This document shows positions 1 to 64,000 of a stretch of 64,000 nt of DNA, piece after piece. A program made the position numbers and the translations under genes. The stretch spans positions 372,001 to 436,000 of the forward strand of contig JACTVC010000019.1 in NCBI GenBank assembly GCA_018417955.1, given 5' to 3'. The stretch is from Laccaria trichodermophora (Eukaryota; Basidiomycota; Agaricomycetes; Agaricales; Hydnangiaceae). The notes below the pieces were generated by a model. The model did not search any database and was not told the origin of the DNA. It worked only from the letters and a program-made list of their open reading frames with translations. The stretch's first letter is position 1. Every line of letters starts with the position of its first letter.

Positions 1-2126
1 TCCTACAAAATACCTGTGGCATCGACACCCTGGCATACGAAGGCAAGCTGGGGCACCGCTACCATGTGAACAACATGGGTCAAATACTTGCTCAGGTAAA
101 GTCTTGCTCAATTACCATGTGTAACATGTCTGAAGTTTGACAAAGGAATTTTGCAACCCAAAAGTTCGACCAAACATTCATCTTTATCCCGAAGATACCG
201 GAAAACAGCTTAGCGAAGCGTGACAAGCAGAGCGATGGTTGAAGGAACTTCTACCAGAAGAAACAACTCCGATGGTTTGTGTCCGTGAAGACGATTATTA
301 CATCTATGAGCCGGCCCTCAAAGACCTTTCCGTGTGCATTCCGGAGCGTTGGTTCACGAGGGACGGCACCCTTTTTGCCCGAGCATGGAAGTTGGAGATA
401 CGGGCGATTGATGGGATTGAGGGCTGGGTAGTCCGTAAGGATATCGAACTTGAGGTATCACCAGCTTGCCAAAAGTTTTACATCCTTGGACAAGGAATTT
501 GCACAGTACCAAATACTGCATCCCTCGCGCATCCATGGTAAGTCTTTATCATTTATATAATATATCTGACACAACCTTCTCAACAGGATTCTTTCCAAAG
601 GAGGATGCCATCCTATCATCCCTTGAACCATGGATGCATACAAATCCGGTTCTTGGTAACTGTTGGTGAACCATGGCGAAAGGGTTTCGTGTTGCTTCTT
701 TGCCGCTATGGGTGTACTGCGACGATACCTCAGGGAAAACATCGAAGAAATGGAATGAGCACAACAGTCTCCTTTCACTCTTGCAGGTTTGCCGAGGGAG
801 CATACGGCCAAGGAATATAACATTCATTTTTTATGTACATCAAACATAGCACCGCCTCTCGAAATGATGGATGGAGTTGTTAGTCAGATTGAGTATGTAT
901 TTCTTGCTGCTTTGACGCTACCAATCTTACCATCAATGCTAGGGATGCTCAACGTGATGGTGTCTGGGCATGGGACTGCGAACATAAGGAACCAATTCTT
1001 ATCTTTCCTACTGTCCTTGCATTACTCGGGGATAATCCTATGCATAGCAAGTTTGCTTGCCATATTGGACTGTGGGGGAAGTTTTTTTGCCGCTCGTGTT
1101 GGGTCAAAGGAAGTGATGCTGAAGATTTCGGAAATGTTTTACCAAACATCAACAGGGACGAGTCACGAGAAAACAGTCCTGCTCTGTCAAGTGCTGGAAG
1201 CAATGCTGAATCGGATACTGCTAATGACTCAGCTGCTGCCACAACAAGTGATGCACCCACGAAGAGCTGACCGGCGACATCTAGGAAGCGTAAAAAATAT
1301 GAGGAAAGTTATTCTGCAATGTTTGGCCATATTTCAGCGTTTGTGAAGGTCTGTTGTATTTTTATACCTGGACTGCCTTCTCACCTCTTTGCTTAGCCTG
1401 GGGAACCTCGTACTAAGGTCGAAATCCAGAAAACACTTGATTCATATTTCAAAAAGGCAGCTGTCATTGGCTCGAAAACGGAGCTCAAGAAGGCTCGTAC
1501 ACAAACAGGAATTAAAGACTCAGTACAGGAATTTCACCTCGAGAAGCTCTTTGCTTTGTACAAGGAAAACAAGGCCCACAAGCAAAACAACAGGCTCTGG
1601 ATGCTGCAATGGCTGATTTACCTTTGGATATCACCAGTCCTGTTTGGCAATTACAAGGCATGTTGTTGATGTGTTTATTGATGCCTGTATGTTCACCATA
1701 TCATGAATAGGGCTGGATCTGCACCAAGACACACCTGTCGAAATTCTGCATGTGGTTCTTTTGGGTTTCATTAAATACTTTTGGTGTGATCTGGTTCAAA
1801 ATCAAATAAATGATGAACAGAAAGTGCTTCTCACACAACGGCTGAATAGCCTGGATGTTGGTGGCCTTGGGATATCCAAGCTCAGTGGAGAAACTTTGGT
1901 CAATCATGCTGGTTCCCTCACTGGTTGCGATTTTCAGGTGATTGCCCAAGTTGTGCCTTTTGTCATCTTTGATATGTTGCCAGATGATGTTTTTGAGGCC
2001 TGGCTGGCCCTCTCAAAGCTTGTTCCTCTTCTGTGGCAACTGTTCATCCATGATATTGATGAATATTCAGTTAGTTTCCCGACACCTTGTGATACAGGAT
2101 TGGAAGGGAATGCCCAGAGGCCATAG
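1..2126 (+). pseudogene. Decayed CACTA-class (Tnp2/Plavaka-like) transposase gene
   Basis: Seen: coding pieces on the plus strand in several frames, joined by plausible introns (538-586, GTAAGT to CAG; 893-942, GTATGT to TAG). Recognisable segments are a GLPREHTAKEYNIHFLCTSN-type stretch near 785-860, a cysteine-bearing FFCRSCWVKG segment near 1085-1115, and EILHVVLLGFIKYFW near 1735-1790. From memory these resemble transposases that are repetitive in agaricomycete genomes and related to EnSpm/CACTA Tnp2. Breaks: in-frame TGA at 221-223 and 1268-1270, each where CGA (Arg) would fit, and a frameshift near 775. The 5' end lies outside the window. The class (CACTA against Plavaka) is inferred; that it is a transposon-derived pseudogene is the safer call. 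Confidence 0.55.
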
Positions 2127-2858
2127 TCAAACAGTGGTATATAGCTAGATTTGGATATCTTACATAATATATTGATCTTTTGTCTTGAACCACCATCTTG
2201 TCAGCAGTCTTGCCATCCTCTTGCACTACATGTAGTGCTTTGTATCTGTACTTCCTACAGTATGCATAATCATGTTGGGCCAGCTGAGTATCTTGTAACT
2301 GCTCATTGCTCACTTATGGGTGTTGATCCCAGATCCACCCATTCTTGCCTCCTCCTTCCCTCTTGGCTTCAGCTATGCAAGAAGTTCAGAGTGAATGCTT
2401 CACAATGGTGGGGGCACTGTGGACTTCACCAAAGCATGGTTGAAGTCTGCATTTCTTGGTAGAGGGAGAGTTGGAGAGTTGTGGGAATGTGCCAGCTCAT
2501 CACAGGAGGAACCTTAGCATGGATGGTAGCTGCACCTCGCGCACTTTGTGGCAGGCTTATTACTTCATGTGAAAGGGCTCATCCATCCTTCAGTTGGATG
2601 AACCATTGACTTTAGCTTGTGCTTGCACAGCAGGTTGAGGTTTGTTCAATTGAGGTGCTGCGCTGACTCTGAGCAGCTGGGCTTTGGGATTTCACGACTA
2701 CACAGCCTAAAGCCTACTGTGAGGAGAGTTCCTCTCACCTGAGGTCTGGATTCCATGACTATGCGACCATTGACTTGGTGAGGAGGTTGCCCACAACCAG
2801 TGTTGCCTGCTGCTTTGCGCTGCTTCACTGTCTCTCAGACTCCACCTGTTCCTCAACC
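2127..2858. other. Intergenic stretch with a short gene fragment
   Basis: No intact gene seen. Around 2370-2460 the plus strand can be read as HNGGGTVDFTKAWLKS. The nucleotides around 2372-2395 recur at about 62330-62355, where a similar HNGGGTADF reading exists. This points to a shared repeated gene fragment of unknown identity. Stops follow in every frame. Confidence 0.25.
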
Positions 2859-4119
2859 TAGGGACTGTCATGGATACACCCGGGTATTAACTGTACCTGA
2901 TCCACAGATTTTCCCACCCACGGATCAGATAAGGCACAGTGTGGATATATCTGTGGGTAAACAGCCTGGGTGGCCAAGCATGTAGCTTCAGTTATATAAA
3001 TGAGTGTATCTCCTTCATTTCTTGTCTGTTCTTTATGAAAAAAATTGTGTTAGAAAGCGAAAATTCAGAAGAATTCACATTAGAACAAAAGTCATTATAT
3101 ATTATATAAATTGAGTATATCAAAACTAAAGTTATTCATATATCATCATCTGAGGTCTTTCCCCTCATATAATGCTGTAACAAGCCTTAATCACAAAGAG
3201 TGTTGGGGGTGTGTATTAGCATGCCTTGGCCATCTTGAGAGTATTTATTTTTAGTTTCAGAGAAATCCCTCTGAGAACAATTGATATTTAGGTAGGGTAG
3301 CAACAGAGGAAATGGGAGGTTATATGATGTACAGGCACAATGCATCACATTCCTGACTGCAACTTTCATGAATGGGTTCTGATTTCTGCTCAGCCCCAGG
3401 TAAGCAGCATTATTCACATTTATTTTCCTTTACTTTCAACAATTGTTGCAGTGACTTCTGTGGATGCAGAGTGGGCATTCTCCACTGGTCACCATCAGAT
3501 CAATTTCACCCAGCACAATATCTCTCTCAAACATTCAGAGCAGAAATGGCTCTTGAATCCTGGATTAAATCCCTCCTCTACCCAGGCTTCAATAAAGTTA
3601 CACAAATGATTGAAAAAAGATGGACAATGATTTCTTTTCCTCTTAAATAGCTTTTTGTAACACTTTATGTCACCAAAATTTTTCTTTCAATACCTCTGGG
3701 TTCATTAAGGTAAGTCTGAATGTTGTCCTTGTTTCTATTGGGGCATATTGTGATTGCTTTGGCTAAAAATTGAATTCATTAACAGGATTTCAAATATTTC
3801 TGGTGAAGCACTTGGGTGACAGCTGGGAACAAAGGCCAAATTACAATTTGGACCCCTTCCACAAGCAGCAGGGGCCAGGAAGTTATTGTGATGGCATTCT
3901 GTCATGGAGACAAGAGGTGGGAGGGAATTGGGGGCACAAATAACACTCTTATCTATTCCAGGCACGTATGCTCAAAATATCTCAAGAAGGTCTAAAAATA
4001 TCTAATTTACCCATGGATACCTGTGGATAGTCCAGGTAGTTACCCGAATCCATCAATTGAGTCCAAATATGGGTGGATTTTGGGTTTACCCGGTTTTTAG
4101 CTATCTGTGACAGTCCCTA
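2859..4119. mobile_element. hAT-type element remnant with terminal inverted repeats
   Basis: Seen: TAGGGACTGTCA at 2859-2870 and its exact reverse complement TGACAGTCCCTA at 4108-4119. The similarity continues inwards with gaps (GATA, then CCGGGTA on both sides), giving an imperfect inverted repeat of about 35 bp. Between the ends lies a degraded hAT C-terminal coding fragment (3340-3650). No clear 8-bp target duplication is left (CCTCAACC on the left, CTATGACC on the right). At about 1.26 kb the element is far too short to encode a full transposase. Assignment to hAT rests on the internal fragment. Confidence 0.5.
3340..3650 (+). pseudogene. hAT transposase C-terminal dimerisation fragment, frameshifted
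   Basis: One frame reads SVDAEWAFSTGHHQINFTQH and another continues QTFRAEMALESW, followed by TAG. Together these match the order of the conserved hAT C-terminal block as I know it from fungal elements (SVDxERAFSxGR, then an RAxxxLxSW motif). A frameshift near 3510 separates the two halves. Upstream catalytic parts are absent inside the inverted repeats, so this is a non-autonomous relic. The hAT family is recognised from this motif only. Confidence 0.55.
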
Positions 4120-6430
4120 CTATGACCTAATGCGTTTTCCCCGCTTAGTACTGGGGACTCTGAAGGAATCGGACCAATCCATTGGCAATGAGCATGAGGT
4201 TCTGTAGGGGCGGGCTTCTGGGGAGGAGCTATGTTCATTGGAGCAGTAAGGGACTGGGGAGGGGAAGAAGCAGGCTGTGGTGGAGTGGATTTTGTGGCTT
4301 GAGATGGTGCATTATTGCTGCTTTTGAGGAGAGTAGATTGTAAGGGCAAAGCCGTAAGAGGTGGGGTAGATGCTCTTTGACCTACTGTGCCCTTCTTCAC
4401 GTTGGCACTCAAGTACAACCAATGAGATGCATTGTACTCCTTTATGATTACAGGACCTTCGTTTCCCTCCTTCAATTCCACGAATCGGGCCTCCAGTGCA
4501 GGAAAACCGAATAAGTTCACATCTGAAATTGTGCCAGGAAGTACCTCAAGGTTTTCAATGGTGAATAGCTCCCTTCTTTTAATGCAGTCGTAATACACTC
4601 GTTCGCAGTCCTCTGGCCTTGAAGGTACTGGGCAGAAACATGAGGTGTTCCTATCTTGATCCTCTTCTTTCCAAAATGTCCATCGTCCTGGAGTGACAGC
4701 CATTACTGGTGGGGGCACTATCCATTCCACTCATTCTCAAGCCAGCGGTGGACTTCTGGATCTGGGATACTTGCACTTGAGCTGGACTTCAGCGGTAGCT
4801 GTGTTGACAGATTTGAACAGTCAGAGGCTGGAGGTTGACACTGCTTCATCACTACCTCTGGTGTCTCTTCCAGTGGTCTATGCTTGACTCCATCCCATCC
4901 TTGATTTCGTGGATCCGACCCTGACCACTCCTCCTCTGACAAGTCTGGCAATGCTCAAGGTAACCCTTCTTGACCTGCTATAGCGTTGATTAAAGCCTTA
5001 TGTCTGTAAGCCAGGTTGTCGAAGCCATTATGCTCTTGCACCAAATACTGGGCATCTGTCTGAGCTATGAAGTCCAGATTCTTGTGATCTTCTGAATGAA
5101 GGTACATGTCACACGCTGGGACTTCATGGATGATGAAGCACGGAATTTTGTGTTTCAGGAGCCAATAAACTTCGTTCTCCTTTGCTCCGTTTATCCAGGC
5201 TCCCATCACATTCTTGGCTGCAAACAGTACTTCTGATAACCACTGCTCTGAAACTGCTTCACTCCCTTCGTGAATAACAATGTTCATTGTCCAAATCCAC
5301 GCATCCTTCAACTTCAACCCAGCTTGGATCAAAGCCACCTTATCAACAGCATCTGCAAAGTGTACCTCCCCTCTCAACTCCCAAAAGTCATTGTCGGTGG
5401 GCAGTACTGGTTGACCATCCCAGTAATCCGGTTTAATGGTGGCCACAGCGCTTAAACTGGACATCGTCACATCCAACTCAATATTCCGATTAGTGAGGTG
5501 AAGCAAATATGTGGCATCTAATTGTCCCCAATCCATAGTCCTTCCCTTTGGTGCTAGACTAACCCAGGCAGTCCATAGCGGAATGTACTTGATCCTTGAG
5601 GAGGCTTTCTTATTCCTCTGTATGAAAGTCAACCACGGTTTTCAAGGATTGTAGTGTTGGGGTGATTTCATTGGATCAAAACAACCTAGGTGTCTGTCAA
5701 ATCATCTTCTCATGCGGTCTGCTTCCATAGCAGCGATATACCCTGGAGCTCATATGCCAGGGTAGAACATGTCGACCAATGAATTCGGAGACCACAACTC
5801 CCACATCTTTCTCTTCATCACAACTATGTGACTGTGGACCCAGGAAAAGGGAGGCAGTAGGAATGATAGGGAATCATCTACCACCAGAGGCTCAAAGTAG
5901 CCAAAGCAACTCTTTCTTCGTCTAGATTTGTATCGTCATGAGTCGTGACCCTCTGGGGTCCTGGTATGTGTAAACCGCAGTACTTCCATGCTGAAAAGTC
6001 GGTAGATCGGCTTTGTAAGTGAGTCTGGGCAGGTAGAGGTAACACAGGAGGGTATCAGAAGCGGAGTAGCAATCTTCTTATTTCCAGTTAATCGATGCTT
6101 CTCATCGAGGTGAGAGGAGGACTTTTGATTTCCCACCATTCCTGCCCAATACGTAACCATAGGAAAAGGGCCAGGATGCAGGAACTGGGCTATCTTCAGC
6201 TGTTGAACGCCTACTGGAATGGCTGGTATAGGGATGAGATTATGGAATTTGTGGGATGCTCTGATGTTGCACAAGGGATTAGGGCATGAGGACGGATTCT
6301 GGACATGAACTGGGGGAGGGAAGGTAGGAGGTTTAGACATGATGAAGGAAGTTGGAAGGCCAGGATTATTGGGTAGTAAGGACAGTGTGGGTTTGAGTGC
6401 TTTGTTAGAGTATTGGGGAATGAAGAGCAC
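4101..6430 (-). pseudogene. Long unrecognised ORF downstream of the gypsy pol fragment, broken by TGA codons
   Basis: Seen: one minus-strand frame runs from about 6430 to near 4725 with only five stops, all TGA (5936-5938, 5750-5752, 5702-5704, 5642-5644, 4955-4957), each fitting a former CGA. It then shifts frame near 4725 and continues to 4101. If read through it would be about 770 codons. The N-terminal part is proline-rich. The middle carries segments such as WSPNSLVDMFYPG and CFIIHEVPACDMYL, and the C-terminal part is Pro/Thr/Ser-rich. It lies on the same strand and in the same frame as the integrase ORF just upstream, after two TAA stops, in the position where an extra retroelement ORF would sit. 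I do not recognise the product. It may be a captured host gene or an additional element ORF. Confidence 0.5.
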
Positions 6431-6517
6431 TTCTCCTTCTTACAGCTCCCTATAAATTCCCAGCAGTGTTTGAATTTTTACTCTAAAAATTCTTTGGGGA
6501 ACAGGGCCATGTATAAC

Positions 6518-7693
6518 TTAGTCTAGTCCCAATTTAGCCAAGTATTCTCTTTTAAGCTCTGGAGAATTGCATAAGTCAGCTTCAGAAACCCAAGAATCCA
6601 ATTCTGGACTGTATCCTACCCATCTAACTCTGAACATTCTTCTGTTGCCCTTCTTTTGGCCTGTTAACTTATGACCTATGATAGCTTCGACCTTGTACTC
6701 CTTGGTTGGTAGGAAATCTCAAGTGGGTGGCAGAGTTGTCTGATCTTCGAAGTCTGAGGGGAATGATTTGTACTTTTTTAGGTGATCTATGTTGATTACT
6801 GGATGCATCAGGTAAGAGTCAGGCAGTCTGAGTTGATACACATTTGGGTTGATTTGCTCCATAAATTCAAAGGGTCCTATCATTGTCTGCACTAACTTTC
6901 GTCCCATGCCTTCCACTTCCACTAATTTCAAGGTGTGTGGATTTACTAGTACTTGATCACCTGGCTTTATTTCTTCTACAGGACGTCTATTCTTGTTGAA
7001 TGCTTTAGCTTGCTGTTCTTGAGCGATTACGAGGGCATCTCAAGCTTGTTCTTGCTGTAGATTGATAGCTTTTACGTATTTCTCCCCTCAATCGCTAGGG
7101 TGAAACCCTTCCTCTTGTGACCATTGCTTCATTTGGAGCTCCCCAGTCGAAACTTTCGGAAGATAGTTGAATAATAAGCCATTTGGCATGTCTTGTGTGG
7201 AAGAATGTTTGGCTGAGTTGTACGCAAATGCTAAGACAGACAACCAAGCAGCCCAGGAACTACGGTCTCTGGAGACGTATGCTCTTAGCATCTGTTCTAT
7301 GGTGGCATTCAAGATCTCTGTCTGCCCATCAGTTTGGGGATGATGCGAAGATGATAGAGCCATCTTGGAACCATGCAGAGCTACTACTGTCTTCCAAAAA
7401 CCCATGGCCCATCGCTTATCTTGATCCACAATGATCCTGTGCGGCATGCCATATATGTGCACGACACGCTCAACAAATAGTTTAGCAAAACCTTCTTGGG
7501 TAAGGGTGTTGTGGGTGGGTATGAAGAGGCTGAATTTCGTTAACTTATCCACTATAACCAGGATGGCTGTGTATTTCTCCTCACCTGATGGTGGCAATCC
7601 AGTAATAAGGTCTAAGGAGACCGTTTCAAAGGGACATGAAGGTACATGTGCTGGGCGTAATGCTCCCATCTTCTTGGTTCTGTTGACTTTCAC
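6518..7693 (-). pseudogene. Ty3/gypsy pol fragment: integrase core and chromodomain
   Basis: The minus frame starts inside pol, just after the integrase zinc-finger region (KVNRTKKMGALRPAH), and runs through the DDE core. The first Asp is in SLDLITGLPPSG, the second region is VDQDKRWAMGFWK, and the Glu is in HHPQTDGQTEILNATIEQML. An SH3-like segment follows (PGDQVLVNPHTLKL), then a chromodomain near 6524-6700 (YKVEAIIGHKL, FRVRWVGYSPELDSWV). TAA at 6518-6520 fits the real end. Three in-frame TGA codons (7088-7090, 7040-7042, 6719-6721) break it, all consistent with CGA origin. Reverse transcriptase and RNase H are missing: sequence upstream of 7700 is unrelated minisatellite. This is a chromovirus-type LTR retrotransposon relic; no LTRs were identified. 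Confidence 0.8.
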
Positions 7694-7769
7694 TAGTGGC
7701 TACCACTATTTATGATTAATCTATGACAACTGTCCAAGAGCTGATGTGTATACTGCCACAGGTTTTATG

Positions 7770-8110
7770 AAAGGCATTTCATTAGGATAGCCCATCTATT
7801 TCATTAAGTCATTGAGCACTTTCATTACCATTTCTTGGATTTTTCATTAGGATATTTCATTAGCCACTTTGACACTTTCAATACTATTTCTTACATTTTT
7901 CATTAGGATATTTCATTGGGACCTCTGGCACTTTCATTACCATTTCTTATATTTTTCATTAGGATATTTCATGCGCTTTCATTATTATTTCTTACATTTT
8001 TCATTAGGATATTTCATTGAGACCTCTGGCCCTTTCATTCCATTTCTTATATTTTTCATTTGGATATTTCATTAGGCCCCTTGGCCCTTTCAATACCATT
8101 TCATAGTCAA
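7770..8110. repeat. AT-rich minisatellite, about five imperfect copies of a 55-65 bp unit
   Basis: The phrases TTTCATTAGGATATTTCATT and CTCTGGCACTTTCATTACC recur in the same order five times with small indels. ORFs here simply translate the repeat. It abuts the truncated pol end, so it may mark the breakpoint. No gene is seen from 7700 to 8299. Confidence 0.7.
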
Positions 8111-8299
8111 TGCATTATCTTATTGATAGTTCTCCTGAAAATTGATAACAGCATACAGATATATTATTGTGCTCCACAGCCAGCGCAAGTCACGGTTCAC
8201 ACTGAAACCATAACATATGTCTATATTGTACTATCAAGAAGAAAGAAGGTGCTAGACGACCAGTTTGAGTCACGGTTCAAGCTGGCACAGGGAGACGTG

Positions 8300-8883
8300 T
8301 AGTGTTTGGAAGTCCGGTCTCATGACTGGAAAAAGACCGTAACCAGACCGGACCAAGACCGCAAAAGACCGGACCTGCGGTTACGGTCTTTTATTTTTGA
8401 AATGTAAAGACCGCAAAAAAACCGGTTAACGTGAACCGGTTTTGACCGGTTTGGACCGGTCTTTTGTAGCCCCTTAAATACCCTTTAAAACGCACCCAAG
8501 AACGTACGATTTGGTAAAAAAACGAGAGAGATATGAATTAACATGTAAATTACTTTGGGGAATAATAGATGTACCAGACTTATTTTATAGAAGCACTAAT
8601 TCCTATCGGAATTTAACGTTCTTGGGCTCGTTTTGAAGCTATCAAAAATGTTAATAAATTTACCGATTAATAATTTAAAAATATTGGCCTAAAGACCGGT
8701 CATAAACCAGTTAAAACCGATGCAGACCGAAACCGGTCTATAGACCGCAAAAAACCGCGGTCTGCGGTCTTTTTGCGGTCCGGTCTGGTCTTTTGACTTC
8801 TGGGAAAAATGCAGACCGGTTACGGTTACAGTTAACGCCCCTGGGCATCAAAAAACCGGACCGAACCGGACTTTCAAACACTA
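8300..8883. mobile_element. hAT-type MITE with perfect 8-bp target duplication
   Basis: Seen: GAGACGTG at 8292-8299 and again at 8884-8891. Between them is a 584-bp element that begins TAGTGTTTGGAAGTCCGGT and ends with its reverse complement apart from one mismatch (G against A). The interior holds dozens of ACCGGT / GACCG motifs in both orientations, typical of subterminal transposase-binding repeats. There is no coding capacity. An 8-bp duplication with TAGTG ends fits hAT. The perfect duplication implies a fairly recent insertion. Confidence 0.9.
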
Positions 8884-8949
8884 GAGACGTGTCTATACTT
8901 TACTAAAAACCGAATCAAGGAATAGATGCAGGCCTAACATGAATGAAGT

Positions 8950-11660
8950 CTATGGCCACCCTTTTAATGACATAAAGATTGTGTGATAAGCAGGAACGTA
9001 CCTCTTCCCTTTGTGGGTCACTTGACCACCACCCTCACACCCTCGCTTCGTTCCTTGAGGTTTAATTTTCTTGTAAATCTCCTCTATCACCCATTGAACA
9101 TCATGAACAGCAGTCCATGCACAGAAAGAAGGGACTTCTGGTGTCAAGGCCAAGACCCACCAGGAAAGCGCCACAACAACAGTGTAAAGCCTGCCTGAAC
9201 CACCTTTATGAAGCACACACCAGTCCTCATCAATGGGTGCCACATACGTGAAAGTGCTGTCATCAGCAACTCTCCATTTGGGTTGAATCACAATCCACCA
9301 AGTCATAAATGATGAGCTGTAGGTGTTGGGATTGACTGCACAGGGTGAGTCTTTCTTCTTACTCTTGATCCATTCAGCGACCTTGTCTGGACGCAAAGCC
9401 ACTGGTAGGTTCTATGAGACAGTGTTTAGTCGAAATAGCGTAATAAAGGAGTCACCACTTACACCTGTCATTGTGTTCACTAACTCAAATTTAATGAGAG
9501 TGTTCACAAGATCCTGCCATGCTTTTTCCTGCGAAATTCTGTGTAAGTAATCTACCATCCCCGCTTTTACCAACCAAGCTGGCAACACGCTCTTATCATA
9601 AAAACAGGAACGACAGATTGTGGTCATAGCTTCGAATTGTCCTTCTCAGCCTTTTCGTCGTTAACATCGGGGTCAACATCCATCTCAGAACTTGCTTTCA
9701 TATTGGTTTCGTGACTGCTGACTGGAAGAGAGTTGGAGTTGATGACAGGGTATGGTGGATTAGGAGAGGATGGATCATTAATGGGAAAAGAAGCAGAGTT
9801 GATGACGGGAGCCACCAAAGAAGCCAAGTTGACTATGGGGGCCGCGTGAGAGAAAGTAGAAGTATCATCGGTAGGACAAGATGCAGAGTCAACAGTGGGG
9901 GCCGCTGGAGTGGAAGCAGAAGCTGAAATGGTTGCTTGCAAAAAAGAATGTGGAGAATCAACATCTGCTGATATGAGAGGAGGTGGAGGTGAGATTGAAC
10001 CTGCCACCACACCAGCAAGGGTGGTTGAATCAGCAGGCACTGACAGCGTAGCGAGCAATGGAGTGGAGGTCAAATCAGTTGTAACGCCTTTGACTGATGG
10101 CGTTTGCATGACCGTGAGACTGTCTTCAACACACTTGATTTCCTCCCCTCCTGAAGTGATAGCAGTCGTTGATGTCGCAGTCATGGAAGTTGGTGCGTGG
10201 CTGACAATAGTAACGTCACTGTCAGATTCAAATCGCTGACAGCGAAGCACAAGACTTACCCTGGTCCATGGATTCTGGCAGAAAACCGGGTGGGTTCCTG
10301 TTCCCTGCTCTCGTCCTTCATCTTCTCCCTCTTGCTCACTTTCTTGTTTGTCTTCTTCTCAATCTTGGGTTCAGGGTACTTGACTTCGAGTTTCTGAAGG
10401 AGCTCCTTATTTCTTGCAATATTGGCCTCATGGGTAAGTTTGTATTGGCTCTTCGTCGATGTCAATTGTGCTCTGACTGATTGTTCCTCTTCTAGATCTG
10501 AGTTGTTGGTTTCATCGTCCGTGCCCTCACCATTGTCATTGGTGCCCTGCTCAGCTGGTTCTGCCTCAGGCATGTTTGCTTTCGATGCTAGGCACCTACT
10601 ATCTCGGACGTTTTGAGCTGACCAATCACTGTCAGTGCCGCTCCCATTGATGGCAGGTTGACTCACAAAATGCTTTGTGCAGGAAATCATCGAACATATT
10701 GGTGATATGCTCTTCGTAACCCTCCTTGCCTAGAAACCCTTCGAAATCTTGGTCATCAGGAGACTTCCCACAGTGGAACCTTCAAGACAGTCAGTGATGT
10801 GGAACCCATAAGGTATGATTACTTGCATACATATATGTCATAATTCTGCTGTTCTTGATTGGTTCAGGCCCGCCAACGAGGAAGGTGATGTTCCATCCTG
10901 TCTGGCTCTGGATGGCTTGGCCCATCATGGCGAGGGTGGCTGGTAATTTATCAATTGCCCTAGAAAGTGGTGAGCAACCAATCAACTGATCGAGATTAAA
11001 TGCTACTCACTTTTGGTAAGATTTATTTTGTGCTTCGCTGCTCAGGTCTGCCTTCTTTTCCTCTGCCTCCCAGTACTTCTTAACTTCATCTTTGACCTCT
11101 TTGGATTCAGCCTGGTATTTCTCTCGGATGAACGTATTCGCAAAGTTGAACTGCACCGTCTTCAAATTTATTTTAGGGTTCTCTTCCATCAATTTCGCCT
11201 TTTGAGTTTCCCATTCCTTTTCAATGACAGCCTTTCATTGAGACTCATACGTCATCTGGAAATAGACCTGCCACTTGTGGAGGACTTTCCGTTTTGCCTT
11301 CAACTTGAGGACACCACACACTCCAGTACCTGATGTCGAACCTCGAGTATGGTTATGAAACCATGCTTTTACACACTATAGATTGGGTGAATTCTCTGTC
11401 GGTATGTATACCTCACAGACATTGACATACCTCATCATCCCTGTTTCTCTTCTGCTTTAGTGCATCCTCAGCATTCTTTGCTTGGGCAATCTCATCACCT
11501 GTAGGCTCAGGAATGGGCCATGCCTTCCTCCACTCTGTCAGGGTCTTAGGGAAGAATTTGGACATCATGGTTTTGTTAGCCTGTGCCTCTGTGAACAAAG
11601 ATAGCTGAGCCTTGAGCCATTCCTCTTGGTTGTCAGAGGTCCACTTTCAGTGAGTCATCT
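8950..11660 (-). pseudogene. Multi-exon gene of unknown function, decayed
   Basis: Minus-strand coding pieces in a consistent order: 11660-11413 (TEWRKAWPIPEPTGDE), 11192-11007, 10985-10791 (PLSRAIDKLPATLAMMGQ), a piece around 10760-10640 (DDQDFEGFLGKEGYEEH), 10690-10256 (charged, Glu/Lys-rich), 10250-9624 (Ser/Thr/Pro-rich, low complexity), 9627-9412 (YDKSVLPAWLVKAGMVDYL) and 9402-8950 (DKVAEWIKSKKK, TFTYVAPIDEDW). Introns with GT and AG ends fit several junctions. A TGA at 11647-11649 replaces a likely CGA right after the apparent start, and the 9624-10250 and 9412-9627 pieces are in different frames without a good intron. From memory this resembles a repeated family in agaricomycetes with no known function. 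Confidence 0.5.
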
Positions 11661-12037
11661 TGGTGAGTCAGGCAAAGTTGTAGTATTGGGAGTTAGAAGA
11701 TATACAAGGCTGATTCCGGTTGTAGAATTCAGTTGCATTTAGAGAATGTAACATGGCAAGTTGGTAGGAAATTTCCAAAAATTCTATTAAAATTCTATAA
11801 TAGTCATGTAACATTATACAGGTCGGATCCGCTGTCTGCCGAACGCACTGTCTGCTTATAAAGTGAGAACTTGTTCACAATCCAGTGTGAACTGAGAGTT
11901 TGGCTAGTTACAATAACGGTAATGGTCATTCAACATGTCCTTGATATTAATCGTTAACTGATTCGCCTTTAGGCCCCCCCCCACCCATCAGCTACAGTAC
12001 ACACCCGAAACGATGCCAGCCACCAAGTCATGAAACG
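11661..12037. other. Intergenic, no feature seen
   Basis: AT-rich, with a short poly-C tract at 11973-11982. No ORF with protein-like composition was seen. Confidence 0.4.
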
Positions 12038-12782
12038 GTGCCTCAGCCACCATTGCCATCTTGTTGTGAAATGGCGCCCCAGCCACCATCTTGTTGTGAA
12101 ACAGTGCCCCAGCCACCATCTTGTTCATCCCATTGGTACATTTACGACAAACTGCTGGCATCACCATGTCATACCTTGGTCAGAGCTCAGAGTGTAGCCT
12201 CACCCAGTGCATCTGTGGCTCCAGAAGCTCCTTTGGATGGCCTCACTGATGCTTTGGAAGGACTGTCTATTGGTGGCAGGCATACTGCCCCTCTCGCCAC
12301 CCCAGCGGCATCTGCTTATGGCCCTGTCCCTGCTCCTCCAGCCCCTCCTCCAGTGACTCATGCTATTGGTGCCAGGCATACTGCCCCTCTCGCCACCCCA
12401 GTGGCACCTGCTTATGGCCCTGTCCCTGCTTCTTCAGCCCCTCCTCCAGTAACTCATGCTCTTCCTGTGCCTTTTGCTCATGTAACCCCTGGTCACAAAA
12501 CACAAAAGAAGTATTACTGTGTCACCGTTGGAAAGTGTTGTGGGGTATTCAGTAACTGGTCAGTCTTTCGAGTAATTCATCTTGTCAAGACACTCATGGA
12601 AAATTAGGAACTTCGTCACAACACTAGTCAGTGGTGTTTCTGGAAGCTCGTTCATTGGATTCAAGAGCTATGAGGACGCCATTGAGACTTACTACAAGGT
12701 GAAAGTCAGGGGATGTGTTCGAGTTGAGAGGGAGCCAGGTGACGAGGCTAGGTTTGGTCCTCTTTCCCAAGCCATTATGTAG
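12038..12782 (+). CDS. Gene with RNase H1 N-terminal-like (Cauli_VI) domain; splice structure uncertain
   Basis: The first block (12038-12607) encodes a Pro/Ala/Ser-rich N-terminus with two repeats (ARHTAPLATPxAxAYGPVPA) and ends in KKYYCVTVGKCCGVFSNW. The second block (to 12782) continues VSGVSGSSFIGFKSYEDAIE. The two halves match the RNase H1 N-terminal hybrid-binding / viroplasmin-like fold: a Y-x-V-x-x-G core followed by VSGxxGxxFxxF. This small domain binds RNA/DNA hybrids in RNase H1 and occurs in many basidiomycete proteins of unclear role. An intron between 12560 and 12625 is expected, but no clean in-frame GT-AG pair was found, so the gene may be damaged. It ends at TAG 12780-12782. 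Confidence 0.5.
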
Positions 12783-12792
12783 TCATAATTTG

Positions 12793-13019
12793 CAATACTT
12801 TACCCTTCCTGGGTTATTCCATATGGACTGGATGGAATCCATACTTCCCCTAGGTGGATTCCATGGAATGGCTGATGGATTCCATACTTCCCCAGATGGA
12901 TTCCATGGAATGGTTGATGGAATCCATGCTTTTTCTAGATGGAATCCATACTTTTTTCAGATGGAATCCATGCTTTTTCCATGTGGAATCCAGATGGAAT
13001 GTCCTTATGGAATCATAAT
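12793..13019. repeat. End fragment of the GGAATCCAT element family
   Basis: Starts CAATACTTTACCCTTCCTGG, nearly the same terminus as the element at 34789-36640. It consists of many direct and inverted copies of ATGGAATCCAT / ATGGATTCCA. No second terminus was found, so it is a truncated copy. Confidence 0.6.
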
Positions 13020-13070
13020 CACTTCAGTCACCCACTACCAACTGACTATTAGTCATGCAAACTCCATGTA
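13020..13070 (+). repeat. Foldback-terminus-like sequence
   Basis: CACTTCAGTCACCCAC (13020-13035) is identical over 16 nt to the tip of the foldback elements at 17102, 23353, 28290 and 34081. A weaker match (CTATTAG) follows. It abuts the 12793-13019 repeat. No opposite end was found; probably a solo end of a related element. Confidence 0.4.
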
Positions 13071-13374
13071 AGTTACATGACTAAATGTCATGGACCATAT
13101 CTAGATTCTAGATATATATGGGTCATAAAAAGCCCTGAAATCTAAAATATATTCTTGAGACATGGACCCTGAAATGTCACACAAAAATTACTTGTGTAAG
13201 AGGCTGTTGCAAGCACAGCAGGTACAAGTCCTCTTTTTTTGCAACAGGATATATAAAGAACAATTTTAGAAAAGAATTTTAATTACCAATATTCTTTGCT
13301 CTAGTCATCCAATTCACCCACAATATTTGTTAGAATTGATTCTGTTCCTATCACCTGTTTCCATTATTCAAACA

Positions 13375-13690
13375 TCCTTATTGTTCTTATTGTTCCTATT
13401 GTCATCATCCTACCTCTATCTTTTCTATTGTTCTTATTGTTTCCATTCTTCCTATTGTTCTTATTGTTCTTACTGTTCTTACTGTTCTTATTGTTCTTAT
13501 TGTTCTTACTGTTTCTATTGTTCTTATTGTTCCTATTGTTTCCATTCTTCCTAATGTTCTTATTGTTCTTACTGTTTCTATTGTTCTTATTGTTCTTATT
13601 GTCCTTACTGTTCTTATTGTTCCTATTGTTCTTATTGTTTGTTCTTACTGTTACTATTGTTCTTATTGTCTTCTTGTTGTTCTTTGCCCC
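13375..13690. repeat. 9-bp satellite (TGTTCTTAT and variants)
   Basis: About 35 tandem copies of TATTGTTCT with T/C variation. The Leu/Phe-rich and Cys/Tyr-rich ORFs here are translations of the repeat. The flanks 13070-13370 and 13700-14540 contain no recognisable gene. Confidence 0.85.
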
Positions 13691-14540
13691 TTATTGTCTC
13701 CAACCTATATAAGTAGCACAGCTGTATTCAATGAAGTCCCCAATATTCAGACTTCAGGTTAGTATTGTAGTCTCTGTTCAACATAACAGTATCTCACTTT
13801 GGTCTTCAGCTATTACCTGGCCACTTGCAACAATATTTTCTAAACTGAATATTTGTACACCATGGCTCAACAATGTATGTGATACAACTGTTTTTTGTTT
13901 TGCTGCTGCTGATGATTGATAAAGCAGTTCAAACTAATTTCAAGGGCTTGCACCTGCATGGAGGTACTTCTCCATCTACCCATGGAGAAAGTAACAAAAA
14001 TGGTGAAGCTGGCCCCAATGAATTTCGAGTTATAAAACTATCATTTGGTAAGTTTTCATATTTTATTTATTTTATTATTTTATTCATTTTATATTCATTT
14101 TTCATTGAAATAGACAGTTCAGCTGATGTTGGACCCTTCCAAGGCATATTGCTACTACTCTGCAATTACTATACCTATACTAACAATACTAACAGAAGAC
14201 TTTCCACCCCCATTGATTGATCAAACCCAACAACAAGTGAAAAAGTAGTTTTGAATACAACTTTTCCACTATATATGTGTGCAATTGTAATCATAGATAC
14301 AAAATTGTTGATGCTCATAAGGGTGTATATTCATTTGAATACTACTACATGGCATGGAAATACTCCAACAAACTGAGTACAAATCCAGCAATGAGGTTGT
14401 ATGTTTTTATTTTGACATCTTTGCCCTTATGCTACCCTGTGCTTAGGACCTTTCTATGGCCCAATCTGTTCCAGTGTAGATGACACTACTATATGCTACT
14501 AATATGCTCCAACAAACTAAATAAACACATTAAATATAGT

Positions 14541-17101
14541 TCACTTTTTAGAGTAAATTGCTACAACTGCTTGGCACTCAACCAACTCACCAGAAGAGTT
14601 TTTCTCTCGACAGATCTTCAAAGAGTCTTCAGTAAAATCAGTTAGATGCCCTTTCTTTATACAATTTCTCTTAGTCACCATACCATCATGATACCACACT
14701 TCCTTTCCAGGGGTAATTATACGAGATGTGAAGTGAAATCCACCAGAATAAATTATACCCCTCAGTGGGAGGACTGTGAATTTACCATTGGAGCCTTTCA
14801 TACGAATAGTTTTGCTAATCGAGACTCTACTTGTATTCAAACTGAATACAAGAAGTGAAGGGGGTTGGTCATACATTCGGGAAGTTGCCATTGGAGCACC
14901 ACAATCACATATGCTTGGTTCCCTCAGCCATTGTTGCAACCATTCATTAATTGACTTGTAAGTTCCATCAAGTATTGACATCACTCTTTCAGGTGGATTA
15001 TCCAAGTCTTGAACAAAACCACATGCATCACATGATACTCTACAGTAGCCCAAGCTAATATTGTGATGTGAAGTAAAAATATATGAGATTAAATCACGGA
15101 TATCAGTCCCCATTTGTCCAATTGGAAATAAATCTGAGTTTTCTTGTTTAAGTGATGCACGCACATCATTTCAAACATTTTCCAAAGTCTCCAGACCTCT
15201 GATAACTTTTTTGTATCCTTCTGATAATATTTTTCCTTGATTCCCAAATGAAAAAAATGTTTTTGTCCAGCTTTTTGGATTGTAAATCCAAATCTCACAC
15301 AAAATTGTAAATAGGGAATCATATGAACAACTGTAATTTACTGAATCCCAAAGAATCCCAACTGGAATGTCAGGTGTAGGTCCAAAGCTGGCTCTAATTT
15401 TCTTTGACTTTGGTTCATCAGTATTTAGATCCTCTTCTGCCTTTCTGTTGAGTGTAGATGCAATTGCCTTTGATCCCTGTGCAGGAACAAAGTAACCTGA
15501 TACATTTTTACTTTTCTTTTGTGATTGGATCTCAACCTCTTCAGTTGGATTATGAGTGGTTGATTTTGTGGTGAGTGTCCATGAACTATCAGTGATCACC
15601 TGAAAAGTTTGCATTGGATGCATCTCACTCCATCTAATTGGCCCCATCACATTTTGTGGACAATACCCCTTTCCTTTGAGCTGTTGATACTGACGTAAAA
15701 GAGCATTACGCAGTTGCCCATTGATTGATGCAGGTAATTGACCATTGTATCTAAGGTTGGTAATGTCATCAAGAAGCTCAAGTTCTCTAAACTCTTGTCG
15801 AAGATAACCAGATGCACCACAGGTAATCTTTGATGGGTCAAATCCTTGTACAATTACAGTTCCTTCACATGTTGCACTTCTAGAAAGAGCAGTATAGTAA
15901 GATAGGTGGTTACGACAACTATTCAAATCCACCACATTGAATGGACGAGTCTTTCCTTGTGATGCATAGTCTGTCATTGCAAAGTTAGGTAGCACAGACA
16001 CCTGAGAACGAGATATAGCAAGAGTAACATCACTTGGACAGATACATTCAATAGACATGCTGTTCTTTACTAGTGGAACTACATTTTCAGGCAATCCCTC
16101 AATCTTGATTGTCTTGGCAGGACGATCAAGCTTTACAAACAAAGTTTCAAGGATTCGTTGTCCACTTGGGCCCAACTTTGCATCCCATCCAACAACATGA
16201 CCTTCTTGACCTTTTGTTATACATAATTCTGTTGCATCATTGTTTCGTATTATGACTGGCATACCAATACACAGTGAAAGTTTTCCAGGAACATGGTCAG
16301 AGGCAGTAATGATAGAGACATTTCTGAAATGTTTGTCAGCCAACTTTGGCTGATCAGGCCGCCTTCCTGCAACACGGCTTCTTAAAAATTTAATGTCATC
16401 AGCAGTACATGCTGCATATCTCATATTTTCTAGAGCTGTCCTTAGCTTGGCATCTTCCACTGATTGTGTATTTTGTCTCATATTTTTTCGTAGAATTACA
16501 ACTGTAGTAACTTGGTGCCAAAGTGCTTTACCTATAGCAGATTGCTGCCCACGTTCTGACATGGAGGCATCCACCGATGTGCCAACATTCCCATTGTAGA
16601 GGGCCTGGCCTAATACTGGCATAAGTTGTGCAAAGTCTCCTGCAAAAATCATATTGATTCCGCCAAAGGGTACATCCATATTGTTTCTTCCTTTGGCCAG
16701 TTGTGCACTTATTTTATATAGCTCATAACATGAGATCATAGACACTTCATCTAGAAATATATAGTCTACACCATCCAAACGAGATCTAACTTGTGCCATA
16801 TTTGACTGCTCATTATGGCTTCTTCGGGAATCACTTTTTACACCTAAAGCTGAATGATATGTTGAGCCATTCAATAGAGCAGCGGCAGATCCAGTAGGTG
16901 CCAATATCATAATTCTATGTGCTTCATTACGTTTATCAAAGAGAGCTATTAATGCTTTATAACCTGAGATTTTCCTGTTCCACCCATACCTCCCAGATAC
17001 ATTTTAAGTTGCTCACTTTCTTTCATAGTTGCATGGTTGGCCACAATTCGGAATGCTCTTTCCTGCTCTTCATTCAAACTGAATGTTTGGGCAATGTCAT
17101 C
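14541..17101 (-). pseudogene. Outer Helitron gene, C-terminal part: PIF1-type helicase plus ubiquitin-protease-like domain
   Basis: The minus frame holds the PIF1 helicase motifs: Walker A (GGMGGTGKS) near 16985, PTGSAAALLNGSTYHS, Walker B DEVSM, GDFAQLMPV, LRKNMRQ, TDYASQGKTR and YTALSRSAT. It then has a ubiquitin-specific-protease-like tail with a Cys box (SVNYSCSYDSLF), two CxxC-like pairs, and a His box (GGFHFTSRI...WYHDG). Damage: a 1-base deletion just after Walker A near 16963, TGA at 15171-15173, and an internal loss of about 75 residues relative to the copy at 25667-28282 (between IITA and GKLSLCIG). The gene continues at 34082-37890; the join is interrupted by the composite element, whose 8-bp duplication is 17094-17101 and 34082-34089. 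In intact Helitrons this helicase works with an HUH nuclease in rolling-circle transposition. Confidence 0.8.
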
Positions 17102-17339
17102 CACTTCAGTCACCCACCTTGACCAAGCTATTAGCTAGGAAATCTTGAAAAATTATCCAGGCTAATAGATCCTTTGGCCGTTTATTTTTTTGCCTCTGGA
17201 GAAAAATATATTATTGCATTGGGCAAAAATGTTTGGCCTTCAATATTGTAACCAGAAATATTTGGGCTGATATTTTGTATGGAAAAATATCCTAGCCATC
17301 TGAAAGTGGTCAGAAATATTTGAAGCATATTAGAGTGGT

Positions 17340-17590
17340 AGGAAATATTTGAAGTGTTTCAGACTGGTAGGAGATTTTTAAGCTGTGTGACACTGCTGAA
17401 AAATGTTTTAGCCATGTCACACTGCTAAGAAATTTTTGAACCATATTACACTGCTGAGAAATTTTTTAGCCATGTCACACTGCTGAAAAATGTTTTGACC
17501 ATGTCACACTGCTCGGAAATGTTTTAGCCATGTCACACTGCTGAAAAATGTTTCAGCCATGTCACATAGGCAAAAAATTTCCTGCCAGTG
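17340..17590. repeat. Subterminal ~29-bp tandem array in foldback arms
   Basis: About seven copies built on GCCATGTCACACTGCTGAAA followed by an A/T-rich spacer. The same array occurs in the other three arms at about 22865-23110, 28495-28715 and 33655-33890. Its position close to the tips suggests transposase-binding sites (inference). Confidence 0.75.
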
Positions 17591-18429
17591 TCACAGAGTA
17601 TCTGGGGTCCTAGTTTCAAAAAAAAAACTTCAAAAATTTCTGACCATTCAAACTTTTATCTTCTGGATTCAACTTTTCTACAAAATTTATCATAAGGATC
17701 ATTTTGGTCCTAAACTTCCATTTTTACTTTATATCATATTTTTCTTATAGAAAAACTAGATTATATATTGCATCCAGCACTATCTATTGGTATTCAGCTA
17801 TTTGTTATATAGTTATAGCCTCTAAATTCTACTCTATCAGATAATAAAGGTTGCTACTGACTGCTCTTATGTTGGGTATATATTGATAACTATCTATAAT
17901 AGTCTAGCCTTACCTACTGAATTATTACTGATGTCTATTATTCTTGCAAATTACCAGAAGTGAATATTGGCTGATGTGTGAGCCATATTTCTTCACTGAA
18001 GTATGTTTCTGAAGACTAGAGTGAGTTTGGGAACTGTCAGATTGACTATGCCAGCTTTTTTTTTCACTTTTATAGAGGTATGTATATTTCTGAGGACTGC
18101 AGAGAGCTCTGAGGATTGTCAGTGTCTGAAGTTATAGATATGTATAATATGATGTATTCATATCTGTTAACCATAATAACATGCTGACTACCAGTACTTT
18201 ACTGTGCCCCACCTATTTCTGCAGGAATGGCTAGAATCTCCTAGAGTTCTGGTCTCTCTATTACAAATACTTGAATTTCCTTTTTTAGATATAGACCTTA
18301 GACCTTGACAACAGTACCCAACAACAAGTCCTATTTTTTTCTCATTTTTACCACATTTTCTAAATGATTTTCATTTAAAATAGTAATTGTGCCTCATTTA
18401 CTCTGATTTCAGCTCTGCAACATTATAAC

Positions 18430-19640
18430 CAATAGTGATTACCATCTAATATTTTTCTTTAATGTTTCTTGTACTTTATTGTAATTTTCTGGCAATATTT
18501 GCACAAATTACCTTATTTGGAAATATGCATAGACCATGTGCACTATACACCAACATTGTCAATAACAGTTACAGCTGAATGCAGAATGATAGGCCATGCC
18601 AGACCGACACATGCACAGGGCAGACTGTCAAATTTTCAAAGCAATATGATGGCTGAGGCTGCTGAGTTCTCACCAAGTTCTCACAATGAGTCAAATAATT
18701 GATGTTACTGTAGTACCACAGTAACATTTGAGAGTCTGCTCTATGTATGTGTTAATCTGCATAATCTATCATTCTGCATTCAGCTGTGATGGTATGTCTA
18801 TTCTTTTCCTTTTTTTTCTGTTTTTCTAGCTATATTTGTATCATTTACCATATTAGAAAATATCCACAGACCATGTATATGGTATAGAAATATTGTTAAC
18901 AATAGTCTATTATTTTTCTCTATTTCTTCTGATTTTCTGGCTATATTTTCATTCATTACCATATTTGGAAATATGCACAGACCAAGTAAACAGTACATCA
19001 ACATTATCAACAACCATTTATATCATGTAATTTTTTTTTCCTAACTTTTCTAGCTATATTTGTATTAATTACCATTTTAGGAAATGTGCACAGACCATGT
19101 ATACAACACCCCAATATTGTCAACAACAGTCCATTATTTTTCTCTTTTTCTTCTAATTTTTTGGGCTAAATTGAATTATTAAATTATTATGTTAGGAAAT
19201 GTACCCAGACCATGTATCTATTTTTCCCCCCTTTTGTCTGACTCTCTGGATATATTTCCAGAATAGGAAATGTGCACAGGCCATCAACAACAGTTTATTA
19301 TTTTTTCTCCTTTTTTTTCTGATAGCAGTGGTGGTATTGTAAGTGCCAAAATCTTTCTTGGAAAGACAGATCACATGTTATATTACATGACCAGATCATA
19401 CGATGCCCAACATAAACAACTATATAATGCATATGAGATAACTATAGTCACCTATTTTTCTCTTTTTTTTCTGATTTTCTGGCTATATTTTTACTAATTA
19501 CCATATTTGGAAATATGCACAGACCAAGTAAATAATACATCAACATTATCAACAACCATTTATGTTATGTGAATTTCTTTTCTCATTTTTGGCTATATTT
19601 TCATTAATTACTATATTAGGAAATGTGCACAGACCATGTG
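18430..19640. repeat. ~115-bp tandem repeat inside foldback arm
   Basis: The unit includes CTAGCTATATTTGTAT, ATTACCATATTAGGAAATGT, GCACAGACCATGTATA and CAACATTGTCAACAACAGT, repeated about ten times with divergence. Mirror arrays lie in the other arms (about 21100-21960, 29610-30250, 32120-32760). ORFs in these arrays are repeat translations. Confidence 0.75.
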
Positions 19641-22600
19641 AATAGTACCCCATCAATACCACTCTTCCTATTTTATTCTGATTTTATTCTGGTAAAATTC
19701 TATATATTGGAATAGATTATCTGTGCATCAAATGCGGAGCTGTCAATGAAAGTGGTATTGCAAGTGTGTGAAGGCTGAGCTGCAGCTCAGTCCAAAGAGA
19801 GGAAGAATGGGGGAAAGAGACTAGATGTAGGCATATTTTAGCAAGATTTGAGATTGCTCCAGAAATCCAAAGCTACAGTTCTTTGCATTCCTGTTTGCAC
19901 ACTGAAATTATGAAAATCATATTTGATTTTGTATCTTCATCACAGATTGTCATGTATCAGGGCATTTTGAATCTCTCAAACCCCAACTCTCATGGTGCCT
20001 CAGATATCAGATGAGATCCAGGCACAGATCATTGTTTGCTATGATGAGCAACATCTATCAGTGCTAGACATTACATGCCTTGGTGGATGTAACTGATCTC
20101 TTACTTCCCAATTTGTGGGTCACAATACAATACATATACATATGATTCCTAAACTTCATTATGCAAACAACAGTGCAAAGTACTGTAACCTCTGCTATCT
20201 CTTGGGAAGTCCATGAGTGGTTGGATACAGATGCAGGATGGGATAACACTGCAGATCTGATAAGACCTGCCCTGATAAACTATGCTGACACTTGTACTCT
20301 TGGAGTAATGTCAATATAAGTGTCTGGCAAGCTAAGTGAGTAGCTACTTATGCTCTAGAATGTCACAAGTGTAGCTGTAGTCACCTTTCCCAGAATGCTG
20401 CAGAAGGGTTTAGCAGGAAGTACTGGTCACATGATGTCTACTACCTATCCTCACACAAGCTCTCCTAAAAGAGTCACAATCTACAGCTGACCTTGTCACT
20501 CTATTCCTTCACTAGGCTTCATAAACAGTCATGAAGACAATACTCTTAGATGCAAGTGGAAACAGAGAAGATGCATGTACAAAGATGTATAAGAAACATG
20601 ACTAAAATATAACATAACCTGAGTGTGACTACTGTGATATGCATATGTAGGGTAGGATCCATTGAATAGGGAATATATCTGATAGCCTGACCCCTCATAC
20701 ATGGGACTACTAGTGACAAGTATGGAAATGGCTGGCATATATGGGATCTTATCCATCTTTTACATTATTTACTTTCCATTGCTTAGCTATTGTGTCACAT
20801 GACTCCTTTGTATACTTGTCAGTAGTAGTCATAAATACAAAGCAAGAACATGTATCAATGGGCATGGAAGTAATAGCACAAATAACAAACAAACATCTAA
20901 CTCACATAGTTATTCATATTCCATATCATGTGATATAACAGTCATGTGATACAGTCATATGATATGACATGGGACAATAAAATCATGTGACATGATCATG
21001 TGATATATAATAGTCAGGTGACATCGTCATGTGATGTGATCATGTGATGGATCATATGATCTGGTCATGTGATATAACATGTGATCTGTCTTTCCAAGAA
21101 AGATTTTGGCACTTACAATACCACCACTGCTATCAGAAAAAAAAGGAGAAAAAATAATAAACTGTTGTTGATGGCCTTTGCACATTTCCTATTCTGGAAA
21201 TATATCCAGAGAGTCAGACAAAAGGGGGGAAAAATAGATACATGGTCTGGGTACATTTCCTAACATAATAATTTAATAATTCAATTTAGCCCAAAAAATT
21301 AGAAGAAAAAGAGAAAAATAATGGACTGTTGTTGACAATATTGGGGTGTTGTATACATGGTCTGTGCACATTTCCTAAAATGGTAATTAATACAAATATA
21401 GCTAGAAAAGTTAGGAAAAAAAAATTACATGATATAAATGGTTGTTGATAATGTTGATGTACTGTTTACTTGGTCTGTGCATATTTCCAAATATGGTAAT
21501 GAATGAAAATATAGCCAGAAAATCAGAAGAAATAGAGAAAAATAATAGACTATTGTTAACAATATTTCTATACCATATACATGGTCTGTGGATATTTTCT
21601 AATATGGTAAATGATACAAATATAGCTAGAAAAACAGAAAAAAAAGGAAAAGAATAGACATACCATCACAGCTGAATGCAGAATGATAGATTATGCAGAT
21701 TAACACATACATAGAGCAGACTCTCAAATGTTACTGTGGTACTACAGTAACATCAATTATTTGACTCATTGTGAGAACTTGGTGAGAACTCAGCAGCCTC
21801 AGCCATCATATTGCTTTGAAAATTTGACAGTCTGCCCTGTGCATGTGTCGGTCTGGCATGGCCTATCATTCTGCATTCAGCTGTAACTGTTATTGACAAT
21901 GTTGGTGTATAGTGCACATGGTCTATGCATATTTCCAAATAAGGTAATTTGTGCAAATATTGCCAGAAAATTACAATAAAGTACAAGAAACATTAAAGAA
22001 AAATATTAGATGGTAATCACTATTGGTTATAATGTTGCAGAGCTGAAATCAGAGTAAATGAGGCACAATTACTATTTTAAATGAAAATCATTTAGAAAAT
22101 GTGGTAAAAATGAGAAAAAAATAGGACTTGTTGTTGGGTACTGTTGTCAAGGTCTAAGGTCTATATCTAAAAAAGGAAATTCAAGTATTTGTAATAGAGA
22201 GACCAGAACTCTAGGAGATTCTAGCCATTCCTGCAGAAATAGGTGGGGCACAGTAAAGTACTGGTAGTCAGCATGTTATTATGGTTAACAGATATGAATA
22301 CATCATATTATACATATCTATAACTTCAGACACTGACAATCCTCAGAGCTCTCTGCAGTCCTCAGAAATATACATACCTCTATAAAAGTGAAAAAAAAAG
22401 CTGGCATAGTCAATCTGACAGTTCCCAAACTCACTCTAGTCTTCAGAAACATACTTCAGTGAAGAAATATGGCTCACACATCAGCCAATATTCACTTCTG
22501 GTAATTTGCAAGAATAATAGACATCAGTAATAATTCAGTAGGTAAGGCTAGACTATTATAGATAGTTATCAATATATACCCAACATAAGAGCAGTCAGTA

Positions 22601-23353
22601 GCAACCTTTATTATCTGATAGAGTAGAATTTAGAGGCTATAACTATATAACAAATAGCTGAATACCAATAGATAGTGCTGGATGCAATATATAATCTAGT
22701 TTTTCTATAAGAAAAATATGATATAAAGTAAAAATGGAAGTTTAGGACCAAAATGATCCTTATGATAAATTTTGTAGAAAAGTTGAATCCAGAAGATAAA
22801 AGTTTGAATGGTCAGAAATTTTTGAAGTTTTTTTTTTGAAACTAGGACCCCAGATACTCTGTGACACTGGCAGGAAATTTTTTGCCTATGTGACATGGCT
22901 GAAACATTTTTCAGCAGTGTGACATGGCTAAAACATTTCCGAGCAGTGTGACATGGTCAAAACATTTTTCAGCAGTGTGACATGGCTAAAAAATTTCTCA
23001 GCAGTGTAATATGGTTCAAAAATTTCTTAGCAGTGTGACATGGCTAAAACATTTTTCAGCAGTGTCACACAGCTTAAAAATCTCCTACCAGTCTGAAACA
23101 CTTCAAATATTTCCTACCACTCTAATATGCTTCAAATATTTCTGACCACTTTCAGATGGCTAGGATATTTTTCCATACAAAATATCAGCCCAAATATTTC
23201 TGGTTACAATATTGAAGGCCAAACATTTTTGCCCAATGCAATAATATATTTTTCTCCAGAGGCAAAAAAATAAACGGCCAAAGGATCTATTAGCCTGGAT
23301 AATTTTTCAAGATTTCCTAGCTAATAGCTTGGTCAAGGTAGGTGACTGAAGTG

Positions 23354-24995
23354 TGTCAAGCAACGATGGCAGTTGTGCCTTCCATTCAATATGGAGGTGG
23401 AAAGATTAGCACAAACTTGAGTGACATAAAAAATTACATCACACCATACAGTCTAGAGCTACAGAATGCAACCTCGGTTAATTATAAATACATTGGCCAG
23501 TTTGTGCTTCAAGCTGCTCAGGCTGAGTTACGTAAAAACTCTGAACTGCTTATATGTTATATGCCATTGGAATTATTAAAGGGAAAAATATCATTGGTTC
23601 AAGCGAAATCCATTGCAAAGATGCACAATGTTACAATATCAAGCAAATCTCCAGTTGCAGAGGTATTGGAGGTTTTATCAGCACATATGTGTTCCTCATG
23701 ATGTTCTCAATTTTATACATTGTTTGCCCCAGAACAACCAGCTTTGACATCTTCTGAATGTCAAGCTAAGTGGTACAAGGGTCTCAGTAAAGCAGACAAG
23801 AAAAAAATCATTAAAAAAAATATATTAAGTTTTTAAAAGGTCCAACATATAAAATTAAGAGAAGTAAAGAGAATAAGTCTACTTATCAGACATCAAAAAT
23901 CACTAATTTCCCACCTAAACCACCCTCTAAGAAATTAATTCATAAAATAATTAGTGGATTCTGTGAAGACACACTCCCTTCCAAACTTCTTGAATCTGGA
24001 TGCGCAGTTTGTGATCAGCTAACAAAATTATCAGACATGTTAAAGCGATCTGATACCTCAAGTAACTTGGAACCCTTGATTCGAGAAGGGGCTTCCTGAA
24101 TAGAAAGAAAATCTGAACATGATGAAATCCATGAAATCTCAGGGCCTGTGATTGATGATGACTGTAAATATATATGCAATACTTGCAATAAAAGTCTAGA
24201 CAAAGGAAAAATACCTACTAATGCACTTTGTAATGGTTTTTGGCTTGGTAAAATTCCTGATGAGCTTGCTTGCTTAACTTACGTTGAACAGCTGCTCATA
24301 TCACATGTTCACCACAATCGCTGTATAATCAAAGTAGCCTCTGGATGGTACAAGATGCATGCAAATGCAATAACTTTCCAAAATCCTGTTGCAAAGATTT
24401 ATGACACTCTTCCTCCTCCTCTTGAAGAACTTGATGAAGTCTTGGCTGTTATGTTTACTGGACCTTGTCAACCTACCAAAAAAGACCTTCAACATACACC
24501 ATTGCTGGTCCGTCAAAAGCAGATTTCAAAAGCACTTGAGTGGTTAAAATTGAACCATTCTGACTACTTTGACATTGGAATATCACAGGAGAATTTGAGC
24601 CAGTACCCTTTGAGTGATGCACCAGTTGTAATTGACTATTGTCAATCAATAATAAATAGAGAGCGAGAGGCTACAAGTGTTCATGATAATGAAGAAGAGA
24701 TAGGCACTGAAGAGGGTCCTTGTACTTTTGTAGTTCAAGGGCTGACTGGAGAAGAGTATTCTACCATGTCTTTGGAGGCGATAAAGGCTCGAGCACTGAA
24801 GCATTTGACATCTAACAAAAAAATCATGTTTGCAGGCCATTCACAACAACCCAACTCCATTTATAATAACCCTCAACTATTTCCTGCTATGCTACCATGG
24901 CTATTTCCTTATGGCCTTGGAGGTATCGGAAATGATATGATACCCCATAACATATCTACTATGGCCCACAAGCGTTTACTGTTAATTTATCATGA
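23354..24995 (+). pseudogene. Cargo: DUF6570 / Helitron N-terminal gene fragment, decayed
   Basis: The plus strand encodes the region from PSIQYGGGKI through a CxxC-bearing segment (YICNTCNKSLDKGK), then ALCNGFWLGKIPDELACLTY and HNRCIIKVASG (DUF6570-like), to the start of the Helitron_like_N region (PWLFPYGLGG). It ends at HKRLLLIYHD, where the 1.17-kb repeat family begins. It is a close paralogue of 60664-61944. Relative to that copy it has TGA at 23700-23702, a 1-base loss near 23830, and CGA changed to TGA at 24097-24099. The first foldback element abuts its 5' end at TGTCAAGC, a sequence also present in the paralogue. This domain precedes the HUH/helicase region in agaricomycete Helitrons. 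Confidence 0.75.
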
Positions 24996-24999
24996 CTTG

Positions 25000-25265
25000 T
25001 GGGTGTTGGCCAGTGCTTTGCATGGCATGTATGAGTCCTTCCTGTCGACTCTAAATTTAATTTTGAGAAATTGGTCATGTAACCAACCTCCTAACATCCC
25101 ATCAGCTACAATGACATGTAATCACTTTATTATTTTCTGAGTTTTCTTCTATATGTGCAAATAGACTCTAAGCCCTGAGCCTAGCCGTCAATATCATGGC
25201 AACTTGTGGATGTGGGCCAGTGCTTCGCATGGCATGTATGAGTCCTTTCTGTGGACCTCACATGC
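25000..25265 (+). repeat. Two end fragments of the 1.17-kb hairpin repeat family
   Basis: Both pieces start directly after CTTG (24996-24999 and 25203-25206) with TGGGTGTTGGCC and TGGATGTGGGCC, matching the same terminus of the copies at 39543 and 50207. The first cuts the Helitron gene in codon YHD. Both are truncated. Confidence 0.65.
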
Positions 25266-25325
25266 TGAAAAATATCTAGAATAACTTTCTTCTTAAAAAC
25301 CATATTTTTATATTTTTATTGGCAA

Positions 25326-25487
25326 GGGATGCAAGCCACATTAACTTGAACCAAATTATTGTGAAGCAATTGTAAAGAAATTTCAAATAATTTTGGAGAA
25401 ACAATGTCTGAAAGATTGTAATATTATTTGAGGTTTATTTACAATTATCTACAATTATCATTTCAAATTAATGTAGCTTGCATTCCA
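25326..25487. repeat. Small inverted repeat in the cargo
   Basis: GATGCAAGCCACATTAACTT near 25328-25350 pairs imperfectly with 25462-25485. AT-rich interior. Possibly a MITE or a terminal hairpin; no target duplication checked. The rest of 25266-25666 has no gene. Confidence 0.35.
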
Positions 25488-25666
25488 TGTTGTAAAGATC
25501 TTAATCTCATTTTTATTTATGATTCCAGATTTTTTTAATCTTTTTGTCACCTTCTTGGTTTGACAATGAGCACAGAATGTAAAGTAATAATTTCTATATT
25601 GAATGATCATAATTATATTTTTCTACTAATATTTTAATGTTAAATTTACCAAGACAAAGTTCTAAT

Positions 25667-28282
25667 TTAAAGTTGAGAATATACAGCTAAAACAAGTTCC
25701 TGATCTTCATAGTATCTAAGATCATTATTGCTTTTATCATCCAGCTGCCCATCTTCTATGCATTTATTTTTGGTGGTGATCCCATCATGGAACCAAACTT
25801 TACCCTCAGATGAGAATACTCTAGAGGTAAAATGATTGTCTCCATGGTATATGATCCCTCTTAGCCTCAGTAAGACTTCTTCTCCATTTACCACAAACTT
25901 TACCTTGTGACTAGTTTTGGTATTACAGTATGGGTACTCCAGGATGATAATCTTTGGAACCTCTGCATAGGATACATGCTCAATCATTTCACCTGAGCAA
26001 CCCCCACAAATTTCTGTAGATGGCTTCTGAATTGATCCTATCCATTTTGAAGTTGATGCTGGTATAGGGTCAGATGCATGTAGAACATATCCCAGTGTAT
26101 CATCCACTTCATATGCATCTCCACAGTCTGAACATATTATTTCAGCAACTGCATTATATTTTTCATACTTAAGCATTTCAAATGTAAGTTGTCCAATGCT
26201 GGCTCCTGTTTTGCCCATAGGAAATTTGATAGGATCTAAATTATGAAGATCATGTCTAAGTTCATCTCTTACATTTTCTAAAGTAAGTGTTCCTTCAAGC
26301 ACCTTGTTGAAACCAGCTGCCAATGCACCTAAATAACCTTGGTTGATCTCTGTAAAATTTGCAGTCCACCTCAGAGGATCTATGTTCCAAATATGATATA
26401 AAATCACAAATAAGCTATCATATGCACAACTGTAATTTACACTATCCCATTGAAGTCCCAGCTTGATGCTAGACCTAGGCTGCAGTATTTTTTTACTCTT
26501 TTTCTTTATATTAATCTCATCATCACCATCCAGCTTATGCTTGACTGCAACTGATCCCTTGGCTGGGACAAAAGTTGAAGGTTTCTTGGGTTGCTCTGCT
26601 GTCTTATCTTTGCCTTTCTTGATTATCTGCCATGGACTGTCTGTAACCACAGGTAGTATATCCATTGGATCACTTTCACTCCACCTCAAAGATGCATCTG
26701 TTTTCTCTGGAACATATTCTGTACCTTTCCAGTCTTGGAAATTTCTGATTAATGAATTCCTTGTATATCCTATAACACAAGAAGAAAGTGACCCTTCATA
26801 TCTAAGCCTGGTAATTTCATCCAAAAGTTCTTGTTCTCTGAGTTCCTGCCTAAGATATTTTGCACATCCTCTAGTAATAATGCTGGGTTCAAAGCCTTGC
26901 AGAATGATGGTTCCAGCTGCACTTGCACTTCTGGAGAGACAAGTGTAGTAAGACATATGAGTATGGCAGCTGTTGAGATGTACAACATTGTATGGTCTAG
27001 TTTTTCCCTGAGCTGCATAATCTGTCATTCCAAAATTAGGTAGAACCCAGACTTGTTGTCTTTCTATAGACTCCTTCAGATCACTAGGGAATGTACATGT
27101 AATAGTTTTAGTTCCCTTAACTAAAGGCACTACATTTTCTGGAAGCCCAGCTATTTGAATAGTTTTTGAAGGCTTATCCAATTTTACAAATAGAGTGTCC
27201 AGTATTCTCTTTCCATGTGGACCTTTCTTTGCCTGCCATCCAACTACAAATCCTTCTTGACCTTTTGTTATGCACAGCTCAGTTGCATCATTGTTTCTAA
27301 TCATCACAGGCATCCCAAGGCAGAGTGAAAGCTTTCCAGCAAAGTGTTCAGTTGACCCATGTCTGACATTCCAGATTTGATGTTGATCATCAAAATCAAT
27401 TTCATTTGACTTGTGCTTTGATTTTGAAGCAGCCTTTGATTTTCCCCACTTTGTTTTATTAGCTGGATCAGCATCCTTTCCCCACTTATCTACAGAATAA
27501 AAATGGGTCAATTTTTGGCCTGTCTCCTCAGCAAATCTTTCACACCCCATTTGATTGATTTGATCTTTTTGTGTGTGTCTTCCACATATAATTGCCACAT
27601 TTCTGAATTCCTTTGAAGCTATCTTAGGTCTTCCTGGCTTTTTACTGGCTTGAAGAGTTCTCAAAAATTTAATGTCTTCAGCAGTACAATTTCCATATCT
27701 CATATTGACCAATGCTTTTCTCAGAGATGCATCTTCAGGAGTCTGAGTTTTCTGCCTCATATTCTCTCTAAGTATGACTACAGTTGTAACCTGATGCCAG
27801 AGAGCTTTTCCTACAGCTGCTTCTTGACCACCTGGCTTCAAGCCTGAATGGACTTGTGTTCCAACTGAGTGACTGTATGGAGATTGACCACCAACAGGTG
27901 GTAATTGGGCAAAATCACCAGCAAATATCATATTGATACCACCATATGGCTCATTGAAGTTATTCAGTGCTTTGGCCAGCTGTGCAGCAATTTTATACAT
28001 GTCATGGCATGAGAGCATTGATACTTCATCTAAGAATATATAGTCAACTCCATCTAGTCTAGCTCTGACTTGAGCAATGCTTGTAGCCTCATTTCTGATA
28101 CCCATTCCACTCATTGGCACACCCAAAAATGAATGATAAGTTGATCCATTCAGAAGAGCAGCTGATGATCCTGTTGGTCCAAGTACAATGAATCTATGAG
28201 ACTCATTTCTCTGTTGAAAAAAATAAATGAGGGCTTTGAAGACTTGTGATTTTCCAGTACCACCCATGCCACCCAGATACAT
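25667..28282 (-). CDS. Cargo: intact PIF1-type helicase fused to a ubiquitin-specific-protease-like domain
   Basis: An 871-codon ORF with no interruption. Helicase motifs in order: Walker A GGMGGTGKS (residues 4-12), PTGSSAALLNGSTYHS, Walker B DEVSM (85-89), GDFAQLPP (122-129), LRENMRQ, then MTDYAAQGKTR and YTCLSRSAS. A basic/charged linker follows. From about residue 640 there is a protease-like region: Cys box (SVNYSCAYDSLF), two Cys pairs (ICSDCG, ICGGCS) like the USP zinc ribbon, and a His box (GDNHFTSRV...WFHDG). PIF1 helicases unwind DNA; the tail resembles peptidase family C19. Its ATG lies 7 bp inside the second foldback tip, and the codon two upstream is TGA, so the usual N-terminal part is missing. 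Whether it is expressed is unknown. Confidence 0.8.
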   Translation of the reverse strand: MYLGGMGGTGKSQVFKALIYFFQQRNESHRFIVLGPTGSSAALLNGSTYHSFLGVPMSGMGIRNEATSIAQVRARLDGVDYIFLDEVSMLSCHDMYKIAAQLAKALNNFNEPYGGINMIFAGDFAQLPPVGGQSPYSHSVGTQVHSGLKPGGQEAAVGKALWHQVTTVVILRENMRQKTQTPEDASLRKALVNMRYGNCTAEDIKFLRTLQASKKPGRPKIASKEFRNVAIICGRHTQKDQINQMGCERFAEETGQKLTHFYSVDKWGKDADPANKTKWGKSKAASKSKHKSNEIDFDDQHQIWNVRHGSTEHFAGKLSLCLGMPVMIRNNDATELCITKGQEGFVVGWQAKKGPHGKRILDTLFVKLDKPSKTIQIAGLPENVVPLVKGTKTITCTFPSDLKESIERQQVWVLPNFGMTDYAAQGKTRPYNVVHLNSCHTHMSYYTCLSRSASAAGTIILQGFEPSIITRGCAKYLRQELREQELLDEITRLRYEGSLSSCVIGYTRNSLIRNFQDWKGTEYVPEKTDASLRWSESDPMDILPVVTDSPWQIIKKGKDKTAEQPKKPSTFVPAKGSVAVKHKLDGDDEINIKKKSKKILQPRSSIKLGLQWDSVNYSCAYDSLFVILYHIWNIDPLRWTANFTEINQGYLGALAAGFNKVLEGTLTLENVRDELRHDLHNLDPIKFPMGKTGASIGQLTFEMLKYEKYNAVAEIICSDCGDAYEVDDTLGYVLHASDPIPASTSKWIGSIQKPSTEICGGCSGEMIEHVSYAEVPKIIILEYPYCNTKTSHKVKFVVNGEEVLLRLRGIIYHGDNHFTSRVFSSEGKVWFHDGITTKNKCIEDGQLDDKSNNDLRYYEDQELVLAVYSQL

Positions 28283-28289
28283 TTTTAAT

Positions 28290-31200
28290 CACTTCAGTCA
28301 CCCACCTTGACCAAGCTATTAGCTAGGAAATCTTGAAAAATTATCCAGGCTAATAGATCCTTTGGCCAGTTATTTTTTTGCCTCTGGAGAAAAATATATT
28401 ATTGCATTAGACAAAAATGTTTGACCTTGAATATTGTGACTGGAAATATTTGGGTTGATATATTGTATTGAAAAATATCCTGGCCATCTGAAAGTGGTCA
28501 GAAATATTTGAAGCATGTTAGAGTGGTAGGAAATGTTTGAAGTGTTTCAGACTGGTAGGAAATTTTTTAGCTGTGTGACACTGGTGAAAAATGTTTTAGC
28601 CATGTCACACTGCTAAGAAATTTTTTAGCCATGTCACACTGCTCAAAAATCTTTTAGCCTTGTCACACTGCTCAAAAATTTCTTAGCCATGTCACATAGG
28701 CAAAACATTTCCTGCCAGTGTCATGGAGTATCTGGGGTCCTAGTTTCAAAAAAAAAAACTTCAAAAATTTCTACCATTCAAACTTTTATCTTCTGGATTC
28801 AACTTTTCTACAAAATTTATCATAAAGATCATTTTGGTCCTAAACTTGCCTTTTTACTTTTATATTGTATTTTTATTATACTATATATTGCATTCAACTC
28901 TATCTATTGGTATTCAGCTATTTGTTATATAGTTATAGCCTCTGAATTCTGCTCTATCAGATAATAAAGGTTGTTACTGACTGCTCTTATATTGAGTGTA
29001 TATTAATAACTACCTATAATAGACCAGCCTTACTTACTGAATTATTACTGATGTCTATTATTCTTGCAAATTACCAGAAGTAAATATTGGCTGATGTGTG
29101 AGCCATATTTCTTCACTGTGGTAGAAGTATGTTCCTGAAGACTAGAGAGAGTTTGGGAACTGTCAGATTGACTATGCCAGCTATTTTTTTTTTCACTTTT
29201 ATAGAGGTATTATATTCCTGAGGACTGCAGAGAGCTCTGAGGATTGTCAGTGTCTAAATATGTATAACATGATATAACATGATATGATGTATTCATATCT
29301 GTTCTGTTGACCATAATGATATGTTAAATTTCTTTCTGACTACCAGTACTTTACTGTGCCTACCTATTTCTGCAGGAATGGCTAGAATCTCCCAGAATTC
29401 TGATCTCTCTATTATAAATACTTGAATTTCCTTCTTTAAATATAGACCTTAGACCTTGACAACAGTACCCAACAATAAGTTCTATTTTTTCTCATTTTTA
29501 CCACATTTTCTAAATGATTTTCATTTAAAATAGTCAATTTTCCTCATTTACTATGATTTCAGCTCTGCAACATTATAACCAATAGTGATTACCATCTACT
29601 ATTTTCTTTAATGTTTCTTGTATTTTTCTGGTTATATTTGCATAAATTACCTTATTTGGAAATATGCACAGACTATGTGCACCATACACCAACATTGTCA
29701 ATAACAGTTAATAGTATGTCTATTCTTTTTTCTATTTTCTTTTCTGTTTTTCTAGCTATATTTGTATCATTTACCATATTAGGAAATGTCCACAGACCAT
29801 GTATATGGTATCTAAATATTGTTAACAATAGTCTATTATTTTTATCTTTTTCTTCTGATTTTCTGGCTATATTTTCATTCATTACCATATTTGGAAATAT
29901 GCACAGACCAAGTAAACAATACATCAACATTATCAACAACTATTTATATCATGTGAATTTTTGTTCTAATTTTTCTAGCTATATTTGTATTAATTACCAT
30001 TTTAGGAAATGTGCACAGACCATGTATACAGTTTTTCTCTTTTTCTTCTAATTTTTTTTGGCTAAATTGAATTTTCTTTCTTATTTTTCTAGCTGTATTT
30101 GTATTAAATCATTGTATTAGAAAATGTACACAGACCACATATCTATCTCTTTTTTCCCCTTTTTGTCTGACTCTCTGGATATATTTCCATAATAGGAAAT
30201 GTGCACAGGCCATCAACAACAGTTTATTATTTTTTCTCCTTTTTTTCTGATAGCAGTGGTGGTATTGTAAGTGCCAAAATCTTTCCTGGAAGGACAGATC
30301 ACATGACTACATCACATGGTTATATCACATGACCAGATCATATGACTGTTATATGATATGTCACATGACCACATCACATGGCAATGTCACCTGACTATCA
30401 TATCACATGATTGTGTCACATGATATAGAACATGAACAACTAAAGGATGAGTTAGATGTTTGTTCGTTATTTGTGCTATCACTTACATGCCTATCCATGC
30501 ATGTCCTTGCTCAGTATTTATGACTACTACTGACAAGTATAAAAAGGAGTCATGTGACACAATAGCTAAGCAATGGAAAGTAAATAATGGATAAGATCCC
30601 ATATCTGCCAGCTATTTCCATACTTGTCAGTAGTAGTCACATGTGTGAGGGGTCAGGCTATCAGGTATATTCCCTATTCAATGCATCCTACATATGCGTG
30701 TCACAGTAGTCACACTTCTTATGCATCTTTTTACATGCATCTTCTCCATTTCTGCTTGAGTATTGTCTTCATGACTCTTTGTCAAGCTTAGCAAAGGAAT
30801 AGAGTGACAAGGTCAGCTGTAGATTGTGACTCTTTTAGGAGAGCTCATGACTCTCTGTCTTTGTGTGCTCATTATTTTTCCCTTCCCTACATTCTCGCAG
30901 GATCCTGCTAAACCTTTCTGCGGCATTCTGGGAAAGGCAAGTACAGTTACACTTGTGACATTCCAGGGCATAAGTAGCTACTCACTTAGCTTGATTCTGC
31001 AAGACTCTTAGATTCAAGACTTCTCGCAGGTTTTCACACTGTAATGCAAACCGTCAATTCCTCCTTAGCTTGCCAGACACTTATATTGTTATCTATGAGA
31101 ACCTTATAATACTCTGCTACCTTGTAATTAGTTCTTGCAACATGCTTACTCTTCTACCACCACTGCATCTATTGCTTTCAGGTGTGTTATCATAGTTCAC

Positions 31201-34081
31201 CCTGATAGCCAAGTGGTATTGTGTATTATTAGGTCACTAACATTACTCCAAGAGTACAAGTATCAGCACAGTTTATCAGGGCAGCAGGTCTTATCAGATC
31301 TGCAGTGTTATCCTGACGGTTTGCATTACAGTGTGAAAACCTGCGAGAAGTCTTGAATCTAAGAGTCTTGCAGAATCAAGCTAAGTGAGTAGCTACTTAT
31401 GCCCTGGAATGTCACAAGTGTAACTGTACTTGCCTTTCCCAGAATGCCGCAGAAAGGTTTAGCAGGATCCTGCGAGAATGTAGGGAAGGGAAAAATAATG
31501 AGCACACAAAGACAGAGAGTCATGAGCTCTCCTAAAAGAGTCACAATCTACAGCTGACCTTGTCACTCTATTCCTTTGCTAAGCTTGACAAAGAGTCATG
31601 AAGACAATACTCAAGCAGAAATGGAGAAGATGCATGTAAAAAGATGCATAAGAAGTGTGACTACTGTGACACGCATATGTAGGATGCATTGAATAGGGAA
31701 TATACCTGATAGCCTGACCCCTCACACATGTGACTACTACTGACAAGTATGGAAATAGCTGGCAGATATGGGATCTTATCCATTATTTACTTTCCATTGC
31801 TTAGCTATTGTGTCACATGACTCCTTTTTATACTTGTCAGTAGTAGTCATAAATACTGAGCAAGGACATGCATGGATAGGCATGTAAGTGATAGCACAAA
31901 TAACGAACAAACATCTAACTCATCCTTTAGTTGTTCATGTTCTATATCATGTGACACAATCATGTGATATGATAGTCAGGTGACATTGCCATGTGATGTG
32001 GTCATGTGACATATCATATAACAGTCATATGATCTGGTCATGTGATATAACCATGTGATGTAGTCATGTGATCTGTCCTTCCAGGAAAGATTTTGGCACT
32101 TACAATACCACCACTGCTATCAGAAAAAAAGGAGAAAAAATAATAAACTGTTGTTGATGGCCTGTGCACATTTCCTATTATGGAAATATATCCAGAGAGT
32201 CAGACAAAAAGGGGAAAAAAGAGATAGATATGTGGTCTGTGTACATTTTCTAATACAATGATTTAATACAAATACAGCTAGAAAAATAAGAAAGAAAATT
32301 CAATTTAGCCAAAAAAAATTAGAAGAAAAAGAGAAAAACTGTATACATGGTCTGTGCACATTTCCTAAAATGGTAATTAATACAAATATAGCTAGAAAAA
32401 TTAGAACAAAAATTCACATGATATAAATAGTTGTTGATAATGTTGATGTATTGTTTACTTGGTCTGTGCATATTTCCAAATATGGTAATGAATGAAAATA
32501 TAGCCAGAAAATCAGAAGAAAAAGATAAAAATAATAGACTATTGTTAACAATATTTAGATACCATATACATGGTCTGTGGACATTTCCTAATATGGTAAA
32601 TGATACAAATATAGCTAGAAAAACAGAAAAGAAAATAGAAAAAAGAATAGACATACTATTAACTGTTATTGACAATGTTGGTGTATGGTGCACATAGTCT
32701 GTGCATATTTCCAAATAAGGTAATTTATGCAAATATAACCAGAAAAATACAAGAAACATTAAAGAAAATAGTAGATGGTAATCACTATTGGTTATAATGT
32801 TGCAGAGCTGAAATCATAGTAAATGAGGAAAATTGACTATTTTAAATGAAAATCATTTAGAAAATGTGGTAAAAATGAGAAAAAATAGAACTTATTGTTG
32901 GGTACTGTTGTCAAGGTCTAAGGTCTATATTTAAAGAAGGAAATTCAAGTATTTATAATAGAGAGATCAGAATTCTGGGAGATTCTAGCCATTCCTGCAG
33001 AAATAGGTAGGCACAGTAAAGTACTGGTAGTCAGAAAGAAATTTAACATATCATTATGGTCAACAGAACAGATATGAATACATCATATCATGTTATATCA
33101 TGTTATACATATTTAGACACTGACAATCCTCAGAGCTCTCTGCAGTCCTCAGGAATATAATACCTCTATAAAAGTGAAAAAAAAAATAGCTGGCATAGTC
33201 AATCTGACAGTTCCCAAACTCTCTCTAGTCTTCAGGAACATACTTCTACCACAGTGAAGAAATATGGCTCACACATCAGCCAATATTTACTTCTGGTAAT
33301 TTGCAAGAATAATAGACATCAGTAATAATTCAGTAAGTAAGGCTGGTCTATTATAGGTAGTTATTAATATACACTCAATATAAGAGCAGTCAGTAACAAC
33401 CTTTATTATCTGATAGAGCAGAATTCAGAGGCTATAACTATATAACAAATAGCTGAATACCAATAGATAGAGTTGAATGCAATATATAGTATAATAAAAA
33501 TACAATATAAAAGTAAAAAGGCAAGTTTAGGACCAAAATGATCTTTATGATAAATTTTGTAGAAAAGTTGAATCCAGAAGATAAAAGTTTGAATGGTAGA
33601 AATTTTTGAAGTTTCTTTTTTTTGAAACTAGGACCCCAGATACTCCATGACACTGGCAGGAAATGTTTTGCCTATGTGACATGGCTAAGAAATTTTTGAG
33701 CAGTGTGACAAGGCTAAAAGATTTTTGAGCAGTGTGACATGGCTAAAAAATTTCTTAGCAGTGTGACATGGCTAAAACATTTTTCACCAGTGTCACACAG
33801 CTAAAAAATTTCCTACCAGTCTGAAACACTTCAAACATTTCCTACCACTCTAACATGCTTCAAATATTTCTGACCACTTTCAGATGGCCAGGATATTTTT
33901 CAATACAATATATCAACCCAAATATTTCCAGTCACAATATTCAAGGTCAAACATTTTTGTCTAATGCAATAATATATTTTTCTCCAGAGGCAAAAAAATA
34001 ACTGGCCAAAGGATCTATTAGCCTGGATAATTTTTCAAGATTTCCTAGCTAATAGCTTGGTCAAAGTGGGTGACTGAAGTG
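28290..34081. mobile_element. Foldback element 2 (arms about 2.77 kb, loop 257 bp)
   Basis: Arms 28290-31056 and 31314-34081 are inverted copies of 2767 and 2768 bp. The 146-residue reading at 29611-30051 (plus) reappears unchanged at 32319-32759 (minus), so the arms are nearly identical, while they differ visibly from element 1. Loop 31057-31313 is unique. The tips carry the same 16-nt terminus as element 1. The arms hold the same subterminal and internal arrays. No coding gene is seen. Confidence 0.85.
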
Positions 34082-34788
34082 ATGTCATCTATCATTTTCT
34101 GTTCTTCTTCTTTTTTTGCTTTGAATTTTTTGTCCAAGTAGCTGATATCATCTACAACCACTTCATTTTGTGATGTCCCATTTCTTTCTTTATCTGCTTT
34201 AGCTGTCAGAAGATTCTTTGAACGTGTTTCAAGAAAGAGTTTCTTGAGTGACTGTACAAGAACATTCCACTGAGATCCAGTTCGTTCTTCTTCTGGCTTG
34301 AAGTTTACATCCACTGGATCGATATTGCCAATGCATGGATCAAGCCATCCTGCATTTTGAACCACATTCTCAATTCTGTTCATTTCATGAAGCTTCTGAT
34401 TATTGATGCTGTTGGGGTCTCCCAACATATACAGTGATTCATCAATATCTAATGGACCATCTTCACCACAGTCAGGAAAGTTAGCATCAAGTTCACCCCC
34501 AGTGTCATCCCATGAGCCTAGTATTCCTTCGCTTTCACCTTTCTTCTTCATCTGTGCAGAATAGTCATCTCTGGCATCATTGCATTCATACTTGATATTG
34601 AAATTATTCATAAGCTCAAGTTGTCTTGCTGAAAATGCATAGCCACAAAAAGCTTCATCCCAAGACTCAACTTCTAGTTTCAAATCTTTGCCATTTCGCC
34701 AAGGTTTGAACAAAGAAAGCATAGTAGAACAGTAATATTCTCTGTCACCTTGATCACGGCGAGGTAAGCCTCCACCAACAAAATTTGG
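34082..34788 (-). pseudogene. Outer Helitron gene, middle part
   Basis: The minus frame 34722-34082 is open and encodes an acidic, charged region (CGYAFSARQLELMNNF near the start, EEEQKMIDDI at the end). It runs into the composite element at the ATGTCATC duplication. Its upstream edge, 34780-34788 (AAAATTTGG), is the 9-bp duplication of the 1.85-kb insertion. This segment links the Helitron N-domain part (36641-37890) to the helicase part (14541-17101). No stop was seen within it, so this part was intact when interrupted. Confidence 0.75.
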
Positions 34789-35159
34789 AGGTCTTTACCT
34801 TCCCCGGGTTATTCCGTATGGAATCCATATGGAATCCATGGAATCCATGGATAATTCCATATGGATTCCATGGAATCAATGTTGGCTGAGGACCCAGCCA
34901 ATTTCTGATTCCATGGACATGATGGATTCCATATGGAATGATCCTGGAATGGTCATGGAATGATTAATTCCATATGGACTCCATATGGATTCCATTGGAT
35001 TCCATATGGAATGCAGGCATATCCACATTTATTCCATGGAACAGTCCATATGGATTCCATGGAGCAGTTCATATGGATTCCATGGAAGGAATTAATGACC
35101 ATTATACCATTAGAATACATATAGATATAGTGTCCTTACTATATTTAAGTAAAAAATAA

Positions 35160-35235
35160 ATTTTGCACCTGAGAGAATTGAACCCACAACGTCGTGAATA
35201 GAAGCAGCACTGTAACCACCTGAGCCATACTGGCT
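35160..35235 (-). repeat. tRNA-like segment / possible SINE head with A and B boxes
   Basis: On the minus strand TGGCTCAGGTGG (35227-35216) fits a Pol III A box and GGTTCAATTCT (35184-35174) fits a B box, 31 nt apart as in tRNAs. The acceptor strands do not pair, so it is not a functional tRNA. An A/T-rich tail follows. Likely a tRNA-derived SINE or decayed tRNA. Confidence 0.45.
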
Positions 35236-35293
35236 TTGTTATAGGGTAAACTAAAGGTCGATATATAGCGTCGTCGGTCACGTGGCGTCTCAA

Positions 35294-36255
35294 ACGTGAC
35301 AGCTATGGCTGTCGCGTTGCCACGTTGCTTCTTCCTTTCACCATCACCACCACCATCCGTCCCACCATCTCAAGCCACGATCGCCCGCGCCAACGACATC
35401 GACAACGCCGACAACAACAACGACAACGACGCTGGCGACAACAACAACAACAAAGCCGACGACGACCAGGGATGGGTGGGAACGAAGGCGAGCGGAAGGC
35501 CAGGTAAGCCAGCAGCGTGGCAACCAGATGACGGACGACGACATTCGTCGTCGTCCGTCATTTTATTCCACCCGCGAACAAACCACCCCATCCACCCATT
35601 GACCTTGCTGACCCCAAAGCACAGGTGCCACGTCGTGACGTGGCAGATGCACTACCACGAACGGCGCACCACCACACCACACCGACGTCAACGACCGCCC
35701 ACGGACGTCAACGACCGCCCATGCAGACGACACGACCACCTACGCAGACAACACGACCGCCCACGCAGACGACACGAAGACGACGCGACGACACGAAGAC
35801 GACGCGACGACACGAAGACGATGCAACGACACCACGACGACGTGACGACACGAAGACGACACGACCGCCCACGCAGACGACACGAACACAACGCGACGAC
35901 ACGAACACAACGCGACCGCCCACGAACACAACGCGACCGCCCACGAACACAATGCGACCACCCACGACACGACCGCCCAACGGCAACCGAGCCACCCCTC
36001 CATCTGTTGCTCCCCCTCCCTCTGTTGCTACCCCTCCCTCTGTTGCTACCCCTCCCTCTGTTGCTCTCCCTCCCATTTCTCCCCCCCTTCATCACTCCCC
36101 CTCCCATTTCTCCCCCCCTTCATCACTCCCCCTCCCATTTCTCCCCTTCCATCCATTCCCACCCCTCCCTTCATCACTCCCTCTCTCCTCCATCACTCCC
36201 TACACCCTCCCCCCTCCATCACTTCCCCTGTCTTCCTCCTCCCTTAAATATTGAA
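35294..36255. repeat. GC-rich low-complexity arrays (GACGACACGAA and CTCCCTCTGTTGC units)
   Basis: 35640-35990 is built from ACGACGCGACGACACGAAG-type units. 36000-36230 consists of CCCTCCCTCTGTTGCTA and TCATCACTCCCCCTCCCAT units. Long ORFs on both strands are by-products of the missing stop triplets in these repeats. All of it lies inside the 1.85-kb element. Confidence 0.7.
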
Positions 36256-36640
36256 AGTAGTAAAAATAAATTGTGTAGTCTATTCAATACATTTCAATTT
36301 TTCCTGCTCAGCTATGACCATGGAGTAAAGAAACCATGATTCCATAATGTGGACTTAGGAATTATTCCATAAAGTCATTCCATGTGGATTCCATATGGAG
36401 TCCATATGGATTCCACCCTAAAAATGGTATAGGACATATGGAATAAAGTATGGAATCCATGTGGAAAAAGCATGGAATCCATCCACCAAAAGTATGGAAT
36501 CCATCCCCCCTTCCATGGAATCCATCCACCAAAAGTATGGAATCCATCCCCCCTTTCCATGGATTCCATCTGGAATTTCTGCAGTCCACCCCCCATTCCA
36601 TGGATTCCACATGGAATAACCCGGGGAGGGTAAAGTATTG

Positions 36641-37890
36641 AAAATTTGGTATAAGAGCATTCTCCTCATCAACAACAACTACCTTGTGTGTACAATGCTG
36701 AGGGTGATCAGGTAGAAACTCTTGACTATCAGGTTCATCATCATAAAAATTTTCATAGTTGTTAAGTTCATCATCAGAATCTTCACCAAGCAATTCATCT
36801 ATTGATTCATCTCCTATATCACATGTAGTTGCTCCACCACCCAAGAAATTGAGTTCATCTTCTCCTTCAGTAACTGATTCATCATCAGATTCAACTTCAT
36901 TTTCATTTTTGTCATAGTGAGCATCGAATTCCTGCTGCTCTTCTTTTGTGCGTTTCTCTTTTTTTGCTTTTCTTATCCAGTCATATAAAGACATCTTCTC
37001 ATAAGCAACAGGACGGTAAATATAATCATAAACATTTGACAATCCAATGTACATTCCCTCATATTTCTGCAGTACTACCTTCTCTGGCATTTCTTTCTCC
37101 TCAGAAACAGCTGAATTTGATGTGTCATTTTCTGTTGTCATCATCCAGGGATTTCAAGCCTCTCTTACAAAATTTTTCCAATAGAAAAGAGTGAACTTGT
37201 GACTTGTATAATGGTCAGGGTTTCCAAGAAGATAGAGAGAAGCCATGGGACTTCCTATTTCCATCCTAGCAGTTAATGCATTCACCATTTTTGTCATCAG
37301 TTGACGAGCAGTATTTTGCCTGTCATCATTTCCTCCAATCATTTCAGAGTTTCTGTTAAACACTTGACGAATGGCATCAAAAGCCGTATATGAATTTAAG
37401 CCAGTTTTTGTTACATACTCAGTGATATATTTAACAACCACCTTTATTGCTGTACCTGACATCAGGCTAGTAGTATCTGTGTTGCAGCGAAGAAGATATG
37501 TTAGCTCAGGGGTGAATGTATTGAGCCACATTTCACCCTTCTTTATTTTCAATGCACCACTCAGCGGATCAACCATTGTCTCTTCTACAATCTCACGTGG
37601 AAAGCGTGCCTTACATTGGCCTTGTGCATTTAGACAACCTTTCCGCTTCACTTTTGTAGGGTCTTCCCCATCTATCTCAGGTTTGCGGCACCCATGATGA
37701 TTTGATCTAGACAAAATATCATCCGTTGTTGCATGAAAATTACCCCACCATACTTTAAGATTAGTGCATCTTAAACATTTGTTGCATCCTCTATTCTTGC
37801 AGAGAGGAGGTGGAGGTATAGGCATAGTATGGGTTGGATCTTTGTATTCTGGATTGTTTTTCTGAGCATCTTGACATTGAGCTCGAATAT
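36641..37890 (-). pseudogene. Outer Helitron gene, Helitron_like_N part
   Basis: The minus frame from about 37890 encodes RNIRAQCQDAQ, a cysteine-rich stretch (CKNRGCNKCLRC) and the Helitron N-terminal helicase-associated region (KARFPREIVEE, YLLRCNTDTT, VVKYITEYVTKTGL). A TGA at 37154-37156 falls where EARNPW would be expected (CGA to TGA). The frame then continues through YEGMYIGLSNVYDYIYRP and an acidic stretch to IPNF, where the 1.85-kb element inserts. Upstream, homology stops at 37890 against a hairpin-bearing repeat end, so the DUF6570 part is missing. In Helitrons this domain lies between the N-terminal part and the PIF1 helicase. Confidence 0.75.
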
Positions 37891-38381
37891 TACGAGTCCT
37901 CTGAGTTTACGAAGAGACTCGTTTATTACCCTGTATCTCAAGGATTTTTTCAGCGTTCTAACGCAGAATTTAGCCTTTCTCCCACGAAAATTGATGGCTT
38001 CCCACAGTCAGGGATTTTGAAGACTTTGTCCAGGGTTTGTAGTCTTCTGTTAGCATTTTTTGTAGTCAACACTACAATGTATTACTGACTGTGTGAACTG
38101 TCTGGTGATGGCGCGGATTCTTGCTCAAAATGGTCATCACCGGTTAAAGGCACGTTATATAGCCGACACAAGTCATATCGTTTTGAATGGGCATCTATAT
38201 CAACATCGACAAGGACGGTGATGGTCCTCATTTCCCATGACTGATTCTTCCTTCATTATATATACTAAATGCTTTTATAATCATTTCATCTGGCACCCAT
38301 GGGATATGAACTTTGACCCACTGACCAAATACACAACAATGCAACCTGTGGGCCGATCAAGTTGACAAGGCATTTTGCATG
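37886..38381 (+). repeat. Fragment beginning with the conserved-loop hairpin; rest unassigned
   Basis: 37892-37922 forms a hairpin: ACGAGT, bulged C, CTCT, loop GAGTTTACGA, AGAG, ACTCGT. It has the same loop and bulge as the terminus of the 1.17-kb repeats. It marks the 5' break of the Helitron gene. The following 460 bp contain no recognisable gene. Confidence 0.5.
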
Positions 38382-39543
38382 TTATGAGTCCTTACGAGTT
38401 TACGAGTAAGACTCATTCTTTATCAACTGAGGACTTAGGCAAAATTTTCATTCATTGATTGATTGATTCATTGATTTACCTTTCATCACCGCAGGAACTT
38501 TTTCCCTTAAACAAAAAAGCAGCCATAAAATTGGGGAAAATAACTAGAAAATTGGGAAAAAATATGTAAAAAATCAGAATATTGCTTAGTAAGTTGGGGA
38601 GGCTGTGTTCAGGGTTCAGGGTCAATATCTAAATATAGAAACAAGCTAAAAGTTGCCAGAAAATCAGAAAAAATACCCAAAAATCAAGAGGGATCTTCTC
38701 TGTTGCCATGGTGTTGAAGGGGCTGTGTTCAGGGTTCAGGGTCCATATCTAAATATAGAACAAAGTAAGGAAAATGGCTAGCAAATTTTAAAAAAATGAG
38801 TAAAAAATCAAAATGATACTTTTTTCTGGCTATAAGGTATGAGGGGGCTATGTCCAGTGTTCAGGGTCCATATCCAAATATGAAAAATCAAGACACCTAT
38901 GTAAAAATAGTATCATATTATGCAATGTGACTATATCATCAGACCAGCCTTCTTGCACTTTGAGATATTGGTCAAAAATGCATGACAATTTCCAAAAAGT
39001 GTCCAATTTTTTCAGTATTTTGTGTTTTTCTCAATGAGGAATGGTCTGCATGACATTATTTATATATATTTGTAAAGGTAAGGAAAGGGGCTACAATTTT
39101 TGTTAATGGAGCTAAGTGAGAGGCTGTGTTTCTGATACCGTGGGAATTTTAACCCAAAATGGAAAATTATCACAGATATATAGAGCATGCTATTATAGGT
39201 CACAAAATATAATTAACAAGATATATGCAAACAGGACTGTGGGAATATTTTACCATAAACAGAAAAATAGTTATAAATTTGGGAAAATTTGCTATAAAAT
39301 CAAAAAAAAAAAGAAAGGAAAAATAAGAATAGTACACATTGTTGCTATGATATTGATGGCTAGACTCAGGGCTCAGGGTCCATTTGCAAATATAGAAGAA
39401 AACTCAGAAAATCAGAAAGTGATTACATGTTATTGCAGCTGATGGGATGTCAGAAGGGTGGTCACATGACCAATTTCCGAAATCAAATTTAGAGTCCACA
39501 GGAAGGACTCATACATGCCATGCAAAGCACTGGCCCACACCCA
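38382..39543 (+). mobile_element. 1.17-kb hairpin repeat, copy L
   Basis: One end is the hairpin 38384-38416 (ATGAGT, bulged C, CTTAC, loop GAGTTTACGA, GTAAG, ACTCAT). The other end is GGCCCACACCCA at 39543, preceded by a GAGTCC/GGACTC stem. The interior has three or four ~110-bp tandem units (phrase GTTCAGGGTCCATATC). Flanks are CATG (38378-38381) and CAAG (39544-39547). It is an inverted copy of 50207-51384. No inverted termini or coding capacity. Confidence 0.65.
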
Positions 39544-39755
39544 CAAGTTCCTATGTCAAGTGTGTTATGGGTGGTATCAGATGTGAGCATGAATGTGATA
39601 TCCAAAGAACCCCAAGAAGAAGGTAAATGAATGACAGTATATTGCCAAAACCTTGCAGAAGGTTTCAGCAGTTCCTATCGTCACGTATTGTTGTTTGGCA
39701 ATGACATTGATCACAAATATTTATAGTTGTACATCAGATTTTTTAAATGCCTCTC

Positions 39756-39886
39756 GTGCCTTGAAATGACGCATTGATCGGGAAGTGAATGTACATCATT
39801 GTTTGTGCCTTTCCTTGCTTCTTGTGCCTTCCGATGATGCACATTCACTTCCCGATCACATTGATGGGAAGTGAATGTGCGTCATT
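39756..39886. repeat. Miniature hairpin element (complete copy 39833-39886, half copy 39756-39801)
   Basis: GTGCCTT (39824-39830) is followed by a 21-nt stem with two mismatches around the loop GATCACATTGAT. The partial copy at 39756 has the GTGCCTT and GATCGGGAAGTGAATG parts only. A related hairpin with a reverse-complementary loop is at 54294-54364. Confidence 0.6.
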
Positions 39887-40097
39887 GTTTTGGGTGGTGG
39901 GGTATATGCCATCAAAGCTTGGGGAAATTTCTCCAATTATAGATGCCACGTGTGAGCTTGATACCAATGTTATTGATGCTTGTTTATCAGCAGCATGCAA
40001 GGTTTGAAATCACGCAAATTGGCTGCAGGCTGTTTTGTTCATCAAAACATGGATCATCATATCAACAATGCACGGCGTAAGTTATTATCGCCCTATT

Positions 40098-41661
40098 TCA
40101 GTCCAGATGCATCCTGCTCAACTTCTCCCTGGTGTTATGCACCTCATCCTCTTCGTATCCAATCTTCCGCTTTAGAGACTGGCTGGCTCGACGCGGTTCA
40201 GCGCCTCGGCTCATGCGACGCGCAATACTTGCGTTCTGTTTCTCATAAGTGTTGTTTTGCGTAGGATAATCTGGGGAGGCAGGCTTACTCGTAGTGGACT
40301 GCAATCTAATAGTGATGGCTCGAAGCACCACCAGTACCTTGTATTTTTTCTGCTTAAGCGGTATGGCAACAAACGATACCTGCGCTTCCACAATGTCTCC
40401 TGTTCGTATCTTCATTGGGTTGATTTCGTAGTATCTGCAATCTATTGGTTGAATGTATAATTGTTTTATAACTCTATTACTTACCGTATAACACTATCGG
40501 ATCCTTGTTGCGCTTCATAGTATTCAACCTTGTTTTCTTGGAGGTGAACGAATTCGTTGGACAATGCATCAGTAAGTATATTGTCGGGGTCGATTTCAGT
40601 GCCGAAGGAAATAGGAGTGTCACCGTTTATGTCACGCCGGTCAGTGAAATAGCGGTTGCCCATATCCAACGCTTCAAATGTTTCGTAGTAACTGGGAACC
40701 CACTCTTCCATGGTGTTGTGGGGTAGCGATCTCTCAAAAACATGCTGTATGTCATAAATGTTTTCAATCATGGCAGAAAATTTCATCGCCCCAAGTCCTG
40801 TCAAGGCTAACGATTGCTTGATATATCTTCGCTGCTTTGGCTCACTATGTTATGAGGCTTAAACTTGTTTGGGCATCTGAGCTTAGGATATGCTTACATT
40901 TTAAACGGCCGTTTGACCGGTGGGAGGCTTGAACCACAAATGATACCCTGAATGCGCAGTACGACTTCTTCTCGGTTGTTGTCATCGATGTTGGTCTTTG
41001 TGAGCTTCAAGCATCTTGGTCTTTCTACCTCTTCTACCGAGCAGAACTCTGACATTCCATTCTCCTGTTATTTCAGTACATCTTGAGTCATCTATAATGC
41101 TATATTATTGCTCACCGTATTGAAATATGCCAGTTGTACAACTCCTGGGCCCTTGGTTGTTCTAGCATCGATGACAGCCTCAAGTAGATTACCTGTTATA
41201 TAAAATTAGCGATTCTACATGTCCAGTTTAGGAGGGTACTTGCGTGCTTCTATCTTGTTGTAAAATGAATCCATCATGGTGAACGATGCAATGCAACTTG
41301 TAAAGCGCTTTGGCTACTGAAGTTGGGGTGAGTACAATCCTCTCCGACAATTTCGGCAAACTTACCGACAGATCTGTAGTAGTCGATGAGCTCTGACAGT
41401 GCAATGCAATAGAGGGTGCGATAGTGTCGGATTTTCTGGCTATAATATTTTCCGGCATTTTTTTGAATTTCCCTGTGGCGTTGTTTTATTTGTCGATCTT
41501 TCCTCACAGCCATCATTTGAACCCTGTTGGAACATGGAGATGCTGTCACCGTCAGAACATGAAGATGCTGCCCCAGAGTAGGTAATTAGCTTGGACCACA
41601 TTATTATGGAATATAGCACTTTTACCTGATAAATTATGCAGCGTATACCTACCTTCTTCAC
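40098..41661 (-). CDS. Multi-exon gene of unknown function
   Basis: Exon pieces on the minus strand fit together: around 41549-41300 (KYYSQKIRHYRTLYCIALSE, IDYYRSVGKFAEIVG), a piece around 41070-40905 (EEVERPRCLKLTKTN, RIQGIICGSSLPPVKRPFK) ending at a GTAAGC donor, 40830-40481 (LGAMKFSAMIENIYDIQHVF, MGNRYFTDRRDINGDTP), and 40430-40098 (RTGDIVEAQVSFVAIPLKQK, then a basic tail). GT-AG introns fit and no internal stop was seen, so the gene looks intact. The first exon is uncertain and overlaps a tandem duplication (41471-42200). The family seems common in agaricomycetes but I know no function. The closing part resembles a small beta-rich domain (inference). Confidence 0.5.
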
Positions 41662-42200
41662 ACTCCTCCGGTTCTATATCTGTTAGTTGAAGTTGGTTTG
41701 AAACCCTTAACTAGTCCTAGGAATGTCTAATGCAGCTGCCCTTGTGGCGTCAGTTTCCTTGAAGCAGGGTTGTCCTTCTGAATTGACATCAGGGTGTTTG
41801 GTATGTTGAATCCAAGTTGAGTATCGTTGCCCCGGTGGCGTTATTTTCCTTCTCGATCTTTCCTCACAGCTGTCATTGAACCCTGTTGGAACATGGAGAC
41901 GCTGTCCCTGTCAGAACATGAAGACGCTGCCCCAGGATAGGTAATTAGCTTGGACCACATTATTATGGAATACTGCACTTTTACCAGATAAATTATGCAG
42001 CGTACACCTACCTTCTTCACACTCCTCTGGTTCCATATCTGTTATGTAGTTGAAGTTGGTTCGAAACCCTTAACTAGTCTTAGGAACGTCTAATGCAGCT
42101 ACCCTTGTGGCATCAGTTTCCTTTAAGCAGGGTTGTCCTTCTCAATTGACATCAGGGTGTTTGGTATGTTGAATCCAAGTTGAGCATTGTCGCCACGGCG
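41471..42200. repeat. Tandem duplication of a ~360-bp segment
   Basis: 41471-41830 and 41831-42200 align along their length, including GAACCCTGTTGGAACATGGA, TTAGCTTGGACCACATTATT and CATCAGGGTGTTTGGTATGT. They differ by point changes and a few indels. The unit holds the apparent 5' exon of the minus-strand gene at 40098-41661, so the promoter/5' end is duplicated. Confidence 0.85.
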
Positions 42201-42360
42201 GCATTGAAAAAAAAAAAATCCCTTGATAGATTGCTTCTGCACTAAATATTAGGAAATAGCGAGTAAAATTGTTCAGTCGGGGAAGGACAGACTGACCGTT
42301 CTTTTCTGCCGTCGTTCATATCAACTATCAAAGTTCACGTTCTACTTTGTTGCTTCACCA

Positions 42361-44056
42361 TGAGCCTCCGTCATCAACAGTCAGGTTTGCATTCCATTTC
42401 GAATTTCTTCCATATTTTTGACGTGATGCACTTAGGACTGTACACAGAGACCAGACTGCCAGCTGTCCCTTTGAATCGACCATCCTTCAGAGGTATTGGT
42501 TGAACTTTTTGTCACATCGGGTATTGGACTCACATAGGATTATCTCCCCAGAACTTGAATCACAGACGTCCTCTCCAACCATCTCCTCGCCTTCTGTATC
42601 TGATCATGGTTCACCAACCGTGTTGGGTATGTCAATTTGCCCCTTCATCAACCATTAGATGTTGAATTCTTGTTATCACATAGTGTCCATGCCCTTGTTC
42701 CGAGATGGGCCTGCCCTTCGTACACTTTTCAGCAATGCAGTCGCGAGAGGCCGAGAGTCGCATTCTTCATCTGAAGCAATGATAACGGATCCAAAGTTGG
42801 GTCTCTGGCAAATCACGTCTGAGAAACTCCTAGAGATCGGTCAGATGACCCCGAGCGCTTCCATGAAATCCAGTCTCATGTCCGTGAGTTGGCAGATGTT
42901 TATCGTTTGAAAACTAGTATGTCGCACTTGTCATTGTCGCTTGTTATTGTTCTGACCGATCATAGTTCCCCAAAATGCGTCTTATGAGTATCCCACGAAC
43001 ATTCTTCTTCATCTGCCACAAGATATCCAGAAGATTATTTATGACAACTTGGCCCTTCCGGCATTGCTCTGGTTGTCGAAGTGCTGCCGTTATTTCTGTC
43101 ATGCAGTCAATGCATATACTATGGCACGAATTGAGCGCATTCTGACCTCATTTTCCATCAATCCACACAAGCTTCTGGAAGGCATGGAAGTTTCAGGTGC
43201 ATTCATTGGAGGGTCTGTCGCCCTTCTTGCCGTGCTTGCCAATGTCGATGGTTTTGCTCCATATGATCTTGACCTTTATGTACCTGAAGCTCATGCAGAT
43301 ACCTTCACCCGGCGTATTTTATCAGGTTTCAAATCTGTTGGTGGTCACTCGCCAGTCTACCATCTGAATTCCGCTATCGCTCACGTTGAATGGTACACCT
43401 CCAATTTCCATCCCCTCATTCGTGTCAACGTCATCGCAACCAAGTCCGCATCCCCCTTGGAGGCTCTATTCCATTCTGGCACATCCATTACTATGAACGC
43501 TATAACTGGCCAAGGAATTTTCACAGCATACGCTGATCTGACACCCAGGAGAATCAGCTTGCTACCATCTGGTTTATCCCTACCCACCGCCAAAATCTAT
43601 AATGCTGTTAGAAGCAGATCAGTTTTGCCTCACAGTGAGGCATATACCATCCTCGCTAACTTCGGTATTTCGGTACCAGTTCCAGCATTGCCTCGGGAGT
43701 TGTTGGAGCTTCTTGTCAAAAAGTATAAGGCGAGAGTCGGTGTTACCTTTGTTCGGGAGTTAACATCCATCAAGGACCACATCTGTGGTGAGGATCGGTC
43801 TTGCAGCTTTACCCTGCGAACTTCTGCTGATCCCGGATGCGCCTTCTTTCTGTTCAGACCATTTTCGCCCCTTCCTACTTTGTCGCCAACCATGACCGTC
43901 ACTCCCGTCATGCCTGAAGTGGCAGAAAATCCAATCCGCTGGAGTGTCGTTACCCCAATGCTCATTTCATGGTGTCTTGGTGGTTGTAAATGTGCTGGTA
44001 ATGGCATTAGGCTCCTGAGGGTGGTGTCCAGCGTTCCCACCAATTACGTATCATAG
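42361..44056 (+). CDS. F-box-like plus nucleotidyltransferase-fold-like protein
   Basis: ATG at 42361 followed by short exons with clear introns (for example about 42386-42436 and the GTATGTC-to-TAG intron before 42969). The main exon encodes ILLHLPQDIQKIIYDNLALP with WLSKCCRYFCHAV, like a fungal F-box, then SGAFIGGSVALLAVL and APYDLDLYVPE. A GGS motif followed by D-x-D is the signature of polymerase-beta-type nucleotidyltransferases. The rest is unassigned. F-box proteins normally recruit substrates to SCF ubiquitin ligases; a nucleotidyltransferase role is only suggested by the motif. The last ~60 residues may be in an altered frame. No internal stop seen in the main exon. Confidence 0.45.
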
Positions 44057-44463
44057 ATGGCATGCTCTTCTTTGTTTATGAATATTTTAATTGAATGGGC
44101 TTGTGCAAAGTTAACAAAGTTGTGTTCATAACGAAATGCTGCGAGCGCTATCATTGCAGGCACTTGTGGGGTACAAATGGGGTGCAATTCATCTGCTACC
44201 CTTGTTTTTTTTACACCCCTTCTGATGTCTGAAACCGTTTTAGGCTCGATCAACTGCAGATTCTACGCTTCCCTCGGGAATTCTCTCATTGCAGGGTCTA
44301 ACACCTCTAGCATTTTCAACGAAATACAGGGTTTCCAGGTCCAACCTCCTTGATTCCCCTCTCCGTTTCAGTTCTATCGTTTTTGTGTAAATTAAATTTT
44401 GTGTCCTATAAAAAAAGGATTGTTTCTCACTTCTGCTTTTCAATCTTCGCTTCGACAAAGATC

Positions 44464-47038
44464 ATGGTTTCCACTCGTCGCAAGAAGGCTGCAATTTCTG
44501 CTGAGTTTATCGAAGACTCGGATGAGTCCGACGGGAACGAGACTTATCAGGAGGAAGAGTACGTTTCTTCACACTTTTCTTGTTTGCAGTCACTTACCCA
44601 CTGAACTCTATTCAAGTTCATCGGATGAGTGTGGTGGAGAGGATGATGACGAGGAGGAGGAGGAGGAGGCAGAGTCAGTCGCTCTTTTCTTCCAACATTT
44701 GCCTTATCTAACTTCGCTTTCTGTTTAGAATGAGTGAGCCGGAGATTGTAGAGGTGCCAACAACCCCACGTAAACGTGGGAGACCTCGCAAGGCCCCTGC
44801 CGCTATGCCTACCCCCGCAAAGTTTGTTATTTGCATCTATATTATCAAAAATCTAACTGTTGTGCGCAGAGGGAAAAAGCGACTGATTGACGAGGTCACG
44901 GCTTCTGATTCGGATGGACCTTTCATCGCAAGGTATGTTAGTATGACATTATCTCCTTATATTTATGGCTCACCTCAAAATCTCCAGTCCCATTCACGAC
45001 AGTCCAAAGAAGCCCCGTGTAGCTCCCTCCGCGACTAAGAAGCCTCCCACCACGCCATTGAAAGCAACCCCAGCGAAGGCAGCAACTAAGGCAGCTTCTC
45101 CCACTAAGCTCAAGACCACTCCAGCGGTGAATAACAAGTCAACCTCTCCCAGCAAGGCGGCTTCAGCTAAGAAGAGTAAAGTGTATGTCAACCTTTGCCC
45201 GCTCAATCTCCTATATAGAATTGTTGATTGTATCATTACTCTAGCGCTGCCATCAACGAAGATGATGACGAACTAGAACAGGAATCCGTGGACAGCGACG
45301 ATCCAAGGTATTTTCGTATATTCATTCCAAGGCTATCTTATGGAAACATATGTTATGGGGTTTAGTGAACTTGGAAACGAATCACCAACGCCCACAGGAA
45401 AAAAGTATGTCACCTTTCCTTTTTTCTTTAATTTGAACGCCAATTAAACCCTTCACTTTAGAAATAAGACCCGGCAACTTGTCTTTGATTCCTCAGTGTA
45501 CACTTGACTTATTTCATGAAGTAGAAGGTGATTGTCTCCAATTTTGTTCCAGGTTGAAGGCGAAAGGGAGCGTCCAAGCATACAAGAAGAAGAAAGATGC
45601 TCAAGATGTTTTCCATAACGATGCCACAATGTCCGACAATGAGATCACGTTCGTGCTCTGTCTGAGTTTATTCTCTCTCATCCATGTTGACCCAATATCA
45701 GTGAAAAAAAGGTTGTTTTTTTAGAAGATGTTGACCGATCCGCCTGCTAGGCAATTATTTCAACTTCTTTTACTTGAATTTACTCTGATTCTCAACCCTA
45801 GTTATCCCAAGCTGTCGAAGTGTCATGTATCTGCTCCAGATCTTGTTGACCCTCTTCTTGAAAGTTCCTACAAGAAGCTGACCAAGTTGCCTGGGCAAGT
45901 CAATTGGCATTGACGTGTCGTCATACATCTTACTTTGAATCTAGCGGCCTGAAGTTTATCTCCTGGAAAGGAGATGCCGACAAAGAAGATGAGGATGGAA
46001 ATGGGATGATACTCTTCTCAAGTATTAAAACCGTCCATCCCGACATTGATTTGAAGTATATCCTCTTTTCTTTTTTCATAAACGGTATACTTATACTTAG
46101 TTTTGCAGGTATGTCAAAGGGCTGGTGACCTTTGAGAAAGACTATAGTCTGAACATTATCAACCTTTCTCGTATCGATCCATCGCTTCTTGTCAGTAAGA
46201 AGACACCTGGTCAAACAAAAGGGGGGCCTATGGTGTTTATACGAGATCGCAAGACCCCTGCCTTGTGCGTAACGCTTGGAATCATTGCCGATGACCAGAC
46301 AGCTTCACCTCGTCAACGTTACGGTGGAGATAAAGAGGTCAAGTTCATTACTGCAAAGCTTCTCGCATATGAGTATGAGAGAATGGTCGCCGTCCTTTGC
46401 ATGATTCATGGAAAAGAGTCTGTTAGGGTACAGCTTGCCGATAGCACCCTAACCTTTTCCACATGTTCTGCAGGTAAGTATTTCTTGACTTTCTTGTATG
46501 TGTTACTTCTTATCATTTCTACCAGAGGTGAACTCCGGTTCTTCTCCTGTCAAAGGATTTGCAACTGTTCGCAGCCGTGCAACTATGACCAACAATACTC
46601 CAGATCGTAAGTACCGCTACTCGTCGTTAGGCCCGCGTGACTCGAGTAAGAAAATCGCTCCAATCTTTTAGTTTCCGCCGATAACTGATGGCTTATAGTC
46701 CCCATTTTGGATGCTCAAACCAAACACATAAAAATGCCCTCTGGCCTGGGTTCGGTTGAAAAAGACCTCCCATTGTTTGGTCGTCAAGTCCCCACTGGTT
46801 CCATCGCACTCATTGGATATACGGTTGGGTCCTATAACTCTAAGGCAAATCCTAAAGACATATCTCTATCCATGAACGTGCTATGGGTTGCCGTACTGGC
46901 AGCTAGCGAAGACACTTTGCAAGTCTCACATCATCTTTCTGTTATATTCGTCCTCATCATTGCATTTCAGGTAGCCCTACACTTCTCAGTCTCTTTTATG
47001 ATGATCCGGTCTTTAGGATGATGGAAGCCATGGAGTAA
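44464..47038 (+). CDS. AT-hook protein with many short exons
   Basis: ATG at 44464 (MVSTRRKKAAISAEFIED). About a dozen exons separated by GT-AG introns of about 50-60 bp run to TAA 47036-47038. The N-terminal half is acidic and Ser/Lys/Pro-rich with a classic AT-hook (RKRGRPRKAP near 44775), then PTTPLKATPAKAATKAASPT-type repeats. The C-terminal half is better folded in composition (GLKFISWKGDADKEDEDGNG, GPMVFIRDRKTPALCVTLG, FGRQVPTGSIALIGYTVGSY). AT-hooks bind the minor groove of A/T-rich DNA, so a chromatin or transposon-associated role is plausible. No transposase motifs were seen. 47039-47422, between the convergent stops, has no gene. Confidence 0.55.
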
Positions 47039-47422
47039 TTTTGGTTTTTTTGACTTATGCGATATTCAACTATGGCCAGTTTACGTCCCCCCTCCCATAT
47101 ACAACTTTATCGCACGCTCTGGTACTCAACTACCATACATATTCCTATACCTTCTCTTATGTTCTGCCAACAATTGACTCAATAAATGGTCGCTGTTCAA
47201 TTGTATTCAACATCGCTCTCCTTGTTTGCCAAAACTTGGCAGAGTTGAAGCTTATGTCCATTCCATCGGCTCAGCCTAGTGAGTTAACAAATCATTATCT
47301 TCCCCAAGTCAGACGCTGTGATGAACTTTGTTTGATTTGTTAACCGCTCAACACTTGCTTGAAAAACAGGTGTTGGACTAGTTGTTTTTGTTATATACAT
47401 AGAAGTAAAACTGTTTGATAAT

Positions 47423-50400
47423 CTATATTCCATTTTGTCTATGCTGCCGTGGTAAAATGCGGCCGCGTTTGCACAAACCATGCTCAAGCGATATTACATT
47501 GAATCCAATCAGGGACTTTTCTTCGTCATCCAGCTCTTCTGCCAGATATTGATTCAACTCCTGGAATGAATGGCATGTTACTTCTAGAGTCACGATTTTT
47601 CCTTGCAAACCAAGTTCAACAAGACCATTTCTGGCACCTTTGTTAAGCTCGTGAACCAGTTCACCCCAGATTGATGGTGTTGGCATAGGGAAAAATTGAC
47701 ATTTTGCTTCTATAAAGTCTCCAAGGACCAGAAGTGCACACAGTAGACCTATATTGGGAAATCGCTTTTTTCCCATCCGATTGTTTCCAACCAACCAATC
47801 AAACATCTCCTTTGCATTATGGTTGGCCTTGATGAATGTTTCCCAGCCCTGTGATTCCTCCCAATAAGTTTTAGCCACTTCAGTTGACCGGGCAGCTTGA
47901 CTGGGACCATATGCTGACTTGTTTACAAAGTATCGTTCCTTGGTGGCTGGTTTTGATAAGTCTGATCCTTTTGCCTTTTTTTTGCTTGTTTGGTAGAATG
48001 CATGCCATTCATCAAGGGAGTTAAACCATACAAGATCATCTTTTGCAAATGGCGATCCATAAAATACCCCTCTAAACATCAATGCATTGAAGAGACCAAC
48101 CCTTGTGCCAAGACGATCGGTGTTCCCATATATCACCTGAGAAGCTTTGATGGCAGTGGGGGCTTTCTGTCTGAAGGGTAGTAGACGATCGGGGGACCTT
48201 GCAACTCGGCGTAATATTGGATCAGGAGAATTCACATGAATGGAAAATCCATCTCTGACAAGTGGAATGAGATGCCGTAGATAGTCTAGGTAAACCTTCA
48301 TTTGTTTGATCCGAATTTCAGATGGAGATGTCGTCAGTGGGCTCATTACTGCATTGGTTGTAACGTGTAGGACATCTCCCATTTGATTGTGTATCTGTAT
48401 ATTTGTGGTCAGTCACATCTATTTATGATCATATTCTTTACTCACTTGTGGTTGAGTCGGTGGTGTTCTTTTATTCTTCTCTTCATTACCAAAGAAATCT
48501 TTCATCTGAGTGGTCAAGCCCTCTAATGCTTTATACTCGTCTGAGTGTGGGTCGACAAATGGATGAATGTAATAACGTTCTTTGAATTGTTTGAGGGGAT
48601 CGCCTGAAATATGTCGCCCTTCGGTTTTGTTGAGAATAACATTGAATGGGTCACGATATGCAGACCACACAATATCCAGAAGAAGAACCGATATTTGAGT
48701 ACGTGAGACTATTGTCTCCAAGAATTCACGTTGAATCTGCGCTCTTTTGTCGTTGGGGTAATTGAGCCATGCTCTAATGACATCATATGCAATATCTTGG
48801 GTCCTCTCCGCAACTACCATGGAGTTGTAGCTGAATCTAGGCTTTTTGAATTTTGTAGAACGTTCCGGGAGTCCAGATATGAATTCGGAGGATTTCAAAG
48901 TAATCTGTGTTCCTGCACAATCTTTGGTGTTCAGCAGGTTCTCAATTTTCAGCATCAGTTTGTTGATCCAAGTGTCCTTTACTTGTCCTGACTGTGCACT
49001 ATCAATCGCCTTCTTAACCCATTGGTGCAAGCTTAAAACTGTCCACATAGCAAGAGCACGGGAAATACGTATTTCGAGATGATGGCCATCAATTATTTCA
49101 ACAACTTGGTTGACATTGCGCCACATTTGAGGTATTGAAATCACCGCTTCGATAGAGTGTGGGTGTTTGAGAATCATCATTAAATTCTCATCAAGTGCCA
49201 TGGTCGATTTGCCATAATCAATTGCGCGCGATGGCTTGTCATATTTAGGTTTTCCAAACTGAAAATCTCGAAACGCCTTTGATATCTCTGACATATTAAG
49301 ATGCCCAAATAAATCGCCGAGGTGATCATCTGTACAGGTATGTCATTAGCCAGAATTCTGATGTGTCCCCACTTTATTCAAATAACTCACAGTACAAGAA
49401 GTCATTGTCTTCCTTATCTTCATAGTCATCAGAGTCTGAGTTTATTGCAGCCAAACAATCCTCCTCGTCTTCATCCAATGGAGTTGGTACATAATCTTTG
49501 TCAAACAAATCATTTTCATCATCACTGTTGATAGATCCATCATTGGATTCCTCAGCCAGCAGCGAAGGTTCTCTTTGATCAAATCTATTTGCTCGAGTTC
49601 TTCCAACTTTGCACATAGCTTCTCCATCATCATCATCTTCATACATGGCATCTCCATTATCACCGTACGAACAAGATGAAAGATTGTCGATAGCTCCATC
49701 CTCACATTCCTCGATTGGTGATAAAGATGTGCCTTGCTCAAATTCATAATCCTGACTTGTTCCTTCTTCATCATCATCTGATGAATGAGGAGAATGGAAG
49801 TCTGATGCTTGACTTTCTTCATCTTCATCTCCACCTTCTGAAGACGATCGTGATTGACCTCTCTTTTTGTATTTCGCAAAGTCATAGTCATCCAAAGAAT
49901 CATCAGAGTCAAATGGATTCTGATGATTATGTAGGTCTTTCCAATGTGTTACGACTGGCTCCTCATCATTATAAAGGACATCGACCATATCTGCCTCATC
50001 ATTTACATGGTCAACATTCATTTGACATGTTTCTTCTGTATCTTCATCACTGCATTCCATGGCACTGGAAGCTGGCATTTCATTCGATGATCCAGATACT
50101 TTAAATCATAAATTATTATATATTTATTATTTATCATTTTAATTGCATACCATGATTGTGGGTTTGTTGTTCCCTGAGAATATCTCCCATTGCATTATTG
50201 TACTTGTGGGTGTGGGCCAGTGCTGTGCATGGCATGTATGAGTCCTTCCTGTGGACTCTAAATTTAATTGTAGGAAATTGGTCATGTGACCACCCTCCTG
50301 ACATCACATCAGCTGCAATGTCATGTAATCACTTTATGATTTTCTGAGTTTTGTTCTATATTTGCAAATGGACCCTGAGCCCTGAGCCTAGCCATCAATA

Positions 50401-53400
50401 TTTTAGCAGTGATGTGTACTATTCTTATTTTTCATTTTTTTTTTGATTTTATAGCAATTTATTCCAATTTTATAACTATTTTTCTGTTTATGGTAAAATA
50501 TTCCCACAGTCCTGTTTGCATATATCTCAAGAAAAAAGATGGTTAGTTATATTTTGTGACCTATAATAGTATGCTCTATATATCTGGGGTAAATTTCCTT
50601 TTTGGGTTAAAATTCCCACAGTAGTAGAAACACAGCCTCTCACTTAGCTCCATTAACAAAAATTGTTCCCCCTTTCCTTACCTTTACAAATATGTATAAA
50701 TAATGTCATGCAGACCATTCCTCATTGAGAAAAACACAAAATACTGAAAAAATTGGACACTTTTTAGAAATTGTCATGCAATTTTAACCAATATCTCAAA
50801 GAGCAAGAAGACTGGTCTGATGATATAGTCATATTGCATAATATAATGATATTATTACATGATTATCTTAATTTTCCATATTTAAATATGGACTCTGGAC
50901 ACTGGACACAGCCCCTCTACATCATGGCAACAGAAAAAGTATCATTTTTATTTTTATTTACTCATTTTTTTCTGATTTGCTAGCCATTTTTCTTATTTTG
51001 TTCTATATTTAGATATGAACCCTGAACCCTGAACACAGCTCCTCCAACACTATGGCAACAGAGAAGATCCCTCTTAATTTTTGAGTGTTTTTTTGTGATT
51101 TTCTGGCAACTTTTAGCTGGTTTCTATATTTAGATATTGACCCTGAAGCCTGAACACAGCCTCCCCAACTTACTAAGCAATGTTCTGATTTTTTACATAT
51201 TTTTTGCCATTTTTCTTGCCATTTTTCCTGATTTTATGGCTGCTTTTCTCTTTAAGGGAAAAGGTTCCCGCGGTGATGAAAGGTAAATGAATCAATGAAT
51301 CAATGAATGAATGAATGAAAATTTTGCCTAAGTCCTCAGTTGATAAAGAATGAGTCTTACTCGTAAACTCGTAAGGACTCATAACTTGAAAGTATCAAGC
51401 CAGGGTGGTTTTACAATAACAACTTCCATCAAATTGGGTCTAGCGGTTGGTTGCCTTGCATGTACAATGGATTGAGAATTATGGTCGTTAGATTTTGAAC
51501 CTAGATACTGAGGTCATAATCATTCTTTGGTGTTTGATTAAAGTATTCTCACCATGTCCTGTTGGTTCCATTCTACTTCCATATGTTGACAACGCTTCAT
51601 AACTGTTGAGCATATAGGCCAAATCAACTTTGCCTTCAAAGTTTGTCAGGGGTGGTAAATAATTGATAGTTTTAAAATATATATTCACGTTTCTTGGGTT
51701 TATTGGCATTGTTGCTAGACCCAGCACTTGGTCGTTTATTGGCTTTACATATAGATATTAAATGAGATTATCAAATATGTATATATGAAAAGTCATACCT
51801 TTTGTTACTCCTTTACCCTTTCCTCGTATTGGCTTTCCTGGGCCTTCATCAAATTGGTTTCGAAGTAAGTCAAAACCTGTGAGACCATTCTCGTCCAACT
51901 CAAACAATGAATACTGAGATGGAATAAATCTGCTTTGATTTTCAAGATGGTTGAACCATCCATCCCATCGTCCACGTCTGTGAACTTTGACTTGTTCATC
52001 AAGAATCTGACTATTGAATGTGGTTATATGATGTGGTGAAGATGTGGATGGTTTGGAAGGTTGTGTAGTTGATGGTTCGGAAGGTTGTGTAGTTGATGGT
52101 TCAGAAGGTTGTGTAGTTGATGGTTCAGTTTGTTCACCATTTGAATCCACCTCAGCACTGAGGGGTGTATCATCGCAGACACATGACGGCACATCTACAC
52201 CCCATGTTGATGAATCTTCGCAAGGTGTATCAACAACAATCCCATCCTCAGCACCCACCCAAGGGCCTAAGGAATACCGCTTCCCATCATTATCAATGAA
52301 TGAGAATGCACTCAAAAATGTTGTGGAGTCTATGCGAGCTCCAAGTGTTCGAGAAAGTTGACCAAGCAGAAAAGCGCAAAGCTGCAGTAGCGAGCGCACA
52401 AAAAAACGGAAAAGAGATTTTCTTTCCATTATGACAATACCATCAGACGCCCAATTTGCATAGTTCGAGGTAGGTGGCCGCTGTGGATTCCTTTAAAAAT
52501 ATTATTCTTGATATGTCTCTCATAGTAATAGAAATTTCTTACATTTGTGAAGTGATCTCTGGCCCAAGCATCAACAGACCATCTTGTTGAGCTCGTCCAG
52601 GTAATGATGCCAGAGGATATACGTAGGCACCTGCAGCAGATATCATAGATTTTGGTGGGTAGCAAACAGTCATACAACGAATTGCATCATCTGCAGGTTC
52701 TACGCCCCGAGGCGCAATTGGTGGTGTTCCACCATGTTTCCGTAAACCAGAGAAGCACATGACAAATAGTGATTCCAATACAAAATAGCACCCCAACCCT
52801 AGAAGATGAAACCGTCCAGGTTCGTATCCTTCTGGCAACCGTGAATTCGCCACCATGCATGTGCATGAGCCTCCAGAATCACACTTATCGGTGTGTCCTA
52901 TTCCAAAACCACCCATCCCGGGTAACCCTTCATCTGTGTCACAATAAGTTGACTAGTTATCATTGGTTTTATGAAAAAGCTTTGTCCTACCTTCGCATTC
53001 TTCTTGCCTGACTGCAGGAGCCAAATTAATTTGATGAGCGGGTGTTATAATATTTTCATCGGAGCCCACCCGAGGCATATTCGTAACCTCCGCATTCAAA
53101 GTGACCGCCTCGATATATTTTTTTGGTGCAAACATCTTCAAGGATTCCATAGCGACTTGCCCATGTATCTTGTATAGGCTTAACGAAAAAGAACAACATA
53201 TAACCAAATAGTCACTCACTTTGACAGATCGCTTCCGACCAATGAGGTCATCGCTCCATTCAGATTCCTCCCCATCCGTATAAATTTTCCCTTGCGCCGT
53301 TGGACCTACTAAGCCCCTGCTATGTTGATGGGTACATGTTGTCGAGTAGCAACGAGTTCCCTTAACACCCTTGACGCCGGTGCGTTCAATTGCTGCGCCT

Positions 53401-54184
53401 CCAACGTACTTGCCTTTGTCATTTTTGGTTGGCGGATTTCGTGTCATTTCTTCCGGTTTCCCGAGTATAATCTGTTGTACAGCATATAATTCTTCAACAT
53501 ATGATGGATTTAGAAGACGTTTGCTAACAAAACATTAATATGAGTTTTATTCATCGTGTTGACAATAATACAATTTCAACTTACCCCGCAAAACCCCAGC
53601 AATTGACAACATCATACTCCGGCATCTGAAGGCCGGTGTCGGGATGCCGTGGGCAGTTTAGAGCCCGAGCGTAGATCACCGTTCCATCCCCCAAATGAAG
53701 GAGACCTGTGATATTTGGTATCAAATTTTAACATGAGTATATTATACAGAATAAACTTGGAGGTAACTTGCCATGCTCATCCATGTAAGCATCTGGGCCC
53801 AAAGGAATACCTAAAGTATCCTCCCAGTCCGCCAATTTTTTCATCGCAGCAGGGTCTGTATCTATCACGTAAACTAATATACGCTTGACCGCCTGTGTAT
53901 TGTGCACAAGCGGATGCGAAGAGACTTCATAGAGATAAGGAAAGCGATCATCACGGCGTTTGTCATAGACAAGACGGCCGTTATCTACAACAAAACGTTT
54001 ATCCTTGGGACCATCGGCCCGCATGTATTCCGTTTTGTCCGGCGGATAGAGCTTCGGCATCTAATTTGGATATTTAGTTGATAGCACACATAAGACATGA
54101 CCCACTCACAATGAAAGGAAAGGTAACGTCACAGTGTCCAGGTGGGGGAAAGGAAGAAAGGGCGGGGGAAAGAAAAGACGCCAT
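47423..54184 (-). CDS. Probable TET/JBP-type 2-oxoglutarate/Fe(II) dioxygenase gene, interrupted by a repeat insertion
   Basis: ATG at 54184 (MASFLSPALSSFPPPGHCDV) opens a chain of exons with good junctions, including a GC-AG intron near 53770. The 52920-52540 exon has HTD (GFGIGHTDKCDSGG, near 52885) and, about 50 residues on, FSGLRKHGGTPPIAPRG, then AIRCMTVCYPP. An HxD pair, a distal His and a following Arg fit the double-stranded beta-helix dioxygenases. The GGFG-H-x-D and GLxxHGGTxP pattern resembles the fungal TET/JBP family that oxidises 5-methylcytosine. Downstream are PSEPSTTQ repeats, an exon ending VKPPWLDTFK, the inserted repeat (50207-51384), then an acidic region and a long C-terminal part (49294-47423) that I do not recognise. 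The insert introduces TGA at once, so only the N-terminal part, with the catalytic residues, should be made. Confidence 0.55.
50207..51384 (-). mobile_element. 1.17-kb hairpin repeat, copy R, inside a coding exon
   Basis: CTTG flanks it on both sides (50203-50206 and 51385-51388), a likely 4-bp duplication. It runs from TGGGTGTGGGCC to the hairpin at 51350-51382 and is an inverted copy of 38382-39543. Removing it with one CTTG joins VKPPWLDTFK to YNNAMGDILREQ in frame. Insert plus duplication is 1182 bp, a multiple of three, but the element brings immediate stops. Confidence 0.65.
52047..52128 (-). repeat. 24-bp coding tandem repeat in the dioxygenase gene
   Basis: Three and a half nearly identical 24-bp units encode PSEPSTTQ on the minus strand. 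A flexible linker; copy number is likely to vary between strains. Confidence 0.8.
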
Positions 54185-54293
54185 CTGATGCGAAGGGTCT
54201 GCCCTAAAGATCTCACAAACAACGGTAAAGGCAAATTTCCAAGGCGAGGAAAATCCGAGATCCCATCAAGGGTCTCAGAGATTCGTTGCTTCG

Positions 54294-54364
54294 GTGCCTT
54301 GGAATGACGCACGAACATTTCCCATCAATGCGATCGGGAAACGTTCGTGCGTCATCGAAGGCAC
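54294..54364. repeat. Miniature hairpin element upstream of the dioxygenase gene
   Basis: GTGCCTT at 54294-54300 pairs with AAGGCAC at 54358-54364. Inside, a stem of about 20 bp with one mismatch closes on the loop ATCAATGCGATC. The loop is the reverse complement of the one at 39833-39886 apart from one base. It starts about 110 bp upstream of the ATG at 54184, so it may sit in the promoter or 5' UTR. Confidence 0.7.
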
Positions 54365-54479
54365 GAGAAGCCATGAACGATGACAATTTGTTTGTTTATT
54401 TCACTCGCTCTACCAAACAAAGCTAACTCTCCTTCCTTTCCACCCTACCATCCTCTTTCCCCGTCGCCCCCATTCCTGT

Positions 54480-55700
54480 CCGCCCACCGAGTGCCAGAAC
54501 AACGGGGACGACGACCACAACCACGACACAGCAACACCACCCAACAACGTCCACGACGACCCAAAAGCGAACGGCGACAACCACCAAGAAACAGGCGCGT
54601 AGAACCCAAATACGCCAGCTGCCACACGAGACGACGAGACGACGAGGCGACGAGATGACGAGACGACGAGACGAGAGACGACGAGATGATGGGACGACGT
54701 GGCGACGAAGCTACGAGGCGAGGACATGACATGGCAACGGGCGACGAGATGACGACGAACAACGACGAGCCATTTGTCGTTGTCGTTCGTCATATTTCCT
54801 TATTTCGTGAGTCTGTCCCCCCTCAACTGCATGGGTGACCTTGCTGAACACGAGTTCCAGGTGCCACGTCGCCATGAGCGCTCATGGCGACGTGGCAACC
54901 AGATTTGACGTCGTCAACTCGTCAACGTTGTCAACGCCGTCAACGTTGTCAATGCCATCAACGCCGCCATCAACCTCGTCTCTCACCACAGGCTTGGCAA
55001 GCTTTACCCCTGGGAGGTGCGTGTATTCTTGTTTTTATCGATTGAACTTACCTACTCACTGATTAGTTTGAATAGATGAGTAGAATCTGCACTTGCAGTT
55101 CTCCCCCAACAGCCTCAATGCCCTCAATGCCCCCGCATACTGCGCCGGAGTAAATCCAGTATTTTACAGCCAGCCCCGACGTCGTCAACACCGCCATCAA
55201 CGTCGTTGACAACGCCGCTACATGTTGACGACGTCAACAATGTCATCCAAACCCCACTTGCTTCGTCTGCCGCGGGCGTTGGCTGGTCTCCACCCCCTCA
55301 GCTTTGTTTAACCCAACTAACTCATCGCCATGGGACGTCGTTTAGACACCAAACGACGTTCCAAACTCCCCTGCTTTGTCTGCCCCACCCCATCGCCGTG
55401 GCACGTCGTTTTCACGCCGAACGATGTTCCAAACCCACCTGCTTCGTCAACGTCGTCGCTGTCCCCAGCCCCGACGTCATCAACGCCGCTACATGTTGAC
55501 GACATCAACAACGTCATCCAAAACCCACTTGCTTCGTCTGCCGCGGGCGTTGGCTGGTCTCCACCCCCTCAGCTTTGTTTAACCCAACTCATCGCCGTGG
55601 AACGTCGTTTACACACCAAACGACGTTCCAAACTCCCCTGCTTTGTTTCCCACCCACCCCATCGCCGTGACACGTTCACAACATGGCCCCTTCTTCGTGT
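54480..55700. repeat. GC-rich repeat region: GACGA arrays, palindrome, GTCAACG arrays and a tandem duplication
   Basis: 54520-54760 is rich in ACGAGACGACGAG. 54862-54897 is a perfect 36-bp palindrome centred on GCGC. 54905-54975 repeats GTCAACGCC. A unit with CGCCGCTACATGTTGACGAC at 55214 recurs at 55485, followed by about 130 bp of near identity. CCAGGTGCCACGTCG also recalls 35625-35640. ORFs here are low complexity and I do not call a gene. 55701-56224 has no gene either. Confidence 0.6.
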
Positions 55701-55876
55701 TTCTTCCTGGTTATCTTATTACAGAGCACCTACCGTATCGTACTTTTTTGTAAAGTTGAACTTTATTATGTAATTATCGTAGATAAGTCAAATGCCACTT
55801 GCAATTGAACCTGGGCTCGCAAACTCACCACGGAACGACTGCTTCGTTGATCCTCTGTACAAACCTTCAAGCCCTG

Positions 55877-56120
55877 TGTGATAGAGTCTTGGTCATACCA
55901 AACCTATCTTCTGTCAAGGTCTTTGCATCATTGGATACTATATTTCAACGGTCACAACGAGACGGCCGCTTTGACTCCCATTGATTTTTGAGATCTCTGA
56001 TCCGATCCAAGCGTCAACTTGACTGGCGTGATAGCGTCTTGGTTATACCAAACCTATCTTCTGTCCTGGTTCTTGCATTCAGATTAGCATGATAGCGTCT
56101 TGGTTATACCAAACCTGTTG
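55877..56120. repeat. Three dispersed copies of GTGATAGCGTCTTGGTTATA
   Basis: Copies at about 55877, 56028 and 56090, the first two followed by CCAAACCTATCTTCTGTC. The motif contains the palindrome TTGGTTATACCAA in two of the copies. It lies upstream of the gene starting at 56225; function unknown. Confidence 0.5.
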
Positions 56121-56224
56121 TGGGTTCAATATTTGCTTTCTCAAACACAATAAGGTCTCGATTATTACGAACTTATCATCAACGGACTCCATTGAGGTCA
56201 GAAAATCTAGTTGCTAAACGCTAC

Positions 56225-59047
56225 ATGGACAATCCATCTATGTAAGTGTTGCGATTTTCGCGTATTTTACCATACTCAATTCATCGTGCACTTTAGCGTT
56301 ATGCCTTGGGACATGGCTGCTCCCAGTGCACCCCGGCGTGAGCCTTATTTTCCAGAGTTGCACAGCGCCACAGCTGAAAATGAAAATGCGTGCGTATCTG
56401 TTAACAATTGCACTCCATCTTTACTAACTAGTATCAAGGCCCCTTGATCGCTCTCGTGGACGACTTCAACGAATTCAAGACCGGCTGTTTTATTCTCCTA
56501 ACTGTAGTGACGATATTCAAACTCCTCCAAACTGTGTTGATCTTCGAAGCCTGGAAAGTCCCACTGTACACTTCCATGAAAATCTGTCTGCCATGATCCA
56601 CGTACCTCATTGGTGGACACAGGTGTTTGGGTGGATGGCATTCATACCTAAACGTGCTCACCTTGAAGGTGCTTTACTTGGCATTCTTGCTCACATACCC
56701 AGTGATTTCGATCAAGTCAATGGCAAGTACCAGTTGCCTGCCCATGTTATGAATGGATGGCGAAATGCAGAATGTTGGATGGTCAACGCAATGAAAGGCT
56801 TGAGTAGATTTGGAGCACTCGCTCCTGCATATCCTTCTGCACGAGGATATCTGAGGGCACATGCATCACCTTCCATTGCATGGAGGGAAGCACATGCCGC
56901 TAGAGAAATCTTTCTTCTGTGGATTGGTCTCTTCTCTTATGCAGTCGCAAGAGCCGATTCAACATTGTATCAAGAATGGAACTCCTTTCTAGTTGAAACA
57001 CTGCAGTTCCATCCTTCAATTATTGACCTCATACGTGCATCTGATATTGGCACTTGTACCCATGAGAGTCGGCGTGTGGGCACATTTATACATCTGAACA
57101 ATACCAACATTAGACACACCTGCCAACCATCGGTCCGATGGTTTGTCGATCATAATATTCCTGTCTGGTACCAATGGGACAAGTATGAGATTAAGAGAGC
57201 TGAGGGAAATCCTTATTTAGCATCAATAGGTCCTCTGCCTCATCAAATTGAGTTTCAAAGGGAGGAAGCTCTTTCCCACATACCAACAAATCTCACTAAG
57301 AAGTACCCGAACCAGATTTGGGAACATTTTTTCCAGAAACGCAGGGAGTGCTTAACCCGATTGCTTTTTCTTGAGAAGCCATCTGAACGTGCGAGAAGGT
57401 TGAATCGAGAACAGATGCCACCAACAAAGACTGCACAGGTCTTTGTGTGGGACAGAGATCCTGATCATCTTGTTCGTGAGGAGGTTTTTGTTAGAGAACG
57501 TGAGGAAACTTGGCAGAATATGGCTCTCAGCAAAAAGTCTATAGCTCATTCTGGAATCAGTGGGACTGTTGTTGTGCATTTGGACCACCAGATGCATCTA
57601 GCAGTCAGGAAGATGAAGATGCATATAAAGATGCTGATCCTTTCCAAAATCCCAAGCAGTATGATGAGATGATTGAACAACCCCCACTACAACAACCCAT
57701 GATTCAGCCCATGACCGAAGAAGACTATGAGAATGCCAATACATTGCCTGACCACTACCAGGACACTCTGAAGGGCCCAAGGTGCACCTTACAAGGTCTG
57801 ATCGATCAAGTACAACACATCATGCATGAACATTATGGATTGGTCACTCCACAAACCTTCAACTCTCAAGGATTACCCTCTTTGACCAGTAAACATCAAA
57901 AGTTTTGGCTCCGATGGATTGGTCTATTGCTGACAAATAAAAATGAAGATGTGTTACATCAATTCTGGAATTTGGACCTTGTCAGGTTTTGGGTTGCCTT
58001 CACGGAAGAACTGCAGTGTCGCCAAAACATTCAAAATATCAACTGTGATATTAACATGTATCATGCTGATTCCTTAACAAAATCCAAACGCCTTCAACAG
58101 ATCTGTCATGTGATCAATATTCTTGACAATGAACGGCATGATTTCAATCACCCATACAAAGATGATAGAAAACACATCAAAACCTGGTATATCTTTGACT
58201 TTGGAGTAGAAGCCACAGTGCCATGGAAATTGGCAGTCACATCCGCATCAGATGCATTGCTTGTCTGTAGACTTGATGATCGATTCCTGGATATTGATAT
58301 CGCTAGGTATCTGGCAGGTCGTGGCATTGCATTTCGAACCTTGGCCTCAAGGGCTCAGATCCCATTGTCACCATCAGTACCTGAAGTTGACGTTTATTTA
58401 CCCAGTCATCCTCAAGACTATATCTTCACGCAAGCCGACTATGAAGCATATCTGTACTTCAGGGCACGTATGCTTTGTCGGCCTCGTATTCGAGCTGCAA
58501 TCCTTCGGGGTGGATACTTCTGGAGATTAGTTATAGGCAGCGTTAGCCTGGATGAAGTTTTGGAGGGTCCTATTGGTGGTGCTAGTATGTTTTCTATTGA
58601 GGGTGATGGCAAAGAATTTGTGGATGACAAGTTATCCAAACATGAGATGGATCTTTTGTGTGGAACATATATGTGTGGAACATGTATGTTTTTTTTATTC
58701 TCTTTTTAACCAATACGAGTGCTGACCAGATCTATTTGATAGCTCGTGCCAATGATACAGCTTTTAAGTCTTGGTGGCCACCATCCAGTATCATTGACAA
58801 TGAATCTACAAATCAAGTTTATGGCGAATGGAGTGAATGGGCAGAAGCATTATATTCAACCCGTCTTGCTGAAATTCGTTCAGGCAGTGCCCAGCCTCGT
58901 CCAGTCTCGCAATGGAGGAACTTCCTTAAGGGTCACAAGGAGTCAATGTTACTTATACGACAAACAGAAACATTAGCAGTTAACTTCCTCATCAAACATC
59001 GACCTGAATTAAGAACCACCTTGATAAAGTGTAATGCTGAGTGGTGA
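56225..59047 (+). CDS. Multi-exon gene of unknown function with a single frameshift
   Basis: ATG at 56225 (MDNPS), a ~50-bp intron, then MPWDMAAPSAPRREPYFPEL and a long exon (RSRGRLQRIQDRLFYSPN, HWWTQVFGWMAFIPKRAHLE). The frame changes near 57512: EETW in one frame is followed by AEYGSQQKVYSSFWNQWD in another, as if one G were lost. It then runs to 58690 (ARYLAGRGIAFRTLASRAQI, IRAAILRGGYFWRLVIGS). An intron of about 45 bp precedes the last exon (DQIYLIARANDTAFKSW), ending at TGA 59045-59047. The family is repeated in agaricomycetes as far as I recall, without known function. Apart from the one frameshift it is well preserved, so a recent loss or a sequence error is possible. 59048-59311 has no gene. 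Confidence 0.5.
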
Positions 59048-59311
59048 TAGATACATACAAAGATACATAGGGCCATTTGTAAATAATTATGAGAAATAAG
59101 ATATTGGTATGCACAACAAACTCATCAAGTCAATTGAAACAGTGGTATGAATATGTTTCTCCAACTTCAAGCAATAAACATGACAGCAAAATTCTACTTG
59201 AGAATGTGATGACCAAATGGTTTCAGCAACGGCATGTTACATGGGTTACATTTCGGCAAATTTGAAGGCCATGTGATGTGTTACTGCTGAATTGGACTCT
59301 GCTTAGTAATC

Positions 59312-59839
59312 TTGTCAGGATTTATTCCATACTACAAGCTTTTGATTGCAAGTAAGCCAGCTAATCTACTACTGCATCGAACTGACGAACAATTAGAAAA
59401 AGGAATGCGAGTCACCGTCCCGTTCAACGTCTTACAAGATACTGTCTTGGACCAGCTTACGCTCGCTGAAGATTGGAAAACACTGTCCTCCATGTCCCGA
59501 ACGTGCCGATTGTTGGTTCAACCATCGCAAAGACGTCTTTTCACAACAATTTCCGTTGCGGGGCCCTCAGTCCGACACCTTTTCAAACTTTTCCATGCTA
59601 GTCCACACATCGCCCAATATATATACCACCTTCATTATCATCTGGATGACTCGGACTGGGACACACAGACAGGCCTGATGCAACAGTTTTTCTTGCTAAA
59701 GAGTTTCGAGCTTACAGGAAATACAGCAAAAATACATTATACACACCTTCTTGGCCTACATTACCTCCATCACACAGTCAGACATTTTGATCCACCATGG
59801 TCAACACCGCAAAGTCTAAAAAATCACGTGTGCATGTGA
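59312..59839 (+). CDS. F-box-like protein, probably truncated
   Basis: A 175-codon frame with VPFNVLQDTVLDQLTLAEDW, SSMSRTCRLLVQPSQRRLFT, the usual opening of agaricomycete F-box/LRR proteins: an F-box-like helix set, then the QRRLF motif. The leucine-rich part that normally follows is short here. Upstream residues before the Met-rich VPFN segment are not convincing, so the true start may be the ATG near 59408 (MRVTVPF). It may be cut by the Helitron fragment that follows. F-box proteins act as substrate adaptors of SCF ubiquitin ligases. Confidence 0.4.
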   Translation: MSGFIPYYKLLIASKPANLLLHRTDEQLEKGMRVTVPFNVLQDTVLDQLTLAEDWKTLSSMSRTCRLLVQPSQRRLFTTISVAGPSVRHLFKLFHASPHIAQYIYHLHYHLDDSDWDTQTGLMQQFFLLKSFELTGNTAKIHYTHLLGLHYLHHTVRHFDPPWSTPQSLKNHVCM

Positions 59840-59882
59840 ATCAAGTCATGTGATTGTTCAACTTTCAACATTCTGATGCGGA

Positions 59883-61958
59883 TTGCTGTCTTCTCTTCCT
59901 ACTCCATTCACAATGAACCTATATCGATGGACTTTCTTGCTACTTACCATCATTCTTCTGCCTTACACAACCTATCACACTGATACAAATATAGAATCCA
60001 AAGCAATTTGCAGAGGATTGATAGCGGCTGAGAACAGCCCGAGCTTTCATGCATCCATAATAGAGATTGGAAACAATCCGAGCCCGCAGGCACATGTTGA
60101 CTATGTCAACGATGATTATATACGTCTGGCTGAGCAGACAGATTGGGAAATATATGTTCAGGCTAAGACGAGCACCGTCTATGCCAATGAGTTCCGAGAA
60201 GTGACTGTGAAATTAACTTGTGTAATCCATTTGCTGTTTGAGTTTGCCTTGGAATACCTGTACAGTCAAATACCGTCCTTGGTATACTATAGTGCAATTG
60301 TATATTCCTTATCAGTAAATTACACTATTGATCTCTGCATTTTGCTTGCACTTCGATTCTCAAGACATTGTAGTTTCCGTCATTTGTATGCAAACAAACT
60401 TCGCTTGTTTCGAGAGCACCTCTCTTTATCGCTACCTGCATTATTTGTTCGTTGTCAGTTTGTTGTGCATTTTTTCTCCTTGCTTCTGGTTTCACAAACA
60501 ATTCAATATATATCTGCCCATACGTATACCTCAGTTTCGTCCATCTCTGACTGGTATAGCTATGAACCATTATTGTCAAATAGAGTTTCCTTTAACCATG
60601 CATCAACCATAGATAAACCTTATCTTCATTCTATTAGACATTGGTATGGGTATGGATGCACTTGTCAAGCAATGCCAACGGTTGTGCCTTCCATTCAATA
60701 TGGTGGTGGAAAATTCAATGCAAACATAAGCGAGATCAAAAGCTATATAACTCCATACAGTCTAGAACCACAGAATGCAACCTCCATCAATTATAAATAT
60801 GTTGGCCAGGTTGTGCTTCAAGCAGCTCAGGCTGAGTTACGTAAAAACCCTGAACTTCTTATATGTTATATGCCATTGGAATTATTAAAGGGGAAATTAT
60901 CATTAGTTCAAGCAAAATCTATTGCAAAGATGCACAATGTTACAATACCGAGCAAATCTCTGGTTGCAGACGTGCTGGAGGTTTTATCTGCACATATGTG
61001 TTCATCAAGATGTTCTCAATTTTATACATTGTTTGCTCCAGTGAAGCCAGCTTTGACATCTTCTGAACGTCAAGCTAAATGGTACAAGGGCCTAAGTAAA
61101 GCGGACAAGAAAAAAATCATTAAAAAAAAGTACATTAAATTTTTAAAAGGTCCAACGTACAAAACTAAGAGAAGTAAAGAGAATAAGTCTACTTATCAGA
61201 CATCAAAAATCACTAAATTCCCACCTAAACCACCCTCTAAGAAATTAATTCATAGAATAATTAGTGGATTCTGTGAAGACACACACCCTTCCAAACTTCT
61301 TGAATCTGGATGCGCAGTTTGTGGTCAGCTAACGAGATTATCGGACATGTTAAAACGATCTGATACCTCAAGTAACTTGGAGCCATTGATTCGAGAAGGG
61401 GTTTCCCGAATAGAAAGAAAATCTGAACAAAATGAAATTCATGAAATCACGGGGCCTGTGATTGATGATGACTGTAAATATATATGCAAAACTTGCAATA
61501 AAAGTCTAGACAAAGGAAAAATACCTGCTAATGCACTTTGTAATGGTTTTTGGCTTGGTAAAATTCCTGATGAGCTTGCCTGCTTAACTTATGTTGAACA
61601 GCTTCTCATATCACGTGTTCGCCACAATCGCTGTATAATCAAAGTAGCCTCTGGACGGTACAAGATGCATGCAAATGCAATAACTTTCCAAAATCCTGTT
61701 GCAAAGATTTATGACACTCTTCCTCCTCCTCTTGAGGAACTTGATGAAGTCTTGGCTGTTATGTTTATGGGACCTTGTCAACCTACAAAAAAAGACCTTC
61801 AACGTACACCATTGCTGGTCCGTCGAAAGCAGATTTCAAAAGCACTTGAGTGGTTAAAATTGAACCATTCTGACTACTTTGACATCGGAATATCACAGGA
61901 GAATTTGAGCCAGTACCCTTTGAGTGATGCACCAGTTGTAATTGTAACGGCGAGCTAA
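59883..61958 (+). pseudogene. Second DUF6570 / Helitron N-terminal fragment in a chimeric ORF
   Basis: An open frame of 691 codons. The first ~260 residues are hydrophobic, repeat-poor and unlike a Helitron. From about 60664 (MPTVVPSIQYGGGKF) the frame is a close paralogue of the cargo copy at 23354: LLICYMPLELLKGKLSLVQA, the CxxC pairs (SGCAVCGQ, YICKTCNKSLDKG), ALCNGFWLGKIPDELACLTY and PLLVRRKQISKALEWLKLNH. It stops being Helitron at PVVI (about 61944) where the paralogue goes on DYCQSIINRE. The frame then ends after VTAS. It lacks the Helitron_like_N and helicase parts, so it is a truncated copy, but the retained segment is open throughout. Confidence 0.65.
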
Positions 61959-62094
61959 TGTACTACACAGTACTTGCTACTTCCCTTCTTACGTGACCTG
62001 GGATCATCATAATATTTACTTGTGTTTATCTATCATTATATAACGTTGTGTACATAACAAGGAGAACACACTTTGCAACCACATTATATATTAC

Positions 62095-64000
62095 ATGTGG
62101 ACGGAGTCACACCCTTTCTGTACGGCTAGGCAGCCATATGCCTCCCCTCTGGGATACAAGAGTCCTGCGCCGGGTGACCGCGCCCCAGTTCCTGGGTCAC
62201 AGGATAAACTACACGTGGTACCGCTTTGCGGCACCACGTTACGAACTCTTTCACGCGTACCACGAATATTCTCCGCTGCCATCTCGCACTCACGCCTTCG
62301 TCAAGAAGTCCCGAATCGCCCTACGGTTTCACAATGGTGGGGGCACCGCGGACTTCATCAAGATGAAGTCCCTGAGTGCAGAAGCTCGGAGAAACTACAT
62401 AAGGCAAGTCTGATCAACAGATCCTGTCAACTCATGACAGTTTCCAGACCTTCGATTTCCCAAGCAAACCCAAAACCTAACAAAGGCGAGAAAACCGTTG
62501 ACCACGCCTCACATGATGCTCCCACACCCTCGATAGCGCGAATACCCGCTGCTTTCGAGAGCAACGGCTCCACGTCTTCCATACCCATGATAGCGCGACC
62601 ACCCGCTGCTTCCGAGGGTAACACTTTGGCTACGTCGAACAATGGTTCTCGGCCTTCGATAATCCAGACGACATCGAAGAATCAATCTCTCCCAACCAAC
62701 ACGAGCTATGCCCAAGGCAGTTGCACGAAGAACTGCCAATGTCAGAATTTTGAAAGCCAGAACTTCCTCTCGCAGACAAGCCCTCAACAGTGCGAAGATG
62801 AGCCAATTGACGATCTATCCAGCCAAACCACCCTGGAATCCTCGTTAGTGCGAGATCTCGCAGCTTTCGAGGATGACAGCGCCTCTCGGGTGATTGACAG
62901 CTCCTCATCCTCGACTACTCTGTGTGAAGATGAAGCCATAAACGACCAGACCACCCAAGTCATTCTCATGCCCTCGATAGCGTGGATAATCGCTGCTTCT
63001 GAGGGTAATGACTCAGCTACAACGGACGTCGACTCTATTCCTTCCACATCCACGTTAGCGCGTTTGTCCGCTGCTTTTGAGGATAACGACTCAGCCAGGA
63101 TGGGCAATAGCTCGACATCTCTCTCACCTATGCTAGAGCGAATGCTCGCTGCCTTTGAGGGTAGCGGCCCAACTAGGATGAACTTCAACTCCGTGCTCTT
63201 CACGCCCTCGTTAACACTGATACCTGCCGTTTCTGAGGGTGGCCATGCAACCGCGACAAAACCTACTCTCCCCACCGACACGAGCCATGCCCATCATGGT
63301 TGCTCAAGGAACTGTCACTCTCAGAGCCTTACAAGCGGGAAATTCCGGGTCCCTATGATTCTAACTATTATTACCTATGAAGAATTCCTTCCATGTCGAT
63401 GTCCTAATCATCAACCGCCACCGTTCAAACCAGGCGTCTATGACAACCGCCACAGGATCGAATTCCACGACACCGACCACTCTACTAATTGTGAAATCGT
63501 AGTGTCAATAGGGATCAGAAAAAAAGGGAAAGGAGTGTCGATGACAGAAGAACCGAATATTGAAGTTGATCCTTCCTCTCGTAGTGATCCCTTACTCTCG
63601 ATAGCACGAATACCCGTTGCTTTCGAGGGCAACAGCTCAACCACGACAGACGGCAACTCCATATCTCCCATACCCTCGTTAGCGCGAAGAACCGCTGCTT
63701 CTGAGGGCAATTCCCTATCCATGTTAGCGTATACGCCCACCGTTCTCAAGGCTAACAGCTTGGTCACGATGGATGATGGCTCCGTTCCCCCCACACCTTC
63801 GATAGCGCGATCGCTCGCTGCTTTCGAGGGTATCACTTTGGTTACATTAAGCAACAGATCTCGGCTGAGCGAAGACGACTCTACGCCTTCCCGACCCTCG
63901 TCAGCGCGAACAACGGCCACTTTCGAGAGTAATGTCCGGACCATGAAGGCTGACGACTCCCCGTTTCCCTTACCCATGAAAGCGCGAACTCTCGCAGCCT
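62095..64000 (+). CDS. Repeat protein with about 13 ARxxAAFEGN-type units, open past the window end
   Basis: One plus frame is open from 62044 to 64000 (more than 650 codons); the first ATG is at 62095 and another at 62434. From 62521 it encodes a degenerate repeat spaced mostly 20-30 residues: PSIARIPAAFESNGS, MIARPPAASEGNTL, LARLSAAFEDNDSAR, MLERMLAAFEGSGPTR, SIARIPVAFEGNSSTT, SIARSLAAFEGITL and others. A non-repeat island at 63361-63540 has Cys and His residues (PCRCPNHQPPPFKPG, RIEFHDTDHSTNCE). An alternative reading in another frame for 62150-62413 (FHNGGGTADFIKMKSLS) makes 62434 the safer start. I do not recognise the family. The antisense frames are shadows of the same repeats. Confidence 0.5.
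   Translation, partial: MWTESHPFCTARQPYASPLGYKSPAPGDRAPVPGSQDKLHVVPLCGTTLRTLSRVPRIFSAAISHSRLRQEVPNRPTVSQWWGHRGLHQDEVPECRSSEKLHKASLINRSCQLMTVSRPSISQANPKPNKGEKTVDHASHDAPTPSIARIPAAFESNGSTSSIPMIARPPAASEGNTLATSNNGSRPSIIQTTSKNQSLPTNTSYAQGSCTKNCQCQNFESQNFLSQTSPQQCEDEPIDDLSSQTTLESSLVRDLAAFEDDSASRVIDSSSSSTTLCEDEAINDQTTQVILMPSIAWIIAASEGNDSATTDVDSIPSTSTLARLSAAFEDNDSARMGNSSTSLSPMLERMLAAFEGSGPTRMNFNSVLFTPSLTLIPAVSEGGHATATKPTLPTDTSHAHHGCSRNCHSQSLTSGKFRVPMILTIITYEEFLPCRCPNHQPPPFKPGVYDNRHRIEFHDTDHSTNCEIVVSIGIRKKGKGVSMTEEPNIEVDPSSRSDPLLSIARIPVAFEGNSSTTTDGNSISPIPSLARRTAASEGNSLSMLAYTPTVLKANSLVTMDDGSVPPTPSIARSLAAFEGITLVTLSNRSRLSEDDSTPSRPSSARTTATFESNVRTMKADDSPFPLPMKARTLAA

Follow-up and report, generated by a model that had tools for sequence, protein, structure and literature searches.

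How did two complete foldback elements, with other DNA between them, come to sit inside a helicase gene of Laccaria trichodermophora with a single target duplication around all of it? The window we analyzed is a stretch of 64,000 nucleotides (C11:372001-436000) from a 59-Mb genome assembled in 77 contigs, and all of our comparisons are made within that one assembly. We believe, and comparison of sequences makes it highly probable, that the 16,980-bp block in this window is a composite transposon, or macrotransposon, in which foldback A, a cargo and foldback B moved from a donor locus as a unit. An earlier note on this DNA had proposed a composite transposon. That reading is now supported by empty sites, by a second copy of the block and by flanks of A that are of the type expected at a donor.

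The block and the gene it interrupts

Self-comparison divides the block (17102-34081) into foldback A, 4,936 bp of cargo and foldback B, which bears out the earlier description of two foldbacks on either side of 4.9 kb. Foldback A (17102-23353) has arms of 2,303 bp that are 99.83% identical (17102-19404 and 21051-23353) around a loop at 19405-21050. Foldback B (28290-34081) has arms of about 2.77 kb that are 99.93% identical (28290-31056 and about 31314-34081) and a loop at about 31057-31313. Both have the structure of a foldback, long inverted arms with internal repeats and a shorter loop. They have their termini in common and the longer stretches of arm that align are 84-92% identical, so these are related but distinct foldbacks of one family.

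The sequence ATGTCATC lies on both sides of the block, at 17094-17101 and 34082-34089. There is one target duplication around the whole, and neither A nor B has one of its own in the window. The inner flanks are unlike each other, as TGTCAAGC follows A and TTTTTAAT precedes B. On both points, a perfect 8-bp duplication that bounds the block rather than each element and inner flanks that do not match, the earlier note was right. The octamer alone is not rare, with five plus-strand copies in the window. The chance that two random 8-bp flanks match at this base composition is about 2e-5, and the survey described below has 68 same-contig pairs of a plus and a minus end no more than 40 kb apart, for which 0.0014 chance matches are expected. 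We reject independent insertions of A and B at this place because neither has its own duplication and their outer flanks are adjacent in paralogs of the gene.

That gene is a PIF1-like helicase. Its C-terminal part is at 15174-17003 on the minus strand (PF05970, 9e-19) and the N-terminal side of the frame is at 34082-34794 on the same strand, without a Pfam match of its own. The genome has many close copies of it. Twelve other listed copies span the insertion point with 95-98% identity, and 11 of the 12 were fetched. The block is absent from all 11 and ten of them read through a single exact ATGTCATC, which is the empty site that had been proposed as a check. The eleventh (L124, C23:2098042-2098442) has a 2-bp deletion precisely at the target site; it may have been left by an excision, or it may be a small deletion of the usual kind. 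It had also been claimed that excision of the block rejoins an open helicase frame exactly. This holds at the junction, where the joined flanks are open for 235 codons before and 50 codons after, but it does not hold for the whole gene. The joined frame ends after those 50 codons because the window copy has a 1-bp deletion near 16955, about 146 bp from the junction, that is absent in all seven aligned paralogs. A 601-bp stretch is open throughout in six of the seven; in the other, L032, the frame stops about 50 bp beyond the site.

The cargo (23354-28289), for which two of the genomic candidates that were scored match over the full length, is made of fragments of two genes truncated by A and B, with no intact passenger gene. 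A DUF6570 gene fragment (24100-25137, plus strand; PF20209, 3e-42) belongs to the family that A originally inserted into, and a longer frame of that family is present in the window at 59877-61955. A PIF1-like helicase fragment (25670-28288, minus strand; PF05970, 1e-20) is truncated by B at TTTTTAAT and is uninterrupted in five fetched relatives. The idea that a helicase gene is carried as cargo must therefore be given up, since the block carries just a piece of such a gene, which B truncates. We see no sign in these sequences of a selected cargo. From the kinds of gene involved and from the neighbourhood of both sequences, we take the DUF6570 and PIF1-like fragments to be probable parts of Helitrons. 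A shared repeat occurs at 24995-25203, 38374-39548 and 50202-51391, with about 90% identity, and one of its pieces lies within the cargo. An Rfam search of the window gave no match exceeding gathering scores.

A second copy and a candidate donor

Among the candidates scored, the entire block is found once more. This copy is on the same contig, at C11:543837-560815, and is inverted relative to the one in the window. A search for further 17-kb copies with different 8-bp flanks had been suggested, and its outcome is not the one foreseen. Another locus does hold the block between other outer flanks, as a composite unit should, but there is no block-level duplication there. Over 16,980 bp the two copies differ by 9 point or 1-bp changes and by an inverted A loop. 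Thirteen differences were printed, and the four near the edges of the A loop are accounted for by the flip of the loop. The loop of A (window 19405-21050) is inverted relative to that of A at C11:554564-560815, so the arms of A recombine or flip.

The flanks of A in the second copy are ...CTTGTCAAG and TGTCAAGCAA. TGTCAAG(C) is present on both sides, so A has a 7-8 bp duplication of its own there. The uninterrupted site reads CTTGTCAAGCAA at window position 60663 and in all four fetched relatives; the example in the window (TTGTCAAGCAA, 60663-60670, plus strand) lies within the 59877-61955 frame. Since A stands between these repeats in a site that is continuous in relatives, this is A at its first insertion. 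It follows that the TGTCAAG beside A in the window (23354-23360) is half of A's original target duplication, carried along with the block, and the other half is beside A at C11:560816. A donor should keep such a duplication. Because A is in its original insertion at C11:543837-560815, that locus resembles the donor and the window resembles the recipient, so the direction of movement looks like one from there to the window.

Foldback B has a more involved history at the same locus. Its inner flank (28282-28289), B's original target, is helicase sequence (...ACATTTTTAAT) that is continuous in the five relatives already mentioned, and its outer flank is unlike this in both copies of the block. 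In the second copy the outer flank, AATTGTAC, is another helicase sequence, and the window has TTGTACAATTACAG near 15855. Since the two flanks come from different helicase sequences, B at the donor was itself a junction product already, and the mismatch between AATTGTAC and TTTTTAAT means the donor was rearranged earlier, in an event that is itself unseen. Recombination between two foldbacks is the likely cause, since we found 12 adjacent facing end pairs, this B included, with flanks that do not match.

Those pairs come from a survey of 106 foldback ends, 100 listed and six others. A count of 166 ends is reached when up to 2 mismatches are allowed, and about 60 of these variant ends are outside the survey. 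The matching pairs were reduced from 35 to 32 by removing the window block, a pair that reflects the flank common to both block copies, and a pair 176 kb apart on C12. The survey thus has 32 foldbacks with their own 7-8 bp target duplications, 17 with 8 bp and 15 with 7 bp, including A in the second copy. Single foldbacks with their own duplications were something the earlier note proposed to look for, and their presence argues that foldback ends are used by a transposase. Just one block-level duplication was found across the 106 ends read, so macrotransposition by foldback pairs may be rare. The 12 non-matching pairs, each putatively the two ends of one element, include C6:69192-74947, C12:3080856-3090671 and C67:1485967-1492617. 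Their sequence suggests flank exchange, or recombination, between foldbacks. None of their reciprocal partners is among the 106 ends.

Other arrangements were seen in the survey as well. The foldbacks at C67:78852-84423 and C45:123863-129456 have two private end variants in common with the order swapped, and look like one element in opposite orientations; the one on C45 has an 8-bp duplication and the one on C67 has none. At C77:1432167-1444136 foldback ends are 12 kb apart and their outward flanks are identical over the 20 bases read. This is a palindrome extending past the ends, which would be either a large inverted duplication or an assembly artefact.

Several large units were considered and set aside. 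The two foldbacks about 4.9 kb apart at C4:865530-881224 are not a further composite, because each has its own duplication. The 18-kb unit at C12:4615051-4633089 is a foldback into which other DNA has inserted, with 369-bp direct repeats that are identical; this insertion (C12:4620786-4632183, L131-L132), 11.4 kb long with the repeats at its termini, is probably a young LTR retrotransposon. The units at C39:24188-43624 and C77:1080478-1101016 each enclose a further foldback, nested and with a duplication of its own. The 13-kb unit at C39:84006-96965 was considered as an autonomous element, and its longest stop-free frame is 172 aa. Finally, the matching flanks 176 kb apart at C12:3144257/3320089 belong to one foldback split by another unit, to which we return below.

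Transposition, repair or coincidence

Our scenario for the movement has three steps. A and B would have inserted separately at the donor locus, now C11:543837-560815. A transposase would then have paired the outer end of A with the outer end of B as its termini and cut there. Everything between those termini would have been inserted into a ATGTCATC site in a third gene, the helicase, with 8 bp duplicated. That the donor is kept is expected if the move came after replication or if the donor was refilled from the sister chromatid, a cell-cycle step that we infer. The transposase would most likely be of the KDZ family and act in trans, because the foldbacks carry a terminus of KDZ-encoding elements.

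It could be argued instead that a single foldback was already present at ATGTCATC, and that a double-strand break was mended by copying A, cargo and B from C11:543 kb through homologous gap repair. Foldbacks are numerous and alike, the 12 facing end pairs have unlike flanks, and the inverted A loop means that arms do recombine. Homology of up to 179 bases was also available on the left, where the junction is less constrained, since six surveyed ends match the outer arm of A over that length. We nevertheless think this repair improbable. At the right-hand end, the arms of B differ at position 17 from the end, and the outer arm is CACTTCAGTCACCCACTTTGACC (34059-34081, minus strand), with T17. 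This 23-mer occurs at just two places in the 59-Mb genome as an exact string, so T17 ends with a further mismatch could escape the search, and both are outer ends of B, one in each block. Compared over 300 bp, the 29 foldback ends taken from elsewhere all have their first mismatch with the outer B end at position 17. If T17 is private to the two blocks, the last 16 bases are the one stretch in which a foldback resident at ATGTCATC could have taken part in an exchange, unless the resident itself had T17. The block thus seems to have brought along its own right end to within 16 bases of the tip. Transposition accounts for this, and recombination with a foldback already in place does so less well, as a stretch of 16 bases is too short for ordinary homologous repair. 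On the left, the outer 2,175 bp of the A arm are identical between the window and the donor. All 11 fetched paralogs are free of a foldback at the site. A circle arising from recombination of A with B does not help either, since it would integrate with hybrid elements and not with a complete A and a complete B. T17 could have passed from one near-identical block to the other by gene conversion at a later time, and it is for this reason that we put our confidence in composite transposition no higher than we do.

Two other explanations deserve less credit. One is that two unrelated insertions, or an assembly join, happen to have matching outer flanks. Long palindromic repeats of this kind assemble poorly and we see the assembly without its reads, but we consider such a coincidence very unlikely given the small probability of a flank match calculated above. 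The flanks are also neighbours in the paralogs, and the two copies, which differ at nine positions and in loop orientation, were hence separately resolved. The other, which we find hardest to credit, is that a single large element, with foldback ends and more foldbacks inside it, makes up the block, rather than two elements and captured DNA. Bigger foldback-ended units with duplications, of 13-20 kb, are known in this genome. However, the 13-kb one on C39 consists of just one foldback, whose arms are 2.85 kb long, the 19.4- and 20.5-kb units contain the nested foldbacks described above, and the 18-kb unit contains the insertion with direct repeats. In the window, moreover, the inner foldback ends are at distinct sites in known sequences, and one half-duplication is still at the donor.

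KDZ relatives and known composite systems

For the KDZ transposase domain, PF18758, 182 matches are reported in the genome. At the starting locus, C34:2447545, a foldback-type end lies about 2 kb from the domain, and from this the position of the end was predicted at eight loci of the same group. The predicted terminus, CACTTCAGTCACCCACCTTGAACAAGCTATTAG..., is at the expected 1.9-2.0 kb from the domain at six of the eight, and over its first 60 bases it differs from the foldback end at one position in those six. It is absent at the predicted distance at C12:4567 kb and C67:76 kb. With the starting observation included, a foldback-type terminus is about 2 kb from the KDZ domain at 7 of 9 places. 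The domain match in L098 has a value of 1e-61. Termini of a related kind (CACTTCAGTCACCCA and then A, G or T) lie 2.6-3.7 kb from a second KDZ group in 10 of the 66 listed KDZ domains on C1-C19, all of which were covered; the mean in 2,000 random placements is 0.84 and the maximum 5, and the count for termini that face the wrong way is three. Since the same terminus is found on KDZ-encoding elements and on the foldbacks, the foldbacks are best seen, from their sequence, as non-autonomous relatives of KDZ transposons.

They are also KDZ-like in their CA..TG ends and in the 7-8 bp duplications of the 32 elements. No transposase was found in A or B in the list of open reading frames and a Pfam scan (one 164-aa frame in an arm was scanned and matched no family), and no KDZ match lies inside the block among the matches listed of the 182, so on these searches the block does not qualify as an autonomous KDZ element. 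A left end for the KDZ elements in L097 or L098 was not found by way of a flanking duplication, and no two-ended KDZ element was delimited. A short element end at window 13020-13190 has the 16-base terminus CACTTCAGTCACCCAC common to the foldbacks, and a 171-bp copy of it, 100% identical, is at L097 903-1073. Zisupton is described with 8-bp duplications and Kyakuja with 7-bp duplications and CA..TG termini (PMC12730594). In Cryptococcus, KDZ1 is described with 241-bp inverted repeats and 8-bp duplications, and KDZ2 and KDZ3 with duplications of 4-8 bp (PMC12810828). The foldbacks resemble fungal KDZ transposons in CA..TG ends, 7-8 bp duplications and a common terminus, but they are mostly long inverted arms with no transposase recognised. 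Their mix of 7- and 8-bp duplications would fit KDZ broadly, whether Kyakuja or Zisupton.

In bacterial composite transposons such as Tn10 and Tn5 a pair of elements, acting through their outer ends, moves the DNA that separates them, with a single duplication around the whole. The earlier note saw that logic here. The use of outer ends and the one duplication are indeed alike, but the analogy fails as to element type, because our elements are KDZ-related and are not IS elements. The block lacks a flanking pair of IS elements of which at least one encodes its transposase; no transposase is recognised in A or B by the scans given above, and there is no selectable cargo. In Drosophila, pairs of FB elements mobilise intervening DNA. 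FB and Galileo resemble the foldbacks in their long, internally repetitive inverted arms, and also in the ectopic recombination that is described between Galileo copies (PMC2775673, PMC3573991). The same papers place Galileo, by its transposase, in the P-element superfamily, whereas the elements here are KDZ-related. Maize has macrotransposons in which the termini of nearby Ac elements bound a larger moving unit, with an 8-bp duplication, and the original can stay while a second copy inserts (PMC9910405). Our block likewise has outer termini as its bounds, an 8-bp duplication and a probable original that persists; it differs in having KDZ-related foldbacks with 2-3 kb arms, a fungal host and a cargo of gene fragments. 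The composite process is thus already known from maize. What appears new to us is the type of element, its fungal host and the pairing of a donor with a recipient. Among the papers listed by searches of the open-access literature there was no description of macrotransposition or of foldback composites in fungi, and nothing relevant on foldbacks in fungi.

The unit that splits a foldback arm on C12 is a segment of 170,041 bp (C12:3144764-3314804) with CACTA-type inverted ends, CACTGCGGGCATTGGCTTATG, and the 3-bp duplication TCT. We use the CACTA label as an assumption drawn from the CACTG ends and the 3-bp duplication, not from a transposase. When up to 2 mismatches are allowed there are 16 ends of this type, of which ten form five facing pairs, 12, 14, 56, 72 and 170 kb apart, and six are unpaired. 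The other four pairs are on C16, C9, C4 and C27, and all five have perfect 3-bp duplications (TGT, TGC, AAT, AGT and TCT). To judge from their sequence, with contents read in the 170-kb unit over about 7 kb at one end and 2 kb at the other, these units may be giant, nested or composite. It is a tentative idea, and we would not expect it to hold, that ends of more than one transposon superfamily, KDZ-type foldbacks and CACTA-type ends, act as portable brackets, and that composite-type transposition is a regular route for large pieces. If it were true, KDZ foldbacks (as in the 17-kb block) and CACTA-type ends (as in the 12-170 kb units) would move whatever DNA lies between them.

The importance of this locus is that composite transposition can be read within one genome, from a recipient, its empty sites, a probable donor and an end variant, private to the two blocks, by which homologous recombination is made less likely. 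It indicates that KDZ-related foldbacks may serve as vehicles able to carry other DNA.
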